Of a DNA stretch of 64,000 nt, positions 1 through 64,000 are shown in pieces. This stretch comes from Clostridiales bacterium (GTDB lineage Bacteria; Bacillota; Clostridia; Lachnospirales; Lachnospiraceae): contig QAKV01000028.1 of NCBI GenBank assembly GCA_003343625.1, positions 62,001 to 126,000 on the forward strand. The letters run 5' to 3'. A program made the translations under genes and the position numbers. The notes under the pieces were generated by a model. That model was not told the origin of the DNA and ran no database searches. It was given only the letters and a program-made list of their open reading frames with translations. Every line of letters starts with the position of its first letter. Positions within the stretch are counted from its first letter, which is position 1.

Positions 1-26
1 ATCAAGGAATATACGGGAAACAGAAC

Positions 27-1019
27 ATGAGAAAACTCAGTAAAAAGGCCGGGATCACCATCTTCACTGTCGCGATGGTGATCCTCGGCGCGATTATCGT
101 CCTTTATCACAATCCCCTGGCGGATCCGCAGGACGAACTGATGAAAAAAGGGATCGCATGTGCCCTGATCGCGGCCGCAATCATCGCGTTCATCCTTTTA
201 TATGACAAGATTACGGTGCTGCCCAAAGAGCTGTATCAGAACCGGCGCCTGATCTGGAAGCTGGCCAAAAGCGATTTTAAAAAACGGTATGCGGGTTCCT
301 ACATGGGGGCTTTCTGGGCCATGGTCCAGCCGGTGATCACGGTGGCCATGTATTACGTGGTGTTCACGATCCTGATGCCCCAGAAACAGGGAATCGCTTC
401 CGGCGGGGAACTGGATGTTCCCTTCGTGCTGTTTCTGACGGCCGGGCTGGTGCCCTGGTTCTATTTTTCCGAGGCTCTTACCAGCGCCATGACCGCCCTT
501 CTGGAGTACAACTATCTGGTGAAAAAGGTGGTCTTTAAAATCAGCATCCTGCCCATCATCAAAATCATCGCTGCGACGTTCATCCACGCCTTTTTCGTCA
601 TCGTCCTTCTGCTGATCGCCTGCTTTTACGGCTATTATCCCAGCCTCTACACCCTGCAGGTCTTCTACTACAGCGCCTGCATGTTCATTCTCGTGCTGGC
701 CATCAGCTACACCACCTGCTCCATCGTGATCTTTTTCAGAGATCTGCAGCAGATCGTCAACATCCTCCTGCAGGTGGGCATGTGGGCTACTCCAGTGCTC
801 TGGAACATCAACCAGTTCAGCGAAGAAATTCAGATGCTGGTGAAAATCAATCCCCTGGTCTACATCGTGGAAGGATACCGCAGCGCGGTTTATGGAAAAC
901 AATGGTTCTGGGAGGATTTCTATTCCACCGTTTACTTCTGGATCATCACCATCGTCCTGTTCGGAATCGGTGCGCTGATCTTCAAAAAACTGAAAATCCA
1001 CTTCGCGGATATCATGTAA
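27..1019 (+). CDS. wzm: ABC-2 polysaccharide exporter permease (Wzm/TagG type)
   Basis: A 330-residue integral membrane protein and the likely channel half of an ABC transporter that moves an undecaprenyl-linked polysaccharide across the membrane. Two hydrophobic segments (about residues 10-27 and 42-58) come first. The hallmark ABC-2 region follows: a basic coupling-helix stretch with KSDFKKRYAGSYMGAFWA near residue 84, then about six membrane segments. The next gene, 23 bp downstream, is the matching ATPase with a polysaccharide-type C-terminal extension, which identifies the substrate class. The extra N-terminal hairpin makes it longer than typical 260-residue Wzm proteins. The ribosome binding site is weak, and the gene probably continues an operon that begins before the window. 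TagG (teichoic acid) is the alternative name; the GT neighbours favour a heteropolysaccharide. Confidence 0.88.
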   Translation: MRKLSKKAGITIFTVAMVILGAIIVLYHNPLADPQDELMKKGIACALIAAAIIAFILLYDKITVLPKELYQNRRLIWKLAKSDFKKRYAGSYMGAFWAMVQPVITVAMYYVVFTILMPQKQGIASGGELDVPFVLFLTAGLVPWFYFSEALTSAMTALLEYNYLVKKVVFKISILPIIKIIAATFIHAFFVIVLLLIACFYGYYPSLYTLQVFYYSACMFILVLAISYTTCSIVIFFRDLQQIVNILLQVGMWATPVLWNINQFSEEIQMLVKINPLVYIVEGYRSAVYGKQWFWEDFYSTVYFWIITIVLFGIGALIFKKLKIHFADIM

Positions 1020-1042
1020 GCGTCCGGAGCAGAGAGGAATCT

Positions 1043-2353
1043 ATGGAAGAAAGAGAACTGGCCATCCACGTGGAGGGGCTGAGCAAAGTATATAAACTGT
1101 ACAACCGCAACCGGGATCGCCTGCTGGAATCGCTGGGCCTCGTGAGAAAGCCCCGTTCCACCAGGCATTACGCCCTGCGGGATGTGAGCCTGGATATTTA
1201 CAAGGGCGAGACGGTGGGAATCATCGGAACCAACGGTTCCGGAAAATCCACCATTTTGAAAATCATCACCGGCGTGTTGCACGAAACCGAAGGGACGGTG
1301 CAGGTCAATGGCCGCATCTCGGCACTGCTGGAGCTGGGCGCCGGCTTCAATATGGAATACAACGGCATCGAAAATATCTACTTAAACGGCACGATGATCG
1401 GCTTTTCGGAGAAAGAAATCGACGAAAAGCTTCAGGACATTCTGGATTTCGCGGACATCGGGGACTACGTGTATCAGCCGGTGAAAACCTATTCCAGCGG
1501 TATGTTCGTTCGGCTGGCCTTTGCGGTGGCCATCAATATCGATCCGGAGATCCTCATCGTGGACGAAGCCCTTTCCGTGGGAGATGTATTTTTCCAGGCC
1601 AAATGCTATCGGAAATTCGAAGAATTCAAGAAAAAAGGCAAAACCATTCTGTTCGTCAGTCATGACTTGAGCGCGATCAGCAAATACTGTGACAGAGCGG
1701 TGCTCTTAAATCAGGGCGTGAAGCTGGGAGAAGGAAGCCCAAAGGAGATGATCGATGCCTACAAGCAGGTGCTGGTGGGACAGTATGAGACGCCTAAGGC
1801 GACGGAGAACGTGCCGGATCTGACGGCGGATCCTCAGGTGCGGGACGCGTTGGAACGGCAGCAGCAGGAGCAGAAGGGGGAGCATCCCCAGGCGGGAGTG
1901 AATCCGGAAACCCTGGAGTATGGGACGAAGGAAGCGGAAATCTGCGAATATTTCCTCACGGATCAAAACGGGGTTCGCACCACGGCCATTCTGAAGGGAG
2001 ATCCTTTCACCATGCACATGCGGGTGAAGATCCATCAGGATCTTCCGGCGCCCATTTTCGCCCTTTCCATCAAAAACATCAAGGGGGTGGAGATCACCGG
2101 CACCAATACGATGTTCGAGAAGAGCTTTTTAGACAGCGTGAAGGCCGGCCAGACGCTGGAGATCACATTTTCCCAGAGGATGCTTTTGCAGGGCGGGGAC
2201 TATCTGATCTCCCTGGGCGTGACCGGATACGAGAAGGACGAGTTCACCGTTTACCACCGGCTTTACGACGTGCTCAACATCACGGTGGTCTCGGATAAGG
2301 ATACGGTGGGCTACTTTGACATGGAATCGAAAGTGGAAGTAAAGGAAATCTGA
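1043..2353 (+). CDS. wzt: Polysaccharide ABC transporter ATPase with C-terminal carbohydrate-recognition domain (Wzt type)
   Basis: A 436-residue nucleotide-binding partner of the upstream permease. Walker A is GTNGSGKST (residues 62-70), the signature is YSSGMFVRLAFA, and Walker B with the switch region is ILIVDEALSVGD. About 170 residues follow the ATPase, from about residue 270: an acidic, Gln-rich linker and then a beta-rich domain. This matches Wzt proteins whose C-terminal jelly-roll reads the modified non-reducing end of the glycan before export. ATG 1043 was chosen because AGAGAGGA lies just upstream and the ATPase fold begins there; the frame stays open further upstream. The following gene encodes a putative chain terminator, which fits such a recognition mechanism. 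Confidence 0.9.
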   Translation: MEERELAIHVEGLSKVYKLYNRNRDRLLESLGLVRKPRSTRHYALRDVSLDIYKGETVGIIGTNGSGKSTILKIITGVLHETEGTVQVNGRISALLELGAGFNMEYNGIENIYLNGTMIGFSEKEIDEKLQDILDFADIGDYVYQPVKTYSSGMFVRLAFAVAINIDPEILIVDEALSVGDVFFQAKCYRKFEEFKKKGKTILFVSHDLSAISKYCDRAVLLNQGVKLGEGSPKEMIDAYKQVLVGQYETPKATENVPDLTADPQVRDALERQQQEQKGEHPQAGVNPETLEYGTKEAEICEYFLTDQNGVRTTAILKGDPFTMHMRVKIHQDLPAPIFALSIKNIKGVEITGTNTMFEKSFLDSVKAGQTLEITFSQRMLLQGGDYLISLGVTGYEKDEFTVYHRLYDVLNITVVSDKDTVGYFDMESKVEVKEI

Positions 2354-2357
2354 GCGT

Positions 2358-4505
2358 ATGGGAACTGACAGGACGGAGAAAATCGGCGGCGTGACCCTGG
2401 ATTACAGCCGCTATCCCGGGGAGGATTTTTACTGCGACGGAGCGGCGGAGGACGAGCTTTTGCAGATCGTCAAAACCGTGCCAAAAGAGCGCTATCCGGA
2501 AGTGATTCGGGAAAAGCGCAGCTGGGAAGTGCTCTATCATCTTTCCGATCTGCGGGAAAATATCGTGAAATGGCTGCCCATGGACAAAGGGATGAAAGTT
2601 CTGGAAGTGGGATCCGGCTGCGGCGCCGTCACGGGCTGCCTTTCCCGGAAAGCGGGAAGCGTCACCTGCGTGGATCTGTCCAGAAAACGGAGCCTGATTA
2701 ACGCATGGCGCCACCGGGAACGGGATAACATCGCCATTCATGTAGGAAATTTTCAGGATATCGAGCCCGCTCTGGATACGGATTACGATTATGTCTGCCT
2801 GATCGGGGTATTCGAATACGGACAGAGCTACATCGATACGAAGACTCCCTTCCATGATTTCTACAAAATCGTAAAAAAGCACGTCCGTCCCGGAGGACAT
2901 GTGGTCATCGCCATCGAAAACAAGATGGGCCTAAAATACTGGGCCGGCTGCCGGGAGGATCATCTGGGCACCTTCTTTTCCGGGCTGGAGGACTATCCGC
3001 AGGGGGGCGTCGTGCGCACTTTCACGAAAAACGGCCTGGAGAAAATCCTGCGGGAGTGTATGGAAGAGGACTATCGCTTTTACTATCCGTATCCGGATTA
3101 TAAGTTCATGACCATGGCATACTCCGACCGATATCTGCCGAAGGTGGGGGAACTGACCAACAACCTTCGAAATTTCGACCGGGACAGGATGCTCTTGTTC
3201 GACGAAAAAGAGGTGTTCGACATGATCATTCGGGAGGGGTTGTTTCCGCTGTACAGCAATTCATATCTGGTGCTCACGGGACCGGAGGTGGAGACGGATT
3301 ACAGCCGTTTTTCCAACGACCGGGCCCGCCATCTGTGTATCCGTACCGACATCGGACATACGGCGGAAGGAAAGAGATATGTGCGCAAGATTGCGGACAA
3401 CGAGGCTGCGGACGCCCATATCCGACAGCTGGCTGAGCACTTCCGGGTTTTCGGGGATCGGTTTGCGGGCAGCGGCCTGGAGATCAACCGGCTCGTTCCA
3501 GGGAAGGAGCCGGATGGGCGCAGCAGCGTTTCGCTGGAATTCCTGGAGGATGCCGTCACCCTGGAGGAGCTGCTGGATACCAGCCTGCAGGAAGACGATG
3601 AAGCGGAATTTCGTTCGCTGTTTGAAAAATACCGGTCGTTGGTGTCCTGGAATGCGGAAGGGAACCTTCAGGATTACGATCTGATTTTCCCGAACATCTG
3701 CGTACAGGGAGAAAAATGGACCGCCATCGATTATGAATGGGTCACCCGCGAGCGGACGCCGGACGACATTGTGCGCCGGGCGCTGTACTGCTATGTGCTG
3801 GAAAACGAAAAGAGGGCCAGCCATCCCATTCTGCAGAAAATACTGGAAGAAACGGGAATGGACGAAGAAGCATTCGCCCGGCAAAAAGAGCAGGAGCTGG
3901 CTTTTCAGGAGGAAATCCTGAGGGAAGCGGACGGCGGAAAGCGGACGGCGGTGACGGACATGCGGCATCTGATCGGCCACATGGCGGTGCCCTATCAGCA
4001 GTTTTTCGCCCATGCGGAGCGCAAGATCGTGCAGGTGTTCGAGGACATGGGAGAGGGATACAGCCAGGAACATTCCCGATATCTTCGCGATGCCTACACG
4101 GCGGACGATCGGATTTGCGCCGAGATCCGGTGCGCAGCAGGGACGAAAGGGATCCGCCTGGATCCCGCGGAGATGCCCTGTCTGGCGCGCCTGGAAGCCG
4201 TGACATGGCGGGACAGAAAGCTGACCCCGGCCCAGCTGGCCCGTGCGGTAGTGACCAACGGGGAAGTGCTGGGGGACGGCAGCGGCGTGCTGACCCGGGG
4301 GACAGATGGAATGACCGCCGTCTTATTCGATCACGGCGATCCCAACATCAACGTTCGTCTGGATGCGCTGGAGGAGACCGGCGCGGAAGGGAACGGCGAG
4401 GGAATTTTGACGATCGAAATGCAGATCCTGTGGCTTTCCCCTGAGATGTTGAAGGATCTGAAGGCCCGGATGACGAGGAGGAAACGCTTTTGGTTTCAAA
4501 AATAA
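2358..4505 (+). CDS. Methyltransferase-kinase fusion, WbdD-like chain-terminator candidate
   Basis: A 715-residue multidomain protein. Residues 45-230 form a class I SAM methyltransferase, with motif I VLEVGSGCGAV at 81-91 and the acidic motif CVDLS at 104-108. Residues 315-475 look like an APH/protein-kinase-like fold: candidate ATP lysine K344, hinge LEFLEDAVTLEELL, a catalytic-loop-like DLIFPN (D441, N446) and an IDYE metal motif (D458). A helical segment (475-600) and a beta-rich tail follow. E. coli WbdD, which ends O9a polymannose chains by phosphorylation and methylation, has the same order (methyltransferase, kinase, coiled coil, C-terminal part) and similar length. The gene lies 4 bp after wzt and overlaps the next GT. 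The methyltransferase call is firm; the kinase call is inference from motifs, and the usual His before the catalytic Asp is a Tyr. Confidence 0.72.
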   Translation: MGTDRTEKIGGVTLDYSRYPGEDFYCDGAAEDELLQIVKTVPKERYPEVIREKRSWEVLYHLSDLRENIVKWLPMDKGMKVLEVGSGCGAVTGCLSRKAGSVTCVDLSRKRSLINAWRHRERDNIAIHVGNFQDIEPALDTDYDYVCLIGVFEYGQSYIDTKTPFHDFYKIVKKHVRPGGHVVIAIENKMGLKYWAGCREDHLGTFFSGLEDYPQGGVVRTFTKNGLEKILRECMEEDYRFYYPYPDYKFMTMAYSDRYLPKVGELTNNLRNFDRDRMLLFDEKEVFDMIIREGLFPLYSNSYLVLTGPEVETDYSRFSNDRARHLCIRTDIGHTAEGKRYVRKIADNEAADAHIRQLAEHFRVFGDRFAGSGLEINRLVPGKEPDGRSSVSLEFLEDAVTLEELLDTSLQEDDEAEFRSLFEKYRSLVSWNAEGNLQDYDLIFPNICVQGEKWTAIDYEWVTRERTPDDIVRRALYCYVLENEKRASHPILQKILEETGMDEEAFARQKEQELAFQEEILREADGGKRTAVTDMRHLIGHMAVPYQQFFAHAERKIVQVFEDMGEGYSQEHSRYLRDAYTADDRICAEIRCAAGTKGIRLDPAEMPCLARLEAVTWRDRKLTPAQLARAVVTNGEVLGDGSGVLTRGTDGMTAVLFDHGDPNINVRLDALEETGAEGNGEGILTIEMQILWLSPEMLKDLKARMTRRKRFWFQK

Positions 4506-6493
4506 AGAATCGGTTTCAGAAGAAACTTGTGCAAAGGGAGTACAGGCGCTACGAAGAACGGATCGCGGCACAGGATCTTTCCTATGACGAATGGATCCGG
4601 GAAAAGGAGCGGCAGGAGAGGGAATGCCTGTCCCTGAAGGGGAAGGATCTGCGCATGGAGGTCGTTTCCTATGAGGAGTGCGGGGAAAAGTTCTCTTTCG
4701 CCAACTACAAAGCCGCGGATATTCTGGTCTTTCACGCGCCGGACGGGACGCCGGACATGCGGGAACTGGCCCTGGTGGCCGACTATTTCGCGCGGCACCC
4801 CGGAACGGTGGTTCTCTATGCGGATGAGGATGAAATCGGCGCGGACGGCGAACGGAAAAATCCCTGGCTCAAACCGGACTGGTCTCCGGATACCCTCATC
4901 TCCTATTTCTATTTCGGCGGCTTTTTCGCGGTTCGCAGGGAGGAAGGCAGCCATGTACAATGGCTGGGCGAGCGGGACGTGCGGCGCAATCTGTACGATT
5001 TCGCCCTCAAGGCAGTCGAGATCACGGGGAGCGCGGATCACATCGACAGCGTGCTCTTTCACCGCAGCAACATCGAGCCCTGGGGGCAGGAGGAAAGTTA
5101 TGAGGATCTGAAGCGGGCGGCCTATGAGCGCAGAGGCTGGCCGGTAAGGCCGGAGGGAAAGGTTTCCGTGATCATCCCCAGCAAGGACAACCCCAGGGTG
5201 CTTTCCGACTGCATTCACTCCGTTATGGAGGCCAGCACCTGGAAAGATTTCGAGATCATCGTGGTGGACAACGGCAGCAGCGCCGAAAACAGAAAGCGGA
5301 TCGAGAGGATGCGGGATATGCTCCAGCCCCAATACCGTTTTTCGTATCACTATGAGCCCATGGAGTTCAATTTTTCCAGGATGTGCAACATCGGCGTGTC
5401 CATGGCTTCCGGGGATTATGTGCTTTTGCTGAACGACGATATCGAAATCACCCAGGAGGACTGGCTGGAGAAGATGATGGAAAAGGCGGTGCTGCCCCAC
5501 GTGGGGGCGGTTGGCGCCAAACTCATCTATCCGGGGACGGAGATCATCCAGCACGCGGGAATCACCAATATCCACCTGGGGCCGGCCCACAAACTGCAGT
5601 TTCGGTCGGACGCTAACGAATACTATTTCCTGAAAAACCGCCTGGCCTTCGATGTGCTGGGCGTGACCGGGGCCTGCCTGTTGGTGAAAAGGAGCGTTTA
5701 CGAAGAGGCGGGAGGTTTCAACGAAAAGCTTCGGGTGGCATTCAACGACGTGGAGTTTTGTTACCATCTCCACGATCTGGGCTATGTGAACGTGGTGCGA
5801 AACGATGTTTCCCTGATCCATCACGAATCCTTAAGCCGCGGGGCGGACGACAGCACGGAAAAGCTGCGCAGATTGCACCATGAACTGAACATGCTCTATG
5901 AGCTGCATCCGTCCCTGTATAACCGGGATCCTTATTATCACCGGTATTTGGTGCGGGATGTGCTGGATGCGGAATATTATACCGGCTGCCGCTATGACTT
6001 CGAGCGGCGGGTGGAAAAGGTGGCGCCGGAGAAGATCGAAGGCGGGCTTTTGCCGGAGTGGCACAACGAAGTGCTTCGGATGGGCATCGAATTCGCCGGG
6101 GACATGGAAAAATGGCAGACGGGAAAAGGCGGGCGCGGGGACTGGCTCATCCAGGGCTGGGCCTGGGCGCTGATGGTGGATAACTGCCGCTATCGGTTCA
6201 ATCTGCTCTTAAAGCCTGTGGAAAAGGGGTATCTGGCGAAAGGATCCAGCGAAGCGGCGGAGCCTGCCGACCGGGAAAATGTCTGGAAGCTGTCCTGCGC
6301 CAGGCAGTATCGGCCGGATATCGACGCGAACCTGAACGGGATCATTCATACGAAGCTGCCCGGCGTCTGTGTGGCCTTTGAGCGGGGCAGCCTGCCTGCC
6401 GGAGAATATCTGATCGGCTTTCTGTGGGAGGACAACTGCTCCAGGCAGAAGCTCTACCGGTTCAGCGCAGAAACCATCGCGATTACCGCATGA
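4490..6493 (+). CDS. Two-part glycosyltransferase, family 2
   Basis: 667 residues. The N-terminal part (about 60-200) is a decayed GT-A half that keeps YADEDE near residue 110 and the KPDWSPD pattern found in rhamnan-type GT2 enzymes. Residues 225-440 are a complete GT2 domain beginning VSVIIPSKDN, with the acidic motif LNDD near 315 and the GACLLV and FNDVEF acceptor-side motifs. A beta-rich C-terminal domain of about 110 residues follows. The start is TTG at 4490, supported by GAGGAGGAA ending 5 bp before it; the gene overlaps the preceding stop by 16 bp, so coupled translation is likely. It should add sugars to the lipid-linked glycan at the cytoplasmic face. Donor and linkage cannot be read from sequence. 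Confidence 0.85.
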   Translation: MVSKIKNRFQKKLVQREYRRYEERIAAQDLSYDEWIREKERQERECLSLKGKDLRMEVVSYEECGEKFSFANYKAADILVFHAPDGTPDMRELALVADYFARHPGTVVLYADEDEIGADGERKNPWLKPDWSPDTLISYFYFGGFFAVRREEGSHVQWLGERDVRRNLYDFALKAVEITGSADHIDSVLFHRSNIEPWGQEESYEDLKRAAYERRGWPVRPEGKVSVIIPSKDNPRVLSDCIHSVMEASTWKDFEIIVVDNGSSAENRKRIERMRDMLQPQYRFSYHYEPMEFNFSRMCNIGVSMASGDYVLLLNDDIEITQEDWLEKMMEKAVLPHVGAVGAKLIYPGTEIIQHAGITNIHLGPAHKLQFRSDANEYYFLKNRLAFDVLGVTGACLLVKRSVYEEAGGFNEKLRVAFNDVEFCYHLHDLGYVNVVRNDVSLIHHESLSRGADDSTEKLRRLHHELNMLYELHPSLYNRDPYYHRYLVRDVLDAEYYTGCRYDFERRVEKVAPEKIEGGLLPEWHNEVLRMGIEFAGDMEKWQTGKGGRGDWLIQGWAWALMVDNCRYRFNLLLKPVEKGYLAKGSSEAAEPADRENVWKLSCARQYRPDIDANLNGIIHTKLPGVCVAFERGSLPAGEYLIGFLWEDNCSRQKLYRFSAETIAITA

Positions 6494-8472
6494 AAGAGGA
6501 CGGAAAGATCGATATGGAAGAGAAGAAAGACTATCGGGACGCTTACGAAAAGGAACATTATAAAGCGGTCTATCTGGCAAACCGGGTGGCCGAACTCGAA
6601 GATCAGGTGGATGACCTGACCTTCAGGCTCAACCGGATCAAGAACAATCCGCTTTGGAAAGCCTCCGCCCCGGCCAGAAAATGCATGCATTTTTGCATTC
6701 GCCAGGCGGATCGGCTGAAAAACTGCGGCAGTTTCAGCGGAGTGATCCAGAAGATCCGCTATAAATCTTATGAGAAAAAGGCCATGACCCATTACGGAAA
6801 GGCCAGCTTCCCGTCGCAGGAAGAGCGGAAACGGCAGGAGGAGACAGTATTCGACCGGATGGTGAAAATCAGCATTCTGGTGCCGCTCTGGAATACGCCG
6901 CAGGATTTCCTGCACGAGATGATCGATTCCGTGCAATGGCAGACTTACGGCAACTGGGAGCTCTGTCTGGCGGACGGTTCGGACGATACCCACGCTTACG
7001 TGGGGGAGGTCTGCCGGGAATATGCTGCGAAGGATGGAAGGATCGTGTATCGAAAACTCCCCGAAAACGAGGGGATTTCCGGAAACACCAACGAGTGTCT
7101 CAAGCTGGCCACGGGGGAGTATATCGGGCTCTTCGATCATGACGATATTCTCCATCCCTGCGCCCTGTACGAGTATGCGAAAGCCATCAACGAACGGGGA
7201 GCGGACTATATCTACTGCGACGAGGCCACGTTTAAGGACGGCGACATCGACAGGATGATCACCATGCATTTCAAGCCGGACTATGCCATCGATAACCTGA
7301 GGGCCAACAACTACATCTGCCATTTCAGCGTGTTTTCCAGGGAACTGCTGGACGGAACAGAGCTGTTTCGCACCAAATTCGACGGCAGCCAGGATCACGA
7401 CATGATCCTGCGGCTGACGGATCGCGCCCAAAATATCGTGCACGTGCCCAAACTGCTGTACTACTGGCGATCCCATGCGGGCAGCGTGGCCGCCAATATC
7501 GAGGCCAAGCCCTATGCCATCGAATCCGCCAGAAACGCGGTGGCGGATCATCTGCGCAAGCACGGATTCGAGCATTTCACCATCACCAGCACGAGGGCTT
7601 TCGAGACGATTTTCAAGATCACCTACGAGATCATCGGCGAACCGAAGATCTCTATCGTGATACCGAACAAAGACCATGTGGAGGATCTGCGCCGGTGCGT
7701 TACTTCCATCTTCGAAAAGTCCACCTGGGAAAATTATGAGATCATCGTCGTGGAGAACAACAGCGAGACCCGGGAGATCTTTTCCTATTATGACGAGCTC
7801 AGGAACAATCCCAGAATCAAAATCGTGACCTGGGAGGGGACGTTCAATTATTCCGCGGTGAACAATTTCGGGGTTGCGGCGGCGGAGGGGGACTATATTC
7901 TCCTTTTGAACAACGACACGCAGGTGATCACGGTGAACTGGATGGAGGAGCTTCTGATGTACGCTCAGCGGCCGGACGTGGGGGCAGTGGGCGGCAAGCT
8001 CTACTATGGCGACAAAACGATCCAGCATGCCGGGGTGGTCATCGGGCTGGGTGCTCACCGCACCGCCGGGCACGTGCATTACCGGCAGAAACGGGAAAAT
8101 TTGGGATACATGGGACGCCTCTGTTATGCTCAGGATATGACGGCGGTCACCGGGGCCTGCCTGATGGTAAAAAAATCTCTGTATGAGCAGGCAGGCGGGC
8201 TGGACGAGAGCTTTGCGATTTCCCTGAACGATGTGGATTTCTGCCTGAAGCTGCGCAAAGCCGGTTATCTGAACGTATTCACACCTTTCGCGGAGCTGTA
8301 TCACTATGAATCCGTGTCCAGAGGGCTGGACGATCACGGGGAAAAGGCGAAGCGCTATGACGAGGAATCCGCCCGCTTTCGGGAAAAATGGAAGGAGGAG
8401 CTGGCGGCGGGAGACCCGTATTTCAATCCGAATTTCTCTCTCGATAAGCCGGACTTTTCTTTACGGGTGTGA
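6490..8472 (+). CDS. Tandem-domain glycosyltransferase, family 2
   Basis: 660 residues with a short coiled coil at about 25-55 and two full GT2 domains. The first begins KISILVPLWN near residue 125 and carries FDHDD near 215. The second begins ISIVIPNKDH near 387 and carries LNNDT near 474, then GACLMV and LNDVDF. Two active-site sets in one chain suggest a polymerising enzyme that adds two sugars in turn. ATG 6490 overlaps the previous stop (ATGA), giving translational coupling; an internal ATG at 6514 is an alternative. The stop at 8472 falls within the promoter of the next gene, so the export operon may end here. The donor is probably a dTDP- or UDP-sugar but is not determined. Confidence 0.86.
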   Translation: MKEDGKIDMEEKKDYRDAYEKEHYKAVYLANRVAELEDQVDDLTFRLNRIKNNPLWKASAPARKCMHFCIRQADRLKNCGSFSGVIQKIRYKSYEKKAMTHYGKASFPSQEERKRQEETVFDRMVKISILVPLWNTPQDFLHEMIDSVQWQTYGNWELCLADGSDDTHAYVGEVCREYAAKDGRIVYRKLPENEGISGNTNECLKLATGEYIGLFDHDDILHPCALYEYAKAINERGADYIYCDEATFKDGDIDRMITMHFKPDYAIDNLRANNYICHFSVFSRELLDGTELFRTKFDGSQDHDMILRLTDRAQNIVHVPKLLYYWRSHAGSVAANIEAKPYAIESARNAVADHLRKHGFEHFTITSTRAFETIFKITYEIIGEPKISIVIPNKDHVEDLRRCVTSIFEKSTWENYEIIVVENNSETREIFSYYDELRNNPRIKIVTWEGTFNYSAVNNFGVAAAEGDYILLLNNDTQVITVNWMEELLMYAQRPDVGAVGGKLYYGDKTIQHAGVVIGLGAHRTAGHVHYRQKRENLGYMGRLCYAQDMTAVTGACLMVKKSLYEQAGGLDESFAISLNDVDFCLKLRKAGYLNVFTPFAELYHYESVSRGLDDHGEKAKRYDEESARFREKWKEELAAGDPYFNPNFSLDKPDFSLRV

Positions 8473-8488
8473 GGATTTGGTGTATACT
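8460..8488 (+). promoter_or_regulatory. Sigma-A-type promoter for the phosphohexomutase
   Basis: TTTACG (8460-8465) and TATACT (8483-8488) are separated by 17 bp. The -35 overlaps the last codons of the preceding glycosyltransferase. A strong ribosome binding site, AGGGAGGT at 8511-8518, leads into ATG 8527. This suggests the mutase is transcribed separately as well as by read-through. Confidence 0.65.
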
Positions 8489-8526
8489 ATAGAAAACCGC
8501 AGAATAAAACAGGGAGGTAAAAAGCT

Positions 8527-10248
8527 ATGGGTTACATGGAGGAGTACAGATTCTGGCTCGAGGACTCTTACTTCGACGAAGGGACGAAGGAAGAGCTGCG
8601 CAAGATCGCGGACGATCCTGCGGAAATCGAAGACAGGTTCTATAAGGAGCTGGAATTTGGAACGGGCGGTCTCCGCGGTGTGATCGGCGCCGGCACGAAC
8701 CGGATGAACATCTATACCGTGAGAAAGGCGACCCAGGGTCTGGCCAACTACATACTCAAACAGGGAGGGGCGGACAAGGGGGTCGCCATCGCTTACGATT
8801 CCCGGTATTTCTCTCCGGAATTCGCGGATGAGGCGGCCAGGTGCATGGCGGCCAACGGCATCAAAGCCTACATCTTCGACGAGCTGCGCCCCACTCCGGA
8901 GCTGTCTTTCGCGCTTCGTACGCTGGGCTGCATCTCCGGTATTGTGGTGACTGCCAGCCACAATCCGCCGGAATACAACGGCTATAAAGTTTACTGGGAG
9001 GACGGCGCACAGGTTACTGCGCCCAGGGATAGGGAAATCATCACGGAAGTCAAGAACGTGACCGATTATCACACTGTGAAGACGATGCCCAAAGAAGAGG
9101 CCATGAAAGCCGGTCTGTACCAGATGATCGGGGAAGAGATCGACGTGGCTTACATGAAGGAACTCAAAAAGCAGATCATCCACCCGGAGATCATTCAGGA
9201 GATGGCGGAAGATTTGAAGATCGTCTATACGCCGTTCCACGGCACCGGGAATAAGCCCGTGAGAAGGATTCTGGCGGAGCTGGGCTTCAAGCATGTATAC
9301 GTGGTGCCCGAACAGGAGCGCCCGGATCCCGCTTTCACAACTCTGGATTATCCCAATCCCGAGGATCCCAAAGCGTTCAAGCTGGCCCTCGAACTGGCGA
9401 AGAAGGTGGACGCGGACATCGTCCTGGCGACGGATCCGGATGCGGATCGCCTTGGCATCTATGCGAAGGATACCGGGAGCGGGGAATACGTTTCCTTCAC
9501 CGGCAACATGTCCGGCATGCTGATCGCGGAATATATTTTGAGAGAGCGGACAGCGACCGGAACCATGCCGGAGGATCCGGTGATGGTATCCACCATCGTG
9601 ACCACCAACATGGCGGCCGCCATCGCAGCGGATTACAACGTGAAGTTCGTTGAGGTTCTGACCGGCTTCAAATATATCGGCGAGCAGATCAAGCTGATGG
9701 AGCAGTCCGGAAAAGGGCATTATGTATTCGGCCTGGAAGAATCCTATGGCTGTCTGGCGGGCACCCATGCGAGGGACAAGGACGCTGTCGTGGCGGTGAT
9801 GTGCCTGTGCGAGATGGCCGCGTGGTGCAAGAAGCACGGCAAGACCTGCTGGGATCAGATGATCGAGCTGTACGAGAAGTACGGTTATTACAAGGAAACC
9901 CAGTATGCCATCACCTTAAAGGGGATCGACGGAGCGGCCCAGATCGCGCAGATCATGGACAAGCTGAGAAGCAATCCCCCGAGAAACTTCGGCGACCTGG
10001 AAGTATTGGAGATACGGGACTACGAGAAGGATCAGGTGACCGATCTTCAGACGGGAGAAGTCAGCCCCACCGGCCTGCCCCAGTCCAATGTGCTCTATTT
10101 CGACCTCACCAACAATTCCTGGTGCTGCGCCCGTCCGTCCGGGACAGAACCCAAGATCAAATTCTACATGGGCGTGAAGGGCAACAGCCTGGAAGATGCG
10201 CAGCAGAAGGTGGAGAAGTTGACGGAAGATTTAAAGGCGGTACTGTAA
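8527..10248 (+). CDS. pgcA: Phosphoglucomutase/phosphomannomutase
   Basis: A 573-residue alpha-D-phosphohexomutase that interconverts hexose 6-phosphate and hexose 1-phosphate, the entry to nucleotide-sugar donors used by the surrounding glycosyltransferases. The catalytic phosphoserine is S144 in TASHNPPEYNGYK. The metal-binding loop is DPDADR (303-308), the sugar-recognition motif is GLEESYG near 403, and the C-terminal phosphate-binding loop is RPSGTEPKIKFY. Length and motifs match the long Firmicutes phosphoglucomutase group (PgcA) rather than the 450-residue GlmM or ManB groups. It has its own promoter and is flanked by glycosyltransferases on both sides, which points to polysaccharide precursor supply. 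Glucose versus mannose preference cannot be decided by eye. Confidence 0.92.
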   Translation: MGYMEEYRFWLEDSYFDEGTKEELRKIADDPAEIEDRFYKELEFGTGGLRGVIGAGTNRMNIYTVRKATQGLANYILKQGGADKGVAIAYDSRYFSPEFADEAARCMAANGIKAYIFDELRPTPELSFALRTLGCISGIVVTASHNPPEYNGYKVYWEDGAQVTAPRDREIITEVKNVTDYHTVKTMPKEEAMKAGLYQMIGEEIDVAYMKELKKQIIHPEIIQEMAEDLKIVYTPFHGTGNKPVRRILAELGFKHVYVVPEQERPDPAFTTLDYPNPEDPKAFKLALELAKKVDADIVLATDPDADRLGIYAKDTGSGEYVSFTGNMSGMLIAEYILRERTATGTMPEDPVMVSTIVTTNMAAAIAADYNVKFVEVLTGFKYIGEQIKLMEQSGKGHYVFGLEESYGCLAGTHARDKDAVVAVMCLCEMAAWCKKHGKTCWDQMIELYEKYGYYKETQYAITLKGIDGAAQIAQIMDKLRSNPPRNFGDLEVLEIRDYEKDQVTDLQTGEVSPTGLPQSNVLYFDLTNNSWCCARPSGTEPKIKFYMGVKGNSLEDAQQKVEKLTEDLKAVL

Positions 10249-10303
10249 GCACCGCGGCGGGAGTCCGTTTTATGTTGCGGCTCCGGCATTATCATAAATG
10301 AAA

Positions 10304-10347
10304 GGCCTGCGCTTCGGCCCCGAAAAAAAGGGGACGGAGCGCAGGCC
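10304..10347 (+). terminator. Hairpin after the phosphohexomutase
   Basis: An 18-bp stem with two mismatches: GGCCTGCGCT...CCCC pairs with GGGG...AGCGCAGGCC across an A-rich loop. No T-run follows, so full termination is doubtful. It may instead stabilise the upstream mRNA or attenuate read-through into the next glycosyltransferase. Confidence 0.5.
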
Positions 10348-10374
10348 GGGTTTGCAGGAGAAATCGATACGGGC

Positions 10375-11715
10375 ATGGCGGTGATCAGTCGTTCCAATTT
10401 GAAAAAGACATGGTATTATATGAAAAAGAACGGCCTGTCTGCCGCGGTTCTGGCAGTTTTGGAGAGGCTGGAGACGGCAAAAGAGGTTCCTTATGTTTAT
10501 GAGCCGCCGCGGGAAGAAATCCTGGAGCGGCAGCGAAGCAGCGGCCTGCAGGGGCCGTCTTTTTCAGTGGTGGTGCCCGCCTATGCCACGAGACCGGATC
10601 ATTTGCGCGCCCTGTTGGATGGGATGAAAGCGCAGACTTATCCGAATTGGGAATTGTTGATCGCGGACGCCACGGCGGACGGGTCCGTATTCAAAGCGGC
10701 GGAAAACTGGGCCGGAGAATGTGGAATCCCGCTTGTCGGGGCTACAGAAGGACAGGCTTTTTTGCAGAGATGTATCCGGTATCTGAAACTGGAGAAAAAT
10801 CTGGGGATCGCCGGAAATACCAACCGGGGGATCGAAATGGCCCGGGGAGAATATACGGGACTGTTGGATCACGACGATCTGCTGACGCCGGACGCCCTCT
10901 ACGAGATGGCGCGGGCGGCGATGAGGGAGAAAGAGACGGGAATGCGGCCGGATGTGCTGTATTCCGATGAAGATAAATGCGATGATGCGGCGATACATTT
11001 TTACGAGCCGCATCAAAAGACGGATTTCAATGCGGATCTTTTGCTGACGAACAATTATATCTGCCACTTTCTGGTGATGGAGACGGGGCTCTTGCAGCGG
11101 CTTTTGCTTCGGCCCGGGTATGACGGAGCGCAGGACTACGATCTGGTGCTGCGAGCCATGACCGAAGGCGCCCGTTTTTTTCACGTGCCGAAAGTGCTGT
11201 ATCACTGGCGCTGCCATCAGGATTCCACCGCGGCGAATCCCGGGAGCAAGGCTTATGCCTACGAGGCAGGAAAGCGGGCGGTGGAGGACTGTTGCCGCAG
11301 GGCCGGATGGAAAGCGAGCGTCTCCCATCTGAAACATTTGGGCTTCTATCGGGTAGACTATGAAGGAGGCGTGTTCGCCCAGCGCCCCGAAATCGGGGCC
11401 GTGGCGGGACCGTTGCCCGGCGGAAGGCGTTTCAGGAGCGGAATCTATCTGGCGGACGGAAGGATGCTCTACGAGGGGCTGCGGAAGGGATTTTCCGGGC
11501 CCATGCACCGGGCTGCGCTGCAGCAGGATGTGAGGATTGCGGATCTGCGCGGCATGAAGGTCAGACCGGCGATGGAACCGATCTGGAGAACCGCCCTGGA
11601 GCGGATGAAGGGATCGCGCGAGGAGGACGTCTTCGCACAGAGTGCGGCATTCTGCAAAGAAATGGAAAAAAGAGGCCTGACGATCCTGTGGGATCCCCAG
11701 GGGCCATGTGCTTAA
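10375..11715 (+). CDS. Glycosyltransferase, family 2 (rhamnan type)
   Basis: 446 residues. The N-terminus has the LKKTWYYMKKNGL motif typical of clostridial rhamnan-type GT2 enzymes. The GT-A domain begins FSVVVPAYAT near residue 62, with LDHDD near 165 and YSDEDK near 200; a NYICHF acceptor motif and YHWR follow. The last 110 residues resemble the C-terminal half of a second, degraded GT domain (EIGAVAGPL onwards). AGGAG lies 14 bp before ATG 10375, which is rather far; ATG 10411 is possible but would cut the conserved N-terminal helix. It should act in the same polysaccharide pathway. The donor is unknown. Confidence 0.82.
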   Translation: MAVISRSNLKKTWYYMKKNGLSAAVLAVLERLETAKEVPYVYEPPREEILERQRSSGLQGPSFSVVVPAYATRPDHLRALLDGMKAQTYPNWELLIADATADGSVFKAAENWAGECGIPLVGATEGQAFLQRCIRYLKLEKNLGIAGNTNRGIEMARGEYTGLLDHDDLLTPDALYEMARAAMREKETGMRPDVLYSDEDKCDDAAIHFYEPHQKTDFNADLLLTNNYICHFLVMETGLLQRLLLRPGYDGAQDYDLVLRAMTEGARFFHVPKVLYHWRCHQDSTAANPGSKAYAYEAGKRAVEDCCRRAGWKASVSHLKHLGFYRVDYEGGVFAQRPEIGAVAGPLPGGRRFRSGIYLADGRMLYEGLRKGFSGPMHRAALQQDVRIADLRGMKVRPAMEPIWRTALERMKGSREEDVFAQSAAFCKEMEKRGLTILWDPQGPCA

Positions 11716-11727
11716 AGGAGCGGCGGT

Positions 11728-12684
11728 TTGAAGACGACGGTGATCATCCCCAATTACAACGGGATCGATTTTTTGAAAAATTGTCTGGAAAGTACAACCA
11801 AAAGCTCGGTTCCTGCGTCTGTTATTGTGGTCGATAACGGCTCCGGGGACGGAAGCCGGGAGTGGGTAAAAGAAAACTATCCCCGGGTAAAGGTGATCGC
11901 ATTCCCCGAAAACCGGGGATTCTGCGCTGCGGTAAACGTCGGGATCCGGGCGGCCGAAACGCCCTATGTGTTTTTGCTCAACAACGACACGACTGTAGAA
12001 CCGGACTGCATTCAGCGGCTGGAAGCGGCCATGGACGGGACGAAGAGGATCTTTTCCGTGGGAGCCAAAATGTTGTCCATGCAGAATCCGGAGCTGGTGG
12101 ATACGGCAGGGGATCTGTATTCCGCATTCGGGTGGGCCTACGCTATCGGAAAGGGGAAAAGGAGCGAACGTTATATCAGGCGGCGGGCGGTGTTTTCCAA
12201 CTGCGGAGGAGCCGTGTTGTACCGAAAGGATTATCTGGAACGAACCGGGCTGTTCGACGAGAACCATTTCGCCTATCTGGAGGATGTGGATCTGGGCTAT
12301 CGGGCCAGGATCGCGGGTTTTCGCAACGTGATGGAGCCGGCGGCGGTGGTGTATCACGCCGGAAGCGGTTTTTCGGGTTCACGATACAACGCGTTCAAAA
12401 TCGCGCATTCTTCCCGGAACAACGTCTATCTGGTTTACAAAAACATGCCGCTTTTGCAACTGATTCTGAACGCGCCGTTTCTTCTGGCGGGGTTTGCGGT
12501 GAAATATTTGTTTTTTGCAAAAAAAGGGTTCGGGAAGCTCTACCGGGAGGGGCTGGCGCGGGGGATCGCCCTGTGCAAAAGTCCGGAAGGAAAGAAAAGA
12601 AAAGTGCGGTTTGAGTGGAAAAATATCGGCCATTATGCCGGAATCCAGTTGGAGTTGTGGGCGAACCTGTTCCGACGGTTCTGA
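11728..12684 (+). CDS. Glycosyltransferase, family 2 (WbbL/rhamnosyltransferase-like)
   Basis: 318 residues with an N-terminal GT-A domain beginning TTVIIPNYNG. The nucleotide-binding motif VVDNGSGDGS, the acidic motif LLNNDT near residue 90 and the acceptor-side ENHFAYLEDVDLGYR pattern are all present. A C-terminal amphipathic and basic region (about 225-318) probably lies on the membrane. This layout is usual for single-addition rhamnosyltransferases such as WbbL. The start is TTG 11728, supported by AAAGGAG 7 bp upstream; the gap to the previous stop is only 12 bp. It ends just before the promoter of the glycosylphosphotransferase gene. The rhamnose assignment is by family resemblance only. 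Confidence 0.84.
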   Translation: MKTTVIIPNYNGIDFLKNCLESTTKSSVPASVIVVDNGSGDGSREWVKENYPRVKVIAFPENRGFCAAVNVGIRAAETPYVFLLNNDTTVEPDCIQRLEAAMDGTKRIFSVGAKMLSMQNPELVDTAGDLYSAFGWAYAIGKGKRSERYIRRRAVFSNCGGAVLYRKDYLERTGLFDENHFAYLEDVDLGYRARIAGFRNVMEPAAVVYHAGSGFSGSRYNAFKIAHSSRNNVYLVYKNMPLLQLILNAPFLLAGFAVKYLFFAKKGFGKLYREGLARGIALCKSPEGKKRKVRFEWKNIGHYAGIQLELWANLFRRF

Positions 12685-12697
12685 CAGGGGAAAAATC

Positions 12698-12726
12698 TTG
12701 TACTTTTCTGGCTGATATTGTATACT
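12698..12726 (+). promoter_or_regulatory. Promoter for the polyprenyl glycosylphosphotransferase
   Basis: TTGTAC (12698-12703), a 17-bp spacer and TATACT (12721-12726). An in-frame TTG at 12718 overlaps the -10, so it cannot be the start of this transcript. That supports ATG 12754 as the true start. Confidence 0.7.
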
Positions 12727-12753
12727 ACAACTGATACATGGGGAACGGACGGA

Positions 12754-14172
12754 ATGATCAAGGATAACCAGAAGTTTTTTAACCGGCTCCACGTGGTCGT
12801 GGACGCAGTCGTCATCGCCGGCTCCTATCTGCTGGCGTGGTGGCTGATGTTCGGGAGCTGGTTTGCGGATAAAAGCATAGGCGTGCTGCACGTGGGCATC
12901 TATCTCAGCGCCCTCTATTTCGTGGTGCCCGGTTATCTGATTCTGTATTCCGGATTCCGGTTGTACGCGCCCAAACGGGTGCAGCGCACGGAAAATGAAA
13001 TCCTGAATATCCTCAAGGCCAACGTGGTTGGGATCACCCTGTTTCTGGCGGTCCTGTTTCTGGCGAACTCCTGGTTTTCCCAGATGAAGGACTTTTCCCG
13101 CTCCATGCTGGCCCTGTTTGCTGTTTTAAATACGGTCAATTCCGTTTTGGTGAGGGCCCTGATCCGGAGGATCCTTCATCTTTTCCGGAAAAAGGGGTAT
13201 AATTTAAAACATATTCTTCTGGTCGGGTATTCCCGGGCGGCGGAAGCCTATATAGACCGCATCATGGCCAATCCCCAGTGGGGCTATGTGGTGCGCGGCA
13301 TTCTGGATGATAACGTGCCCAGAGGCGCCGTGTATAAGGGCGTGAAGGTTCTGGGCTCCATCGATAATCTGCTCTATATCCTGCCTGAAAACAAGCTGGA
13401 CGAGATCGCGGTGACCCTGTCCCTGTCCGATTACGACAGGCTGGAGGAGATCGTCAACCTCTGCGAGAAGTCCGGCGTGCATACGAAGTTTATCCCTGAC
13501 TACAACAGCCTGATTCCCGGCAAACCATATACGGAGGACCTGAGCGGCCTTCCGGTGATCAATATCCGTTATGTCCCGCTGTCCAATACGATGAACGCGG
13601 TGGCAAAGCGCGCGGTTGACATCGTCGGATCGCTGTGCGGGCTGATCGTATTGTCCCCCCTTTTGCTGACGGTGGCCCTGATCGTCAGATTTACCAGCAG
13701 GGGGCCTGTGATATTTTCCCAGGAGCGGGTGGGGAGGCATAACCGGATCTTTAAGATGTACAAATTCCGGACGATGTACGTGCAGGACGCTTCGGAAGAG
13801 AAGAAAGGCTGGACCACGAGAAACGATCCCCGGGTGACGAAGGTGGGGCGTTTTCTGCGGCGTACCAGCATCGACGAGCTGCCCCAGCTGTTCAATATCC
13901 TCATCGGGAACATGAGCCTGGTGGGGCCCAGGCCGGAACGGCCCCAGTATGTGGAAAAGTTCAAAGAAGAGATCCCGCGCTATATGATCAAACATCAGGT
14001 GCGGCCGGGTCTTACCGGATGGGCCCAGATCAACGGTTATCGGGGGGATACTTCCATCCGGAAACGGATCGAGTACGACATTTACTACATCGAAAACTGG
14101 AGCATGGAATTCGACTTTAAGATCATGTTCCTGACCATTTTCAAAGGATTCATCAACGAAAATGCATACTGA
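12754..14172 (+). CDS. Undecaprenyl-phosphate glycosylphosphotransferase (WcaJ/CpsE type)
   Basis: 472 residues. It transfers a sugar 1-phosphate from a nucleotide sugar to undecaprenyl phosphate, the first committed step of polysaccharide synthesis. Four N-terminal membrane segments (to about residue 145) are followed by a CoA-binding-like domain starting HILLVGYSRAAEAY. The C-terminal bacterial sugar-transferase domain has KRAVDIVGS, VIFSQERVG, FKMYKFRTM, the TSIDELPQL region, LVGPRPERP and VRPGLTGWAQI. It has its own promoter although the exporter lies 12 kb upstream, so the initiating enzyme can be controlled separately. The LCP gene follows 16 bp later. The donor is probably UDP-glucose or UDP-galactose; this is not determined. 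Confidence 0.93.
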   Translation: MIKDNQKFFNRLHVVVDAVVIAGSYLLAWWLMFGSWFADKSIGVLHVGIYLSALYFVVPGYLILYSGFRLYAPKRVQRTENEILNILKANVVGITLFLAVLFLANSWFSQMKDFSRSMLALFAVLNTVNSVLVRALIRRILHLFRKKGYNLKHILLVGYSRAAEAYIDRIMANPQWGYVVRGILDDNVPRGAVYKGVKVLGSIDNLLYILPENKLDEIAVTLSLSDYDRLEEIVNLCEKSGVHTKFIPDYNSLIPGKPYTEDLSGLPVINIRYVPLSNTMNAVAKRAVDIVGSLCGLIVLSPLLLTVALIVRFTSRGPVIFSQERVGRHNRIFKMYKFRTMYVQDASEEKKGWTTRNDPRVTKVGRFLRRTSIDELPQLFNILIGNMSLVGPRPERPQYVEKFKEEIPRYMIKHQVRPGLTGWAQINGYRGDTSIRKRIEYDIYYIENWSMEFDFKIMFLTIFKGFINENAY

Positions 14173-14188
14173 CAGGAGAGAAAAAGGA

Positions 14189-15328
14189 ATGGCATCGAAT
14201 ACGTCCAACAGAGGAAAAAACAACAGGAGCGTCCATAGCGCCAAAACTGTGAAAAACGGGAAGAGGATCCCTTCCAAAAAGAGAAAGGCCAGGCAGCAGC
14301 GCAGGATCATCCTGTTTGCCGTGGAGCTCATCGCGCTGGTGGTTTTGGTAGGGGCTATCGTAGCGGTCAGCACGATCGGGAAGATGGAGCGGGTTCATAT
14401 TAACGAGGAGAATATCGTCTTCAATGAGAGCGTGGAAGAGAATCAGGAGATGAAGGGATACCGCAATATCGCCCTGTTCGCGGTGGATTCCCGGAAGGGA
14501 AAGCTGGGCAAGGGACAGCGGACGGATACGATTATGATCGCTTCCATCAATCAGGACACGGGGGACGTGAAACTCTGTTCGGTCTACCGGGATACTTATC
14601 TGAATCTGGGAAACGACAAATATAACAAAGCCAACGCCGCCTATGCGCAGGGCGGCCCGGAGCAGGCTCTCAACATGCTCAACTGGAACTTCGACATGAA
14701 TATCACGGAGTATATTACGGTGGGCTTCGACGCCCTGATCGAAGTGATCGATGCCCTGGGAGGGGTACAGATCGACGTGGCGGAGAACGAGATCAACGAT
14801 CTGAACAATTATCAGCGCAGCATGTTCGTGGAGGACGAGAACGATCCGCTCAACGAGAATATCGTCAAGGTGACAGAACCCGGGCTTCAGACTTTGAACG
14901 GACTGCAGGCCACCGCATACTGCCGGATCCGGTATGTGGGCGATGACTACGGACGTACCGAGCGCCAGCGCAAGGTGCTGATGGCGTGCATGGACAAAGC
15001 CAAACAGGCAAGCCCCACGACGCTGGTGGAGATTTTGAACAGCGCCATCGACGACGTTTCCACCAACCTGGATCTGGGCGAAATGGCTTCTATTTTGCAG
15101 GATGTGAACAGCTATCAGATCGTGGCGCAGGACGGCGTTCCCTTCGAGAGCAATCGCAGCACCGGCAATATCGGTTCCAAAGGGGACTGCGTTGTTCCTC
15201 TGGATCTGACGGACAACGTGACGATGCTGCACGAGTTTCTGTTCGGCGTAGAGAATTACGCTCCCTCCGAACAGGTGCAGGAATACAGCGAAAAGATCAA
15301 AAGCGATACGGCGGCTTATGTGAGGTAG
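14189..15328 (+). CDS. LytR-CpsA-Psr (LCP) family glycopolymer ligase
   Basis: 379 residues with a basic cytoplasmic N-terminus (about 1-42), one membrane segment (about 43-64, starting IILFAVELIALVVLVGAIV) and an extracellular LCP domain. Recognisable LCP features are NIALFAVDSR, GQRTDTIMIASI, the arginine-containing SVYRDTYL, the DALIEVIDALGGVQIDV block and YCRIRY...GRTERQRKVL. LCP proteins transfer undecaprenyl-pyrophosphate-linked polymers onto peptidoglycan, which fits the glycosyltransferase and exporter locus before it. ATG 14189 was preferred over ATG 14162 because ACAGGAGAG sits 8-10 bp before it and 14162 overlaps the previous stop. A strong hairpin terminator follows. Confidence 0.93.
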   Translation: MASNTSNRGKNNRSVHSAKTVKNGKRIPSKKRKARQQRRIILFAVELIALVVLVGAIVAVSTIGKMERVHINEENIVFNESVEENQEMKGYRNIALFAVDSRKGKLGKGQRTDTIMIASINQDTGDVKLCSVYRDTYLNLGNDKYNKANAAYAQGGPEQALNMLNWNFDMNITEYITVGFDALIEVIDALGGVQIDVAENEINDLNNYQRSMFVEDENDPLNENIVKVTEPGLQTLNGLQATAYCRIRYVGDDYGRTERQRKVLMACMDKAKQASPTTLVEILNSAIDDVSTNLDLGEMASILQDVNSYQIVAQDGVPFESNRSTGNIGSKGDCVVPLDLTDNVTMLHEFLFGVENYAPSEQVQEYSEKIKSDTAAYVR

Positions 15329-15338
15329 GCGTATCCGG

Positions 15339-15401
15339 GCGGACAGGGGATGCAGGCGAAGCGCGGTCTTCGCGCGGCATCCCCTGTCGTCCGCTTTGTT
15401 T
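15339..15401 (+). terminator. Rho-independent terminator after the LCP gene
   Basis: GCGGACAGGGGATGC (15339-15353) pairs with GCATCCCCTGTC-GTCCGC (15377-15394), with a second small hairpin in the loop (GCGAAG...CTTCGC), and ends in TTTGTTT. It should separate the WcaJ-LCP unit from the next glycosyltransferase. Confidence 0.8.
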
Positions 15402-15433
15402 GGAAAGTGACGAAGAAGCAGGGAGGAGTTTCG

Positions 15434-16357
15434 ATGAGGGTGGATGTGATTATTCCCACGCTTCGCCCCGGGGCGCGTTTTCTTTCGCTGCTCCAGCGGC
15501 TGGAGGAACAGACCTGTCCGGTAAACCGGGTGATCGTGATGAATACCGAGGAGGAGAGGGCGGAAGATCCCTGGGACGATCCGGATTTTTTTGCGCGGCA
15601 TCCGAAAGTCGTGGTAAAGAATCTGAAGCCGGAGGAGTTCGATCACGGCGCCACCCGGAACGAGGGAGTGGCTCTATCCGATGCGGATATTTTTGTGTGC
15701 ATGACTCAGGATGCGCTGCCGGCGGATCGGGAACTGATCCGCCGCCTGGCGGACGCTCTTTGCGCGGAGGGGAGGATTGCCGTAGCATACGCCAGACAGC
15801 TGCCGGAGGAGAATAGCGGACGGATCGAGCGTTTTACCCGACAGTTCAACTACCCGGAACGATCCGCGGTGAAGGGGCAGGCGGATCTGGCGCGGCTGGG
15901 AATTAAGACCTATTTTTGCTCCAACGTATGCGCGGCCTATCGACGGGATGTGTTCGATCGGTTGGGAGGGTTCACATCTCCCACGATTTTCAACGAGGAT
16001 ATGATCTTCGCGGCCGGGGCGGTGAAGGCGGGTTTTAAAATCGCGTACGCGGCGGATGCCCGGGTCGTTCATTCCCACAACTATACAGGGCGACAGCAGT
16101 TTTCCAGAAATTTCGATCTGGGGGTTTCCCACGCCCAGTATCCGAAAGTCTTTGCGGATGTGCCTCCGGAAGGGGAGGGAATGAGGCTGGTGGGGCGGAC
16201 TGCGGCTTACCTGCTGAGAACCTGTCCATGGCTGCTGCCGCGGCTGATCTGGCAGAGCGGGGCAAAATGGGCCGGCTACCGGATGGGCCGTCGGTACGAC
16301 AGGCTGCCTCTGTGGCTGGTGAAGCGGTGCAGTTCCCAAAAAACTTACTGGAAATGA
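15434..16357 (+). CDS. Glycosyltransferase, family 2 (rhamnosyltransferase-like)
   Basis: 307 residues, one GT-A domain from RVDVIIPTLRPG at residue 2. Features include the FDHGATRNEG pattern typical of rhamnosyltransferases, CMTQDALP in the place of the DXD motif, and FNEDMIFAA toward the acceptor side. The C-terminal 60 residues are basic and probably membrane-attached. The start is ATG 15434 with GGAGGAG at 15422-15428. It stands alone between a terminator and the htrA promoter. It probably decorates or extends the same wall polysaccharide, although its separation would also allow a different acceptor. Confidence 0.84.
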   Translation: MRVDVIIPTLRPGARFLSLLQRLEEQTCPVNRVIVMNTEEERAEDPWDDPDFFARHPKVVVKNLKPEEFDHGATRNEGVALSDADIFVCMTQDALPADRELIRRLADALCAEGRIAVAYARQLPEENSGRIERFTRQFNYPERSAVKGQADLARLGIKTYFCSNVCAAYRRDVFDRLGGFTSPTIFNEDMIFAAGAVKAGFKIAYAADARVVHSHNYTGRQQFSRNFDLGVSHAQYPKVFADVPPEGEGMRLVGRTAAYLLRTCPWLLPRLIWQSGAKWAGYRMGRRYDRLPLWLVKRCSSQKTYWK

Positions 16358-16385
16358 CTGGTTTATCATTTTTTTTTGATCTCAT

Positions 16386-16415
16386 CACAGAATGATCACA
16401 AATCTTTTTTATACT
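16386..16415 (+). promoter_or_regulatory. htrA promoter with 11-bp-spaced direct repeats
   Basis: CACAGAATGATCACAAA (16386-16402) holds two CACARA half-sites 11 bp apart. It is followed after 7 bp by a -10 TATACT (16410-16415). No good -35 is visible, and the repeats cover that position, as for a response regulator that replaces -35 contacts. A near copy of the 17-mer lies at 28735-28751 in front of the second htrA. Confidence 0.65.
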
Positions 16416-16461
16416 GAAGCCAGATGAGAACCAACGCAAGAAAGGAAAGAGGTTTTTGACC

Positions 16462-17973
16462 ATGTATAACGAAAGCGACGCGAACCGTTTCGAAGGAAAT
16501 TCCGGCCAAACGCAGCGGGAGCAGGAGAACGGATACGGCAGTTATCAGAATAGTCAGGGACAATACGATTATTATGACCGGTACCGGAATGAAGGATCCC
16601 GCGCGGGATCGGATTTTGAGGGGCATTCCGGCCCCTATGGGCAGCCCGGGGCTGCCGGTTCCGGGAACAAAAAGAGCGGGGGGGGCAGAAAGCGCCCCGG
16701 CGGCAGGATCGCTGTGGCCGCGGCATTGGCGGTCGTCTTCGTCGCCTTCTGCGCAGGGATCAGCTATCTGGCGGTGAACTCGGTGCAGAGCCAGCTGGCT
16801 ATCGCACAACAGGAGGAGCGAACGCAGGAAGAGCAGAACGGGACGGACGCCGGGACGCAGGATTCTGAGGCGCAGCCCGCAGAAGGTGGGATCGAATCCG
16901 CAGGAACCATTCGGGAGAGTGGGGATGTCACTGCGGTGGTGACCGACGTGACCGATGTGGTGGAAAAGGTGATGCCCGCCTGCGTTTCCATCACGAACAA
17001 TTTTACGGAGCAGATTCAGGATTTCTGGGGACAGACCTATTCGCAGGACGAAGAAGCCAGCGGTTCCGGGATCATCATCGGGGAGAACGATACGGAACTC
17101 CTGATCGTGACCAACAATCACGTGGTGGACAGCGCGGATACCATTCATGTGCAGTTCATCGACGGGGAAAATGTGGAGGCCCAGATCAAGGGGACGGATC
17201 CGGCTGTGGATCTGGCGATCGTGGCGGTCAGTCTGGAGAACATTCCGGATTCTACCAGAAGCGAGATCCGCATTGCCCAGATGGGGGATTCGGACGCCCT
17301 CAAGATCGGGGAGCCCGCCATCGCCATCGGCAACGCTTTGGGATACGGTCAGTCCGTCACCACCGGCGTGATCAGCGCCTTAAACCGCACCCTGGAAGTC
17401 AGCGAGACGGGAACCAGCAACGCTCTGATCCAGACGGACGCGGCTATCAACCCCGGCAATTCCGGGGGCGCGCTGCTCAACATCAACGGGGAAGTCATCG
17501 GGATCAATTCCAGCAAAATCGGCGGTAACGTGGTGGAAGGAATGGGCTATGCGATTCCCATTTCCACTGCCCGCCCCATCATCGAGGAACTGATGCAGCG
17601 GGAAACCAAAGCGAGAGTTTCGGACGAGGAAAGAGGATATCTGGGGATCTCCTGCATCAACGTAACCAGCGATCTTTCGGAGACATTCGGCATGCCGGAG
17701 GGGATCTTCGTGGCCCAGGTGTATGAGGGAACCGGGGCCGCCCGGGCAGGGCTCGTCAGAGGGGACATCATCACGGCTTTCGCCGGCACGACGGTGAGAA
17801 ATCAGGATGAGCTGACCAGACAGATGGAGTATTATAAGGCCGGGGAAACTGTGGAGATCACGATCATGCAGGGGAGCCCTACGGGATATCAGGCGAAGAA
17901 CGTGGAAATCACCCTTTCTTCGTATGACGAGTTGAATGAAGGAAGCCAGCAGGCCCAGGAACGGATGCCGTAA
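16462..17973 (+). CDS. htrA: HtrA/DegP-type serine protease with PDZ domain
   Basis: 503 residues. A hydrophilic, Gly/Gln/Tyr-rich cytoplasmic N-terminus (about 1-75) precedes one membrane segment (about 76-97) and an acidic linker. A trypsin-like protease domain holds the triad in NNHVVDS (His), AVDLAIVAV (Asp) and INPGNSGGALL (Ser). One C-terminal PDZ domain carries GYLGISCINV and GAARAGLVRGDIITAF. It degrades or refolds damaged exported proteins at the outer face of the membrane. ATG 16462 is used, with AAGAGG 9 bp upstream; TTG 16456 is a weaker option. A strong terminator follows. A paralogue lies on the - strand at 27177-28634 and shares its operator, so both are probably induced by secretion stress. 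Confidence 0.95.
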   Translation: MYNESDANRFEGNSGQTQREQENGYGSYQNSQGQYDYYDRYRNEGSRAGSDFEGHSGPYGQPGAAGSGNKKSGGGRKRPGGRIAVAAALAVVFVAFCAGISYLAVNSVQSQLAIAQQEERTQEEQNGTDAGTQDSEAQPAEGGIESAGTIRESGDVTAVVTDVTDVVEKVMPACVSITNNFTEQIQDFWGQTYSQDEEASGSGIIIGENDTELLIVTNNHVVDSADTIHVQFIDGENVEAQIKGTDPAVDLAIVAVSLENIPDSTRSEIRIAQMGDSDALKIGEPAIAIGNALGYGQSVTTGVISALNRTLEVSETGTSNALIQTDAAINPGNSGGALLNINGEVIGINSSKIGGNVVEGMGYAIPISTARPIIEELMQRETKARVSDEERGYLGISCINVTSDLSETFGMPEGIFVAQVYEGTGAARAGLVRGDIITAFAGTTVRNQDELTRQMEYYKAGETVEITIMQGSPTGYQAKNVEITLSSYDELNEGSQQAQERMP

Positions 17974-18343
17974 GCGGACGAATACATGAGAGGGACAGGG
18001 CCGGCGCATTGGAAGCGATGCGCCGGCCCTGTCCCATCCTTTTTATGCGACAGGAAGGTTCTTCCGACCGGCTGTAATGCATTCCCGTCCGGTCAAATGG
18101 AAGGGTGCAGTCCCCGTTTTCGTGGATGTGCATGGCGTAATATCCGGTACCGCCGGGGACGGAGAGGTTGGGAAGACCGAAAAATTCCGCTTCCACGAGA
18201 ATCCCACCGTAGGGGGTGGCATAGAATTTTACCAGGCCGGACAGTCCGGGATTGGCGTTGTTCCCCGTCACCCAGGCCGCAGCGCCGGGCGCGTTCTTCA
18301 GCATTGTCCGAAGGAAAGTGAGACCGGGAGTATTTTCTCTCAT
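17909..18343 (-). pseudogene. Truncated Cu/Zn superoxide dismutase-like gene
   Basis: Reading from ATG 18343 (GGAGG 5 bp upstream), the first 95 or so residues fit a clostridial Cu/Zn-SOD-like protein: GLVKFYATPYGGILVEAEF, then the metal-site motif AMHIHENGDCT and FDRTGMHY. A full protein should continue with an HPxHAGDLPPL segment and about 60 more residues. Here the frame instead runs into the inverted htrA terminator (17992-18035) and the htrA 3' end and stops at 17909. The second half of the metal site is therefore missing. I read this as a gene remnant whose 3' half was lost when the region was joined to htrA. A short functional variant is less likely. Confidence 0.62.
17992..18045 (+). 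terminator. Strong terminator after htrA
   Basis: A perfect 18-bp stem, GGGACAGGGCCGGCGCAT (17992-18009) with ATGCGCCGGCCCTGTCCC (18018-18035), an 8-nt loop, then ATCCTTTTT. The SOD-like remnant on the - strand reads into it. Confidence 0.9.
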
Positions 18344-18459
18344 AAGAACCTCCATTCTGGAGCTCTCAGGCCTTTTCTATTAGGGTATGCGGCTTGCCGA
18401 AGATCTTGAAAACGGGATTCCGCCCGCCATGGGGATTCCTGATTTAATATAAAGTTTAC

Positions 18460-18488
18460 TTGTTTGGAAAATAGGGATGCTTTATAAT
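18460..18488 (+). promoter_or_regulatory. Promoter for the clpX-like gene
   Basis: TTGTTT (18460-18465), a 17-bp spacer and TATAAT (18483-18488). The roughly 50-nt leader contains the hairpin AGCGC-AAAA-GCGCT, followed by TTCGGAATGGAG, which also precedes crt and cotH. Confidence 0.72.
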
Positions 18489-18546
18489 GGGAACAGACGT
18501 GAAGCGAGGAACTTGAGCGCAAAAGCGCTTCGGAATGGAGAGAAAG

Positions 18547-20097
18547 ATGAGCGACAGAGACGATCGGGATCTGAAAGATCCGGAAAACGGTTTGGATCAT
18601 ACAGAAAATGCAAAGGAACCGGAAGAAAAAAAAGAATACGAAGATGTGTGCTTTATCTGCAGAAGGCCGGAGAGCAAGGCGGGGAAGATGTTCCACCTGC
18701 CCAACCATATCTGCATCTGCGATGACTGTATGCATAAGACCATGGACGCGGTGAGCCAGTACGACTATCAGGGAATGCTCAACAACCCGGCCCTGTATCA
18801 GATGCTCAACAGTCAGTTCGACAGCAGGGGAAAGGACGAGAATCAGGAGGAAAAAGGCTCCGGGGAGAAAAAAGGATTTCCCAATATCAGTTTTATCAAT
18901 CTGGCGGATCTGACCAACGACGGCATCCCCAAAAAACAGAAGATCCGTAAAAAGAGCGGGGAGCAGAAGGCGAAGCCCATTCTTGACCTGAAAGCCATTC
19001 CCGCGCCTCACAAGATCAAGGAACAGCTGGATCAGTACGTGATCGGGCAGGAATATGCAAAAAAGGTGATTTCCGTTGCGGTATATAACCATTACAAACG
19101 GGTGGCGACGGGTACCATGGACGAGATCGAGATCGAAAAATCCAATATCCTCATGATCGGGCCCACCGGATGTGGCAAGACCTACCTGGTCAAGACGCTG
19201 GCGAGACTATTGGATGTGCCTTTGGCCATTGCGGATGCCACTTCCCTGACGGAAGCGGGCTATATCGGCGACGATATCGAGAGCGTGGTGAGCAAATTGC
19301 TGGCCGCAGCGGATAACGATGTCGAGAAGGCGGAACAGGGAATTATTTTCATCGATGAGATCGATAAGATCGCCAAAAAGAAAAATACAACTTCCCGCGA
19401 CGTTTCCGGGGAATCCGTGCAACAGGGGATGCTCAAGCTTCTGGAAGGGGCGGAAGTGGAGGTGCCTGTGGGCGCAAACAGCAAAAATGCCATGGTGCCC
19501 CTGGCCACGGTGAATACCCGGAACATCCTGTTCATCTGCGGCGGCGCTTTCCCGGATCTGGAGGAGATCATCCGGCAGAGGCTGCGGAAACAGACCTCTA
19601 TCGGATTCAATGCGGAACTCCGGGATAAGTGGGATAAGGAGAAAAACATCCTTTCCAAAGTGACGGTGGAAGATTTGCGCAATTTCGGCATGATCCCTGA
19701 ATTCATCGGGAGGCTTCCCGTGATCTGCACGCTGGAAGGGTTGAACCGGGATATGATGGTGCGGATTTTAAAGGAGCCCAGAAATGCGATTTTAAAGCAA
19801 TATCAGAAGCTGTTGGAGCTGGATGAGGTGAAGCTGGATTTCGAAGAGGGAGCGCTTGAGGCCATCGCTGAAAAGGCCATGAAAAAGGACACCGGAGCCA
19901 GAGCGCTTCGATCCATCATCGAGGAATTCATGCTGGATATCATGTATGAGATCCCCAAGGACGACAATATCGGAAGAGTGACCATCACCCGCGCTTACGT
20001 GGAAGGAACCGGGGGGCCGATCATCGATATCAGGAGCAACGGATATGCCCTGGAGGACATGGAAAAGCTGAATGCCATCGAAAAGAAAGGCATATAG
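18547..20097 (+). CDS. Divergent ClpX: zinc-finger AAA+ unfoldase
   Basis: 516 residues, against about 420 for usual ClpX. A C4 zinc-binding domain (CFIC near residue 33 and CDDC near 60) is followed by an unusually long charged linker (about 75-160). The AAA+ core has GPTGCGKT (Walker A), GYIGDD (pore-1 loop) and IIFIDEIDKI (Walker B); sensor and arginine-finger regions end with IPEFIGRLPV and GARALRSI. The ClpP-contacting IGF loop is kept (TSIGFNAE). The substrate-gripping RKH loop, GGRKHP in E. coli and B. subtilis, is replaced by ANSKNA. No clpP, tig or lon lies nearby. The start ATG 18547 follows GGAG by 6 bp. It is probably a second ClpX with altered substrate choice, but it could be the only one; the rest of the genome is not visible. 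Confidence 0.88.
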   Translation: MSDRDDRDLKDPENGLDHTENAKEPEEKKEYEDVCFICRRPESKAGKMFHLPNHICICDDCMHKTMDAVSQYDYQGMLNNPALYQMLNSQFDSRGKDENQEEKGSGEKKGFPNISFINLADLTNDGIPKKQKIRKKSGEQKAKPILDLKAIPAPHKIKEQLDQYVIGQEYAKKVISVAVYNHYKRVATGTMDEIEIEKSNILMIGPTGCGKTYLVKTLARLLDVPLAIADATSLTEAGYIGDDIESVVSKLLAAADNDVEKAEQGIIFIDEIDKIAKKKNTTSRDVSGESVQQGMLKLLEGAEVEVPVGANSKNAMVPLATVNTRNILFICGGAFPDLEEIIRQRLRKQTSIGFNAELRDKWDKEKNILSKVTVEDLRNFGMIPEFIGRLPVICTLEGLNRDMMVRILKEPRNAILKQYQKLLELDEVKLDFEEGALEAIAEKAMKKDTGARALRSIIEEFMLDIMYEIPKDDNIGRVTITRAYVEGTGGPIIDIRSNGYALEDMEKLNAIEKKGI

Positions 20098-20118
20098 TGA
20101 AGAAAAAAGGGCATTTTT

Positions 20119-21831
20119 ATGGAATGCAGGGACAAAATCGTTTCGGAGGATTACTGGAGCCTGATCTTGGATTTTCGGCTGGAGGAAGGCGATTTTCCGG
20201 AAGAAGGAGAGCTGTTTTGCTATCGGGAGGTGGAGGATCCGATCGGCGTCCTGTATGTGAAGCAAAGCGCGCTTCCGCCGCTGTCCGCCTCCCGGATCAT
20301 GTATCGCTATATCCCGCAGCTTTACGGGCTGGAGGGGTTCGTGGCCGGAGGGAGTGAGGGCTTCGATCCCGGGCCGCTGGAAGAATCTGGGATTCTGGCG
20401 CAGCAGCAGCCTCCGCTGGAACTGACCGGCAGAGGGGTGATTCTGGCGGTGATCGACACCGGGATTTCTTATGAAAACCCGGTGTTTCGCTATTCGGACG
20501 GCAGCAGCAGAATCCTGGCCATCTGGGATCAGACGGATCAGACAGGAGAGCCGCCGGAAGGATTCGCCTACGGCACGGAATACAGGCAGGAGAGAATCGA
20601 CGAAGCGCTTGCCGCTCAGGATCCGCATGCGATCGTCCCCCAGAGGGATGAGATCGGGCACGGGACGGCGCTGGCCAGCGCCGCTGCAGGGAGCAGAATC
20701 CAGGGAGGCGCCGGATTCGTGGGAGCGGCTCCGGACGTTTCGCTGGTGGTGGTGAAGGTGAAACCGGCGAAACGTTACCTGAGAGATTACTATATGGTGG
20801 CGGAGGATGTGCCGGCGTACAGCTCCGATGATCTGATGTTCGCGGTTCGATATGCCCAGGGATTCGCCTTTCCTTTTCTCAGGCCTGTGGTCTTATGTTT
20901 TGGGATGGGCACCAGCCTAGGCAGCCATAACGGCGGTTCTATCTTCGCGGATTATCTGCAGTCTGTGGCGGAGAAAGTCAGCAGGGCCCTGGTGGTGGGC
21001 GGGGGAAATCAGGGGAATGCCGCCGGCCATTTTCGGGCGTCTCTGAACGAGGAAATCCAGCGGGCGGAAATTCGTGTAGGGGAAAACGCCGGCGGATTCC
21101 TGGCGGAGTTGTGGGGAACCCGGCCTGCTTCCTTTCGGATCGGCATCCGTTCTCCGGGAGGGGAAGTGATCCCGGAGGTAGATTTTCGCACCGGGCGGGA
21201 GGTGGACTACACGTTCGTGTACGAAAAGACCAGGGTGACGCTGAATTATATCAGAAACGAGCGAAACACGGGAGATGAGCTGATTGTCATGCGCTTCGAA
21301 AGGCCGTCCCCCGGAGTGTGGAGCGTGTATGTTTCCGGGGCGAGAACCGTGCCGGGAGCGGTCTTTGATATCTGGCTGTCCCCCAGGCAGTTTATCGGCG
21401 ATGAGATTTATTTTCTCATGCCGTCGCCGGAGATTACCCTGACGATGCCCGCTTATGTGGAAGATGCGGTGACGGTCACCGCTTACAACAGCCAAAATGG
21501 CAGCTTCTTTTATCAGTCCGGGCAGGGGTTTTCCAGAACCGGGGGAATCAAACCGGACCTGGCGGCGCCCGGAGTCGGAATCAGTACGGCGATCGGGCCT
21601 TACAGCGGGAGCGCCATGGCTGCGGCGCTGACGGCGGGCGCGGCGGCCCAGCTGATGCAGTGGTGTGTAGTGGAAGACAATGCGCCTTTCGTATCGGGAA
21701 GGGAAATCCGGGGATACTTAAGCAGGGGCGCAAGAGAAGAAAGAGCGGACGAATATCCTTCCCGTCAGTGGGGATACGGCCGTCTGGACATGAGGAAAAC
21801 ATTCGATGAAATTGCGGGAAGGAATTCTTAA
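20119..21831 (+). CDS. Subtilisin-like (S8, Csp-type) protein lacking the catalytic serine
   Basis: 570 residues without a signal peptide. The subtilase fold is clear: catalytic Asp D113 in AVIDTGIS, His H181 in EIGHGTALAS and oxyanion Asn N297 in VGGGNQGNA. About 190 residues of a beta-rich insert precede the serine region, as in clostridial Csp proteases. There, the usual SGTSxAAA reads SGSAMAAALTAGA, so the nucleophile position is Ala499. Unless the alignment slips by one residue to the preceding Ser498, this is a pseudoprotease. C. difficile CspC, a germination regulator, is a known dead member of this family. The gene lies 21 bp after clpX and overlaps the LspA-like gene by 26 bp. The start ATG 20119 has only a weak AAGGG site. 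Confidence 0.82.
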   Translation: MECRDKIVSEDYWSLILDFRLEEGDFPEEGELFCYREVEDPIGVLYVKQSALPPLSASRIMYRYIPQLYGLEGFVAGGSEGFDPGPLEESGILAQQQPPLELTGRGVILAVIDTGISYENPVFRYSDGSSRILAIWDQTDQTGEPPEGFAYGTEYRQERIDEALAAQDPHAIVPQRDEIGHGTALASAAAGSRIQGGAGFVGAAPDVSLVVVKVKPAKRYLRDYYMVAEDVPAYSSDDLMFAVRYAQGFAFPFLRPVVLCFGMGTSLGSHNGGSIFADYLQSVAEKVSRALVVGGGNQGNAAGHFRASLNEEIQRAEIRVGENAGGFLAELWGTRPASFRIGIRSPGGEVIPEVDFRTGREVDYTFVYEKTRVTLNYIRNERNTGDELIVMRFERPSPGVWSVYVSGARTVPGAVFDIWLSPRQFIGDEIYFLMPSPEITLTMPAYVEDAVTVTAYNSQNGSFFYQSGQGFSRTGGIKPDLAAPGVGISTAIGPYSGSAMAAALTAGAAAQLMQWCVVEDNAPFVSGREIRGYLSRGAREERADEYPSRQWGYGRLDMRKTFDEIAGRNS

Positions 21832-22234
21832 ATCCATATGGTATCCAGGCATTGCAGCCGGCGTTTTCGCTGCGGATCTGTTGCTGAAGCGCCGGGCGGA
21901 ACGCCGGGGGGAAAGCTGCCGCAACCGGGGCGCTTTCCTGAATCTGGGACAGGAGAAACCGGCGTTGGTGCGCGCCCTTTCGGTGGGGCTCACCGCGCTG
22001 GTTTCGGCGCTGTTTTTGTGTACGCTGGCGCAGAAGGGAAACCGGCTGTTGAACACAGGCCTGTCGTTTCTTCTGGGCGGCGCTTTTTCCAATACGTATG
22101 ACCGGATGAAGCGGGGCTATGTGGTGGACTATCTGAAGCTGCGCACCGGAATCCGGGCGGTGGACCGGGTGGTGTTCAACATAGGGGATTTCGCCATCCT
22201 CATCGGAGCGCTGCTCACCGCGCTGGGGGCGTGA
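21806..22234 (+). CDS. Signal peptidase II (LspA)-like membrane protein
   Basis: 142 residues, four predicted membrane segments. LspA landmarks are present in order: a D24..K28 pair after the first segment (DLLLK), NRGAFLNLG near 40-48, [10 protein letters not shown] with D99, YVVDYL, and [11 protein letters not shown] with D128. The two aspartates D99 and D128 would form the aspartyl protease site that removes lipoprotein signal peptides. The protein is a little short, and the spacing between the aspartates is 29 residues against about 19 in E. coli, so it is a divergent member. It overlaps the subtilase gene by 26 bp, indicating co-translation. The housekeeping LspA may lie elsewhere. The functional link to the subtilase is unknown. 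Confidence 0.7.
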
Positions 22235-22304
22235 TCGGGCAGAAACGCCGGGAAGAAACTATCTGACGGGTGCGGCGAATTTTCAAGACGGGAGGACAGA
22301 TGAA

Positions 22305-23246
22305 ATGGAACGGATTAAAAAGAGCGTGACGGAGCTGATCGGGCATACCCCGCTGCTGGAACCGGTGAACTATATGACTGTAAAAAAAATAGAAAATGCA
22401 AGAATTCTTGCAAAAATGGAATATCTGAATCCGGCGGGGAGCGTGAAGGACCGGGCCGCTTTCAGCATGATCCTGGACGCGGAGGAGAAAGGGCTTTTGA
22501 AGCCCGGCGGAGCTATCATCGAGCCCACCAGCGGCAATACGGGAATCGGGCTGGCCAGCGTGGCAGCGGCCAGGGGATATCGGGCGATTTTCGTGATGCC
22601 GGAAACCATGAGCAAAGAGCGCGTCGATATGCTGAAAGCCTACGGGGCGCAGGTGGTACTCACTCCCGGAGCGGAGGGCATGAGCGGCGCCATCCGCAGG
22701 GCGAACGAGCTGGCGGAAGAGATGGAAGGTTCCTTCTTGCCGGGACAGTTTGAAAACGGGGCCAACGCGGAGGCCCACTACCGGACTACCGGGCCGGAAA
22801 TCTGGGAAGATACGGACGGAAAAGTGGATCTGTTCGTGGCCGGCGTGGGCACCGGCGGAACGATTACGGGCATCGGCCGCTATCTCAAGGAGAAAAACCC
22901 GGATATCCGCATCGTAGCTGTGGAGCCGGCCGGATCCCCTGTGCTGTCCGGGGGACAGGCGGGGCCTCACGGCCTCCAGGGAATCGGTGCGGGATTCGTC
23001 CCGAAGCTCCTGGACACGGCTGTCTATGATGAAGTGATTCCGGTGAAGGAAGCGGACGCCTTTCGGGAGGGACGCCTGTTCGCCCGTGCGGAGGGAATTC
23101 TAAACGGCATCAGTTCAGGAGCGGCTCTGTACGCTGCGTCGGCGCTGGCCGGGCGGGCGGAGAACGCAGGGAAGACCATAGTTGTCCTTCTGCCGGATTC
23201 AGGAGACCGATATCTGTCCACTTCATTGTTTACAGATGAGAACTGA
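22305..23246 (+). CDS. cysK: Cysteine synthase (O-acetylserine sulfhydrylase)
   Basis: 313 residues, a fold type II PLP enzyme that makes cysteine from O-acetylserine and sulfide. The PLP lysine sits in [12 protein letters not shown] (about residue 46), the substrate loop is [12 protein letters not shown], the phosphate-binding loop is [10 protein letters not shown], and the C-terminal motif is SGAALYAA. Length matches CysK. The start ATG 22305 follows GGGAGGA by 7 bp. It precedes the methionine importer by 77 bp with a new promoter between, so sulfur amino-acid functions sit together but are probably transcribed separately. Confidence 0.95.
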
Positions 23247-23258
23247 CTGTGCTATTAT
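23229..23258 (+). promoter_or_regulatory. Promoter for the metNIQ unit
   Basis: TTTACA (23229-23234), an 18-bp spacer and TATTAT (23253-23258), the latter preceded by TGC as an extended -10. A small hairpin TGTCCGC/GCGGACA lies in the leader before GGAGAG. I see no SAM riboswitch or T-box in this 77-bp gap. Confidence 0.62.
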
Positions 23259-23323
23259 AAAAAAATAATGGGGAAACGGGATTTTGTCCGCCTGATGCGG
23301 ACATCCGAACGGAGAGAGCACAG

Positions 23324-24334
23324 ATGGAACCAATGATAAGAATTGAGAACGTGAGTAAGACCTTCCGGGGGAAGGAAAATACGGTGGAAGCCTTAAAAGG
23401 GATCACGCTGGAGATCGGCGCCGGGGATATTTACGGCATTATCGGCATGTCCGGCGCCGGCAAGAGCACCCTTGTGCGCTGCCTGAATTTCCTGGAGCGT
23501 CCTACGGAAGGGACGGTTTATGTGGAGGGGAAGGATCTCTCGGCCATGAGCGAGAAGGAGCTGCGCAGGATGCGTACCCGGGTGGCGATGATCTTTCAGC
23601 ACTTCAACCTGCTGATGCAGAGGACCGTCCTGGATAACGTTTGCTTCCCCATGGAAATCGCGGGAGTGCCCAAAAAGGAGGCGCGGGAGAAGGCGCGCAG
23701 ATATCTGGAGATCGTGGAGCTTTCGGATAAGGAAAAGGCTTTCCCGGCTCAACTATCCGGCGGGCAGAAGCAGAGGGTGGCCATCGCCAGAGCTTTGGCC
23801 ATGGATCCCAAGATCCTTTTATGCGACGAGGCCACCAGCGCCCTGGATCCCACTACGACCCGTTCGATTCTGGCCCTGCTGAAGGAAATCAATCGGAAAT
23901 ACGGCATCACCATCGTGATCATCACCCACTCCATGGAAGTGGTACAGGAAATCTGCACCCGGGTGGCGATTATCGACGCCGGCGTTTTGGCAGAGAGCGG
24001 GACGGTGGAAGAGGTGTTCGCTTCGCCTAAATCCAGAGCCGCAAAACGGCTGGTCTTCCAGGGGGAGCGAAAGGTGAGCCTGATGAAGAGCAAGCGCTGT
24101 ATCCGCATCGTTTTTACGGAAAATTCTTCCTTCGAGCCGGTTATCGCCAACATGGTGCTGGAGTGTCGGGCCAGCGTCAACATACTGCTGGCGGATACGA
24201 AGGATATCGGAGGGATCGCCAGAGGGCAGATGGTACTGCAGCTGCCTGAGGACGAACAGACGGCGGAAAAGATGATCGCCTACCTGAAGGAAAGGAATCT
24301 CGCGGTGGAGGAGTTGACGGATTATGTTGAATAG
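23324..24334 (+). CDS. metN: Methionine ABC transporter ATPase
   Basis: 336 residues. The ABC ATPase part has Walker A GMSGAGKST (near 44-52), signature LSGGQKQRVAIARAL and Walker B ILLCDEATSALDP. The C-terminal 90 residues match the NIL/ACT-like domain that binds methionine and inhibits uptake (VLECRASVNILLADTKDIGG). It energises import of methionine with the MetI and MetQ products downstream. The metI start overlaps this gene's end by 11 bp, so translation is coupled. Confidence 0.95.
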   Translation: MEPMIRIENVSKTFRGKENTVEALKGITLEIGAGDIYGIIGMSGAGKSTLVRCLNFLERPTEGTVYVEGKDLSAMSEKELRRMRTRVAMIFQHFNLLMQRTVLDNVCFPMEIAGVPKKEAREKARRYLEIVELSDKEKAFPAQLSGGQKQRVAIARALAMDPKILLCDEATSALDPTTTRSILALLKEINRKYGITIVIITHSMEVVQEICTRVAIIDAGVLAESGTVEEVFASPKSRAAKRLVFQGERKVSLMKSKRCIRIVFTENSSFEPVIANMVLECRASVNILLADTKDIGGIARGQMVLQLPEDEQTAEKMIAYLKERNLAVEELTDYVE

Positions 24335-24989
24335 CGCTGAAATTTCCATGCTTTTGGAGGCCACAGGGGTTTCCGTCTATATGACGCTGGTGTCCACTCT
24401 GCTGGCCTATGTGATCGGGCTTCCGGTGGGAATTCTGCTGGTAGTCTGTGCGCCGGGAGGCTTAAAGCCGAAAGCGGTGCTGTATAAAGTGCTGGATATC
24501 GTGGTGAACATCACGCGTTCCATCCCGTTTTTGATTCTGATGCTGCTGGCCACTCCGCTGGCCCGGGCCATCACGGGAAAATCCTACGGCGCCAACGCCA
24601 CCATCATTTCCCTGACGCTGGCTGCAGCGCCGTTCATCGCCAGGCTGGTGGAGTCTTCCCTGTTGGAAGTGGATAGGGGCGTGATCGAGGCGGCGCAGAG
24701 CATGGGCGCCGGTACTTTTGCCATCGTCAAAAAAGTGCTCATCGGGGAGGCGAGGGTTTCCCTGATCGTGGGTTCCACCATCGCCCTGGGCACGGTTCTG
24801 GGTTATACGGCCATGTCCGGCGCCATCGGCGGCGGCGGGCTGGGGGATGTGGCCATCCGCTATGGCTACTCCAGGTGGGACACCAAGATCCTGCTGGCTA
24901 CGGTGGTACTGCTGGTCATCCTGATGCAGCTGATCCAGTTCGCGGGCACGAAATTATCCAGGAAACTGGACAGGCGCCTGACCGGTTGA
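24324..24989 (+). CDS. metI: Methionine ABC transporter permease
   Basis: 221 residues with five to six membrane segments. It has the type I ABC-importer EAA-like loop (EAAQSMGAGTFAIVKKVLIGEA), through which it docks to MetN. Start ATG 24324 overlaps metN. The TGYT/AMSGAIGGGGLGDVAIRYGY region is typical of MetI. A structured 211-bp gap separates it from metQ. Confidence 0.94.
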   Translation: MLNSAEISMLLEATGVSVYMTLVSTLLAYVIGLPVGILLVVCAPGGLKPKAVLYKVLDIVVNITRSIPFLILMLLATPLARAITGKSYGANATIISLTLAAAPFIARLVESSLLEVDRGVIEAAQSMGAGTFAIVKKVLIGEARVSLIVGSTIALGTVLGYTAMSGAIGGGGLGDVAIRYGYSRWDTKILLATVVLLVILMQLIQFAGTKLSRKLDRRLTG

Positions 24990-25016
24990 AGGCCAGACGC
25001 CCGTTTGGCGCGATAT

Positions 25017-25184
25017 ACCCGGCAGGCGGCTGCCGTGCTTGCACGAGCAGACATTTGCCGGGTAACGGACAGCGAACAGCGTATGCTGTGAGCTGGTCGC
25101 GAGTATCGCGGCGGATCGGGAAGATTCTTTCCCTATCCGATCATAGATGTCTTATCAAAAGGATGCCGCCGCCGGGCGCGGCGG
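25017..25184 (+). other. Structured intergenic region between metI and metQ
   Basis: The 211-bp gap folds well on paper. ACCCGGCA (25017-25024) pairs with TGCCGGGT (25056-25063) around an internal CGTG-CTTG-CACG hairpin. A second stem CGGATCGGGAAGA/TTTCCCTATCCG covers 25112-25139. A third, CCGCCGC/GCGGCGG (25166-25184), sits directly before the GAGGAGGAG site of metQ. No T-run follows any stem, so it may stabilise or insulate the metQ message. No known riboswitch class is recognised. Confidence 0.45.
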
Positions 25185-25200
25185 GAAGAGGAGGAGTATT

Positions 25201-26124
25201 ATGAAAAAAAGAGCATTGGCACTGGTGTGCGCGCTGACTTTCGGCGCGCTGACTCTGTCCGCATGCGGCGGCGCTTCGGGAGAGCCGACTCAGGCTTCCG
25301 TACCGGCTGAAACCCAGGCGGCAGAGGAGAGCGCATCTGCGGGCACTGTTGCGGCAGAAGCAGAGGAACCGGAGACGGCCCAGACCGGGGAAAAGGGCAC
25401 GGTTACGGTGGCGGCGACCCCGGTTCCCCACGCGGAGATTCTGGAAGCGGCAAAACCTCTGATGGAGGAAAAAGGCTGGACTCTGGAAGTGGTGGAATTC
25501 ACGGACTATGTGCAGCCCAATGAAGTGGTGGAGAGCGGCGACATCGATGCCAATTACTTCCAGCACATCAACTACATGGAGAGCTACAACGAGGAGAAAG
25601 GCACTCATCTGGTCAGCGCGGGGGAAATCCACTATGAGCCCCTGGGGATCTATCCCGGCAAGGAGAGCGATCTGAACAATATCTCCGACGGAGCGGAAAT
25701 CGCGGTGCCCAACGACACGACCAATGAAGGCAGAGCCCTGCTTTTGCTGCAGGAAAACGGCCTGATCACTCTGGATCCGGAAGCGGGCATCACCGCGACG
25801 GTGATGGATATCACGGAGAACCCGCATAACCTGGAGATCGTGGAGCTGCAGGCGGAGCAGGTGGCCCGCACCCTTCCCGACGTGGCCTTCGGCGTGGTGA
25901 ACGGAAACTACGCCCTGCAGGCAGGGCTTTCCACTTCCGACGCCGTGGCGCTGGAAACCGCCGATTCCGAAGCGATTCAGCAGTATGTGAACGTCATCGC
26001 GGTCAAAGAAGGCAATGAGAACAAGGAAGGAATTCAGGCGCTGGTGGAAGTGCTCAAATCCGATGAGATCAGAACGTTCATCAACGACACCTATCAGGGC
26101 TCCGTGGTTCCCTACGAAGAATAA
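25201..26124 (+). CDS. metQ: Methionine-binding lipoprotein
   Basis: 307 residues. A lipoprotein signal peptide with lipobox LSAC (Cys at about 22) is followed by a Glu/Ala-rich linker and an NlpA/MetQ-type solute-binding domain. Motifs include VAATPVPHAEILEAAKP, DYVQPNEVVESGDIDANYFQH and VPNDTTNEGRALLLLQ. It captures methionine outside the cell and delivers it to MetI. The start ATG 25201 follows GAGGAGGAG, a very strong site, which fits the excess of binding protein over permease in such systems. A terminator follows. Confidence 0.95.
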   Translation: MKKRALALVCALTFGALTLSACGGASGEPTQASVPAETQAAEESASAGTVAAEAEEPETAQTGEKGTVTVAATPVPHAEILEAAKPLMEEKGWTLEVVEFTDYVQPNEVVESGDIDANYFQHINYMESYNEEKGTHLVSAGEIHYEPLGIYPGKESDLNNISDGAEIAVPNDTTNEGRALLLLQENGLITLDPEAGITATVMDITENPHNLEIVELQAEQVARTLPDVAFGVVNGNYALQAGLSTSDAVALETADSEAIQQYVNVIAVKEGNENKEGIQALVEVLKSDEIRTFINDTYQGSVVPYEE

Positions 26125-26141
26125 AAGAAAGATAGTTTGGA

Positions 26142-26193
26142 CAGCCGTCAGTCAGAAGGAAAATCATCCGGCCTGCTGACGGCTGCTTTTTTT
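26142..26193 (+). terminator. Terminator after metQ
   Basis: CAGCCGTCAG (26142-26151) pairs with CTGACGGCTG (26176-26185), followed by CTTTTTTT. The T-run also forms part of the next palindrome. Confidence 0.85.
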
Positions 26194-26232
26194 GATACGA
26201 TAGGAAATTCCATTTCCTATCGTATCAAAAAA
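26188..26232. repeat. Perfect 21-bp inverted repeat
   Basis: Six T, then GATACGATAGGAAAT, a TCC loop, the exact reverse complement and six A (arms 26188-26208 and 26212-26232). The T-run precedes the stem and the A-run follows it, so it is not a standard terminator. Two further hairpins follow within 100 bp: GTTGCC-TGAC-GGCAAC, and the one at 26304-26323. Nothing resembling a transposase is nearby. Confidence 0.75.
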
Positions 26233-26303
26233 GACGCTCCGCTGAGGATGCGCACTCGCGCGAAAAGTAGAGTGTTGCCTGACGGCAACCGCGCTCGGCG
26301 CGG

Positions 26304-26328
26304 GTGTGCGCTCCGGCGCACACTTTTT
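26304..26328 (+). terminator. Second terminator-like hairpin before the methyltransferase gene
   Basis: GTGTGCGC (26304-26311) pairs with GCGCACAC (26316-26323), followed by TTTTT. TTGACA at 26327-26332 may be a -35 for the methyltransferase gene, but its -10 (around TTATAG) is poor. Confidence 0.6.
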
Positions 26329-26380
26329 GACAGGATCAGAACTCCGGCTTTGTTATAGGGCCCGGAAAGGGAAAGCGAAG

Positions 26381-27112
26381 ATGAAACAAAACGATGTCGT
26401 GGAAAAGAACAGAAAAGACTGGAACTCTTTTTCGGGAGAGTGGGCCAGGAGAAACCACTGCCGTGAGGTTCTGGAGCCGGTGCTGAAAGATCCTGCGAAA
26501 GCTTTTCATCCGGCGGTCTGGGGCTGGCTGACGGATCATTATCCGGACTGGAGGGGAAAGCGGATTTGCGTACCCTCCAGCGGGGACAACCTGGCGGTAT
26601 TCGCCTTCGCCCTTCTGGGCGCCCGGGTGACTTCCTGCGATATTTCCGAAAACCAGCTCGCCAATGCCAGAAAAGTCGCGGAGCGGGAGAATCTGGGCGC
26701 TTCCATCGAGTGGATCCGCGCGGATACGATGACGCTGGAAGGGGTACCGGATGAAACCTACGATCTGGTCTACACATCCAACGGCGTACACGTATGGCTC
26801 GACGATTTAGAGTCCATGTACCGGAACGTGTATCGGGTGCTCAGGCCGGACGGATGGGATGTGATCTTCGAAAAGCATCCTTTTGTGCGGCCTTTCGACG
26901 AAGAGGGGAAACCCCTGAAATCCTACGATTCCACAGGCCCTTTCGAGGATGAATATGCGGTGAATTTCCACTGGAGGATACAGGACATCTTAAACGCGGT
27001 GATGGATGCGGGGATCCGCCCGTATCATCTGGAAGAATTGTGCGAACGAAATGAGAAATGGGGAATCGGGCTGCCGGAATGGTTCTGCCTGATGGGGAAA
27101 CGTCCGAAATAG
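26381..27112 (+). CDS. Class I SAM-dependent methyltransferase
   Basis: 243 residues. An N-terminal helical region (NRKDWNSFSGEWARRNH) precedes a Rossmann-fold methyltransferase. Motif I is the atypical CVPSSGDNLAVF, then the acidic motif SCDISENQL, the ADTMTL adenine-side motif and YDLVYTSNGVHVWL. Such proteins are often labelled UbiE-like, but the substrate is unknown and there is no quinone pathway around it. The start ATG 26381 has GGAAAGG 11 bp before it. It lies alone between terminators, converging with the second htrA. Confidence 0.85.
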   Translation: MKQNDVVEKNRKDWNSFSGEWARRNHCREVLEPVLKDPAKAFHPAVWGWLTDHYPDWRGKRICVPSSGDNLAVFAFALLGARVTSCDISENQLANARKVAERENLGASIEWIRADTMTLEGVPDETYDLVYTSNGVHVWLDDLESMYRNVYRVLRPDGWDVIFEKHPFVRPFDEEGKPLKSYDSTGPFEDEYAVNFHWRIQDILNAVMDAGIRPYHLEELCERNEKWGIGLPEWFCLMGKRPK

Positions 27113-27113
27113 G

Positions 27114-27157
27114 GGAGGCGGCGGATGGGGAAGACTCCTTCCCTATCCGCCGCCTCC
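27114..27157. terminator. Bidirectional hairpin between convergent genes
   Basis: GGAGGCGGCGGAT-GGGGAAG pairs with CCTTCCC-TATCCGCCGCCTCC, a near-perfect stem of about 20 bp between the convergent methyltransferase and htrA genes. T-runs are lacking on both sides, so efficiency is uncertain. Confidence 0.65.
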
Positions 27158-27176
27158 GTCCTACAGTTGCCGGTTT

Positions 27177-28634
27177 TTACTGCGCATTGTATCCTCTCAG
27201 CACATCATCGGAACTCTCGGCGCTTTCGGAATCCGTCTGGCTGGTATTCGCCGCGTGGCTTAAGGTCAGTGAGACCGTTTTATCCACATATCCTCCGTCG
27301 CCCATGGTCTTGAGCGTTACTTCCACGGTTTCCCCTGCGGAGTAGTACTGCAGCAGTTCCTGCAGCTGCTGGATATCTGTGACCTCTTTGCCATCGAAAG
27401 CCGTAATCACGTCTCCCTGCCGGATGCCGGCCTCATCGGCGCCGCTGCCTTCCATGACTTCCGCCACATAGACGCCTGCCGGGATGTCATAAGCTTCGTT
27501 GATCGCTTCGTTCACCGTGATGCCGGTGATGCCGATGCTGGATTTTTCAGCATCCGACACTTTGGTTCGGGTGGTTTCATTCATCAGCGTTTCGATAATA
27601 TCGGAAACTCTGGAGATCGGGATCGCATATCCCATGCCTTCCACTTCGGTACTGGCCAGTTTTGCGGAGTTAATGCCGATCACTTCGCCGTCCATATTCA
27701 CCAGAGCGCCGCCGCTGTTGCCGGGATTGATGGCCGCATCGGTCTGAATATAGGTAGGAAGGTCTTCCGTCGCAGTGCTGACCGCGCTCGCTTCCGTCTG
27801 CAGGGTTCGATCCGTGGCGCTGACGATGCCTGTGGTGACGGACTGCCCGTAACCCAGGGCGTTGCCGATAGCCACAACCTGTTCGCCGACCTTTAAGGCA
27901 TCGGAATCGCCGACGGTGGCGATTTTGATCTGGGACAGGGTATCGTCCGAGATATTCTCCAGAGGAATGGCGATGACCGCCAGATCGTTGTCGGGATTCG
28001 CGCCCTTCAGATTCGCCTCGTAGACCTGATTATCGATGAAACAGGCCGAAAGCGTATCCGCGTCTTCCACTACGTGGTAGTTGGTAACGATCAAAAGCTC
28101 GCTGTCATTTTCTCCGATGATGATACCGGAACCGCAACTCTCCGTTTCCTGAGGCTGCATTTGTCCGCCATATCCGAAGATGCTGAAGTAGTTCTGGACT
28201 TCCTGAACGGACCGGTTCGTGATGGATACGATGGAAGGCATCACCGCGGATGCGATATCCGAGACGTCCATACTGCCCTTATTTTCCGACTGGGACGCGG
28301 AAGCAGTAGTTGTCATCAGGCTGCTGGAAGATGCAGCCGGGGATTCCGCCCCGCTTTCCGATCCGCTATCCTGCTGCGCCTGCAGGGCGCCGGGCGTATA
28401 TCCGGCGGCATAGTTGATCCCCAGAAAAGTCCCGGACGCCACTCCGCCGAACAAAACGGCGCTCAAGGCCACCGCCCCGATCTTTTTGGCAGTACGCCCG
28501 GCTTTCCCGTTCCCACGGCGTTTCCTAGGAGCCCTGGGGGCAGGGATGCTGCTGTTTTCATAATGATAGGTTTGATTCGTGTTCTCGAAGCTGTTGTCGC
28601 TTCCCTGGTTAAAATTGGTATATTCTGACATCAT
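27177..28634 (-). CDS. HtrA/DegP-type serine protease, second copy
   Basis: 485 residues, same plan as the 16.5-kb paralogue. A hydrophilic N-terminus with a basic patch (PRAPRKRRGNGKAGR), one membrane segment (about 55-75) and a Ser-rich linker come first. The protease domain has TNYHVVED (His), PDNDLAVIAI (Asp) and INPGNSGGALV (Ser). The PDZ domain has IGITGITVNEA and GADEAGIRQGDVITAF. ATG 28634 was chosen because AAAGGGG lies 6 bp before it; TTG 28640 overlaps that spacing, and ATG 28631 is an alternative. It is transcribed opposite to its neighbours from a promoter that shares its 17-bp operator with the first htrA. Two copies may differ in substrates or tune capacity. Confidence 0.95.
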   Translation of the reverse strand: MMSEYTNFNQGSDNSFENTNQTYHYENSSIPAPRAPRKRRGNGKAGRTAKKIGAVALSAVLFGGVASGTFLGINYAAGYTPGALQAQQDSGSESGAESPAASSSSLMTTTASASQSENKGSMDVSDIASAVMPSIVSITNRSVQEVQNYFSIFGYGGQMQPQETESCGSGIIIGENDSELLIVTNYHVVEDADTLSACFIDNQVYEANLKGANPDNDLAVIAIPLENISDDTLSQIKIATVGDSDALKVGEQVVAIGNALGYGQSVTTGIVSATDRTLQTEASAVSTATEDLPTYIQTDAAINPGNSGGALVNMDGEVIGINSAKLASTEVEGMGYAIPISRVSDIIETLMNETTRTKVSDAEKSSIGITGITVNEAINEAYDIPAGVYVAEVMEGSGADEAGIRQGDVITAFDGKEVTDIQQLQELLQYYSAGETVEVTLKTMGDGGYVDKTVSLTLSHAANTSQTDSESAESSDDVLRGYNAQ

Positions 28635-28699
28635 TGACAACCCCTTTCTGATCTTTGCACAATGAAGAGTTCTATTGTCTTCTTTGTTTCTATGCCTGT

Positions 28700-28751
28700 A
28701 GTATAGAAGGGAAATGTGTCGGAATTATTTTCGCTTTGTGATGATTTTGTG
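28700..28751 (-). promoter_or_regulatory. Second htrA promoter with shared operator
   Basis: On the - strand CACAAAATCATCACAAA (28751-28735) carries two CACAAA half-sites 11 bp apart and matches 15 of 17 positions of the operator at 16386-16402. The -10 TATACT lies at 28705-28700, 29 bp downstream of the operator, against 7 bp at the first gene. The -35 region is poor, consistent with activator dependence. Confidence 0.65.
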
Positions 28752-28898
28752 CAAAAAGTGAGGAGAAATTGTGTTTCCGGGAAGGGCTCGGAGCCGCGGC
28801 CGGACAGGCTTATATCGTTTCTGTAAAAAATGACGAAAAGTCATAGAAATGTCACAATTTATACACAAAAAATGTACTGATTTGGCAAAGTATGTCAA

Positions 28899-28927
28899 TT
28901 GACAAAAGATCATGTCGGTGTTATAGT
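28899..28927 (+). promoter_or_regulatory. Consensus promoter for the NlpC/P60 gene
   Basis: TTGACA (28899-28904), a 17-bp spacer and TATAGT (28922-28927), with an AT-rich upstream region. The leader is about 60 nt and ends in GGAGGAG. The 360-bp gap to the htrA start holds only this promoter and the divergent htrA operator. Confidence 0.82.
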
Positions 28928-28993
28928 AATCCCTGTAGTTAATATTTTTGTAATAAATGTAACAAATGAGGAACGATCTGTTCGGAGGAGTCT

Positions 28994-30634
28994 ATGAATC
29001 GTAATCGTAAATTGACGAAAGTAACGGTGTGCGCAGTCGCGGCGGCAGTGATGCTGACCGGGAGTGCATTCCATACGGATGCAACGGCGACTGTGGCTTC
29101 GTTCCTTCCGGCGGCCGGATTGGGACTTACTCTCGGAGAAGGAACTTCTATCGCGATTATCCGCGAGGACGTGAAGAAGCGGAAGGCTGCGTTGAAAGAA
29201 AAGGAAGAAGAGTCGGTGTCTTCCGGGACGGAAAACGCTTCTTCTATAGAAGAAACAGAAGAAACCGAAGAAACGGAGACCGCCTCCGAAAGCGCGGCGG
29301 AATCTTCGGAAGCGGCATCCACGGCGTCCTCCGAGGAGAAGGAATCCGAGACGGAAGTCGAATCCGGGACGGAAAGTCAGTCGGAGACGGCGAGCGAGAC
29401 GCAGAGCGAATCGAATAGCGAGCCGGAGACTGATAGCGCCGGCGAAACCCGGGCAGAGACACAATCTTCCGAAGCATCCGAAAAGGGAACCGAACCGGAG
29501 ACCGGGACAGAGGACGGGAGTCAATCCGTGGAAGAATCCGAGAGCGAGACGGAAATCGTGGAAGCGGTGGAGCCCGTGATCCGGGAACACGAAACCTCGG
29601 TTCCCGAAGAGGAGCAGGAAGCGAAAGAAGAGGAAGAGACGCTGATCATCGCCCAGGTCAACGATTACGTCAATATCCGCAATACCCCGGGGACGGATGG
29701 GGAGATCGTCGGAAAGCTGTATGACAATTCCGTGGGCACGCTGATCGGAGAGGAAGCGGACGGATGGTACAAAGTGAAGTCCGGCAACGTGGAAGGCTAC
29801 GTGAAAGCGGAGTATTTCAAGGCGGGAGACGAAGCGAAGAAGATCGCCGACGAGGTCGGCAATAAGGTCGCCGTGGTCAATACACAGACGTTGAAAGTGC
29901 GCACGGACGCGAGCCTGGATGCTTCCGTCCTGGGGCTGATCCCCATGGGAGAAGAGCTGACGGTTCTGGAAGAGAAGAACGGTTTTGTCAAAGTGAGCAT
30001 AGAGGAAGGGGACGGCTGGGTTTCCAAGGATTATGTGAACGTGGAAATCGAGTACGTAACCGCTGAATCCGTCGAAGAAGAGCAGGCACGCCTTGAAGAG
30101 GAAGAACAGGCCAGGGAAGAAGCCAGAAAAGCGGCGCAGGCTGCGGAGGAAAAGCTGAAACAGGAAGAACAAAAGAGGCAGGAGCAGGAAGCGGCGCAGA
30201 ACGATTCGAACGCGCAGCAGGAGGAAGCGGTTCAGGAAGAAGAACAGCAGGAAGAAGCGGTCAGCGCGCCTGCGGTGTCCTCCGACGGAAGCCTCGGTTC
30301 CGCAGTGGCCAGCTTCGCTACTCGGTTCGTGGGCAACCCTTATGTTTACGGAGGAACCAGCCTGACCAACGGAGCGGACTGTTCCGGATTCGTCATGAGC
30401 GTCTATAAAAACTTCGGCGTATCCCTGCCGCATTCTTCCTCGGCGGACAGGCATGTAGGATATGCGGTGGACAGCCTCGAGGAGGCGCAGCCTGGCGATC
30501 TGATCTGTTATTCCGGACATGTGGGTATCTATATCGGGGGCGGGCAAATCGTGCACGCCAGCACCGCAGCCACGGGCATCAAGATTTCCAACGCGGATTA
30601 CAGAACTCCCGTAGCGATCAGAAGGATCTTCTGA
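28994..30634 (+). CDS. Secreted NlpC/P60 peptidoglycan hydrolase with two SH3 domains
   Basis: 546 residues. Signal-peptide-like N-terminus (about 1-35), then an extended Glu/Ser/Thr-rich segment (about 60-210). Two bacterial SH3 domains follow (about 215-285 with VNIRNTPG; about 290-355 with LKVRTDAS), then a Glu/Gln-rich coiled coil (about 355-430) and a C-terminal NlpC/P60 domain. Its catalytic Cys is in GADCSGFV (about 464), with the His in GHVGIYIGG. Such enzymes cut the stem peptide between D-Glu and the diamino acid. The acidic spacer is long and highly charged, perhaps to cross the wall. It is monocistronic, with a consensus promoter and a strong terminator. Confidence 0.93.
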
Positions 30635-30678
30635 CCGGGACAGAACCGGGGAAATTTATGCTGGGAATAGAGAGTGGG

Positions 30679-30733
30679 AACTCCTTTTCGAAAAGGGCCG
30701 GAAGATCGGCCCGGATCGGAAAGGAGTTTTTTG
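30679..30733 (+). terminator. Terminator after the NlpC/P60 gene
   Basis: AACTCCTTTTCG pairs with CGGAAAGGAGTT, with an inner perfect GGGCCG/CGGCCC hairpin, followed by TTTTT. Confidence 0.85.
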
Positions 30734-30757
30734 TCGCTTCTGTTTCCGACGCTCCTA

Positions 30758-30766
30758 TGCTATACT
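30758..30766 (+). promoter_or_regulatory. Extended -10 promoter for the FGGY kinase
   Basis: TGC-TATACT with no good -35 at the expected distance. The leader holds CAAGGAGGA and a second GAAGGGAGAG nearer ATG 30819. No araR-like operator was recognised. Confidence 0.5.
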
Positions 30767-30818
30767 GGGACAAGGAGGATCTGCAGCCAAAACGATTGAC
30801 GAGAAGGGAGAGACGTCT

Positions 30819-32462
30819 ATGGAAATGAAAACGAGTGCGCGGGAAACGCAAAGGAGGATCGCCTGTCTGACGGAAGGGCGGACGGTGCTCGGGATCGAAT
30901 TCGGATCCACCCGGATCAAGGCGGTTCTCATCGACGAGACGCACGAGCCCATCGCGGTGGGAAGCCACGACTGGGAAAACCGGCTGGAGAATAAGATCTG
31001 GACCTATAGTCTGGAAGATATCTGGAACGGGCTGAGGGACAGTTACCGGAACATGGCGGAAGCGGTCGAGCGGCAGTATGGAGTGCCCCTCACCCGGATC
31101 GGCGCCATGGGATTTTCGGGCATGATGCACGGCTATATGGCTTTCGATGAGGAGGGGAACCTCCTGGTCCCTTTCCGCACCTGGAGAAACACCATGACGG
31201 GGGAAGCGTCCCAACGGCTTTCCGATGAATTCGGGTTTCAGATTCCCCAGCGGTGGAGCATCGCCCACCTGTATCAGGCGATATTAAACGGGGAAGATCA
31301 CGGGGAAGATCACGTGGAAAGGATCGCATATCTGACCACGCTGGCGGGTTATATTCACTGGAAACTGACCGGGAAAAAGGTACTGGGCATCGGAGAGGCC
31401 TCCGGGATGTTTCCCATCGATTCAGAACAAAAGGATTACGATGCGGGTATGTTGGAAAAGTTCGATGCCCTGGTGGCACGAAAAGGCTATCCGTGGAAAA
31501 TACGGGAGATTCTGCCCGAAGTGTTGACGGCAGGAGAAGAAGGGGGCATCCTGACGGAAGAAGGAGCAGCCCTTCTGGATGAAACCGGCGCGCTGGAGCC
31601 GGGCGTTCGCCTCTGCCCTCCGGAGGGAGACGCGGGTACCGGGATGACAGCTACGGACAGCGTGGCCAAACGAACCGGCAATGTTTCCGCCGGAACGAGC
31701 GTTTTTTCCATGGTGGTTCTGGAAAAGCCCCTGTCCGCCCTGTATCCTCAGATCGATATGGTGACAACGCCATGCGGGGATCCTGTGGCCATGGTGCACT
31801 GCAACAACTGCACATCGGATTTGAACGCGTGGGTAGGACTTTTTTCCGAGTTCGCGGATCTTCTCGGAGTGAAAACGGATATGGGACAGCTCTTCTCCCT
31901 GCTCTATCGAAAGGCGCTGGAGGGAGAGCCGGACTGCGGAGGCCTGATGGCCTATAACTATTTTTCGGGGGAACATATCACGGGATTTGAGGAAGGCCGG
32001 CCGCTGTTTTTGCGCTGCCCGGACAGCCGTTTCGATCTGGCGGATTTCATGCGCTCGCATCTGTATGCGGCGCTGGGCACCCTGAAGGTGGGGATGGACA
32101 TCCTGCTGAAGGAAGAGAAGGTGAAGATCGACCGGATCACCGGGCACGGAGGACTGTTTAAGACCCCTCAGGTGGGGCAGAAGATCCTGGCGGCGGCCCT
32201 GAACGCGCCCGTGTCCGTGATGGAAACGGCGGGGGAAGGCGGCGCCTGGGGAATCGCCCTGCTGGCGGCCTATATGCTGTATCGGGAAGAGGGGGAAAGC
32301 CTGGATGCGTACTTAAAGGTCCGGGTATTCGCGGAAAGGAAGGCGGTCTGTGCGGAACCGGACGCCCGGGATGTGGATGGATTCGAACGATTCATCGAAA
32401 GGTACCGTCAGTGCCTGCCCGTGGAGCGGGCGGCGGTGGACTGTCTGCGGGAAAACAGCTGA
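30819..32462 (+). CDS. FGGY-family sugar kinase, probable L-ribulokinase
   Basis: 547 residues of actin-fold sugar kinase. The N-terminal phosphate-1 motif is [15 protein letters not shown] (about 26-40), followed by [12 protein letters not shown] and FRTWRN. The C-terminal ATP-binding segment includes [14 protein letters not shown] and the [12 protein letters not shown] region. It lies 39 bp before an L-ribulose-5-phosphate 4-epimerase, so L-ribulose is the best substrate guess; xylulose is the alternative. A large central region ([20 protein letters not shown]) is usual for this clostridial branch. The araA isomerase and a sugar transporter are not in the window. Confidence 0.82.
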
Positions 32463-32501
32463 GCGAAACGGATGGAACAGAAAGACGAGGAGGATGCAGA
32501 A

Positions 32502-33197
32502 ATGTTGGAAGCGTTGAAAGAGGCAGTGTGCGAGGCGAACAGAAAGCTCCCCGGATACGGGCTGGTGACCTTTACCTGGGGAAATGTCAGTCAGATCGAC
32601 CGGGAGAGCGGTCTGTTCGTGATCAAGCCCAGCGGGGTGGATTATGACCGGCTGAGGCCGGAGGATATGGTGGTGATGGATCTGGACGGGAACAGGGTGG
32701 AAGGGGATTTAAGACCTTCTTCCGATACGGCAACTCACATCGAACTCTATCGGGCATTTGACCGGGTGGGAGGAATCGTCCACACCCATTCGTCCTATGC
32801 CACCAGCTGGGCACAGGCAGGGCGGGATATCCCTTGTTACGGCACCACGCATGCGGACTATTTCTACGGGGAAATCCCCTGCCTGCGCGGCCTGACGGAG
32901 GAGGAGATCGAGAGCGCCTATGAGAAGAATACAGGGCTTCTGATCGTGAACGAATTCAGGCGGATGGGGAAGGATCCCCTTGCAGTGCCGGCTGTTCTGT
33001 GCAAAAATCACGGCCCCTTCGCCTGGGGAAAGGACGCCGTGGAAGCGGTACATAATGCAGTAGTGCTGGAAGAGGTGGCCAAAATGGCCTATCGGTCGGA
33101 AATCATCAACGCGCGGATTTCCCCCGCGCCTCAGCCGCTGCAGGATAAGCACTATTTCAGGAAACACGGGAAAGATGCGTACTACGGGCAGACCTGA
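32502..33197 (+). CDS. araD: L-ribulose-5-phosphate 4-epimerase
   Basis: 231 residues, the same length as E. coli AraD. It converts L-ribulose 5-phosphate to D-xylulose 5-phosphate for the pentose phosphate pathway. Class II aldolase-type zinc ligands are visible in VHTHSSYAT and in NHGPFAWG. The GNVS, KPSGVDY, SSDTATH and [14 protein letters not shown] motifs and the C-terminal YYGQT all match the family. ATG 32502 was preferred over 32472 because GAGGAGGA lies 7 bp before it and the resulting N-terminus ([13 protein letters not shown]) matches known AraD. It forms a two-gene unit with the kinase. Confidence 0.95.
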
Positions 33198-33312
33198 GAG
33201 CTGTTGTCAGAAAGTTGCAGATCCTTTAACGTCGCGGAAATTGTAAGGTCTCTGTAAAAATGCACAAAATGTGACAGATATGGACGAAAAAAGGGTTTTT
33301 TTATCACCAGAG

Positions 33313-33383
33313 TTATCCACATCAAAAAATTTGGGAGATGCTTGTTTTTGAACTTATACACTCATTTATCCACATTATCCACA
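33313..33383 (+). promoter_or_regulatory. Cluster of DnaA boxes
   Basis: Three perfect TTATCCACA boxes in the same orientation, at 33313-33321, 33366-33374 and 33375-33383 (the last two abutting), plus a one-mismatch TTATACACT at 33354-33362. The stretch lies in a 438-bp AT-rich gene-free region (33198-33635), which also holds TGTAAG-N5-TGTAAA at 33242-33258 and a palindromic AT-rich block at 33480-33530. No dnaA, dnaN, rpmH or gyrB is adjacent. Confidence 0.7.
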
Positions 33384-33493
33384 GGGATGGAGTGGAAAGC
33401 CGATGCGAAAATAGAAGGAGAAAAGCAAACGCCTGTTTTGTGAGGATGTACCAAAATTTTGAAAACAGATCGGAAAGATGATAAAAAATAATT

Positions 33494-33509
33494 ATCAGAA
33501 AATTCTGAT
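33494..33509. promoter_or_regulatory. ATCAGAA palindrome upstream of the hpf promoter
   Basis: ATCAGAA-AA-TTCTGAT is a perfect inverted repeat. A further ATCAGAA follows at 33514 and a degenerate ATTCAGAA at about 33522, ending just before the -35 of hpf. It may be a regulator site or, given the adjacent DnaA boxes and AT content, part of a DNA-unwinding region. Confidence 0.45.
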
Positions 33510-33534
33510 TATTATCAGAAAGATTCAGAAAACA

Positions 33535-33563
33535 TTGCTTCGGCCATCGGGGTATGCTATAAT
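33535..33563 (+). promoter_or_regulatory. Promoter for hpf
   Basis: TTGCTT (33535-33540), a 17-bp spacer and TATAAT (33558-33563) with the extended TGC upstream. The leader to ATG 33636 is about 65 nt. Confidence 0.75.
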
Positions 33564-33635
33564 TTATTCAGGAAATCCGATGGGAAACTCGAGGTCGGCG
33601 TTTCCGAATTATGAACCGGAAGGGATGATGATTGT

Positions 33636-34163
33636 ATGAAGATTGTGATCAGCGGAAAGAACATCGATGTCACGACAGGGTTGCGCAGCGCCATTGAAAC
33701 CAAGCTGGGGAAGCTGGAGAAATACTTCACTGCGGATACGGAAGTGATAGTGACATTGAGCGTGGAGAAAGAACGGCAGAAGATCGAAGTGACGATCCCG
33801 GTGAAGGGGACTATCATCCGCTCGGAGCAGACAAGCAACGACATGTATGTTTCCATCGATCTGGTGGAGGAGATCATCGAAAGACAGTTGAAAAAATATA
33901 AGAACAAACTGATCGCGCAGCATCAGTCCGGCGGCAGCTTTCAGCCCGCTTATATGGAACAGGACTTCGATGAGGACGAAGAAGTGAAGATCGTCAGAAC
34001 CAAACGGTTCGATATCAAACCCATGTATCCGGAGGACGCGTGCGTGCAGATGGAGCTATTGGGACACAATTTCTTCGTATTCTACAATGCGGAGACAGAT
34101 CAGGTGAACGTGGTATATAAGAGGAAAGGCAATACCTACGGCCTTATCGAACCGGAAGGGTGA
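33636..34163 (+). CDS. hpf: Ribosome hibernation promoting factor, long form
   Basis: 175 residues. The N-terminal 95 residues are the S30AE/RaiA fold that binds the 30S decoding region (MKIVISGKNIDVTTGLR, then the YVSIDLVEEIIERQLKKYKNKL helix). After a linker, the C-terminal 60 residues (KRFDIKPMYPEDACVQMELLGHNFFVFYN) form the dimerisation domain that makes 100S ribosome pairs. This is the long single-gene form of Firmicutes. It is monocistronic with an extended -10 promoter and a hairpin after it. Downstream secA, a frequent neighbour, is absent. Confidence 0.95.
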   Translation: MKIVISGKNIDVTTGLRSAIETKLGKLEKYFTADTEVIVTLSVEKERQKIEVTIPVKGTIIRSEQTSNDMYVSIDLVEEIIERQLKKYKNKLIAQHQSGGSFQPAYMEQDFDEDEEVKIVRTKRFDIKPMYPEDACVQMELLGHNFFVFYNAETDQVNVVYKRKGNTYGLIEPEG

Positions 34164-34203
34164 TTTGTGGAAAAGAGGGAACCCTCAGCCAAACGACAGC
34201 GAT

Positions 34204-34255
34204 GCAAGGGGCTTGCGGCCGGACATTTGTTTCGGCCACAAGCCCCTTGCTTCTA
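34204..34255 (+). terminator. Hairpin terminator after hpf
   Basis: GCAAGGGGCTTG (34204-34215) pairs exactly with CAAGCCCCTTGC (34239-34250), with an inner GGCCG/CGGCC. Only TTCT follows, and the next promoter's -35 overlaps this end. Confidence 0.7.
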
Positions 34256-34275
34256 TACGCAAAACAGGGCATAAT
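34247..34275 (+). promoter_or_regulatory. Possible promoter for the envelope cassette
   Basis: TTGCTT (34247-34252), a 17-bp spacer and CATAAT (34270-34275). The -35 overlaps the hpf terminator stem. AGGGGAG precedes the first ATG at 34340. Confidence 0.5.
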
Positions 34276-34339
34276 GGGAACAGGCACGCGCTGAAAGACA
34301 GGGCGGGCTATTCGGAAAACAGACAGGGGAGACAATCTG

Positions 34340-36253
34340 ATGATGATGATAATCGATATAGCGGCTTTCTGCCTGCTGATCCTGTGTTTGAGCATTTATT
34401 TTGAGGAGAAGATCGCAGATGTCCTGCCCATGGGCGTTTGTTTGCTGATGTTTGCGCTTTACGGTCTCGCATTTTGGGACAGGCTTTCCTGGATCGATGG
34501 GGCAGGGGCCGTTTTTTTGCTGTTTTGGCTGTGCTGGCTGGCCTTTGCGGGCAGAGAAAAACGGAAGAAATTCTTTTCAGGCGCCAGCAGGGCCCTGTGC
34601 CATATTTCCGTGCCGACGGCGGCCGTCGCCCTCGGGGGCGCAGCTCTTTTGATGAGCGGCCGGGTTGCTACCTGGTGGGACGACCTGAACTTCTGGGCCA
34701 CGGACGTGAAGGCGCTGTACGGGCTGGACGGCTTCGCGGCCCGTTATACCAATGCGGCATCCGAATTCGGGGACTATCCGCCGGGCCTCCAACTGCTGAA
34801 ATGGTGGTTTGTGCACTGGAATCCGGAGCGCTTTTCGGAAGGACTGATGTTCGCCGGCTATGCTTTCGGCGTATTCGCCTTCCTGGTACCGCTCCTGGGC
34901 AAACTGAAGGGGAAAAATCCGGCGGTGGCCGCAGCTTCCGTCCTATGTCTCTGGGCGTTTCCCAGCGTCGCGGAAGTCTTCTACTGCCAGGGAATGTGCG
35001 CGGATCTGGCCATGGCTGTGATCTACGGTGCGTTTTTGGCGGCCGTATTCGATGAGACGGGCCATCGGAAGACGTTCTACTGGCTCCGTCTGGCGCTGTA
35101 TCTGAGCGCGCTGGTGCTCATCAAGTCCGTGGGCTTTCTGTGGGCGGCTTTCGGCCTGGCTTTTTTGTGGATCCGCTTTTTGCAGCGGGCCCGCAGGGGG
35201 GAGGGGAGAACGATCCGACCGCTTCTGTTGGTGACGGCGGCGCCTGTTTTGTCCGGCGGCAGCTGGATGCTGTTCTGCCTTTTGATGCGGCGGGTGGCCA
35301 AACTTACCGGAGCTGCTGTATCCATGGCGGCGGGCAACTTGCCGGTGCTTCTGCCGGAAACCAGGCGAACCCTGCTTTCCTCTTTCGCGGAGGCTTTCGT
35401 CTTCTGGCCGTTGCACCGGGGAACCACCTGGGGAATAGATTTCTCACCCCTGGGCCTCTTTTGCACGATCTGTCTGATTCTGTTTCTCCTGTGCAAAAAG
35501 AAGTTCGTTTCCCGGGAGGACGCCAGGCTGCTGGGCGTATTCCTGCCGGCCAGCGGGCTGATTTTCTACGGGATCAACCTGGTGAGCCACCTGACTATCT
35601 TCGCGGCGGAAACCCAGTACCTGGAACCCTTCGGAATGGTCTCATCCATCGAACGCTACGGCGCGCCTTTTACGATAGGATCGCTGTGTTTGCTGGCATC
35701 TCTGTATCTGTCCCGGGATCGGGGGGAGGAATGTCGAAAGGGGTATTGGCCCCTTCGGTTCTGGCACCGCTACAAATCCTGGCTGATCTGTCTGGCCTTT
35801 GTCGCCGCCAGCGCGCACTGGCCTCAGGTATGGCAGGGATTCTGGGGATACCGGCAGACTCGGGAGGCGGATCTGTCCGCCCGAAAAGAGATGATTTCAG
35901 AGGATTCGCAGCGGTTTCTGGAAACGATCGGCGGAATGGACTATGGGGATGGAATGCGCGTGCTGTATTGCAGGGACGCGGCGGAAAATCAATGGGTGAA
36001 AAATACCTATGTGGCCTTTGAGGCCTCCCCGGTCTCTCTGCTCTTCGCTGCCCTGGATCCGGAGACCATGGGATCCTCTGAGGTTTTAAACGCAGCACAA
36101 TCTTCTCATGCGGGCTATCTGTACTGCGATCCGATACAGGGAGATGCGAAAAAACTGTTTTCGGAATTTAACCGGGAATTTCGAACCGGGACGCTATATC
36201 GGATCCTTTGGGACGAGGGCGTGATGAAACTGGAGGAGGTATCGTTGAAATGA
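34340..36253 (+). CDS. Polytopic membrane glycosyltransferase (GT-C type) candidate
   Basis: 637 residues with roughly 11-12 membrane segments. The first large extracytoplasmic loop has WWDDLNFWATDVKALY (near 112-127) and FGDYPPGLQLLKWW (near 143-156). The acidic pair plus the YPPG motif is characteristic of GT-C enzymes that use polyprenyl-phosphate sugars (PMT/ArnT style). The last 150 residues after the final segment are soluble. A triple ATG (34340, 34343, 34346) follows AGGGGAG. The next gene overlaps by 4 bp and encodes a GT2-GtrA fusion that could make and flip the lipid-linked donor. The acceptor is unknown; a wall glycan or membrane-anchored polymer is likely. Confidence 0.7.
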   Translation: MMMIIDIAAFCLLILCLSIYFEEKIADVLPMGVCLLMFALYGLAFWDRLSWIDGAGAVFLLFWLCWLAFAGREKRKKFFSGASRALCHISVPTAAVALGGAALLMSGRVATWWDDLNFWATDVKALYGLDGFAARYTNAASEFGDYPPGLQLLKWWFVHWNPERFSEGLMFAGYAFGVFAFLVPLLGKLKGKNPAVAAASVLCLWAFPSVAEVFYCQGMCADLAMAVIYGAFLAAVFDETGHRKTFYWLRLALYLSALVLIKSVGFLWAAFGLAFLWIRFLQRARRGEGRTIRPLLLVTAAPVLSGGSWMLFCLLMRRVAKLTGAAVSMAAGNLPVLLPETRRTLLSSFAEAFVFWPLHRGTTWGIDFSPLGLFCTICLILFLLCKKKFVSREDARLLGVFLPASGLIFYGINLVSHLTIFAAETQYLEPFGMVSSIERYGAPFTIGSLCLLASLYLSRDRGEECRKGYWPLRFWHRYKSWLICLAFVAASAHWPQVWQGFWGYRQTREADLSARKEMISEDSQRFLETIGGMDYGDGMRVLYCRDAAENQWVKNTYVAFEASPVSLLFAALDPETMGSSEVLNAAQSSHAGYLYCDPIQGDAKKLFSEFNREFRTGTLYRILWDEGVMKLEEVSLK

Positions 36254-37308
36254 CGGAAATAAAAGGAATTCCGGTGGTGATTCCGGCCTATGAGCCGGAC
36301 GAAAAAATGCTGGGCCTGCTCGGGGATCTGCAAAAAGAGGGGCTCGGACCGGCGATCGTGGTGGATGACGGCAGCGGGCCGGAATACGGTGAGCTATTCG
36401 AACGGGCGCGGTCAGAATACGGGGCAAAAGTGCTCCGCCATGCGGTGAATCTGGGAAAGGGGAGAGCGCTGAAAACGGCCTTCAACGAATGCCTGCAAAG
36501 CGTTCCGGACGCCGTCGGCTGTGTGACGGCGGACAGCGACGGTCAGCATACTGCGGCCAGCATCCGCAAATGCATGGAGGCGATGGCAGAGCATCCCATG
36601 GCCCTGGTGCTGGGATGCCGGAATTTTGACGAAAAGGGCGTGCCCGCCCGGTCGTCTTTCGGCAACAAGGCTACACGGCTGGTGCTGCGATACCTGGTGG
36701 GAGTTGCGGTTTCCGATACCCAGACCGGCCTGCGAGGCATTCCGAGAGGGCTGATGGCGCGGCTGATGAACGTTTCCGGCGAGCGGTTCGAATTCGAAAC
36801 CAATATGTTGCTGGAGGCGAAGGCGGCCCAGATTCCAATTCTGGAAGTGCCGATCCCCACCATTTATCTGGAGAAAAACAAGAGCAGCCATTTCAGGCCC
36901 ATTCGGGATTCTGCGAGGATTTATGGGATGTTTGGAAAATTCCTGTTTTCTTCGCTGTCTTCCAGCGTCCTGGATCTGATTTTGTTCTCCCTGTTCTGCG
37001 CCCTGCTGCGGGATAAGACGCTGCTGTATGCCGATTACATCGTGCTGTCTACCGTGGCTGCCCGGGTACTGTCTTCGCTCTATAATTTCGGCATCAACTA
37101 TCGGGTGGTGTTCAAAAGCGGCGAAGCGGTATGGAAATCGGCGGTGAAATATTTTATCCTGGCTGCGATCCAGATGAGCTGCAGCGCGTTTCTGGTGAGC
37201 CTGATCCATTCCTTTACCGGAGGATGGGAAATCGCGGTCAAGATCCCGGTGGACGTGCTGCTGTTCTTCGTGAGCTTCTGGATCCAGCGGGAAGCGGTCT
37301 ACCGATAG
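36250..37308 (+). CDS. GT2-GtrA fusion: polyprenyl-phosphate sugar synthase and flippase
   Basis: 352 residues. Residues 6-225 are a dolichyl-phosphate-mannose-synthase-like GT2 domain: IPVVIPAYEPDE, VVDDGSG, VTADSDGQH (DXD-like) and SDTQTGLRGIPR. Residues 230-350 form four membrane segments of the GtrA family. The pair should place a sugar on undecaprenyl phosphate and help move it to the outer face for the GT-C enzyme encoded just upstream. ATG 36250 overlaps the previous stop (ATGA), with GGAGG 10 bp before it. Both halves in one chain is common in clostridia. The sugar is not known. Confidence 0.88.
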   Translation: MTEIKGIPVVIPAYEPDEKMLGLLGDLQKEGLGPAIVVDDGSGPEYGELFERARSEYGAKVLRHAVNLGKGRALKTAFNECLQSVPDAVGCVTADSDGQHTAASIRKCMEAMAEHPMALVLGCRNFDEKGVPARSSFGNKATRLVLRYLVGVAVSDTQTGLRGIPRGLMARLMNVSGERFEFETNMLLEAKAAQIPILEVPIPTIYLEKNKSSHFRPIRDSARIYGMFGKFLFSSLSSSVLDLILFSLFCALLRDKTLLYADYIVLSTVAARVLSSLYNFGINYRVVFKSGEAVWKSAVKYFILAAIQMSCSAFLVSLIHSFTGGWEIAVKIPVDVLLFFVSFWIQREAVYR

Positions 37309-37330
37309 AAAACGGAAAGGAGGGGCGGAT

Positions 37331-38830
37331 TTGTCTTTTCAGTCTTATGGTTTTTTGGGACTTGTGGCGGTCTCTCTGTGCCTTTATTATGCGGTTCCTT
37401 CCAGGATGCGGCTGTGGGTTTTGCTGGCGGCAAACGCGGCTTTCTTCCTGTGGGCGGATGCGGTTTCGGGGATCTGGTTGCTGTTCTCCATCCTCTCTAC
37501 CTGGGGATGTGCCCTGGTGGCAGAACGGTTGAAATCCCCTCGGGCGAAGCGGCTTCTCGTAGTGTCCTGTCTGATCCTCAACTTCGGCATTTTGGCTGTA
37601 TTCCGCTATTTCCCCGTGTGGGAAACGCTGATTAACCGGACTTTTGGCCACGGTCTGGCGGTGGTACGGCTGGATGTAGCCCGAAGGATGAACCTGGCAG
37701 CGCCCATCGGCATTTCATTCTATACCCTGCAGGCCGCAGGATATTTGCTGGATACGGCCTCTGGAAAATATAGAGCGCAGAAACACCTGGGACGATATGC
37801 GGCCTTCGTTTCTTTTTTCCCAAATCTGTCCAGCGGCCCGATCGAGAGAGGGGAACATTTCCTTCCTCAGCTTCGGGAAGCGTTGACCAAGAAGCGTCGG
37901 GAGCTGTTCGACTATGATCGGTTTGTTCAGGGACTGATCGGAATTTTGCTCGGCCTTTTCATGAAGCTGGTGATCGCTGACCGGGCTGCGGTTTTGGTGG
38001 ATCATCTCTTCGGCATGTATGAGGATGGCAACAGTTTCACCATGCTGATGGCAGCCCTGTTCTATTCCGTTCAGCTGTACTGCGATTTCGCCAGCTATTC
38101 CTGCATCGCGGCGGGTGTAGCGAGGCTATTCTGTTTCGAGCTGATCCCGAATTTCCGGCAACCGTATTTCGCAGCGGGATTTTCGGATTTCTGGCGCCGC
38201 TGGCACATTTCTCTGAGCAGCTGGCTGCGGGATTACCTATACATTCCGTTGGGAGGGAACCGGAAAGGAAGGTTTCGTAAATACGCCAATCTGCTGGTGG
38301 TATTTCTGGCCAGCGGCCTGTGGCACGGCGGGGCGCCCACCTTTCTGGTCTGGGGACTTTTGCACGGCCTGCTTCTGGTAGCGGAGGATTTCTGGCATTT
38401 CGTCTGGGGCAAATGCCGGAAAGGGCGTCCTTTGCCGTTTCGGAGTCTGCTGCGGGCTGCGGGCAGCTGCCTGACCTTTTCGGCTGTGACCTGCCTCTGG
38501 ATCGTATTTCGCAGCGAGACGCTGCCCATGGCATGGGTCTGTCTGAAAAATCTGTTCACCCGCTGGCAAGGGTTCGCCTTTGCGAAGGAGTTTTTGTATG
38601 CCATGGGCCTGAACCGGACGGAATTCTGGATCGCGGTGGTGGCGGCTTTGCTGCTTTTTATCCTGGACCTGGTCTCCGAGAGGACAAAGGAGGAGCCGTT
38701 TTTATGGATCTATCGTTCTCCTTTCCCCCTGCGCTGGGGAATTTGTCTCATCCTTCTTGTGTCGACCTTCATTTTCGGAAGGTACGGCACGGGATATGAC
38801 GCTGCCGGTTTCATCTATCTGAATTTCTGA
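37331..38830 (+). CDS. MBOAT O-acyltransferase (AlgI/DltB-like)
   Basis: 499 residues, about 11-12 membrane segments. MBOAT signatures include NLSSGPIERGEHFLPQL, FCFELIPNFRQPYFAAGFSDFWRRWHISLSSWL and YIPLGGNRKG. The catalytic histidines are in SGLWHGG and WGLLHGLL. It moves an acyl group, probably acetyl, across the membrane for transfer to an exported glycan. The start is TTG 37331 behind AAAGGAGGGG. The next gene, 12 bp downstream, is an SGNH-like protein, the usual partner in AlgI/AlgJ-type systems. A D-alanyl (DltB) role is less likely because dltA and dltC are absent. Confidence 0.9.
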   Translation: MSFQSYGFLGLVAVSLCLYYAVPSRMRLWVLLAANAAFFLWADAVSGIWLLFSILSTWGCALVAERLKSPRAKRLLVVSCLILNFGILAVFRYFPVWETLINRTFGHGLAVVRLDVARRMNLAAPIGISFYTLQAAGYLLDTASGKYRAQKHLGRYAAFVSFFPNLSSGPIERGEHFLPQLREALTKKRRELFDYDRFVQGLIGILLGLFMKLVIADRAAVLVDHLFGMYEDGNSFTMLMAALFYSVQLYCDFASYSCIAAGVARLFCFELIPNFRQPYFAAGFSDFWRRWHISLSSWLRDYLYIPLGGNRKGRFRKYANLLVVFLASGLWHGGAPTFLVWGLLHGLLLVAEDFWHFVWGKCRKGRPLPFRSLLRAAGSCLTFSAVTCLWIVFRSETLPMAWVCLKNLFTRWQGFAFAKEFLYAMGLNRTEFWIAVVAALLLFILDLVSERTKEEPFLWIYRSPFPLRWGICLILLVSTFIFGRYGTGYDAAGFIYLNF

Positions 38831-38842
38831 CAGGAGGCTCGA

Positions 38843-39853
38843 ATGAAGAAAAAAGGAATCCGCCTGCTGTGCTTCGTCTGCCTGGCAATATTCGCACTGT
38901 ATCTGGCGGACTGCGCGCTGTGCGTCAAGTCGCCCCACGGGGTGGATCAGATGCGGTATCTGTACGCCCAACCCCGGGGGAAAATCGACGTGTTGTTTTT
39001 AGGAACCAGCCACGTGCATTGTAACGTGGATACGCAAATCCTGTGGGATGATTACGGGATAGCGGCTTATTTGTGTACAGGGGCCGAACAGCCCCTCTGG
39101 AACAGTTACCACGCGCTGAAGGAAGCGCTCAAGACTCAGAAACCGGGGCTGGTGGTGCTGGATCTGTTCGGGCCCGCACGCTTTTCCGACGATTATCAGG
39201 AAAAGTGGCTGGATGAAAACCTGGGGGGAATGAAAAGATCCCTGAACAAACTCGCCGCAGTGAAAGCCAGTACTCCCGTAAATCGGATGGAATTTTTCCT
39301 GGGCTATCCCAGATATCATGACCGGTATGATGAACTGACCGGCGAGGATTTCCGGATTTTTTTCTGGAACAGGGGAGAAATGGCCCGATGGAAAGGATAT
39401 ACGCCTCTGGTCAGCCATGCGCAGCTGACGGAGCCGGATATGAGCCATGTGACGGGCAGCAGGCCCCTGACGGAAAAGTCTCAGCACTATTTCGACAAAA
39501 TCGCAGCGTTGACGCAGGAGGAAGGGATCGATCTCGCCCTGATGAGCGCACCCTATCTGCTGGAAGAGGAAGATCAGGAAGCGTACAATTTCCTGAAAGA
39601 GCTGGCGGAAGAGAGGGGGATTTTGTTTCTGAACAGCAATACCGCTGCCTGTTACCGGCAGATGGGGCTGGATTTCTCGACGGATTACGCGGATCACGCC
39701 CATCTCAACGAGGGCGGAAGCGCGAAATTCACCAGATTTCTGGGGGATTGGCTCAAAGCGAACTACCGGCTTCCGGATCGCAGGAAGGAGAGCGGATACG
39801 GATCCTGGGAAAATCAGATCCGCAGGAGGGAGACCGCGGAAACGGCGGAATGA
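38843..39853 (+). CDS. SGNH-like acyltransferase partner (AlgJ/DltD-like), membrane-anchored
   Basis: 336 residues. One N-terminal membrane segment (about 5-24) puts the rest outside the cell. The SGNH block I equivalent is FLGTSHVHCNVD (Ser near 54), and the block V Asp-His pair is in YADHAHLNEGG (near 285-288). The block I GDS is GTS here, as in AlgJ/AlgX-type glycan acetyltransferases. Start ATG 38843 follows ACAGGAGG. With the MBOAT it should form an O-acetylation machine, the MBOAT supplying the acyl group and this protein placing it on the polymer. The C-terminal tail is charged and repetitive (RRRETAETAE). Confidence 0.75.
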   Translation: MKKKGIRLLCFVCLAIFALYLADCALCVKSPHGVDQMRYLYAQPRGKIDVLFLGTSHVHCNVDTQILWDDYGIAAYLCTGAEQPLWNSYHALKEALKTQKPGLVVLDLFGPARFSDDYQEKWLDENLGGMKRSLNKLAAVKASTPVNRMEFFLGYPRYHDRYDELTGEDFRIFFWNRGEMARWKGYTPLVSHAQLTEPDMSHVTGSRPLTEKSQHYFDKIAALTQEEGIDLALMSAPYLLEEEDQEAYNFLKELAEERGILFLNSNTAACYRQMGLDFSTDYADHAHLNEGGSAKFTRFLGDWLKANYRLPDRRKESGYGSWENQIRRRETAETAE

Positions 39854-39924
39854 ACGGAGCCTGGCGGGAAGTTCTAAACGGGAAGGTTTTTTTCATAGAA
39901 TAGGGAAAAAGCCCGGGAGCAGCC

Positions 39925-41061
39925 ATGCGGTTTGGAAAATATCAGGCGGCGATTCTGATCGAACTTCTGTTGATCCTGATCCTGGTCAGCGGACTTTTTC
40001 TGGACAGGGAGCAGTCGGAAACGGTTTCGGCAAACCTTCGGATCGGCTGGCAGAATACGGCCGAGGGAAAGCAGGATTATATCAAGTGGGTGGATTTCAC
40101 GGTACCCTGCGAGGCGCTGGACTTCGCTTATGAACAGGATGTGAAGGCCCATGAAGCGGGCACCCGCCTGGATTGGGTCTGTCTGCTGGCCCATACGGCG
40201 GCGAAGTGGGGGGGACAGTTCGACAGCCGGGCGATGGCGGAGATGGAAAAGACGGCGGCAAAGGCCATGGAGGAGGCGGATGCGACCCGGACGGCCACGG
40301 ACGCGATCGACGCCGCGGGCGCGGATTTGAAGTACTATCCTTATTATAAAGAAGCCTATGGCGCCGTGCTGTCCGGCATGGTGGGGGAGTATGAGAGGCA
40401 AACGAAGCAGGAGGACGGAACTGTCGTCTGGGAGAAAGTTTACGGGCTGAAAGCCTATTCCCCCATTGCGAAGGGGTTCGACTATTCGGATTACGACGAT
40501 TTCGGCGCTACCCGGAGTTACGGATACAGCCGGCCCCACCTGGGGCACGATATGATGGGACAGGTGGGCACGCCCATCATCGCTATCGAATCCGGCTATG
40601 TGGAAGTGTTGGGCTGGAATCAGTACGGGGGATGGCGGATCGGAATCCGCAGCTTCGACCAAAAGAGGTATTACTACTACGCCCATTTGCGGCAAAATTA
40701 TCCCTATCAGTCCGATTTAAAGGAGGGAGATGCGGTGACGGCCGGTCAGGTTATCGGCTATATGGGGCATACGGGCTACAGCACCACGGAAAACGTGAAC
40801 AATATCAAGACTACTCATTTGCATTGGGGGATGGAGCTGATCTTCGACGAATCCCAGAAGGAATCGAACAACGAGATCTGGATCGACTGCTATCAACTGA
40901 GCCGTTTCCTGCGAAAGCACAGGAGCGAGACGGCGAAGGTGGAGGGCACGAAGGAATGGCGCCGGGTGCTGGAAATGAGGGATCCTGCCGTGGAGGAGTG
41001 GGAGAAGAGCCGGGAGCAATCCCCCCCGCGTGTCCGGAATGGTGCAGAAAATGCCGGATGA
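39925..41061 (+). CDS. Membrane-anchored M23 (LytM-type) metallopeptidase
   Basis: 378 residues. A membrane anchor (about 8-27) precedes a helical region (about 40-165). A LytM domain with zinc ligands in RPHLGHDMMG (H and D of the HxxxD motif) and TTHLHWGMEL (HLH) lies around 205-315. The full ligand set suggests an active enzyme that cuts peptidoglycan cross-links. The N-terminal domain resembles lysozyme-like or spore-associated linker regions but is not identified. It ends the envelope cassette, 71 bp after the SGNH-like gene, and precedes the thiolase promoter. No terminator is obvious in between. Confidence 0.88.
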   Translation: MRFGKYQAAILIELLLILILVSGLFLDREQSETVSANLRIGWQNTAEGKQDYIKWVDFTVPCEALDFAYEQDVKAHEAGTRLDWVCLLAHTAAKWGGQFDSRAMAEMEKTAAKAMEEADATRTATDAIDAAGADLKYYPYYKEAYGAVLSGMVGEYERQTKQEDGTVVWEKVYGLKAYSPIAKGFDYSDYDDFGATRSYGYSRPHLGHDMMGQVGTPIIAIESGYVEVLGWNQYGGWRIGIRSFDQKRYYYYAHLRQNYPYQSDLKEGDAVTAGQVIGYMGHTGYSTTENVNNIKTTHLHWGMELIFDESQKESNNEIWIDCYQLSRFLRKHRSETAKVEGTKEWRRVLEMRDPAVEEWEKSREQSPPRVRNGAENAG

Positions 41062-41074
41062 GGCCGAATTTTGC

Positions 41075-41103
41075 TTGCCCTGTCCCAAGCGGTATGTTAT
41101 AAT
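41075..41103 (+). promoter_or_regulatory. Promoter of the butyryl-CoA operon
   Basis: TTGCCC (41075-41080), a 17-bp spacer and TATAAT (41098-41103) with extended TGT. The leader is about 77 nt, ending in GGAGGAAG before ATG 41188. Confidence 0.72.
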
Positions 41104-41117
41104 ATTCACAGCGGGCA

Positions 41118-41135
41118 ATGACAAAAAATTAACAA
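41118..41135 (+). promoter_or_regulatory. Possible Rex operator
   Basis: ATGACAA-AAAA-TTAACAA matches the clostridial Rex consensus TTGTTAA-N4-TTAACAA at 11 of 14 fixed positions, with one half perfect. It lies about 15 bp after the -10, where a redox-sensing repressor would block transcription. Rex control of this pathway is known in other clostridia. Confidence 0.45.
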
Positions 41136-41187
41136 TTTGTGTTGAGCCCGATTTTCAGGTATCTTTAAATCAAATGGAGGAAGAGAC

Positions 41188-42369
41188 ATGGCTAAGAAAA
41201 TCGTTTTAGCAGGTGCCTGCCGTACGGCGATCGGCGTTATGGGAGGCACATTGAGCACCACACCGGCTGCGGACCTGGGTGCGATCGTGATTAAGGAAGC
41301 TTTAAACAGAGCGGGCGTTCCGGCTGACCAGGTGGATCAGGTTTATATGGGATGCGTCATTCAGGCTGGACAGGGTCAGAACGTAGCGCGCCAGTCTTCC
41401 ATCAAGGCAGGTCTTCCGATCGAAGTTCCGGCCGTTACGGTGAACGTGGTCTGCGGCTCCGGATTGAACTGCGTGAATATGGCAGCGCAGATGATCGCGG
41501 CAGGCGAAGCGGATATCGTGGTAGCCGGCGGTATGGAAAACATGTCTATGGCTCCTTACGCTGTAATGCAGGGTCGTTACGGCTATAGAATGAACGACGG
41601 CAAGCTGGTGGACACCATGGTTCACGATGCGCTGTGGGAAGCGTTTAACGACTATCATATGGGCATCACGGCGGAGAATATCTGCGATCAGTGGGGCATC
41701 ACAAGAGAAGAGCTGGATGTATTCGCTGCGAAATCTCAGCAGAAGGCATGCGCGGCTCAGGAAGCAGGCGCATTCGATAAGGAAATCGTGCCCGTTACCG
41801 TGAAGAAGAAAAAAGAAACCATCGAGTTCAAGAAGGATGAGGGTCCCCGTCCCGGCACCACCGCCGAGAGCATCGCGAGACTTCGCCCTGCATTCAAGAA
41901 GGATGGCCTGGTGACTGCGGGCAACGCTTCCGGCATCAATGACGGCGCTGCGGCAGTGATCGTGATGAGCGAAGAGAAGGCAAAAGAGCTGGGCGTGAAG
42001 CCCATGGCGACCTGGGTTGCGGGCGCGCTGGCAGGCGTGGATCCCACCATCATGGGCATCGGCCCCGTGGCTGCGACCAAGAAGGTGATGGCGAAGACCG
42101 GTATGAAGATCGAAGACTTCGACGTCATCGAAGCCAACGAAGCGTTCGCAGCGCAGTCCATCGCTGTTCAAAGAGAGCTGGGCTTCACCGACGAGCAGCT
42201 CAACCCCAACGGCGGCGCCATCGCCCTGGGTCATCCGGTAGGCGCTTCCGGCTGCCGTATCCTGGTGACTCTGCTGCATGAGATGGAAGCGAAGGATTTG
42301 AAGAAAGGCCTGGCGACCCTCTGCATCGGCGGCGGCATGGGATGCGCGACCATCGTGGAGAGAGACTGA
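41188..42369 (+). CDS. thlA: Acetyl-CoA acetyltransferase (thiolase)
   Basis: 393 residues. It condenses two acetyl-CoA to acetoacetyl-CoA, the first step of butyrate synthesis. The nucleophile is C89 in NVVCGSGLNC, with the GHPVG histidine and the second Cys in CIGGGMGCA, all at usual places. It opens the butyryl-CoA operon behind GGAGGAAG. The downstream gap of 290 bp carries a hairpin and a repeat element, which could lower read-through into crt. The codon use of this block (more regular, abundant GCG/CTG/AAG) differs slightly from the polysaccharide genes, as expected for high expression. Confidence 0.96.
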   Translation: MAKKIVLAGACRTAIGVMGGTLSTTPAADLGAIVIKEALNRAGVPADQVDQVYMGCVIQAGQGQNVARQSSIKAGLPIEVPAVTVNVVCGSGLNCVNMAAQMIAAGEADIVVAGGMENMSMAPYAVMQGRYGYRMNDGKLVDTMVHDALWEAFNDYHMGITAENICDQWGITREELDVFAAKSQQKACAAQEAGAFDKEIVPVTVKKKKETIEFKKDEGPRPGTTAESIARLRPAFKKDGLVTAGNASGINDGAAAVIVMSEEKAKELGVKPMATWVAGALAGVDPTIMGIGPVAATKKVMAKTGMKIEDFDVIEANEAFAAQSIAVQRELGFTDEQLNPNGGAIALGHPVGASGCRILVTLLHEMEAKDLKKGLATLCIGGGMGCATIVERD

Positions 42370-42393
42370 TCTTTCAAAGAAGACTGAAAACCT

Positions 42394-42423
42394 GGAGAAT
42401 GGCTCAGCTTTGAGACATTCTCC
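42394..42423 (+). terminator. Hairpin between thlA and crt (attenuator-like)
   Basis: GGAGAATG-G-CTCA pairs with TGAG-A-CATTCTCC around GCTT. No T-run follows, so partial termination or 3'-end protection of the thlA message is more likely than full termination. Confidence 0.5.
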
Positions 42424-42490
42424 TAACTATGTATAAACCACATACGCCGGACGGCCTCCCGAAGGCGGAGGCGGACAGAAAAGGCGGGAA

Positions 42491-42662
42491 GATTGGAAAA
42501 AGCGGTCGATAACGCATTTCCCAATCCGGATTTGTGCCGAAGCGTCACAAATCCTCAGAATCGAGATTCTGTTTTTCGGGAGTTCGATTCTTGCGCAGCG
42601 CCGAATTGAGGATTCGGCGCGCGTTCCCCAGCGTAAAACGCTTCGGAATGGAGGAAAAAATG
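42491..42662 (+). repeat. Intergenic hairpin leader repeat, copy A (full)
   Basis: A run of stem-loops: GATTGGAAAAAGCG/CGCATTTCCCAATC, GATTTGTG/CACAAATC, CCGAATT/GGATTCGG and AGCGT-AAA-ACGCT. It then reads TTCGGAATGGAGGAAAA into the crt start codon. A shortened copy (53473-53580) precedes cotH and shares the first 50 and last 55 bp. The element carries the gene's ribosome binding site. Confidence 0.7.
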
Positions 42663-43445
42663 GAATACATTTTGTACGAACAGAAAGGGCAGTACGCGAT
42701 CATCACCATCAACCGCGAGAGAGCGCTCAATGCGCTCAACTCCGCGGTTCTGGACGAGCTGGATAAGACGCTGGACGGCGTTGACCTGAATACGGTCAGA
42801 TGCCTGATCCTCACCGGCGCGGGACAGAAGTCCTTCGTGGCGGGCGCGGACATCGGCGAGATGAGCACCCTGACGAAGGCGGAAGGCGAAGCCTTCGGCA
42901 AGAAGGGCAACGACGTGTTCCGCAGGCTGGAGACCTTCCCGATTCCTGTGATCGCGGCGGTGAACGGCTTTGCGCTGGGCGGTGGCTGCGAGATCTCCAT
43001 GAGCTGCGACATCCGCATCTGTTCCGAGAACGCCGTATTCGGGCAGCCCGAAGTGGGGCTGGGCATCACCCCCGGCTTCGGCGGCACCCAGAGGTTGGCG
43101 CGTCTGGTAGGCGCGGGCATGGCCAAGCAGATGATTTACACCGCGCGCAACATCAAGGCGGACGAAGCGTACAGGATCGGCCTTGTCAATGCGGTTTATC
43201 CGCAGGACGAGCTGATGGCAGCGGCGGAGAAGATGGCTGCGACCATCGCGAAGAACGCCCCCATCGCAGTGCGTAACTGCAAGAAGGCGATCAACGAAGG
43301 TCTGGACGCTGACATGGATCAGGCCATCGTCATCGAAGAGAAACTGTTCGGCGACTGCTTCGAGACCGAAGATCAGAAGTACGGCATGGCCTTTTTCCTG
43401 GACAAGAACAAGGAAAAGGTCAAAGAGCCTTTCAAGAACTGCTGA
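42660..43445 (+). CDS. crt: Short-chain enoyl-CoA hydratase (crotonase)
   Basis: 261 residues. It hydrates crotonyl-CoA reversibly to 3-hydroxybutyryl-CoA. The oxyanion-hole and CoA segments are in [11 protein letters not shown] and [16 protein letters not shown]. The two catalytic glutamates lie in the GGGCE and [20 protein letters not shown] regions. ATG 42660 was chosen with GGAGG 7 bp before it; the ATG at 42648 overlaps that ribosome binding site. Its leader is the repeat element described at 42491-42662. hbd follows after 50 bp. Confidence 0.96.
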
Positions 43446-43495
43446 AGGATAACAGTCAATTCAAAATTTCAATCATATATCAGGAGGATTTTATC

Positions 43496-44335
43496 ATGAA
43501 AGTAGGTATTATCGGCGCTGGCACAATGGGTTCCGGTATCGCACAGGCTTTTGCACAGACAGAAGGCTATGAAGTATTTCTCTGCGATATCAACGAAGAA
43601 TTCGCGGCAAACGGCAAGAAGAAGATCGCGAAGGGCTTCGAGAAGAGAATCGCCAAGGGAAAGATGACCCAGGAGGCGGCTGACGCGGTTCTGGCGAAGA
43701 TCACCACCGGCGTGAAGACCATCTGCACGGATTGCGACCTGGTCGTAGAAGCAGCTCTGGAGAACATGCAGATCAAGAAGCAGACCTTCAAGGAACTGCA
43801 GGACATCTGCAAAGCGGATTGCATTTTTGCGACCAACACCTCTTCTTTGTCCATTACCGAGATCGGCGCAGGCCTGGACAGGCCCGTTGTCGGCATGCAC
43901 TTCTTCAATCCCGCTCCTGTGATGAAGCTGGTAGAAGTGATTGCAGGCCTGAACACCCCCGCAGAGGTCGTCGACAAAATCAAGGCGATTTCCGTTGAAA
44001 TCGGAAAGACCCCCGTACAGGTACAGGAAGCTGCGGGCTTCGTGGTCAACAGAATTCTGATCCCCATGATCAACGAAGCTATTGGCATTTATGCGGATGG
44101 TGTTGCATCCGTAGAAGATATCGATACCGCGATGAAGCTGGGCGCAAACCATCCCATGGGACCTCTGGCTCTGGGCGATCTGGTTGGTCTGGATATCGTT
44201 CTGGCGATCATGGAAGTGTTGCAGGCGGAGACCGGCGATTCCAAATACCGTCCTCATCCCCTTCTTCGGAAGATGGTTCGCGGCGGCCAGTTAGGCCAGA
44301 AGACCGGCAAGGGCTTCTACGATTACACAAAATAA
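43496..44335 (+). CDS. hbd: 3-hydroxybutyryl-CoA dehydrogenase
   Basis: 279 residues. It reduces acetoacetyl-CoA to 3-hydroxybutyryl-CoA. The N-terminal Rossmann motif is [14 protein letters not shown] (about 7-20). The catalytic His is in [17 protein letters not shown] and the C-terminal dimer domain carries [16 protein letters not shown]. Length matches clostridial Hbd. A strong AGGAGG lies 8 bp before ATG 43496. A hairpin in the gap to bcd may mark a processing or attenuation point. Confidence 0.96.
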
Positions 44336-44350
44336 ATCATAAAATAAAAG

Positions 44351-44385
44351 CAGGAGCGGGCGGCGGTTTCAGGCTGCCCGCCCTG
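44351..44385 (+). other. Intercistronic hairpin between hbd and bcd
   Basis: CAGG-A-GCGGGC-G-GC pairs with GC-T-GCCCGC-C-CTG around an 8-nt loop. No T-run follows, and AAGGAGGAG of bcd lies directly after. A role in mRNA stability or differential expression is possible. Confidence 0.5.
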
Positions 44386-44404
44386 TAAGGAGGAGTAAAG
44401 AATC

Positions 44405-45556
44405 ATGGATTTTATGTTGGACAAGAAACATGAAATGGCAAGACAGCTCTTCAGAGAGTTTGCCGAAAAAGAGGTAAAGCCTCTGGCACAGGAAGTGGAC
44501 GAGACCGAACGCTTCCCCAGAGAAACCGTTGACAAGATGGTAAAAGCCGGATTCATGGGTATCCCGATCCCGAAGGAGTACGGCGGCCAGGGCTGCGATC
44601 CGCTGACCTATGCGATGTGCGTGGAAGAGCTGTCCAAAGTCTGCGGCACTACAGGCGTTATCGTATCCGCTCATACCTCCCTCTGCTGCGATCCTATCCT
44701 GACCTACGGTACGGAAGAGCAGAAGCAGAAATATCTGGTTCCCCTGGCAAAGGGCGAGAAGCTCGGCGCATTCGGCCTGACCGAGCCCGGCGCAGGTACC
44801 GACGCGCAGGGACAGCAGACCAAGGCGGTTCTGGACGGCGACGAGTGGGTGTTAAACGGCTCCAAGTGCTTCATTACCAACGGTAAGGAAGCGGACGTGT
44901 ACGTGATCTTCGCGGTTACCGGCACGGTGGAAAAGCGCGGCAGAAAGATGAAGGAAATCTCCGCATTTATTGTGGAAAAAGGGACTCCCGGCTTCACCTT
45001 CGGCACGAAGGAAAAGAAGATGGGTATCCGCGGATCCTCCACTTACGAACTGATCTTCCAGGATTGCAGAATCCCGAAGGACAACCTGCTGGGCCAGAGA
45101 GGCAAGGGCTTCAACATCGCTATGCACACCCTGGACGGCGGCCGTATCGGCATCGCTTCCCAGGCGCTGGGTATCGCGGAGGGCGCGCTTGAGTGCACCA
45201 TCAACTATGTGAAAGAGAGAAAACAGTTCGGCAGAGCCATCGCAGCGTTCCAGAACACTCAGTTCCAGATCGCGGACATGGCGACCAAGGTAGAGGCTGC
45301 TCAGCTGCTGGTTTATAAGGCCGCTATGGCGAAGGAGACCCAGAAGGTCTATTCCGTGGAAGCTGCGAAGGCGAAACTGTACGCCGCGGAAGTGGCGATG
45401 GAAGTGACCACCAAAGCGGTTCAGCTCCACGGCGGTTACGGCTATACCAGAGAGTACGATGTGGAACGTATGATGCGCGATGCGAAGATCACGGAGATCT
45501 ACGAAGGTACCAGCGAGGTTCAGAGAATGGTTATCTCCGGCGCTCTGCTGAAATAA
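44405..45556 (+). CDS. bcd: Butyryl-CoA dehydrogenase (acyl-CoA dehydrogenase)
   Basis: 383 residues, an FAD flavoprotein that reduces crotonyl-CoA to butyryl-CoA. In clostridia it works with EtfAB in electron bifurcation to ferredoxin. Signatures: [17 protein letters not shown] (substrate and FAD), [15 protein letters not shown] and [18 protein letters not shown]. The catalytic Glu is in [12 protein letters not shown]. The start ATG 44405 follows AAGGAGGAG. etfB and etfA follow within 50 and 30 bp, which supports the bifurcating complex. Confidence 0.96.
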
Positions 45557-45606
45557 TCGCGTAGGACAGGATCATACACAAATTTAAATAAGGAGTGAAT
45601 CATACA

Positions 45607-46389
45607 ATGAAAATCGTTGTTTGTATCAAACAGGTACCCGATACGAAGGGCGGCGTGAAGTTCAACCCCGACGGTACTCTTGACAGAAGCGCAATGCTCG
45701 CGATCATGAACCCCGATGATAAGGCCGGCCTGGAAGCGGCTCTGCGGCTGAAAGATCAGTACGGCGCGGAAGTCACCGTCCTGACCATGGGCCTTCCCAA
45801 GGCGGAAGAAGTGCTGCGCGAAGCGCTGGCTATGGGCGCTGATAAGGGAATTCTGGTGACCGACAGAGTGCTGGGCGGTGCTGACACATGGGCGACCAGC
45901 CAGACTATCGCAGGCGCGCTGCGCAATCTGGAGTACGATCTGATCATCACCGGACGTCAGGCGATCGACGGCGACACCGCGCAGGTAGGCCCTCAGATTT
46001 CCGAACACCTGAACATCCCCGTGATCAGCTATGCGCAGAACCTGAAGATCGAAGGGGACTCCGTGATCGTTGAGCGTCAGTTCGATGACAGATATCACGT
46101 TCTGAAGGCGAAAATGCCCTGCCTGATCACGGCCCTGGCAGAGCTCAATGAGCCCCGTTACATGACTCCCGGCGGAATTTTCGATGCGTACGATGCGGAA
46201 ATCACCGTATGGGGCAGAGCGAATCTGCTAGATGTGGACGATTCCAACTTAGGCCTGAAGGGTTCTCCGACGCAGATCGCGAAGGCGTCCGATAAGGTTC
46301 GTAAGGGCGCGGGCGAGAAAGTGACCCTCGATCCGACGGAATCCGTGGACTACATCATGGACAAGTTACTGACAAAGCATGTAATTTAA
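45607..46389 (+). CDS. etfB: Electron transfer flavoprotein, beta subunit
   Basis: 260 residues. The N-terminus MKIVVCIKQVPDT is the classical EtfB start. GADTWATSQTIAGAL and IITGRQAIDGDTAQVGP follow, the latter being the nucleotide-binding loop. With EtfA it forms the FAD-carrying partner of Bcd that bifurcates electrons from NADH to crotonyl-CoA and ferredoxin. ATG 45607 was used; the GTG at 45595 overlaps AAGGAG and is unlikely. Confidence 0.96.
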   Translation: MKIVVCIKQVPDTKGGVKFNPDGTLDRSAMLAIMNPDDKAGLEAALRLKDQYGAEVTVLTMGLPKAEEVLREALAMGADKGILVTDRVLGGADTWATSQTIAGALRNLEYDLIITGRQAIDGDTAQVGPQISEHLNIPVISYAQNLKIEGDSVIVERQFDDRYHVLKAKMPCLITALAELNEPRYMTPGGIFDAYDAEITVWGRANLLDVDDSNLGLKGSPTQIAKASDKVRKGAGEKVTLDPTESVDYIMDKLLTKHVI

Positions 46390-46417
46390 TAAATCTTAGA
46401 AAAGCGTGGTGAATGAG

Positions 46418-47461
46418 ATGAACTTAGAAGAATATAAAGGTGTATTTGTCTTTGCGCAGCAGGTGGATAATGTCTTAAGCGGCATTGCTCTGGAACTGGT
46501 GGGCAAAGGAAAAGAACTGGCAAAAGATCTGGGAACGGAAGTGACCGCAGTGCTGATCGGCAGCGATGTGAAAGGGCTTTGCACGGAGCTGGCTGAGTAC
46601 GGTGCGGACAGGATCATCGTGGTGGACGATCCCGAGCTGAAAGAATACAGAACCGAGCCCTATGCCCATGCGCTGGCGGAAGTGATCCGCAAATATAAAC
46701 CCGAAGTGATGCTGGTAGGCGCTACTGCCATCGGCCGCGACCTGGGTCCCCGCGTATCCGCGAGAATCCATACCGGTCTGACCGCAGACTGCACGCAGCT
46801 GGAGATCGGCGATTTCCCGATCACCCCTGTCCCCGGCAAGGAGCAGAAGCACAATCAGCTGCTCATGACCCGTCCCGCATTCGGCGGCAATACCATCGCG
46901 ACCATCGCGTGCCCGGACTTCCGCCCGCAGATGGCGACGGTTCGCCCCGGCGTTATGCAGAAGGCGCCCCGCGTGGAAGGTGCTCAGGCGGTGATCGAGG
47001 AGTTCAACCCCGGCTTTACGCCTAACCACAACTATGTGGAGATTCTGGACATCGTGAAAGCGGTTTCCGATGTGGAAGATATCATGGACGCGAAGATCCT
47101 CGTATCCGGCGGCCGCGGTGTCGGCAGCCCGGAGAACTTCAAGCTGTTGGAGGACCTGGCGGATGCGATCGGAGGCACGGTGAGCTGCTCCCGTGCGGTT
47201 GTAGACGCAGGTTGGAAGCCGAAGGATCTGCAGGTTGGACAGACCGGCAAGACGGTTCGCCCTCATGTGTATTTCGCGATCGGTATCTCCGGCGCGATCC
47301 AGCATCTGGCGGGTATGGAAGAGTCCGATATCATCATCGCGATCAACAAGGACGAGACCGCACCGATCTTCGATGTGGCGGACTACGGAGTAGTAGGGGA
47401 TCTGAACAAGATCGTTCCCATGTTGACCGAGAAAATCAGAGAAGCGAAAGCGCACAAATAA
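46418..47461 (+). CDS. etfA: Electron transfer flavoprotein, alpha subunit
   Basis: 347 residues. The C-terminal FAD domain carries LVSGGRGVGSPENFKLL, GCSRAVVD-like SCSRAVVDAGW, GQTGKTVRPHVYFAIGISGAIQHLAGM and INKDETAPIFDVADYGVVGDL, all standard EtfA motifs. There is no N-terminal ferredoxin domain. ATG 46418 was preferred over GTG 46406, which would have no site of its own. It closes the operon, followed by a strong terminator. Confidence 0.96.
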   Translation: MNLEEYKGVFVFAQQVDNVLSGIALELVGKGKELAKDLGTEVTAVLIGSDVKGLCTELAEYGADRIIVVDDPELKEYRTEPYAHALAEVIRKYKPEVMLVGATAIGRDLGPRVSARIHTGLTADCTQLEIGDFPITPVPGKEQKHNQLLMTRPAFGGNTIATIACPDFRPQMATVRPGVMQKAPRVEGAQAVIEEFNPGFTPNHNYVEILDIVKAVSDVEDIMDAKILVSGGRGVGSPENFKLLEDLADAIGGTVSCSRAVVDAGWKPKDLQVGQTGKTVRPHVYFAIGISGAIQHLAGMEESDIIIAINKDETAPIFDVADYGVVGDLNKIVPMLTEKIREAKAHK

Positions 47462-47477
47462 GAAAGCGTTGCTCAGT

Positions 47478-47508
47478 CCCGCAGCCGGGAAAACGGCTGC
47501 GGGATTTT
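47478..47508 (+). terminator. Terminator of the butyryl-CoA operon
   Basis: CCCGCAGCCG (47478-47487) pairs with CGGCTGCGGG (47494-47503), loop GGAAAA, followed by ATTTTG. A further T-rich stretch follows at 47514-47521. Confidence 0.82.
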
Positions 47509-47532
47509 GAAATATATTTTTGAAAACAGAGC

Positions 47533-47562
47533 TTGACAAAAGATCCTTTTATGCGTTAAAAT
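47533..47562 (+). promoter_or_regulatory. Promoter of the trpB T-box transcript
   Basis: TTGACA (47533-47538), an 18-bp spacer and TAAAAT (47557-47562). The T-box leader begins about 12 bp later. Confidence 0.75.
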
Positions 47563-47574
47563 AGCGCTATCATA

Positions 47575-47875
47575 AACCGATGAAGGAGAGCGAGTAGTCG
47601 GATACTGAAGGCTTCAGAGAGCCGCCGATTGGTGCGAGGCGGTGCCGGATTTTTCGATGAATGGACTCCCGAGGGCGACCCGAGCCGGAGAAACAGACGG
47701 AGTAGGGAAGCCGGAGCTGATACTCCGTTAGCAACGAGAGCATATGATTGTATGCATGAGAGGGCGCAGAAGATTTTTCGGATGCGTCAAGCCGGGTGGC
47801 ACCGCAGGAGTGATTTTTAAGACTCTTGTCCCTGCAGAAACGATTGTTTTTTGCCGGGACAGGGGTCTTTTTAGT
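47575..47875 (+). ncRNA. T-box riboswitch, tryptophan-specific
   Basis: Stem I starts with GAAGGAGAGCGAGTAG, containing the AGTA bulge motif. The specifier loop reads GAATGGACTCCC with the codon TGG (Trp) at 47662-47664. The conserved T-box GGGTGGCACCGCAGG lies at 47794-47808. It is followed by the competing terminator, GACTCTTGTCCC pairing with GGGACAGGGGTC and then TTTTTAG (47821-47875). Uncharged tRNA-Trp should pair with the specifier and T-box and allow transcription of the trpB gene that begins 87 bp later. Confidence 0.93.
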
Positions 47876-47961
47876 TCGATCGGAAAGCCTTTCCCCGATC
47901 AGGGGAGAGCGGCTCGATCGACAATGCTCCATATACCGGCCGAAAAGAGAGGAGCGCAGCG

Positions 47962-49350
47962 ATGAATCAAAAGAGAGAAATCCCGTACAAAATCTATCTG
48001 GAAGAGAGCGAGATGCCAAGACAGTGGTATAACGTCAGGGCGGATATGAAGAACAAGCCCGCGCCGCTGCTGAATCCGGCCACGCATCAGCCCATGACGG
48101 CCGAGGAACTTTCCGCCGTATTCTGCGAGGATCTGGTCGATCAGGAACTGAATAATGATGACAGGTTTATCGATATCCCGCAGGAAATCCAGGACTTCTA
48201 CAAGATGTACCGTCCTTCCCCGCTCGTGCGGGCATACTGTCTGGAAAAGCAGCTGGACACCCCGGCGAAGATCTATTATAAGTTCGAAGGAAACAATACC
48301 AGCGGCAGCCATAAGTTGAATTCCGCTATCGCCCAGGCCTATTATGCGAAGAAACAGGGCTTAAAGGGCGTGACCACGGAGACCGGAGCCGGACAGTGGG
48401 GAACAGCGCTCTCCATGGCGTGCGCGTATCTGGGGCTGGACTGCAGGGTTTATATGGTGAAATGTTCCTATGAGCAAAAGCCTTTCCGCCGCGAGGTGAT
48501 GCGCACCTATGGCGCTTCCGTCACCCCGTCCCCTTCCGATACCACGGAAATCGGAAGAAAGATTCTGGCGGAGCATCCCGGCACTACGGGCAGCCTGGGC
48601 TGCGCCATTTCCGAAGCCGTGGAAGTGGCCACTCATACGGAAGGTTATCGTTATGTGCTGGGCAGCGTGCTCAATCAGGTTTTGCTGCACCAGTCCATCA
48701 TCGGTCTGGAAACGAAGACCGCTTTGGATAAATACGGCATCACGCCGGATATCATCATCGGCTGTGCGGGCGGTGGATCTAACTTAGGCGGACTGATTTC
48801 CCCGTTTATGGGAGAAAAGCTGCGCGGGGAAAAGGATTACCGGTTTATCGCGGTGGAGCCGGCCAGCTGCCCCAGCTTCACGAGAGGAAAATTCGCCTAT
48901 GATTTCTGCGATACGGGCATGGTTACTCCGCTGCAGAAGATGTATACGCTGGGATCCGGTTTTATCCCTTCCGCAAACCACGCCGGCGGGTTGCGCTATC
49001 ACGGCATGAGTTCCATTTTGTCCCAGCTGTATCATGACGGCATGATGGAAGCGGTGAGCGTGGAACAGACTTCCGTATTCGCTGCAGCTGAGCAGTTCGC
49101 CAGGATAGAAGGTATTCTTCCTGCTCCGGAGAGCAGTCACGCAATCCGCGTGGCCATCGATGAGGCGCTTAAATGCAAGGAGACAGGAGAAGAAAAGACC
49201 ATCGTCTTCGGCCTGACGGGCACAGGTTATTTCGATATGGTTGCATATGAAAAATACAATAACGGGGAGATGATCGACTACATTCCCACAGACGAAGACC
49301 TGGAAGCAGGCTTTGCGGGAATTCCCCGGTTTGAAGGGAATGAATTCTAA
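47962..49350 (+). CDS. trpB: Tryptophan synthase beta chain, TrpB2 type
   Basis: 462 residues, a fold type II PLP enzyme. The PLP lysine sits in NTSGSHKLNSA, followed by TETGAGQWGTALS and the phosphate loop GCAGGGSNLGG. The length and the N-terminal block (EESEMPRQWYNVRADMKNKPAPLLNPAT) are those of TrpB2, which usually lacks the alpha-subunit contact region of TrpB1. No trpA or other trp gene is adjacent. The gene stands alone under a Trp T-box, so it probably makes tryptophan from free indole and serine. Start ATG 47962 has AGAGGAG 9 bp upstream. Confidence 0.93.
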   Translation: MNQKREIPYKIYLEESEMPRQWYNVRADMKNKPAPLLNPATHQPMTAEELSAVFCEDLVDQELNNDDRFIDIPQEIQDFYKMYRPSPLVRAYCLEKQLDTPAKIYYKFEGNNTSGSHKLNSAIAQAYYAKKQGLKGVTTETGAGQWGTALSMACAYLGLDCRVYMVKCSYEQKPFRREVMRTYGASVTPSPSDTTEIGRKILAEHPGTTGSLGCAISEAVEVATHTEGYRYVLGSVLNQVLLHQSIIGLETKTALDKYGITPDIIIGCAGGGSNLGGLISPFMGEKLRGEKDYRFIAVEPASCPSFTRGKFAYDFCDTGMVTPLQKMYTLGSGFIPSANHAGGLRYHGMSSILSQLYHDGMMEAVSVEQTSVFAAAEQFARIEGILPAPESSHAIRVAIDEALKCKETGEEKTIVFGLTGTGYFDMVAYEKYNNGEMIDYIPTDEDLEAGFAGIPRFEGNEF

Positions 49351-49365
49351 AAGGTAATGAGTAAT

Positions 49366-49595
49366 GGAATGAGGGGCACGTTTTCTGTCTCCAGCCAGCG
49401 AAGCCGGGAAGTCGCCGGGAAACGTGCCCCTCATTCCTTTTCTGTCTCCAGCCAGCGAAGCTGGGAAGTCGCCAGAAAACGTGCCCCTCATTCCCTTTCT
49501 GTCTCCAGCCAGCGAAGCTGGGAAGTCGCCGGGAAACGTGCCCCTCATTCCCTTTCTGGTTCCGGCCAGCGAAGCTGGGAAGTCGCCGGGAAACG
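49366..49595. repeat. Tandem array of four 57-bp units with palindromic arms
   Basis: Units begin at 49385, 49442, 49499 and 49556, exactly 57 bp apart; copies 1-3 differ at only a few positions and copy 4 is more divergent. Each contains AAACGTGCCCCTCATTC (copy 4 loses it) and an internal CCAGC...GCTGG hairpin. The inverted arm GAATGAGGGGCACGTTT occurs once, before copy 1. The array fills the gap between convergent trpB and the propeller gene. As 57 is divisible by 3, spurious 19-residue repeat peptides appear in several frames. Confidence 0.9.
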
Positions 49596-49605
49596 CGCGC
49601 GTCCG

Positions 49606-50595
49606 TCAGTATAAGGACAGGATGTTGGTGAGGCGGTTATCCTCCACGTCGAACTGCCAGACGCTGTGACCGGGAAGTCGGTGTTCCGTCAGGTAGTAAT
49701 GGCCGTCAAAAGAGGAAATGTAATAGGGGGTTCCTCCGCCGATGAAGTTGTCGTAAATGTCTTCCCACTGACCGGTGGCCAATTGCGACAGGTCGGATAC
49801 CCGCAGGATGGTGGCCGCATCCTGATTTCCCAAAAGATCCGTGGATACGGTGATGTAGAAATAGTCCTGAATTCTGGTGAGCTGGATCATGCCTGCGATC
49901 TGATCGGGCACGGGCCAGCGCTCCATGATTTTCAGATCCCTTTTGCGGGCTCGAAGGATGGAGCCGTTGCCCGAAACGAAATAGATATCGTTGCCGTCGA
50001 TGGTAAAAGAGCGCACGTATGCCCCCGACAGTTCCGGAACGGAGAGCACTTTTTCCAGCGCGACCCGCGAGCCGTTTTCGGGGCGGACGAAGATGTAGAG
50101 TTCGCCGGTCATGGAGCTGAGCGCATAGAAGCGGCCGGTGGATTCATCGTACACCACGTAATGGGGGCGAATGCCGATGTTTTCAAAAGTCTGGGTCATA
50201 AAAAAGCGGCCGTCCTTTTTTTCAAAGACAAGAATCCGGTTGTTGTCCGTGTCGTCAGCCAGAAAGACGGAGCCGTCTCCGGCGATGGTATGGCCCCGGT
50301 TGATCTGATCGGTGAGCACCGTCCATTCGGTCAGGGGCAGATCGGGGGAGGGACTGGTCAGGATCTGGTTGTGGTAACAGTCCACGAGAAAATAGTCCGC
50401 TCCGATTTTGGAGATCTGGGTAGGCACGCTTAAGGATGGTTGTACATTTTTGACCACCCCGCCTTCCACCGGCGCTTCAAGGGAAACGGACCAGGCCAGA
50501 TAGGCGGGCCGCGCCGTCTTTTGGAGGATCAGGACGGCAGCTCCCGCCAGGAAGAGAAAGAGGATGAGGGTGAGGGATAAAATTTTCTTTTTCAT
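49606..50595 (-). CDS. Secreted or membrane-anchored beta-propeller protein of unknown function
   Basis: 329 residues. MKKKILSLTLILFLFLAGAAV is a signal peptide or anchor. The rest is built of repeated beta-strand blocks such as IAGDGSVFLADDTDNNRILVF, YVVYDESTGRFYALSS and FTIDGNDIYFVSGNGSILRA, which look like an NHL or SMP-30-type propeller of about six blades. No catalytic motif is seen. It lies 43 bp after the polysaccharide deacetylase gene on the same strand, yet has its own promoter whose -10 ends only 7 bp before the ATG. A role in binding a glycan or wall ligand is a guess. Confidence 0.68.
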   Translation of the reverse strand: MKKKILSLTLILFLFLAGAAVLILQKTARPAYLAWSVSLEAPVEGGVVKNVQPSLSVPTQISKIGADYFLVDCYHNQILTSPSPDLPLTEWTVLTDQINRGHTIAGDGSVFLADDTDNNRILVFEKKDGRFFMTQTFENIGIRPHYVVYDESTGRFYALSSMTGELYIFVRPENGSRVALEKVLSVPELSGAYVRSFTIDGNDIYFVSGNGSILRARKRDLKIMERWPVPDQIAGMIQLTRIQDYFYITVSTDLLGNQDAATILRVSDLSQLATGQWEDIYDNFIGGGTPYYISSFDGHYYLTEHRLPGHSVWQFDVEDNRLTNILSLY

Positions 50596-50602
50596 ACTTT
50601 TC

Positions 50603-50631
50603 AGTATAGCATGAAGGAAACGGATGGTAAA
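50603..50631 (-). promoter_or_regulatory. Promoter giving a possibly leaderless propeller mRNA
   Basis: On the - strand TTTACC (50631-50626), a 17-bp spacer and TATACT (50608-50603), the latter preceded by TGC. Only 7 nt (GAAAAGT) separate the -10 from ATG 50595, so the transcript would start at or next to the start codon. No Shine-Dalgarno sequence is visible. Confidence 0.55.
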
Positions 50632-50638
50632 TCCCGAT

Positions 50639-51478
50639 TCAGTCCGGAATCTGTCTGCCTTCAGCGTCCATATGGTAGTTGTCCTTAAGGATCAGTTCGG
50701 ACACCGGTACTATCTGGTATCCTTTTTCCTGCAGCCCTGCGATCAGGCCATCCAGCGCCTGAGCCGTATATTTGGCGCCGTTGTGACACAGGATGATGCT
50801 TCCGTTGCCCAGATGCTTGTGGTTGAGCACCTTATCGAGGATGGCCTCCACGCCGTAATCCTTCCAGTCCAGACTGTCTACGTCCCATTGAATGGGATAA
50901 TAGCCGCATTCCTTTGCGGTCAGAACCACGCTGTCGTCATAATCGCCGTAGGGCGGGCGGAACAGAAACATCTCATAACCGGTCAGCTCTTTGACGCGAT
51001 CATGGACGGAGAGGAGTTCCTGTCGTTGTTCGTCGGCGGACAGTTGGCTCATGTTTTTGTGGTTTTCGCTGTGGTTGCCCAGATCGTGACCCGCCGCCAG
51101 AATCGCTTTCACGTCTTCCGGATAGTTCTTCACCCAGCCGCCCGTCATGAAAAAGGTGGCATGGACATTTCTTTTCTTCAAAATTTCCAGTATCTTCTGT
51201 GTGTCTTCGTTTCCCCATGCGGCATCAAAGCTTAAGGCCACCTTTTTCTGGTCAGTCTGGACGCAGTAGATGGGGAGCTGACGCCCGTTGACCGCGCTGG
51301 AGCCGGAAGCGGTCAGGGATTCCGGCGCCAGCATCAGGCAGGCTTTTGCAAAAGCCAGAATTCCCAGAAGGAAGAGGCAGTTTTTGAACGCTCCCGTATG
51401 TATGACGTCCTTCAGCCTGGGGAGGACGGCATAGTGTCTGAACTTGCTTTGGAGCAGGCGGAAAAAATCGTTGGGCAT
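50639..51478 (-). CDS. Polysaccharide deacetylase (PdaB-like NodB domain)
   Basis: 279 residues. A membrane segment at about 33-50 (CLFLLGILAFAKACLML) is followed by an extracellular NodB domain. Motif 1 is SFDAAWG, where classical deacetylases have TFDDG; motif 2 is GNHSENH; motif 3 is RPPYGDYD; the ILCHNGA block follows. SFDxxWG with loss of the second Asp is the pattern of the sporulation-linked PdaB branch. It probably acts on peptidoglycan or another wall glycan. Start ATG 51478 has GGGAG 5 bp upstream. Its promoter region overlaps the regulatory repeats of the divergent cstA gene. Confidence 0.88.
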   Translation of the reverse strand: MPNDFFRLLQSKFRHYAVLPRLKDVIHTGAFKNCLFLLGILAFAKACLMLAPESLTASGSSAVNGRQLPIYCVQTDQKKVALSFDAAWGNEDTQKILEILKKRNVHATFFMTGGWVKNYPEDVKAILAAGHDLGNHSENHKNMSQLSADEQRQELLSVHDRVKELTGYEMFLFRPPYGDYDDSVVLTAKECGYYPIQWDVDSLDWKDYGVEAILDKVLNHKHLGNGSIILCHNGAKYTAQALDGLIAGLQEKGYQIVPVSELILKDNYHMDAEGRQIPD

Positions 51479-51505
51479 AAAATCTCCCGGCAGTTTTCTT
51501 GCTAT

Positions 51506-51534
51506 ACTGTATGCGCGAAAGGCCGCATTAAGAA
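51506..51534 (-). promoter_or_regulatory. Weak promoter for the deacetylase gene
   Basis: On the - strand TTCTTA (51534-51529), a 17-bp spacer and TACAGT (51511-51506). The -35 coincides with an outlying TAAGAA repeat of the cstA control region, so the same regulator could affect both directions. Confidence 0.35.
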
Positions 51535-51629
51535 CAGGTTAAAGATTCGACAAAAATGTTAAGATGATGCTAAGAAATTGCTAAGAATTTAGCGGAAAAC
51601 TTGCGGCGTGTTTATAAAAATTTTATAAT
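51529..51629 (+). promoter_or_regulatory. cstA control region: 11-bp-spaced TAAGA repeats and promoter
   Basis: TAAGA repeats start at 51560, 51571 and 51582, exactly 11 bp apart, with further half-sites TAAGA at 51529 and TAAAGA at 51540. The promoter is TTGCGG (51601-51606), a 17-bp spacer and TATAAT (51624-51629). The repeats end about 15 bp before the -35, the usual place for an activator of the response-regulator kind. Confidence 0.65.
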
Positions 51630-51735
51630 TTATAACAGACCGTGTAAAAAATACCCAATATGCGGTCGGTGCATGCAGATGCACGGGGCAGACTGCCGAA
51701 ACAGGGGCGGCGGTCAAATGAGAGGAGGAGTAACA

Positions 51736-53220
51736 TTGACAACATTTATCATCGGACTTGTCCTGCTGATCGGCGGCGGATTTTTATACGGCAAGTTTGT
51801 GGAGAGAGTATTCCGCCCGGATGACAGAAAGACTCCGGCGGTGAGGCTGGAGGATGGCGTGGACTACGTTCCAATGAACAAATTCAAGAACGCGCTGATC
51901 AATCTGCTCAATATCGCAGGAACAGGCCCCATTTTCGGCCCCATTCAGGGCATTCTGTTCGGCCCCATCGCGTTCATCACCATTCCCATCGGATGTGTGA
52001 TCAGCGGTGCGACTCATGACTATCTGTGCGGCATGATGTCGCTGCGTCAGGACGGCGCGCAGATGCCCGGCATTATCCGGAAGTTCCTCGGAGGAAAGAC
52101 CTATCAGGTTTACAACATTTTCCTCTGCTTCCTGATGCTGCTGGTAGGCGCGGTATTCACCTATACCCCCGGGGATCTTTTCGCGGGACAGATCTGCGGG
52201 CTGCAGGGAATCAGTATATGGACCTGGATCATCTACGCGGTGATCCTGCTGTATTATCTGGCAGCGACCCTGTTCCCCATCGACAAGATTATCGGACGGA
52301 TCTATCCTATTTTCGGCGCGATCCTGCTGCTTTCCGCAGTAGGCGTGTTCTTCGGGATTTTCTTTAAGGGCTATCAGCTGAACGATTTGAACTTCTCCAA
52401 CGGGCTGGCAGGGATCTTCAACCTGTATCCCATGTGGGCTGCGGAGGGCAACACCGGCGCGGGTACGCCATTCATCCCCGTGTTCTTCGTGACCGTGGCC
52501 TGCGGCATTACGTCGGGCTTTCACTCCACGCAGTGCACGCTCATCGGCAGAAGCGTTACCTCCGAGAAAGAAGGCAACTTCACCTTCTACTGGATGATGA
52601 TCATCGAAGGCCTGATCGCCATGATCTGGGCTGCGGCTGCCATGGGACTGTACAACAAGGGTTCTCTGAGCGGCACCACCGCTGTGGTCGGCGAGGTGGC
52701 GAAAGACCTGCTGGGGCCTGTGGGCGGTATCATCGCCATTTTGGGCGTTATCGTCCTTCCCATCACCTCCGGAGATACGGCGCTTCGTTCCTGCCGCCTG
52801 ATGATTGCCGATTATCTGCACATCAGCCAGAAGAAGAAGAAAAACAGAATTCTGATCACCATCGGAATCTTCATTCCCGTGATCGCGATCCTCGTTTTTG
52901 CAAAGCTGAATGCACAGGGCTTTAATATTCTCTGGAGATATTTCGCATGGGCGAATCAGACCATCGCGGTCTTCGCTTTTGCGGCGATTACGATTTACTT
53001 AAAGGCGAAGAAAGGAGCTCCGAAATTCTCGTTTCTGATTTCCCTGCTTCCGGGATCCTTCTATCTGTTCATCATTTCGTCCTTTATTCTGAGCCAGTCC
53101 ATCGGCTTCGGACTGAATCTGACGGTTTCTTATGTGATCGCGGCCGTACTGGTTGTGATATATTTCGTCGGCCTCATCATAGCGGGCAACAAGTATGCGG
53201 CTTCCAAATCGGAAGAGTGA
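51736..53220 (+). CDS. cstA: CstA-family transporter (peptide or pyruvate uptake)
   Basis: 494 residues with about 13 membrane segments. It carries the CstA core: INLLNIAGTGPIFGPIQGILFGPIAF, SGATHDYLCGMMSLR and the TSGDTALRSCRL block. It is the shorter clostridial type rather than the 700-residue E. coli CstA. Members import peptides or pyruvate during carbon shortage. The start is TTG 51736, supported by AGAGGAGGAG 5 bp before it; ATG 51718 would lie upstream of that site. It is monocistronic with a good terminator. The upstream repeats suggest control by a two-component system, as for the E. coli relative BtsT. Confidence 0.9.
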   Translation: MTTFIIGLVLLIGGGFLYGKFVERVFRPDDRKTPAVRLEDGVDYVPMNKFKNALINLLNIAGTGPIFGPIQGILFGPIAFITIPIGCVISGATHDYLCGMMSLRQDGAQMPGIIRKFLGGKTYQVYNIFLCFLMLLVGAVFTYTPGDLFAGQICGLQGISIWTWIIYAVILLYYLAATLFPIDKIIGRIYPIFGAILLLSAVGVFFGIFFKGYQLNDLNFSNGLAGIFNLYPMWAAEGNTGAGTPFIPVFFVTVACGITSGFHSTQCTLIGRSVTSEKEGNFTFYWMMIIEGLIAMIWAAAAMGLYNKGSLSGTTAVVGEVAKDLLGPVGGIIAILGVIVLPITSGDTALRSCRLMIADYLHISQKKKKNRILITIGIFIPVIAILVFAKLNAQGFNILWRYFAWANQTIAVFAFAAITIYLKAKKGAPKFSFLISLLPGSFYLFIISSFILSQSIGFGLNLTVSYVIAAVLVVIYFVGLIIAGNKYAASKSEE

Positions 53221-53258
53221 TGGGCTGAATTGCTATAGCGAGTTTCCCCTGGACATAG

Positions 53259-53301
53259 GGTCCGGATTCATGCCAAAAAGCATGGATCCGGATCCGTTTT
53301 T
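53259..53301 (+). terminator. Terminator after cstA
   Basis: GGTCCGGATTCATGC (53259-53273) pairs with GCATGGATCCGGATCC (53280-53295) with two mismatches, loop CAAAAA, followed by GTTTTTC. Confidence 0.85.
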
Positions 53302-53402
53302 CTATGACGGGAAATATCATAATTATACAGGATAAAAACATTCCATTAGACGAACTGTGCGTTGAGGAAATTTGGCGTTTATGCGGCCGGCCGCAAAAAA
53401 AC

Positions 53403-53431
53403 TTTACGGGGCGTGTAATTTATGCTAAACT
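53403..53431 (+). promoter_or_regulatory. Promoter for cotH
   Basis: TTTACG (53403-53408), a 17-bp spacer and TAAACT (53426-53431) with extended TGC. A 12-bp palindrome GCGGCCGGCCGC (53383-53394) lies just upstream. The transcript would carry the leader repeat copy B as its 5' UTR. Confidence 0.6.
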
Positions 53432-53472
53432 GCCTACATTATAGAGGACAGATATTCATCGCAGGGGTAAGG

Positions 53473-53580
53473 GATTGGAAAACGGGATCGATAGCGCATT
53501 TCCCGGTCAGGATTTGTGACGAATGAAAGATTCGGCGCGCGTTCCTCAGCGTAAAACGCTTCGGAATGGAGGAAAAGATG
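53473..53580 (+). repeat. Intergenic hairpin leader repeat, copy B (internally deleted)
   Basis: It aligns with copy A at 42491-42662: GATTGGAAAA, ATCGATA-CGCATTTCCC and GATTTGTG at the front; GATTCGGCGCGCGTTCC, CAGCGTAAAACGCTTCGG and AATGGAGGAAAA at the back. About 65 bp of the middle is missing. The last bases give the ribosome binding site and reach the cotH start. Confidence 0.7.
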
Positions 53581-55425
53581 GTAAAAAGGGAAAGGCATAC
53601 GGCAGGGCGTCTGTTATTTCTGGCAACCGCGCTGATTTTCGCCGCTGTGTTGGCGGCATATATGTACCATGAGGAGACGGCGGAAGATTTTCTGTCCGTC
53701 CGGATTTCGTTTGTCGGTTCGGATCAGGAGCAAACGGTGCGTTGCCAGCCGGGGACCGGGGAAAAGGAACTTCTGATCTTCCTGCCTGCAGGAGCCCGGG
53801 AGGCCAGATGGGAGATGGTGGAAGGGCGGAATTTTACATTGAATGGAGAAGAGTTGAAGGACGGCGGGATGCTGCCGGCGGCTGGCGGACGATCCTACAC
53901 CCTGACGGAAAGAGGGCTGGGAGGGCTGTTGAAGCGGGAGTATACCCTGCGGATCCTGCAGTCGGAAAACCTGGCATCCGTCTATCTGACGACCCAGAGC
54001 GGTAGCATGGATTACATCCTGAAGGAAAAGGGAAACGGGGAAGAGGGCTTTGCGTCCGTCGTGAATGCGGATGGAACCGTCGATTTTTCCGGGGCCTTTT
54101 CCAGCCTGAAAGGCAGGGGAAACTATACGTGGCTCCTGGATAAAAAATCCTTTTCCCTCAATTTTTCGCGGGAAGAGGATCTCCTTTCCCTGGGCGGGGA
54201 CAGCCGATGGGTGCTTCTGGCGAACGCGTCGGAAGATACCCATCTGATCAACCGGATGGTGTTCGAACTGATGCGGGATGCCGGAATTTCCGGCGTTCAG
54301 AACAGCGCCTGGGTGGATCTGTATCTGAACGGGGAATACGTCGGCAATTATTTGCTGTCCCAAAGGGTAAAACCGCAGGGGGCGGATCTTTCGGACGGCT
54401 GGATGGTAGAGTTCGACGGGTACTGGAAGGAAGAAGGCGGCGCGGGATTTGAAACCCGGGGAGGGGAATCCATCGCGGTCAAACTTCCCGAAAATGCGGA
54501 CGAGAGCGAGGTTGGGAAGATCGCGTCACAGATTCAACGGGTGGAACACGCGATTCTGAGCGAAAGGGGGACGGATCCGGAAACAGGACTCGCCTGGCAG
54601 GAGCTGGCGGATGAGGACAGTCTGGTGAAAAAGTATGTGCTCGACGAGATTTCCAAATGCCCTGACGGATGGAACGGCAGCAACTACTGTTTTTTGCGGG
54701 AGGGAAAAATGTATTTCGGCTCGCCTTGGGATTATGAGTTTTCCTTCGGCAATCAGCCGGCCTGGTTTTCGAACCTCAAGCTTCCCCAGGGGATTTACCA
54801 TGCGGAGGAAACGGCCTGGTATGCGGCCCTATATCGAAAGCCGGAGTTTTTGGAAGCGGTGCGGGAAATCTATGAATCCGTTTTTCGGCCCTGGCTGACG
54901 GAATATGCGGAAAAAGGGCTGCGGGAGCAGGCGGAGTGGATTTCTGCGTCCATGCGTATGGACGCGGCCCGTTGGGGGCAGACGGAAGAAAACTTCCCGC
55001 GAAAGATTCGCGAGCTGAAGGACTATATCGAAGACAGGCTGCGTTGGCTGGATCGGGAGTGGCTGGGCATCGAAGCCGGCCCGGAAGAAGTTCCATATTA
55101 TGCCCTGCGTCTGATGGACGGGGATTCTGAAATGGCCGTGTATTATATACGGGAAGGCGGATATGTGGATCCGGATATGCTGCTCACGGACGACAGACAT
55201 TTTGCGGGCTGGTATGAGGATGAGGGCTGCACGGTGGAAGCGGATGTGCTGACCGAGCCCGTGAAGGGTGAGATAGTGCTATATGCCGGCTGGGATCGTT
55301 TGGGCGCCCGTCTGGTGCTTGCCGCAGGGCTGGTGCCGCTGGCCGTTCTCCTCGCGGTGCTCGCCGTATGGATTTTGCATCATCTGTTCCGGGAGAAACG
55401 GAAAAAGGAAAAAACAGAGGTTTAG
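53578..55425 (+). CDS. CotH-family surface protein with kinase-like fold
   Basis: 615 residues. An N-terminal membrane segment (about 10-26) precedes a short beta domain. The CotH domain (about 140-440) contains KGRGNYTW, KKSFSLNF, LANASEDTHLINRM, YLNGEYVGNYLLSQRV and the metal-site-like PWDYEFSFG. CotH proteins are atypical kinases; the founder phosphorylates spore coat proteins. A small GWYEDEGC/YAGW repeat of the InlB/Listeria-Bacteroides type lies near 540-575, and a second membrane segment near 582-602 is followed by a basic tail. Two anchors suggest the domain lies outside the membrane. ATG 53578 follows GGAGGAAAAG. Confidence 0.88.
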   Translation: MVKRERHTAGRLLFLATALIFAAVLAAYMYHEETAEDFLSVRISFVGSDQEQTVRCQPGTGEKELLIFLPAGAREARWEMVEGRNFTLNGEELKDGGMLPAAGGRSYTLTERGLGGLLKREYTLRILQSENLASVYLTTQSGSMDYILKEKGNGEEGFASVVNADGTVDFSGAFSSLKGRGNYTWLLDKKSFSLNFSREEDLLSLGGDSRWVLLANASEDTHLINRMVFELMRDAGISGVQNSAWVDLYLNGEYVGNYLLSQRVKPQGADLSDGWMVEFDGYWKEEGGAGFETRGGESIAVKLPENADESEVGKIASQIQRVEHAILSERGTDPETGLAWQELADEDSLVKKYVLDEISKCPDGWNGSNYCFLREGKMYFGSPWDYEFSFGNQPAWFSNLKLPQGIYHAEETAWYAALYRKPEFLEAVREIYESVFRPWLTEYAEKGLREQAEWISASMRMDAARWGQTEENFPRKIRELKDYIEDRLRWLDREWLGIEAGPEEVPYYALRLMDGDSEMAVYYIREGGYVDPDMLLTDDRHFAGWYEDEGCTVEADVLTEPVKGEIVLYAGWDRLGARLVLAAGLVPLAVLLAVLAVWILHHLFREKRKKEKTEV

Positions 55426-55428
55426 GGC

Positions 55429-55458
55429 TTGTGCGCCAGACCAATTTGAAGATATAAT
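55429..55458 (+). promoter_or_regulatory. Promoter for the VanY-type gene
   Basis: TTGTGC (55429-55434), an 18-bp spacer and TATAAT (55453-55458). The transcript would start near 55465, after the upstream ATG at 55461, which supports ATG 55491 as the start. Confidence 0.62.
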
Positions 55459-55490
55459 AGATGCGAAATCAAAAGAAGAAGGCAGTGAGA

Positions 55491-56390
55491 ATGTTGAAAA
55501 AGAAAGAGGAGCGGACGGGAAAGAGACTGATCATCGGGTTGTCCGGCGGGCTGATTGTGCTGTTCGGCGCGCTGGCCAGCCTTTTTTCTATCTATTATGG
55601 ATCCCGGGAGGAGGAGCTGAGCAGGCTGAACGCGCAGCTGAAGTCAGCGCAGGAGGAGATCGAAGACTTGGAGGCGGAGAAGGAAAAGCTCTTGGAGCAG
55701 GCGGATGCTGTGGCAGCCATGTCCCGGGACGATGTTCTCGTCCTGGCAGGAGAAATTCCCTTCGAGGTAGACCTGGACGATTGGAATTATCTGTTGGTCA
55801 ACGAGACGCACCCGCTGCCGGAGGATTTCGAACCGAAACTGGCCGGGACGAGAAACGGGCAGCAGGTTGATCGGCGGATCAAGGCGGCTCTGGAGCGGAT
55901 GATCGACGATGCGGCAGAGGAAGGGCTGGATCTTTTGATCTGTTCTTCCTATCGGGATTACGAGAAGCAAGACAGCCTGATGGACGAGTCCATCGCGAAA
56001 TATCTTCGCCAGGGAATGGATTATAGGGAAGCATTTTTCGAAACGAAGGAGCAGATTGCCCTCACCGGCGCCAGCGAACACCATACCGGACTGGCGGTGG
56101 ATATCGTGGGGAGAGGATATCAGAGCCTGGACAGGGCCCAGGCCGATACGAAAGAGGCGGAGTGGCTGTCCGAACACGCCCACGAATACGGATTCATCCT
56201 GCGCTATCCGGAAGATAAGGAGGAGATCACCATGATTTCCTTCGAATCCTGGCATTATCGGTATGTGGGAGAAGAAGCGGCGCTTTTTATGAAGGAAAAC
56301 GATCTCTGTCTGGAGGAATTTGTGGAGCTGGCGCGGTGGCAGCAGGAGCAGGAAGAGCTGGGAAAAGTTTTCGCGGGGATAGGCTGGTAA
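55491..56390 (+). CDS. D-alanyl-D-alanine carboxypeptidase, VanY/M15 type
   Basis: 299 residues. One membrane segment (about 15-36) and a coiled coil (about 42-75) hold the catalytic domain outside the cell. The M15 zinc motif SxHxxGxAxD appears as SEHHTGLAVD, with SSYRDYEKQ before it and the third ligand in FESWHYRYVG. It trims the terminal D-Ala of peptidoglycan stem peptides. ATG 55491 was preferred because the promoter places the RNA start after ATG 55461, and AAGAAGG lies before it. Vancomycin-resistance neighbours are absent, so it is a housekeeping wall enzyme. Confidence 0.9.
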   Translation: MLKKKEERTGKRLIIGLSGGLIVLFGALASLFSIYYGSREEELSRLNAQLKSAQEEIEDLEAEKEKLLEQADAVAAMSRDDVLVLAGEIPFEVDLDDWNYLLVNETHPLPEDFEPKLAGTRNGQQVDRRIKAALERMIDDAAEEGLDLLICSSYRDYEKQDSLMDESIAKYLRQGMDYREAFFETKEQIALTGASEHHTGLAVDIVGRGYQSLDRAQADTKEAEWLSEHAHEYGFILRYPEDKEEITMISFESWHYRYVGEEAALFMKENDLCLEEFVELARWQQEQEELGKVFAGIGW

Positions 56391-56483
56391 ACGCGCCCAT
56401 AATATGTTATATATTATGGAGACGTAATAAAAAGGAGCCGCCTGAAGCTTTCGGGCGGCGGAAAAGAGAGGTTATTCGCTATT

Positions 56484-57335
56484 ATGACGAAACAATCGAA
56501 TCGGGGAACATCCGCAACGGGATTTCTCCTGCGCGTGCTGCAGGGTGCGCTGATCGGCCTGGGGGCGGTTCTCCCGGGGATTTCCGGCGGCGTTCTGTGC
56601 GTGGTTTTCGGGATCTATAAGCCCGTGATGGAGCTTTTGTCCAACCCTTTTAAGAATTTTAAAACCCATGTGCCGAAGCTGATTCCGGTCATCATCGGCG
56701 GGATCATCGGATTCATGGGAATCGCCAATCTGCTGGCCTTTTTTCTGGAAAAATATCCGGATCCGTCCGTCTGCCTGTTCGTGGGGCTGATCGGGGGGAT
56801 GTTGCCTTCCCTGTTCCGGGAAGCGGGCGAGCAGGGGCGCACCAGGGGATCCTGGATCTCCATGGCCATCGCTATGGTGGCGATCTTTTTGCTGCTGGGA
56901 AGTTTAAACGCTTCTTCCGTACAGATTCTGCCTAATTTCGGCTGGTATCTGTTCTGCGGCTTCTGCCTGGCGCTGAGCGTCATCGCTCCGGGGATGAGCT
57001 TTTCCACCCTGTTGATGCCGCTGGGGCTGTATACGCCCTTCGTGGACGGCATCGGCCACCTGGATTTCTCCGTTCTGATTCCGGGCGGCATCGGCGCTGT
57101 GGTGACGGTGATCTGCTTCGCCAAAGCGGTGAACGCCCTGTTTGATCATTACTATAATCTGGCGTTTCACGCCATCGTGGGAATCGTCATCGCGGCGACC
57201 GTGATGATCATTCCATTCGGAAGCTTCGTCGCTTCCGCAGCGCAGTGCGTCATCAATCTGGTCTGCATCGCGGTAGGCGTCGTGGCGGCCCTGCTTCTGG
57301 ATCGTTTTAACAGCCGGGTGCCGGTAGAAAAGTAA
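56484..57335 (+). CDS. popT: DUF368 undecaprenyl-phosphate translocase (PopT)
   Basis: 283 residues, about 8-9 membrane segments. The DUF368 signature is clear: LQGALIGLGAVLPGISGGVLCVVFGIY near the N-terminus and a mirrored SVIAPGMSFSTLLMPLGLY in the second half. DUF368 proteins have been identified as flippases that return undecaprenyl phosphate to the cytoplasmic face for reuse in wall and polysaccharide synthesis. The gene lies 93 bp after the VanY-type gene, with a GC hairpin (GCCGCC/GGCGGC) in between. AGAGAGG lies 12 bp before ATG 56484. A perfect bidirectional terminator follows. Confidence 0.9.
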   Translation: MTKQSNRGTSATGFLLRVLQGALIGLGAVLPGISGGVLCVVFGIYKPVMELLSNPFKNFKTHVPKLIPVIIGGIIGFMGIANLLAFFLEKYPDPSVCLFVGLIGGMLPSLFREAGEQGRTRGSWISMAIAMVAIFLLLGSLNASSVQILPNFGWYLFCGFCLALSVIAPGMSFSTLLMPLGLYTPFVDGIGHLDFSVLIPGGIGAVVTVICFAKAVNALFDHYYNLAFHAIVGIVIAATVMIIPFGSFVASAAQCVINLVCIAVGVVAALLLDRFNSRVPVEK

Positions 57336-57343
57336 GAGAGTTA

Positions 57344-57376
57344 CAAAAGGGGACGCGGCGACGCGTCCCCTTTTGC
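57344..57376. terminator. Bidirectional terminator between convergent genes
   Basis: CAAAAGGGGACGCG (57344-57357) is exactly inverted in CGCGTCCCCTTTTG (57362-57375). The A- and T-runs sit in the stem ends, so it can work for popT on the + strand and for the DUF3048 gene on the - strand. Confidence 0.85.
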
Positions 57377-57457
57377 TGCGGTTAAATGGACGGGCCTCCA
57401 ACTGCGCTGACGGAAGGCAAAACAACCGCCGGAGGGCGGAAATACCCTGTCTTTCAG

Positions 57458-58462
57458 TCAGAAAATTTCCGTTCGATCCGCCTGATCAAAGGGTAGAACG
57501 CTGATGAATGTCTTGCCCGGGTTGACCCGGATCTGATTGCCGGAGGCGTCGTAATACCGGGTGACGCCGGTGAGGGAATCCTTGATCCAGGTGACGGGGA
57601 TCGCCCGGCCGTTGGCGATAAACCAGCCCGGTTTGCCGCTGTCCAGCGTGGTCAGATATAAATAACCCTGCTTGTCCCGCACGATGGTGTCGGTATATTG
57701 GATGATGAGGTTTTCAAAGCAGAGCTGGGAACCGGTTTCCCGATCCGTATGCGCCTTTTTGTACTGGCTGCGGTAATATCTCCCGTCTTCAGCGCTGTAG
57801 ACGAATTCCGGCGCGGTGGTGGTAAAGCCCGGGGAAACCCGGTTCGCTGCGATGCCCGCAGAAGGGCTCAGGGCCGGGCCAATGGAAAACTGGAAATGCG
57901 CCCCCTGATAATAAGGGGTATGGGAGGAGGCATAACCGGCGGCGCGGATACCCTTTTGGATGTAGGAGGCGCCGGTATAGGCGTTATGCGGGGCCTTCCG
58001 GTCGCTGGTTCTGTAAGAAGCGGTTCCCTCCATCCGGGTGCCGTTTAAGTTGTTGACCTGGGGCAGATCGTAATAGGTTTTAACGTACAGATCCGGCCCG
58101 CCGTAGTGGACGAAGACGGGATCGTATTCGCAGGCCCAGTGGATGAAATAGTCGCGACAGCTGCGCAGCGGGCCGATCCTGGTCAGGGAATCATAGTTCT
58201 CGAAGACAGCCATCAGCCGCGTGACGCCACCCTCCGCATAGGCTTCATAAACGATGTCGGCAGAAGAAAGCCCGGACTGGGGCTGAGCAGCCGAACTGTT
58301 GTCGTACATGACCGCGATGGGGCGCCGGGAATATATCGCGTCGGATACGGGCAGGCCGGTGAGATCGCTGGTCTTTGCGGCATGGGCGGTGGAGCCGGAA
58401 ACCAGACAGCAAAAGCCCGCGGCCAGCGCGCAGCACATCAGAGAGAATAATCTTTTTTTCAT
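57458..58462 (-). CDS. DUF3048 (YerB-like) exported protein
   Basis: 334 residues. Signal peptide MKKRLFSLMCCALAAGFCCLVSGSTAHA with likely cleavage after AHA. The DUF3048 core follows: LTGLPVSDAIYSRRPIAVMYDN, ADIVYEAYAEGGVTRLMAVFEN, IGPLRSCRDYFIHWACEYD and VHYGGP. B. subtilis YerB is a lipoprotein, but here no lipobox Cys is placed for lipidation. The function of the family is unknown; wall metabolism has been suggested. It is divergent from hisC and converges on the popT terminator. The ribosome binding site AAAGGAGG lies before ATG 58462. Confidence 0.88.
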   Translation of the reverse strand: MKKRLFSLMCCALAAGFCCLVSGSTAHAAKTSDLTGLPVSDAIYSRRPIAVMYDNSSAAQPQSGLSSADIVYEAYAEGGVTRLMAVFENYDSLTRIGPLRSCRDYFIHWACEYDPVFVHYGGPDLYVKTYYDLPQVNNLNGTRMEGTASYRTSDRKAPHNAYTGASYIQKGIRAAGYASSHTPYYQGAHFQFSIGPALSPSAGIAANRVSPGFTTTAPEFVYSAEDGRYYRSQYKKAHTDRETGSQLCFENLIIQYTDTIVRDKQGYLYLTTLDSGKPGWFIANGRAIPVTWIKDSLTGVTRYYDASGNQIRVNPGKTFISVLPFDQADRTEIF

Positions 58463-58541
58463 ACGATGTGACCTCCTTTTCCCTCACTATAGCCTGTGGC
58501 CGACGGCTTGTCAATGCAAAAGGATCGCGGGAGGTTAGCGC

Positions 58542-58570
58542 TTGTGATTCTGCCCGAACCATATTATAAT
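58542..58570 (+). promoter_or_regulatory. Promoter for hisC
   Basis: TTGTGA (58542-58547), a 17-bp spacer and TATAAT (58565-58570), leaving a leader of about 87 nt to ATG 58664. No T-box was recognised in this short leader. Confidence 0.68.
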
Positions 58571-58663
58571 GATATCAGTTCAGCCGTCGTCCGGGAAATC
58601 GCCGGAGGAACGGATGCTGGATTGATATCGTCCCAAAGACAACCGAAAGATGAGGGAAAACAG

Positions 58664-59728
58664 ATGAACTGGGAAGAGAATGTGAGAAAAGTAGTGCCCT
58701 ATACGCCGGGGGAACAGCCGTCCTATCGGAATGTGATCAAGCTCAACACCAACGAGTGCCCGTATCCGCCTTCGGAAAAAGTGCAGCGGGTCTTGCGGGA
58801 GTTCGATGTGTCCTCGCTGCGGCTGTATCCGGATCCGTCCGCATCGGAACTGGTGGAAGCGCTGGCGGAGCGATATGGCCTGCAAAAGGAACAGATTTTC
58901 GTGGGCGTGGGTTCGGATGAAGTGCTGGCCCTTTCGTTTCTCGCTTTCTTCGCAGGGGAAAAACCGGTGCTGTTTCCGGATATCACATATTCCTTCTATG
59001 AAGTGTGGGCGCAGCTGTATGGAATTCCCTACCGCTGCCCGGCGCTGGACGAGGAGTTCCGCCTGAAAAAGGAAGACTATCTGACGGAGAACGGGGGGAT
59101 TATTTTCCCCAATCCCAATGCCCCTACCGGTCTGGCGGAGAGCCTGGAGACGGTGGAGGAGATCGTGGCGGGAAATCCGGATTCCGTTGTCATCGTGGAC
59201 GAGGCTTATGTGGACTTTTGCGGAAACAGCGCCATGGAGCTGGTGAATCGGTATGAAAATCTGCTGGTGGTGCAGACCTTTTCCAAATCCAGAGCCCTGG
59301 CGGGGCTTCGGATCGGGTTCGCGGCCGGGTCTCCGAAGCTGATCCACTATTTGAATGACGTGAAGTTTTCTTTCAATTCCTATACCATGAACCGCCTGAC
59401 CATCGCCTGCGGCAGGGCCTGCCTGGAGGATGAAGCCTGGTTTGAAGAAACCGTTGGAAAGATCGTGTCCACCCGGGAGCGAATGAAAAACGGCCTGAGG
59501 GCATTGGGCTTTTCCTTCCCGGATTCCGGGGCAAATTTCATTTTTGCCCGCCACGAATCCGTTCCGGCCCGACAGCTGTTCGACGCGCTGCGGGAAGCCG
59601 GGATTTTCGTGCGGCATTTCGACCGGCCCCGTATCGATGATTACCTGCGCATTTCCGTGGGGACGGACGCGGAGGCAGATCGTCTGATGGAATTTTTGAA
59701 AGAGTACCTGGAGAAGAGAAGAGCCTAG
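58664..59728 (+). CDS. hisC: Histidinol-phosphate aminotransferase
   Basis: 354 residues, fold type I PLP aminotransferase. It has the KLNTNECPYPPS start, RLYPDPSASELVEALAERYG, FVGVGSDEVL, PNPNAPTG and VIVDEAYVDF. The PLP lysine is in TFSKSRALAGLRIGFA and the C-terminal Arg region is RISVGTDAEAD. It makes histidinol phosphate for histidine synthesis; such enzymes may also act on aromatic amino acids. It stands apart from other his genes. ATG 58664 follows GAGGGAAAA. The acyltransferase gene begins 24 bp later. Confidence 0.92.
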   Translation: MNWEENVRKVVPYTPGEQPSYRNVIKLNTNECPYPPSEKVQRVLREFDVSSLRLYPDPSASELVEALAERYGLQKEQIFVGVGSDEVLALSFLAFFAGEKPVLFPDITYSFYEVWAQLYGIPYRCPALDEEFRLKKEDYLTENGGIIFPNPNAPTGLAESLETVEEIVAGNPDSVVIVDEAYVDFCGNSAMELVNRYENLLVVQTFSKSRALAGLRIGFAAGSPKLIHYLNDVKFSFNSYTMNRLTIACGRACLEDEAWFEETVGKIVSTRERMKNGLRALGFSFPDSGANFIFARHESVPARQLFDALREAGIFVRHFDRPRIDDYLRISVGTDAEADRLMEFLKEYLEKRRA

Positions 59729-59752
59729 CCGTTTTGCCGGGGGGAGTACCGA

Positions 59753-60871
59753 ATGGAAAAAGCGACACCGAAAAACCTGCAGTTTTGCATTCTTTCCGCC
59801 ATCGGGATGATTCTGGTGGTGATGGGACACGTGGACGAAGGGATGCTGACGGTGGGGGGACTGTTCCCCTATTATTCCTTCCATATCGCCCTGTTTTTGT
59901 TCATTTCCGGATATTTTTACCGGGCAGAGGAAGAGGAATACATCGGAGCCTGGCTGGTCAGAAAGACCAGAACCCTGCTGTTTCCCTATTTCATCTGGAA
60001 CCTGTTTTACGGGCTGCTGGTCTGTCTGCTGCGGGCCTGCGGCTTTTATATCGGCAATGAGCCGTCTTTGTGGACGCTGTTCGTGGAGCCTTTTTTGTCC
60101 GGCCATCAGTTTCTGTATAACGCTCCGGCCTGGTTTGTGCCGGCGCTTTTTCTGGCGGAGGCGGCGAATCTGATCGTCCGCAGGATCCTGTCCCTGATGC
60201 GCATCCGGAACGAATGGATCATCGGCGGGTTATATCTGTGCCTGGGACTGGCCGTAGTCTGGCTGTCCCAAAACGGCTACGTCTACGACTGGTATCGGAT
60301 TCCCGGCAGGATCATGTACATGTTGCCCTGTTATCAGATGGGGCGGCTGTACCGGACGAAGCTGGAAGCCGGGGACAGGCTGCCGGGGTGGCTGTATTTC
60401 GGCGTTCTGCTCGTCGTCCAGTTGACTCTGGCGGCCTGCTGCAACGGCCTGGCGGTCAGCGCCGCCTGGTGCAACGGCTTTTTGAACGGGCCTCTGGTGC
60501 CCTATCTGACTGCGGTCACGGGAATCGCTTTTTGGCTGCGGATCGCCAGGATCCTGACGCCGGCGCTGGGAAAGAGTCGGTTCTGGCTGTATTTTGGAAG
60601 CCATACGTTTTCCGTGATGATGCACCAGATTCCGGCCTTCCTCGCGGTGAAGGGAGGGTTCGCGCTGACGGCCGCCCTGGCGGCGGGCTTTTCGGATTTT
60701 GACTGGGAGGCCTTTTTCACGGACGTCTATTATGTCTATCTGCCCGGCGGTCTGGATCAGTTTCGGATGCTGTATGTCGTTGCCGGCATTGCTTTGCCCC
60801 TTTTACTGTGCCGTCTGCTGGATTTGCTGGAAAGGAGGCTTCCATGGAAGCTTACGAAGATTTTGCGTTAG
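59753..60871 (+). CDS. Acyltransferase-3 family membrane protein
   Basis: 372 residues with about ten membrane segments. It shows the acyltransferase-3 signature: LVVMGHVDEG with the essential His near 26-28, SFHIALFLFISGYFY, and RKTRTLLFPYFIWN. Members O-acetylate glycans or lipid-linked sugars using a cytoplasmic acyl donor. It could act on the wall polysaccharide made at the window start, or on a small molecule. The start ATG 59753 has only a loose GGGGGAG site 13-15 bp upstream. The next gene overlaps by 28 bp, suggesting coupled translation. Confidence 0.85.
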   Translation: MEKATPKNLQFCILSAIGMILVVMGHVDEGMLTVGGLFPYYSFHIALFLFISGYFYRAEEEEYIGAWLVRKTRTLLFPYFIWNLFYGLLVCLLRACGFYIGNEPSLWTLFVEPFLSGHQFLYNAPAWFVPALFLAEAANLIVRRILSLMRIRNEWIIGGLYLCLGLAVVWLSQNGYVYDWYRIPGRIMYMLPCYQMGRLYRTKLEAGDRLPGWLYFGVLLVVQLTLAACCNGLAVSAAWCNGFLNGPLVPYLTAVTGIAFWLRIARILTPALGKSRFWLYFGSHTFSVMMHQIPAFLAVKGGFALTAALAAGFSDFDWEAFFTDVYYVYLPGGLDQFRMLYVVAGIALPLLLCRLLDLLERRLPWKLTKILR

Positions 60872-61614
60872 TCTACGATACTTTTATGGATGAAACGCCT
60901 TACGACGCCTGGTGTGAGCGGGTGACGGATATTTTAAAAAGGCATGGGATTGAGGACGGACTCGTATTGGATCTGGGCTGCGGCACCGGCAGCATGACGG
61001 AACGGCTGGCGCAGGCCGGATATGATATGATCGGCGTGGACTTATCCGGCCGGATGCTGGATATCGCTCTGAAAAAAAGGGAGAAGTCCGGACTGGACAT
61101 CCTGTATTTACAGCAGGATATGCGGGAATTCGAACTTTACGGCACGGTTCGCGCCGTAGTCTGTCTGTGCGATTCCCTCAACTATCTGCTCGAGGAGGAA
61201 GAGCTGAAGGAGACTTTTCGGCTGGTGAACAATTATCTGGATCCGGACGGTCTGTTTTTGTTCGATTTCAATACGGTGTACAAATACGGGACGGTGATCG
61301 GGGACAGCACCATCGCGGAAAACAGGGATGACTGCAGTTTTATCTGGGAAAACTATTTCGAGGAAGAAAGCGGTCTCAACGAATATGATCTGACGATCTT
61401 TTTGCGGGAGCAAGGGGAGTTGTTCAGGCGGTTTACGGAAACCCACGTTCAGAGGGGCTATACGCCGGAAACGATGCGCAGGCTGATCGGGGATGCGGGG
61501 CTTTTGTGGGTAAACGCCGTGGACGGGGACACCGGAGGGCCTGTGACGGAAGAGAGCGAGCGGATCTTCGCGGTGGCAAAAGAACAGGGAAAGGACGGAA
61601 GTTTGAAAAGATGA
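60844..61614 (+). CDS. SAM-dependent methyltransferase
   Basis: 256 residues. It has YEDFALVYDTFMDETPYDAW at the start, motif I VLDLGCGTGSM, GVDLSGRML and LQQDMREFEL, then CLCDSLNYLLEEEEL. This type is widespread in Firmicutes as an unassigned class I methyltransferase and is often next to hslO, as here. ATG 60844 follows GGAAAGGAGG and lies inside the acyltransferase gene. Its own stop overlaps the hslO start by 4 bp. The substrate is unknown. Confidence 0.88.
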   Translation: MEAYEDFALVYDTFMDETPYDAWCERVTDILKRHGIEDGLVLDLGCGTGSMTERLAQAGYDMIGVDLSGRMLDIALKKREKSGLDILYLQQDMREFELYGTVRAVVCLCDSLNYLLEEEELKETFRLVNNYLDPDGLFLFDFNTVYKYGTVIGDSTIAENRDDCSFIWENYFEEESGLNEYDLTIFLREQGELFRRFTETHVQRGYTPETMRRLIGDAGLLWVNAVDGDTGGPVTEESERIFAVAKEQGKDGSLKR

Positions 61615-62489
61615 AGGATTATATCGTGAGGGCCACGGCCGCCGATGCTCAGATCCGGGCGTTTGCGGCGGCTACGAAGGAGACGGTGGAGACGGCCAGA
61701 AAGGCACATGATACCAGCCCTGTGGTGACGGCGGGTTTGGGGCGTCTGCTCACGGCAGGAGCCATGATGGGAACCATGTTGAAGGACGAAAGCGATCTTC
61801 TGACGTTGCAGGTCAAAGGGGACGGCCCTGTGGGGGGCATGACGGTGACAGCGGATGGAAACGGCCATGTGAAGGGCTATGCCGACGAGCCCCGGGTCAT
61901 CCTGCCGGCCAGCCCCAGGGGAAAGCTGGATGTGGGACGTGCGGTGGGAAAGGGAACCCTTTCCGTCATCCGGGATCTGGGATTAAAGGAGCCTTATGTG
62001 GGGCAGACCGCCCTTCAGACCGGGGAAATAGGGGATGATCTGACCTATTATTTCGCCGCTTCCGAGCAGGTTCCTTCTTCCGTGGGGCTGGGCGTTTTGA
62101 TGGAGAGGAACAACACGGTGCGCTGCGCGGGGGGCTTTCTCATCCAGCTGATGCCATTCGCTTCGGAAGAGGTCATATCGCGCCTGGAGAAAAACCTGTC
62201 CAACATCACTTCCGTCACCGCCCTTCTGGATCAGGGCATGACGCCGGAAGAGATGCTGGGCCGGGTGCTGGACGGCTTCGACCTGGAATTTACGGATAAA
62301 ACAGAGTGCGGTTTTTTTTGTAACTGCAGCAAGGAGAGGGTGGAAAAAGCGCTGATTTCCATCGGGAAAAAGGAACTCGAGGAAATGATCGGGGAGGGGA
62401 AGCCCATCGAGGTCAACTGCCATTTCTGCAACCGAAATTATTCCTTTGAGGTGCAGGAGCTCAGGGAGCTTTTGAGGAGGTGCCGATGA
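61611..62489 (+). CDS. hslO: Redox-regulated chaperone Hsp33
   Basis: 292 residues. The N-terminal chaperone domain begins DYIVRATAADAQIRAFAA and includes HDTSPVVTAGLGRLLTAGAMMG and the GPVGGMTVTADGNGHVKGY block. The zinc switch at the C-terminus is CNCSK with VNCHFCNRNY, the CxC...CxxC set that releases zinc on oxidation. Under oxidative stress it becomes an ATP-independent holdase. ATG 61611 overlaps the methyltransferase stop (ATGA), and its own end overlaps the nadE start, so the three genes are translationally coupled. Confidence 0.95.
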   Translation: MKDYIVRATAADAQIRAFAAATKETVETARKAHDTSPVVTAGLGRLLTAGAMMGTMLKDESDLLTLQVKGDGPVGGMTVTADGNGHVKGYADEPRVILPASPRGKLDVGRAVGKGTLSVIRDLGLKEPYVGQTALQTGEIGDDLTYYFAASEQVPSSVGLGVLMERNNTVRCAGGFLIQLMPFASEEVISRLEKNLSNITSVTALLDQGMTPEEMLGRVLDGFDLEFTDKTECGFFCNCSKERVEKALISIGKKELEEMIGEGKPIEVNCHFCNRNYSFEVQELRELLRRCR

Positions 62490-64000
62490 GACACGGATTT
62501 TTGAAGACGGCGGCGGTGACGCCCAAAATCAGGGTGGCGGATCCGGCCGATAACGCCCGGGCGGTCTGTGAATGTCTGGACGAATGCTTTGAACGGAAGG
62601 TGAAGCTGGCGGTGCTGCCGGAGTTGTGCCTGACGGCCTTTACCTGCCAGGATCTTTTTTTGCAGGAGCGGCTGTTGGAAGGCGCGAAGGAAGCCCTCAA
62701 AACGGTCATCGCCCATACGAAGGGGCGGGATACCCTGGTATTCGTGGGCCTGCCGCTGGAAAAGGACGGCAAGCTGTACAATGTGGCGGCTGCGATTCAG
62801 GAGGGAAGGCTTTTGGGGTTCGTGCCCAAGCGCAACATCCCCAATTATGCGGAATTTTATGAAGTGCGCCATTTCGCGGCGGGGAGCATGCGGGCGGAGG
62901 AAGTGGAATTTGACGGGCAGAAGGTTCCCTTTGGGGCGAACCTCCTGTTTTCCTGTTCCAATATGCCGGGGCTGACGGTGGGGTGCGAGATCTGCGAGGA
63001 CGTATGGGTGGCGGATCCGCCTTCCACAGGGCTGGCGAAAGCCGGCGCTACTGTGATCGTCAACCTGTCCGCCTCCAACGAAACGGTGGGGAAAGACGAT
63101 TATCGCCGGGAACTTTTAAAAGCTACCAGCGCCCGGCTCATCGCGGGCTATATTTATGCCAGCGCCGGAGAAGGGGAATCCACTCAGGATCTGGTATTCG
63201 CCGGCCATAATATGATCCTGGAAAACGGAAGCATTCTGGCAGAAGCGCGGCTGTTTCAAAACGATATGGTCGTCTCCGAACTGGATCTGGGGCGGCTGCG
63301 TCACGAAAGGCGGCGGATGACCACCTTTTTGCAGGAAGGGCAGGAAAACTATGTGAAGATTCCATTCGCCCTCTGGCCGGAGGAGACGTCGCTGAGCCGT
63401 ACCTTTGCTCCCAGGCCCTTCGTGCCTGCGGACGAGGCGCTCAGGGCGAGACGCTGCGAGGAAATTCTGGCCATTCAGGCCATGGGACTCAAAAAGCGTT
63501 ACGAGCATACGGGATCGCAGTCTGCGGTCATCGGGGTATCCGGGGGACTGGATTCTACGCTGGCCCTGCTCGTGACGGCCCGGGCGTTCGATCTTTTGGG
63601 AATGAACCGCTCCCGGATCCTTTCCGTCACCATGCCGTGCTTCGGCACCACCAGCCGCACCTACGAAAACGCATGCCGTCTGGCCGAAGCGTTGGGGAGC
63701 ACGCTGCGGGAAGTGAATATTCAGGAAGCGGTGAGGGTGCATTTCCGGGACATCGGACAGGAAGAAGGCTGTCACGATGTGACCTATGAAAACGGGCAGG
63801 CACGGGAGCGAACCCAGGTGCTGATGGATCTGGCCAATCGAACCGGCGGCCTGGTCATCGGCACCGGGGATATGTCCGAGCTGGCTCTGGGTTGGGCTAC
63901 TTACAACGGCGATCATATGTCCATGTACGGCGTCAATGTAGGCGTGCCCAAAACCCTGGTGCGCCATCTGGTACGGTATTATGCGGATACCTGTCAGGAT
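62486..64000 (+). CDS. nadE: Glutamine-dependent NAD+ synthetase (partial, cut by window end)
   Basis: The first 505 residues are present and the gene runs off the window. The N-terminal nitrilase-type amidotransferase domain (about 5-275) has the triad Glu in LPELCLT, Lys in VPKRNIPNY and Cys in EICEDVW. The C-terminal synthetase domain has the ATP pyrophosphatase P-loop VSGGLDSTLAL (near 352) and IGTGDMSELALGWATYNGDHMSMYG. It amidates nicotinic acid adenine dinucleotide using glutamine; a full protein is about 640 residues. ATG 62486 overlaps the hslO stop, with TTGAGGAGG upstream. Confidence 0.95.
   Translation, partial: MRHGFLKTAAVTPKIRVADPADNARAVCECLDECFERKVKLAVLPELCLTAFTCQDLFLQERLLEGAKEALKTVIAHTKGRDTLVFVGLPLEKDGKLYNVAAAIQEGRLLGFVPKRNIPNYAEFYEVRHFAAGSMRAEEVEFDGQKVPFGANLLFSCSNMPGLTVGCEICEDVWVADPPSTGLAKAGATVIVNLSASNETVGKDDYRRELLKATSARLIAGYIYASAGEGESTQDLVFAGHNMILENGSILAEARLFQNDMVVSELDLGRLRHERRRMTTFLQEGQENYVKIPFALWPEETSLSRTFAPRPFVPADEALRARRCEEILAIQAMGLKKRYEHTGSQSAVIGVSGGLDSTLALLVTARAFDLLGMNRSRILSVTMPCFGTTSRTYENACRLAEALGSTLREVNIQEAVRVHFRDIGQEEGCHDVTYENGQARERTQVLMDLANRTGGLVIGTGDMSELALGWATYNGDHMSMYGVNVGVPKTLVRHLVRYYADTCQD

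Follow-up and report, generated by a model that had tools for sequence, protein, structure and literature searches.

The window, a 64,000-nucleotide stretch of a Lachnospiraceae contig, begins with genes for a Wzm-like permease and a Wzt-like ATPase, followed by a methyltransferase-kinase gene, GT2-family glycosyltransferases, a sugar phosphomutase family enzyme, an initiating sugar phosphotransferase and a LytR-CpsA-Psr (LCP) enzyme (Table 1). Four bases separate the stop codon of the Wzt gene (TGA, 2351-2353) from the ATG of the methyltransferase-kinase gene at 2358, as the original prediction had it. That prediction also placed the pair in an organism with an LCP ligase rather than LPS; the LCP part held, and the LPS part reaches as far as the absence of LpxC, the sole LPS marker used, from 7 of 7 relatives tested, a sample outside which the window's own genome falls. 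In both annotated relatives rmlB, rmlA and rmlC lie upstream. The heptad stretch at the start of the dual GT2 protein is shared by many of its orthologues, 27 of 46 scoring at least 0.7.

Table 1. Genes, domains and residues of the exporter and glycosyltransferase locus, in window coordinates
Feature	Position	Strand	Basis
Wzm-like ABC-2 permease	27..1019	+	Pfam ABC2_membrane, E 2.7e-14
Wzt-like ABC ATPase with C-terminal carbohydrate-binding domain	1043..2353	+	ABC_tran, E 4e-23; Wzt_C, E 6.2e-42
Wzt_C domain, residues 291-427	1913..2323	+	Pfam PF14524, E 6.2e-42; PDB 2r5o
715-aa methyltransferase-kinase, proposed chain terminator	2358..4505	+	Domain matches, models, conservation
SAM-dependent methyltransferase domain, about residues 1-309	2358..3284	+	
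Kinase domain, about residues 310-545	3285..3992	+	Model pLDDT 94.1, Foldseek, VIA-align, invariance
Kinase residues D441, N446, D458	3678-3680, 3693-3695, 3729-3731	+	
Beta-rich (sandwich-like) domain, about residues 546-700	3993..4457	+	Model strands, conservation
GT2-family glycosyltransferase; overlaps terminator gene by 16 bases; start TTG	4490..6493	+	Pfam Glycos_transf_2, E 4.6e-21
Dual GT2 glycosyltransferase, proposed polymerase	6484..8472	+	Two GT2 stretches; P0126 match
Short heptad (coiled-coil-like) stretch, N-terminus of dual GT2	6517..6648	+	Home-made heptad score 0.85
Phosphoglucomutase/phosphomannomutase family enzyme	8527..10248	+	Pfam PGM_PMM domains
GT2-family glycosyltransferase	10375..11715	+	Pfam
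GT2-family glycosyltransferase	11728..12684	+	Pfam
Initiating undecaprenyl-phosphate sugar phosphotransferase	12718..14172	+	TIGR03023, 507.6 bits, over cut-off
LytR-CpsA-Psr family glycopolymer transferase	14162..15328	+	Pfam LytR_cpsA_psr, E 2.4e-34
GT2-family glycosyltransferase	15350..16357	+	Pfam Glycos_transf_2, E 7.2e-12

The window Wzt shares 38% identity over 432 columns with the O9 Wzt of E. coli HS. Its tail found its best PDB sequence match in 2r5o (E 1.5e-8), and the aligned stretch of that entry is identical to the tail of the E. coli HS O9 Wzt. At the sequence level the tail is thus a genuine Wzt_C domain, as originally proposed, and is of the O9a type found in the E. coli O9/O9a system; it is predicted to bind a cap.

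The neighbouring enzyme matches Pfam Methyltransf_23 (E 1.8e-8) in its methyltransferase domain. No Pfam kinase family was found for the window protein, or among the 25 of 45 families listed for a 63-row alignment of the family; in a 62-row alignment, APH matched 2 of the 62 rows, with a best E of 0.065, among the 25 of 48 families listed. GCN2 and JAK1 were weakly matched by profile (E about 0.001-0.01). Since Pfam yielded nothing usable from sequence, the kinase call rests on the fold. Folded alone, the domain models at a mean pLDDT of 94.1 as an APH/PRPK-like kinase, and the best 50 Foldseek rows (best E 4.2e-6) are, judging by their titles, kinases, phosphotransferases or complexes; the exceptions are two pre-40S ribosome entries and MSMEG_1954, whose titles leave the chain unnamed. 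The catalytic Asp D441, the Asn five residues on (N446) and the metal Asp D458 stand where they had been claimed and are invariant in both alignments, and the catalytic kinase residues are also invariant across 121 Pseudomonas-side rows. On the model, therefore, the window protein has a kinase fold with invariant catalytic residues, and kinase activity is predicted. Y25, Y60, G85, G87 and Y154 are, like D441, invariant in the 63 rows, and at the E112 position 50 of them have D and 13 have E. The beta-3 lysine K344 is invariant in the 63 rows, but the Pseudomonas rows have Y, H or N at this position; they also lack a conserved counterpart of the invariant helix-C residue, H354. Both differences count against the O7-like reading proposed below. 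WaaP is a kinase of the LPS core.

Beyond the kinase the original prediction expected a helical segment. The model instead shows mostly beta strands (about residues 558-692) and a single terminal helix (695-714). This sandwich-like domain carries the invariant residues R600, D602, P603 and D661 and has no convincing sequence match in Pfam or the PDB. By a home-made heptad measure (score at most 0.65), and with strands continuing to residue 692 in the model, the window protein has no coiled coil.

The closest architecture is that of the Klebsiella pneumoniae O7 terminator ORF6-O7, which puts methyl-phosphate on terminal rhamnose and whose kinase is dead in D441A; the available text of that report also names AmiN (6sul) as the kinase closest to O7, places ORF6-O7-N orthologues in alpha- and gammaproteobacteria and cyanobacteria, and reports a coiled coil in all of them (PMC11231755). 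Our sequence comparison was with P. asturiensis P0126, which has the architecture published for the O7 terminator, and its relatives; Klebsiella ORF6-O7 was compared by published architecture only. P0126 scored 191.8 bits end to end against our family profile, and this match and the models place a methyltransferase, a kinase and a sandwich or CBM-like domain in ORF6-O7-N order in the window protein. As far as the available text describes it, the O7 terminator resembles the window protein in having a methyltransferase, an unannotated kinase and an Ig-like/CBM-like domain in the same order; they share the kinase Asp and methyltransferase residues (numbered through P0126), and their systems share two GT2 modules and ABC export (PMC11231755). 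They differ in that the window locus is Gram-positive with an LCP enzyme, encodes GT2-GT2 on a separate gene and has a terminator that lacks the coiled coil. Because the GT2-GT2 half of P0126 matches the next-but-one gene (39.6% identity over 540 columns between the dual GT2 and the C-terminal half of P0126), we regard the window arrangement as a split variant. The coil of P0126 itself rests mainly on the published architecture, because its heptad score of 0.65-0.68 is hardly above the window protein's maximum. Since the coiled coil is missing, we file the window protein as a split variant working like ORF6-O7-N and not as a member, and consider it probable that it is a chain terminator of this kind, homologous to that architecture and separated from its polymerase. 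Citrobacter P0125 was dropped as support for the kinase, the profile matching only its methyltransferase part (163.5 bits).

The pairing of terminator and Wzt_C recurs in 57 of 67 loci. The enzyme is present in 92 of 200 genomes from the family of a close relative, and in 86 of the 92 a Wzt_C domain lies within 6 kb, the remaining six being G003, G037, G069, G079, G119 and G189. The cut-off of 120 bits for Wzt_C was set after the scores were known; without it, the enzyme lies within 6 kb of 86 of 136 Wzt_C matches. Fifteen high-scoring Wzt_C matches had no enzyme nearby, and the follow-up of these left out G173, G037, G119 and G069. Fisher's test on the pairing gave p = 6.6e-27, a value that is not a true probability because the genomes share kinship. 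Real domains, and a pairing repeated in most loci and genomes, support the original logic of a cap writer beside a cap-reading Wzt domain, with an LCP enzyme in the locus.

In the best reading, methyl-phosphate caps a rhamnose-containing polymer, and Wzt reads the cap ahead of export and ligation by the LCP enzyme. The polymer, lipid-linked and probably containing rhamnose, would begin with the TIGR03023-type transferase and grow in the cytoplasm through GT2 enzymes, including the dual GT2 (6484-8472). The kinase domain, with D441 as catalytic and D458 as metal residue, would add phosphate to the sugar at the non-reducing end; methylation of that phosphate by the methyltransferase domain would follow, and elongation would stop. 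Length control of this kind is found in the lipopolysaccharide of other bacteria. The Wzt tail would recognise the cap, and Wzm-Wzt would export the capped chain, leaving its ligation to the wall to the LCP enzyme.

Capped Gram-positive glycans are already known, although with other end groups. Geobacillus WsaE belongs, like the window protein, to a Gram-positive Wzm-Wzt system and combines a methyltransferase with two glycosyltransferase modules; it acts on a rhamnan of an S-layer protein glycan, its 2-O-methyl cap is thought to terminate the chain, and the available text mentions no kinase (PMC2943079). The C. difficile Ox247 S-layer glycan is likewise Gram-positive, rhamnose-containing and associated with an ABC transporter, and carries phosphate on its non-reducing terminal rhamnose. 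This phosphate is a cyclic one (2,3-cyclophospho-rhamnose); the authors speculate that its role is like that in O9a, and the available text names no cap enzyme (PMC6254364). Such caps, and the encoding of methyltransferase and kinase by separate genes in several relatives, favour a different chemistry for the window as well: phosphate without methyl, cyclic phosphate, or a sugar O-methyl group added by the methyltransferase, the kinase being inactive or acting on something else. We consider this unlikely, given the invariance of the catalytic kinase residues and the way both domains travel together, the kinase being matched in 11 of 11 divergent loci and the methyltransferase in 10 of 11, some of them weakly. 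Chain termination and reading by Wzt would hold under these chemistries too. The Aquifex aeolicus Wzt also has a C-terminal cap-binding domain, but its system differs in using a methyl cap without phosphate (PMC9445017); its tail matches the window tail more weakly (E 0.025 or worse).

Methyl-phosphate termination also has to be weighed against decoration, in which the enzyme would modify side groups or internal residues of this polymer or another glycan and end no chain. Six loci (L053, L054, L055, L057, L059 and L060) encode a related subfamily, about 560 aa long, that lacks the sandwich, and the DNA examined there has no wzm or wzt; ABC export thus does not accompany this enzyme type everywhere. 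In L053, a CDP-glycerol glycerophosphotransferase and a TupA-like ATP-grasp protein are among the neighbours. The sandwich-bearing type, however, adjoins Wzt_C nearly throughout, and the homologous architecture belongs to a proven terminator (PMC11231755, available text), which together make decoration quite unlikely.

The original prediction likened the protein to WbdD, and the likeness holds for organization: E. coli O9/O9a WbdD (PMC3482155, available text; E. coli HS locus L069) also has a methyltransferase followed by a kinase, is of similar length (708 against 715 aa) and directly follows wzm-wzt. True orthology with WbdD, in which a single protein would unite the kinase and a coiled-coil ruler, is nevertheless hardly credible, even though WbdD entries take ranks 1-3, 6 and 11 when the whole model is searched with Foldseek: BLASTP gave no significant match (best 19.6 bits, E 0.48), the family profile gave WbdD 0.7 bits, confined to the methyltransferase, hhalign aligned 88 methyltransferase columns (probability 37), and a beta-rich domain takes the place of the coiled coil, which scores 0.82-0.90 for heptads in WbdD. 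Orthology was thus rejected on these sequence comparisons, which found no relationship beyond the common methyltransferase core and no homology between the kinases. Neither WbdD nor AmiN is among the 50 Foldseek rows listed for the kinase domain alone, an absence that excludes neither.

Among the titles and abstract openings of open-access papers, a scope beyond which most subscription papers and preprints lie, we recognised no Gram-positive methyltransferase-kinase terminator. A joint reading, which we advance tentatively, is that a large part of one Gram-positive gut family (Lachnospiraceae, judging by most locus titles) produces a rhamnose polymer that is linked to the wall, carries a closing methyl-phosphate at its free end and leaves the cell only once it is capped. 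Its system would be modular, with methyltransferase, kinase, sandwich and polymerase rearranged, fused in some cases and separate in others, about a single dedicated type of Wzt_C; the form in the window would set chain length with no coiled-coil ruler covalently joining the terminator to its polymerase. G007, taken for a likely fusion from a listed open frame of 1458 aa, has an actual ORF of 675 aa and is unfused. If the joint reading is true, the cap-read-export quality control of LPS O-antigens extends to the surface polymers of Gram-positives in the gut, with a predicted end group that could be sought directly by 31P NMR. The varied gene arrangements within one family also serve as a natural experiment on how chain length is sensed by a terminator that is not fused to its polymerase.

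The Wzt gene and the gene for the 715-residue methyltransferase–kinase lie 4 bases apart, as originally predicted, and the C-terminal domain expected on Wzt was borne out by a Wzt_C match (E 6.2e-42). The best sequence match of this tail was 2r5o (E 1.5e-8), with the Aquifex tail behind it (E 0.025 or worse). The window Wzt shares 38% identity over 432 columns with its counterpart in the E. coli HS O9 locus, where wzm, wzt, terminator and glycosyltransferase follow in the same order. The proposed family label of WbdD, the E. coli O9/O9a terminator, was rejected: BLASTP of the window protein against WbdD gave no significant match, and the family profile gave WbdD 0.7 bits, within the methyltransferase only. 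The WbdD-like coiled coil was likewise absent from the window terminator.

Features of the window and of compared loci
Feature	Location	Coordinates	Strand
wzm (permease)	window	27-1019	
Wzt	window	1043-2353	+
Methyltransferase–kinase (terminator)	window	2358-4505	+
K344 codon	window	3387-3389	+
H354 codon	window	3417-3419	+
Dual GT2	window	6484-8472	
Choline-binding-repeat protein	L001	261-2813	
Choline-binding-repeat protein	L007	13-3015	
Short methyltransferase–kinase	L053, L054, L055, L057, L059, L060	from 8001	
Weaker Wzt_C	L075 (G001 contig 184)	7094-7507	
Pseudomonas fused protein	L077	11818-16191	

A tblastn search against plasmids gave two records, from Citrobacter and Pseudomonas. P0126, a 1457-residue fused protein of Pseudomonas asturiensis encoded directly behind an ABC permease and ATPase, aligned to positions 23–676 of the 691 in the family profile (191.8 bits) and ends in two GT2 modules. 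Its architecture is that published for the K. pneumoniae O7 chain terminator ORF6-O7, known here by description rather than sequence, and the methyltransferase residues named for that enzyme (Y28, Y66, G91, G93, E112 and Y158) have identical numbering in P0126 (PMC11231755). In the same study, ORF6-O7 phosphorylated, and partly methyl-phosphorylated, O-3 of a terminal rhamnose, and its D441A form gave no product (PMC11231755). Judged by sequence, the window terminator is homologous to proteins of this architecture; homology and context together make it a predicted terminator that most likely works like the O7 type. Fused proteins of the family are numerous in Pseudomonas (L077 and P0127–P0246, about 1410 to 1640 residues); where the sources name them, they are called just glycosyltransferase.

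Across 63 window-side and 121 Pseudomonas-side rows, 73 positions carry the same residue in at least 95% of both sets. These include R600, D602, P603 and D661 of the C-terminal sandwich and, in the kinase, E460, W461 and the anticipated D441, N446 and D458. K344 is replaced by Y, H or N in the Pseudomonas rows, where no conserved residue corresponds to H354; this counts against full equivalence. Within the window-side family, H354 is an invariant His in helix C, in place of the usual Glu.

The O7-type terminator holds coil and polymerase in the same protein, whereas the window terminator is split from both. The dual GT2 matches the C-terminal half of P0126 (39.6% identity, 540 columns), so two window genes correspond to one Pseudomonas gene. 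The dual GT2 instead carries a short heptad stretch, scoring at least 0.7 in 27 of 46 orthologues versus 5.3% of shuffles; P0126 reaches only 0.65–0.68. Terminator and polymerase modules are shuffled among relatives: in eight loci hand-picked from 92 positive genomes, all with a Wzt_C-bearing Wzt, we found kinase, sandwich and both GT2 modules in a single ORF with a separate methyltransferase (L080, L083), methyltransferase–kinase–glycosyltransferase ORFs (L082, L085), methyltransferase and kinase as two genes (L084) and a window-like arrangement (L078). Separate methyltransferase and kinase ORFs also adjoin Wzt_C in L051, L052, L056 and L063, so the two can work as separate proteins.

One family of gut Gram-positives commonly carries the enzyme, which is closely paired with a single type of Wzt_C. 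Among 200 genomes from the family of G001 (the closest relative's genome, behind L001; titled Lachnospiraceae), 92 had the enzyme (cut-off E 1e-30) and 118 had Wzt_C; in 86 of the 92, Wzt_C lay no more than 6 kb from the enzyme, and in 75 no more than 1 kb. Wzt_C matches of at least 120 bits, a cut-off set after the scores were known, had the enzyme within 6 kb in 86 of 101 cases, versus 0 of 35 weaker ones. Eleven of the 15 exceptions were examined; in all of them the kinase profile matched the first or the second ORF after Wzt, and ten had a methyltransferase match, several of these matches being weak (single pieces from 10 bits). A phylum-wide sample had the enzyme in 9 of 299 genomes (E 1e-25). 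By locus, the methyltransferase was present in 67 of 68, 57 of them with a Wzt_C-bearing Wzt; of the remaining ten, three (L025, L027, L046) start within the first 350 bases of their contigs, and in L049 a glycosyltransferase lies upstream. The other six (L053, L054, L055, L057, L059 and L060) form a subfamily of shorter methyltransferase–kinases (about 560 residues, no sandwich match), with no wzm or wzt in the available DNA; in L053 the neighbours are glycosyltransferases, a TupA-like ATP-grasp protein and a CDP-glycerol glycerophosphotransferase. The L060 contig is titled Bacteroidales bacterium and its genome, G003, groups in G001's family; the title may be wrong. G001 has a second, weaker Wzt_C (L075, 67 bits) distant from the terminator locus, and may thus have a second cap-dependent export system.

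At its end the window locus encodes an initiating transferase and an LCP enzyme. LpxC was found in none of the seven relatives' genomes tested (search control: 4 of 14 genomes matched, including E. coli). From homology and context, the kinase domain would most likely phosphorylate the terminal sugar and the methyltransferase domain then methylate the terminal phosphate; polymerisation would probably halt after capping, and Wzt_C would let the capped chain into export. That Wzt recognises capped ends is established in other systems (PMC9445017, PMC11231755). Capped glycans are also already known from Gram-positives: Geobacillus has a rhamnan with a methyl cap (PMC2943079), and a C. difficile glycan is capped by a cyclic phosphate (PMC6254364). 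No methyltransferase–kinase terminator was recognised in a Gram-positive in open-access literature searched by title and abstract opening. In both relatives with an annotated upstream region (L001, L007), rmlB, rmlA and rmlC precede wzm, which suggests that the polymer contains rhamnose; the window begins downstream of that region. In both, the rml genes are immediately preceded by the gene for a protein that combines choline-binding repeats and a GH25 lysozyme-type domain.
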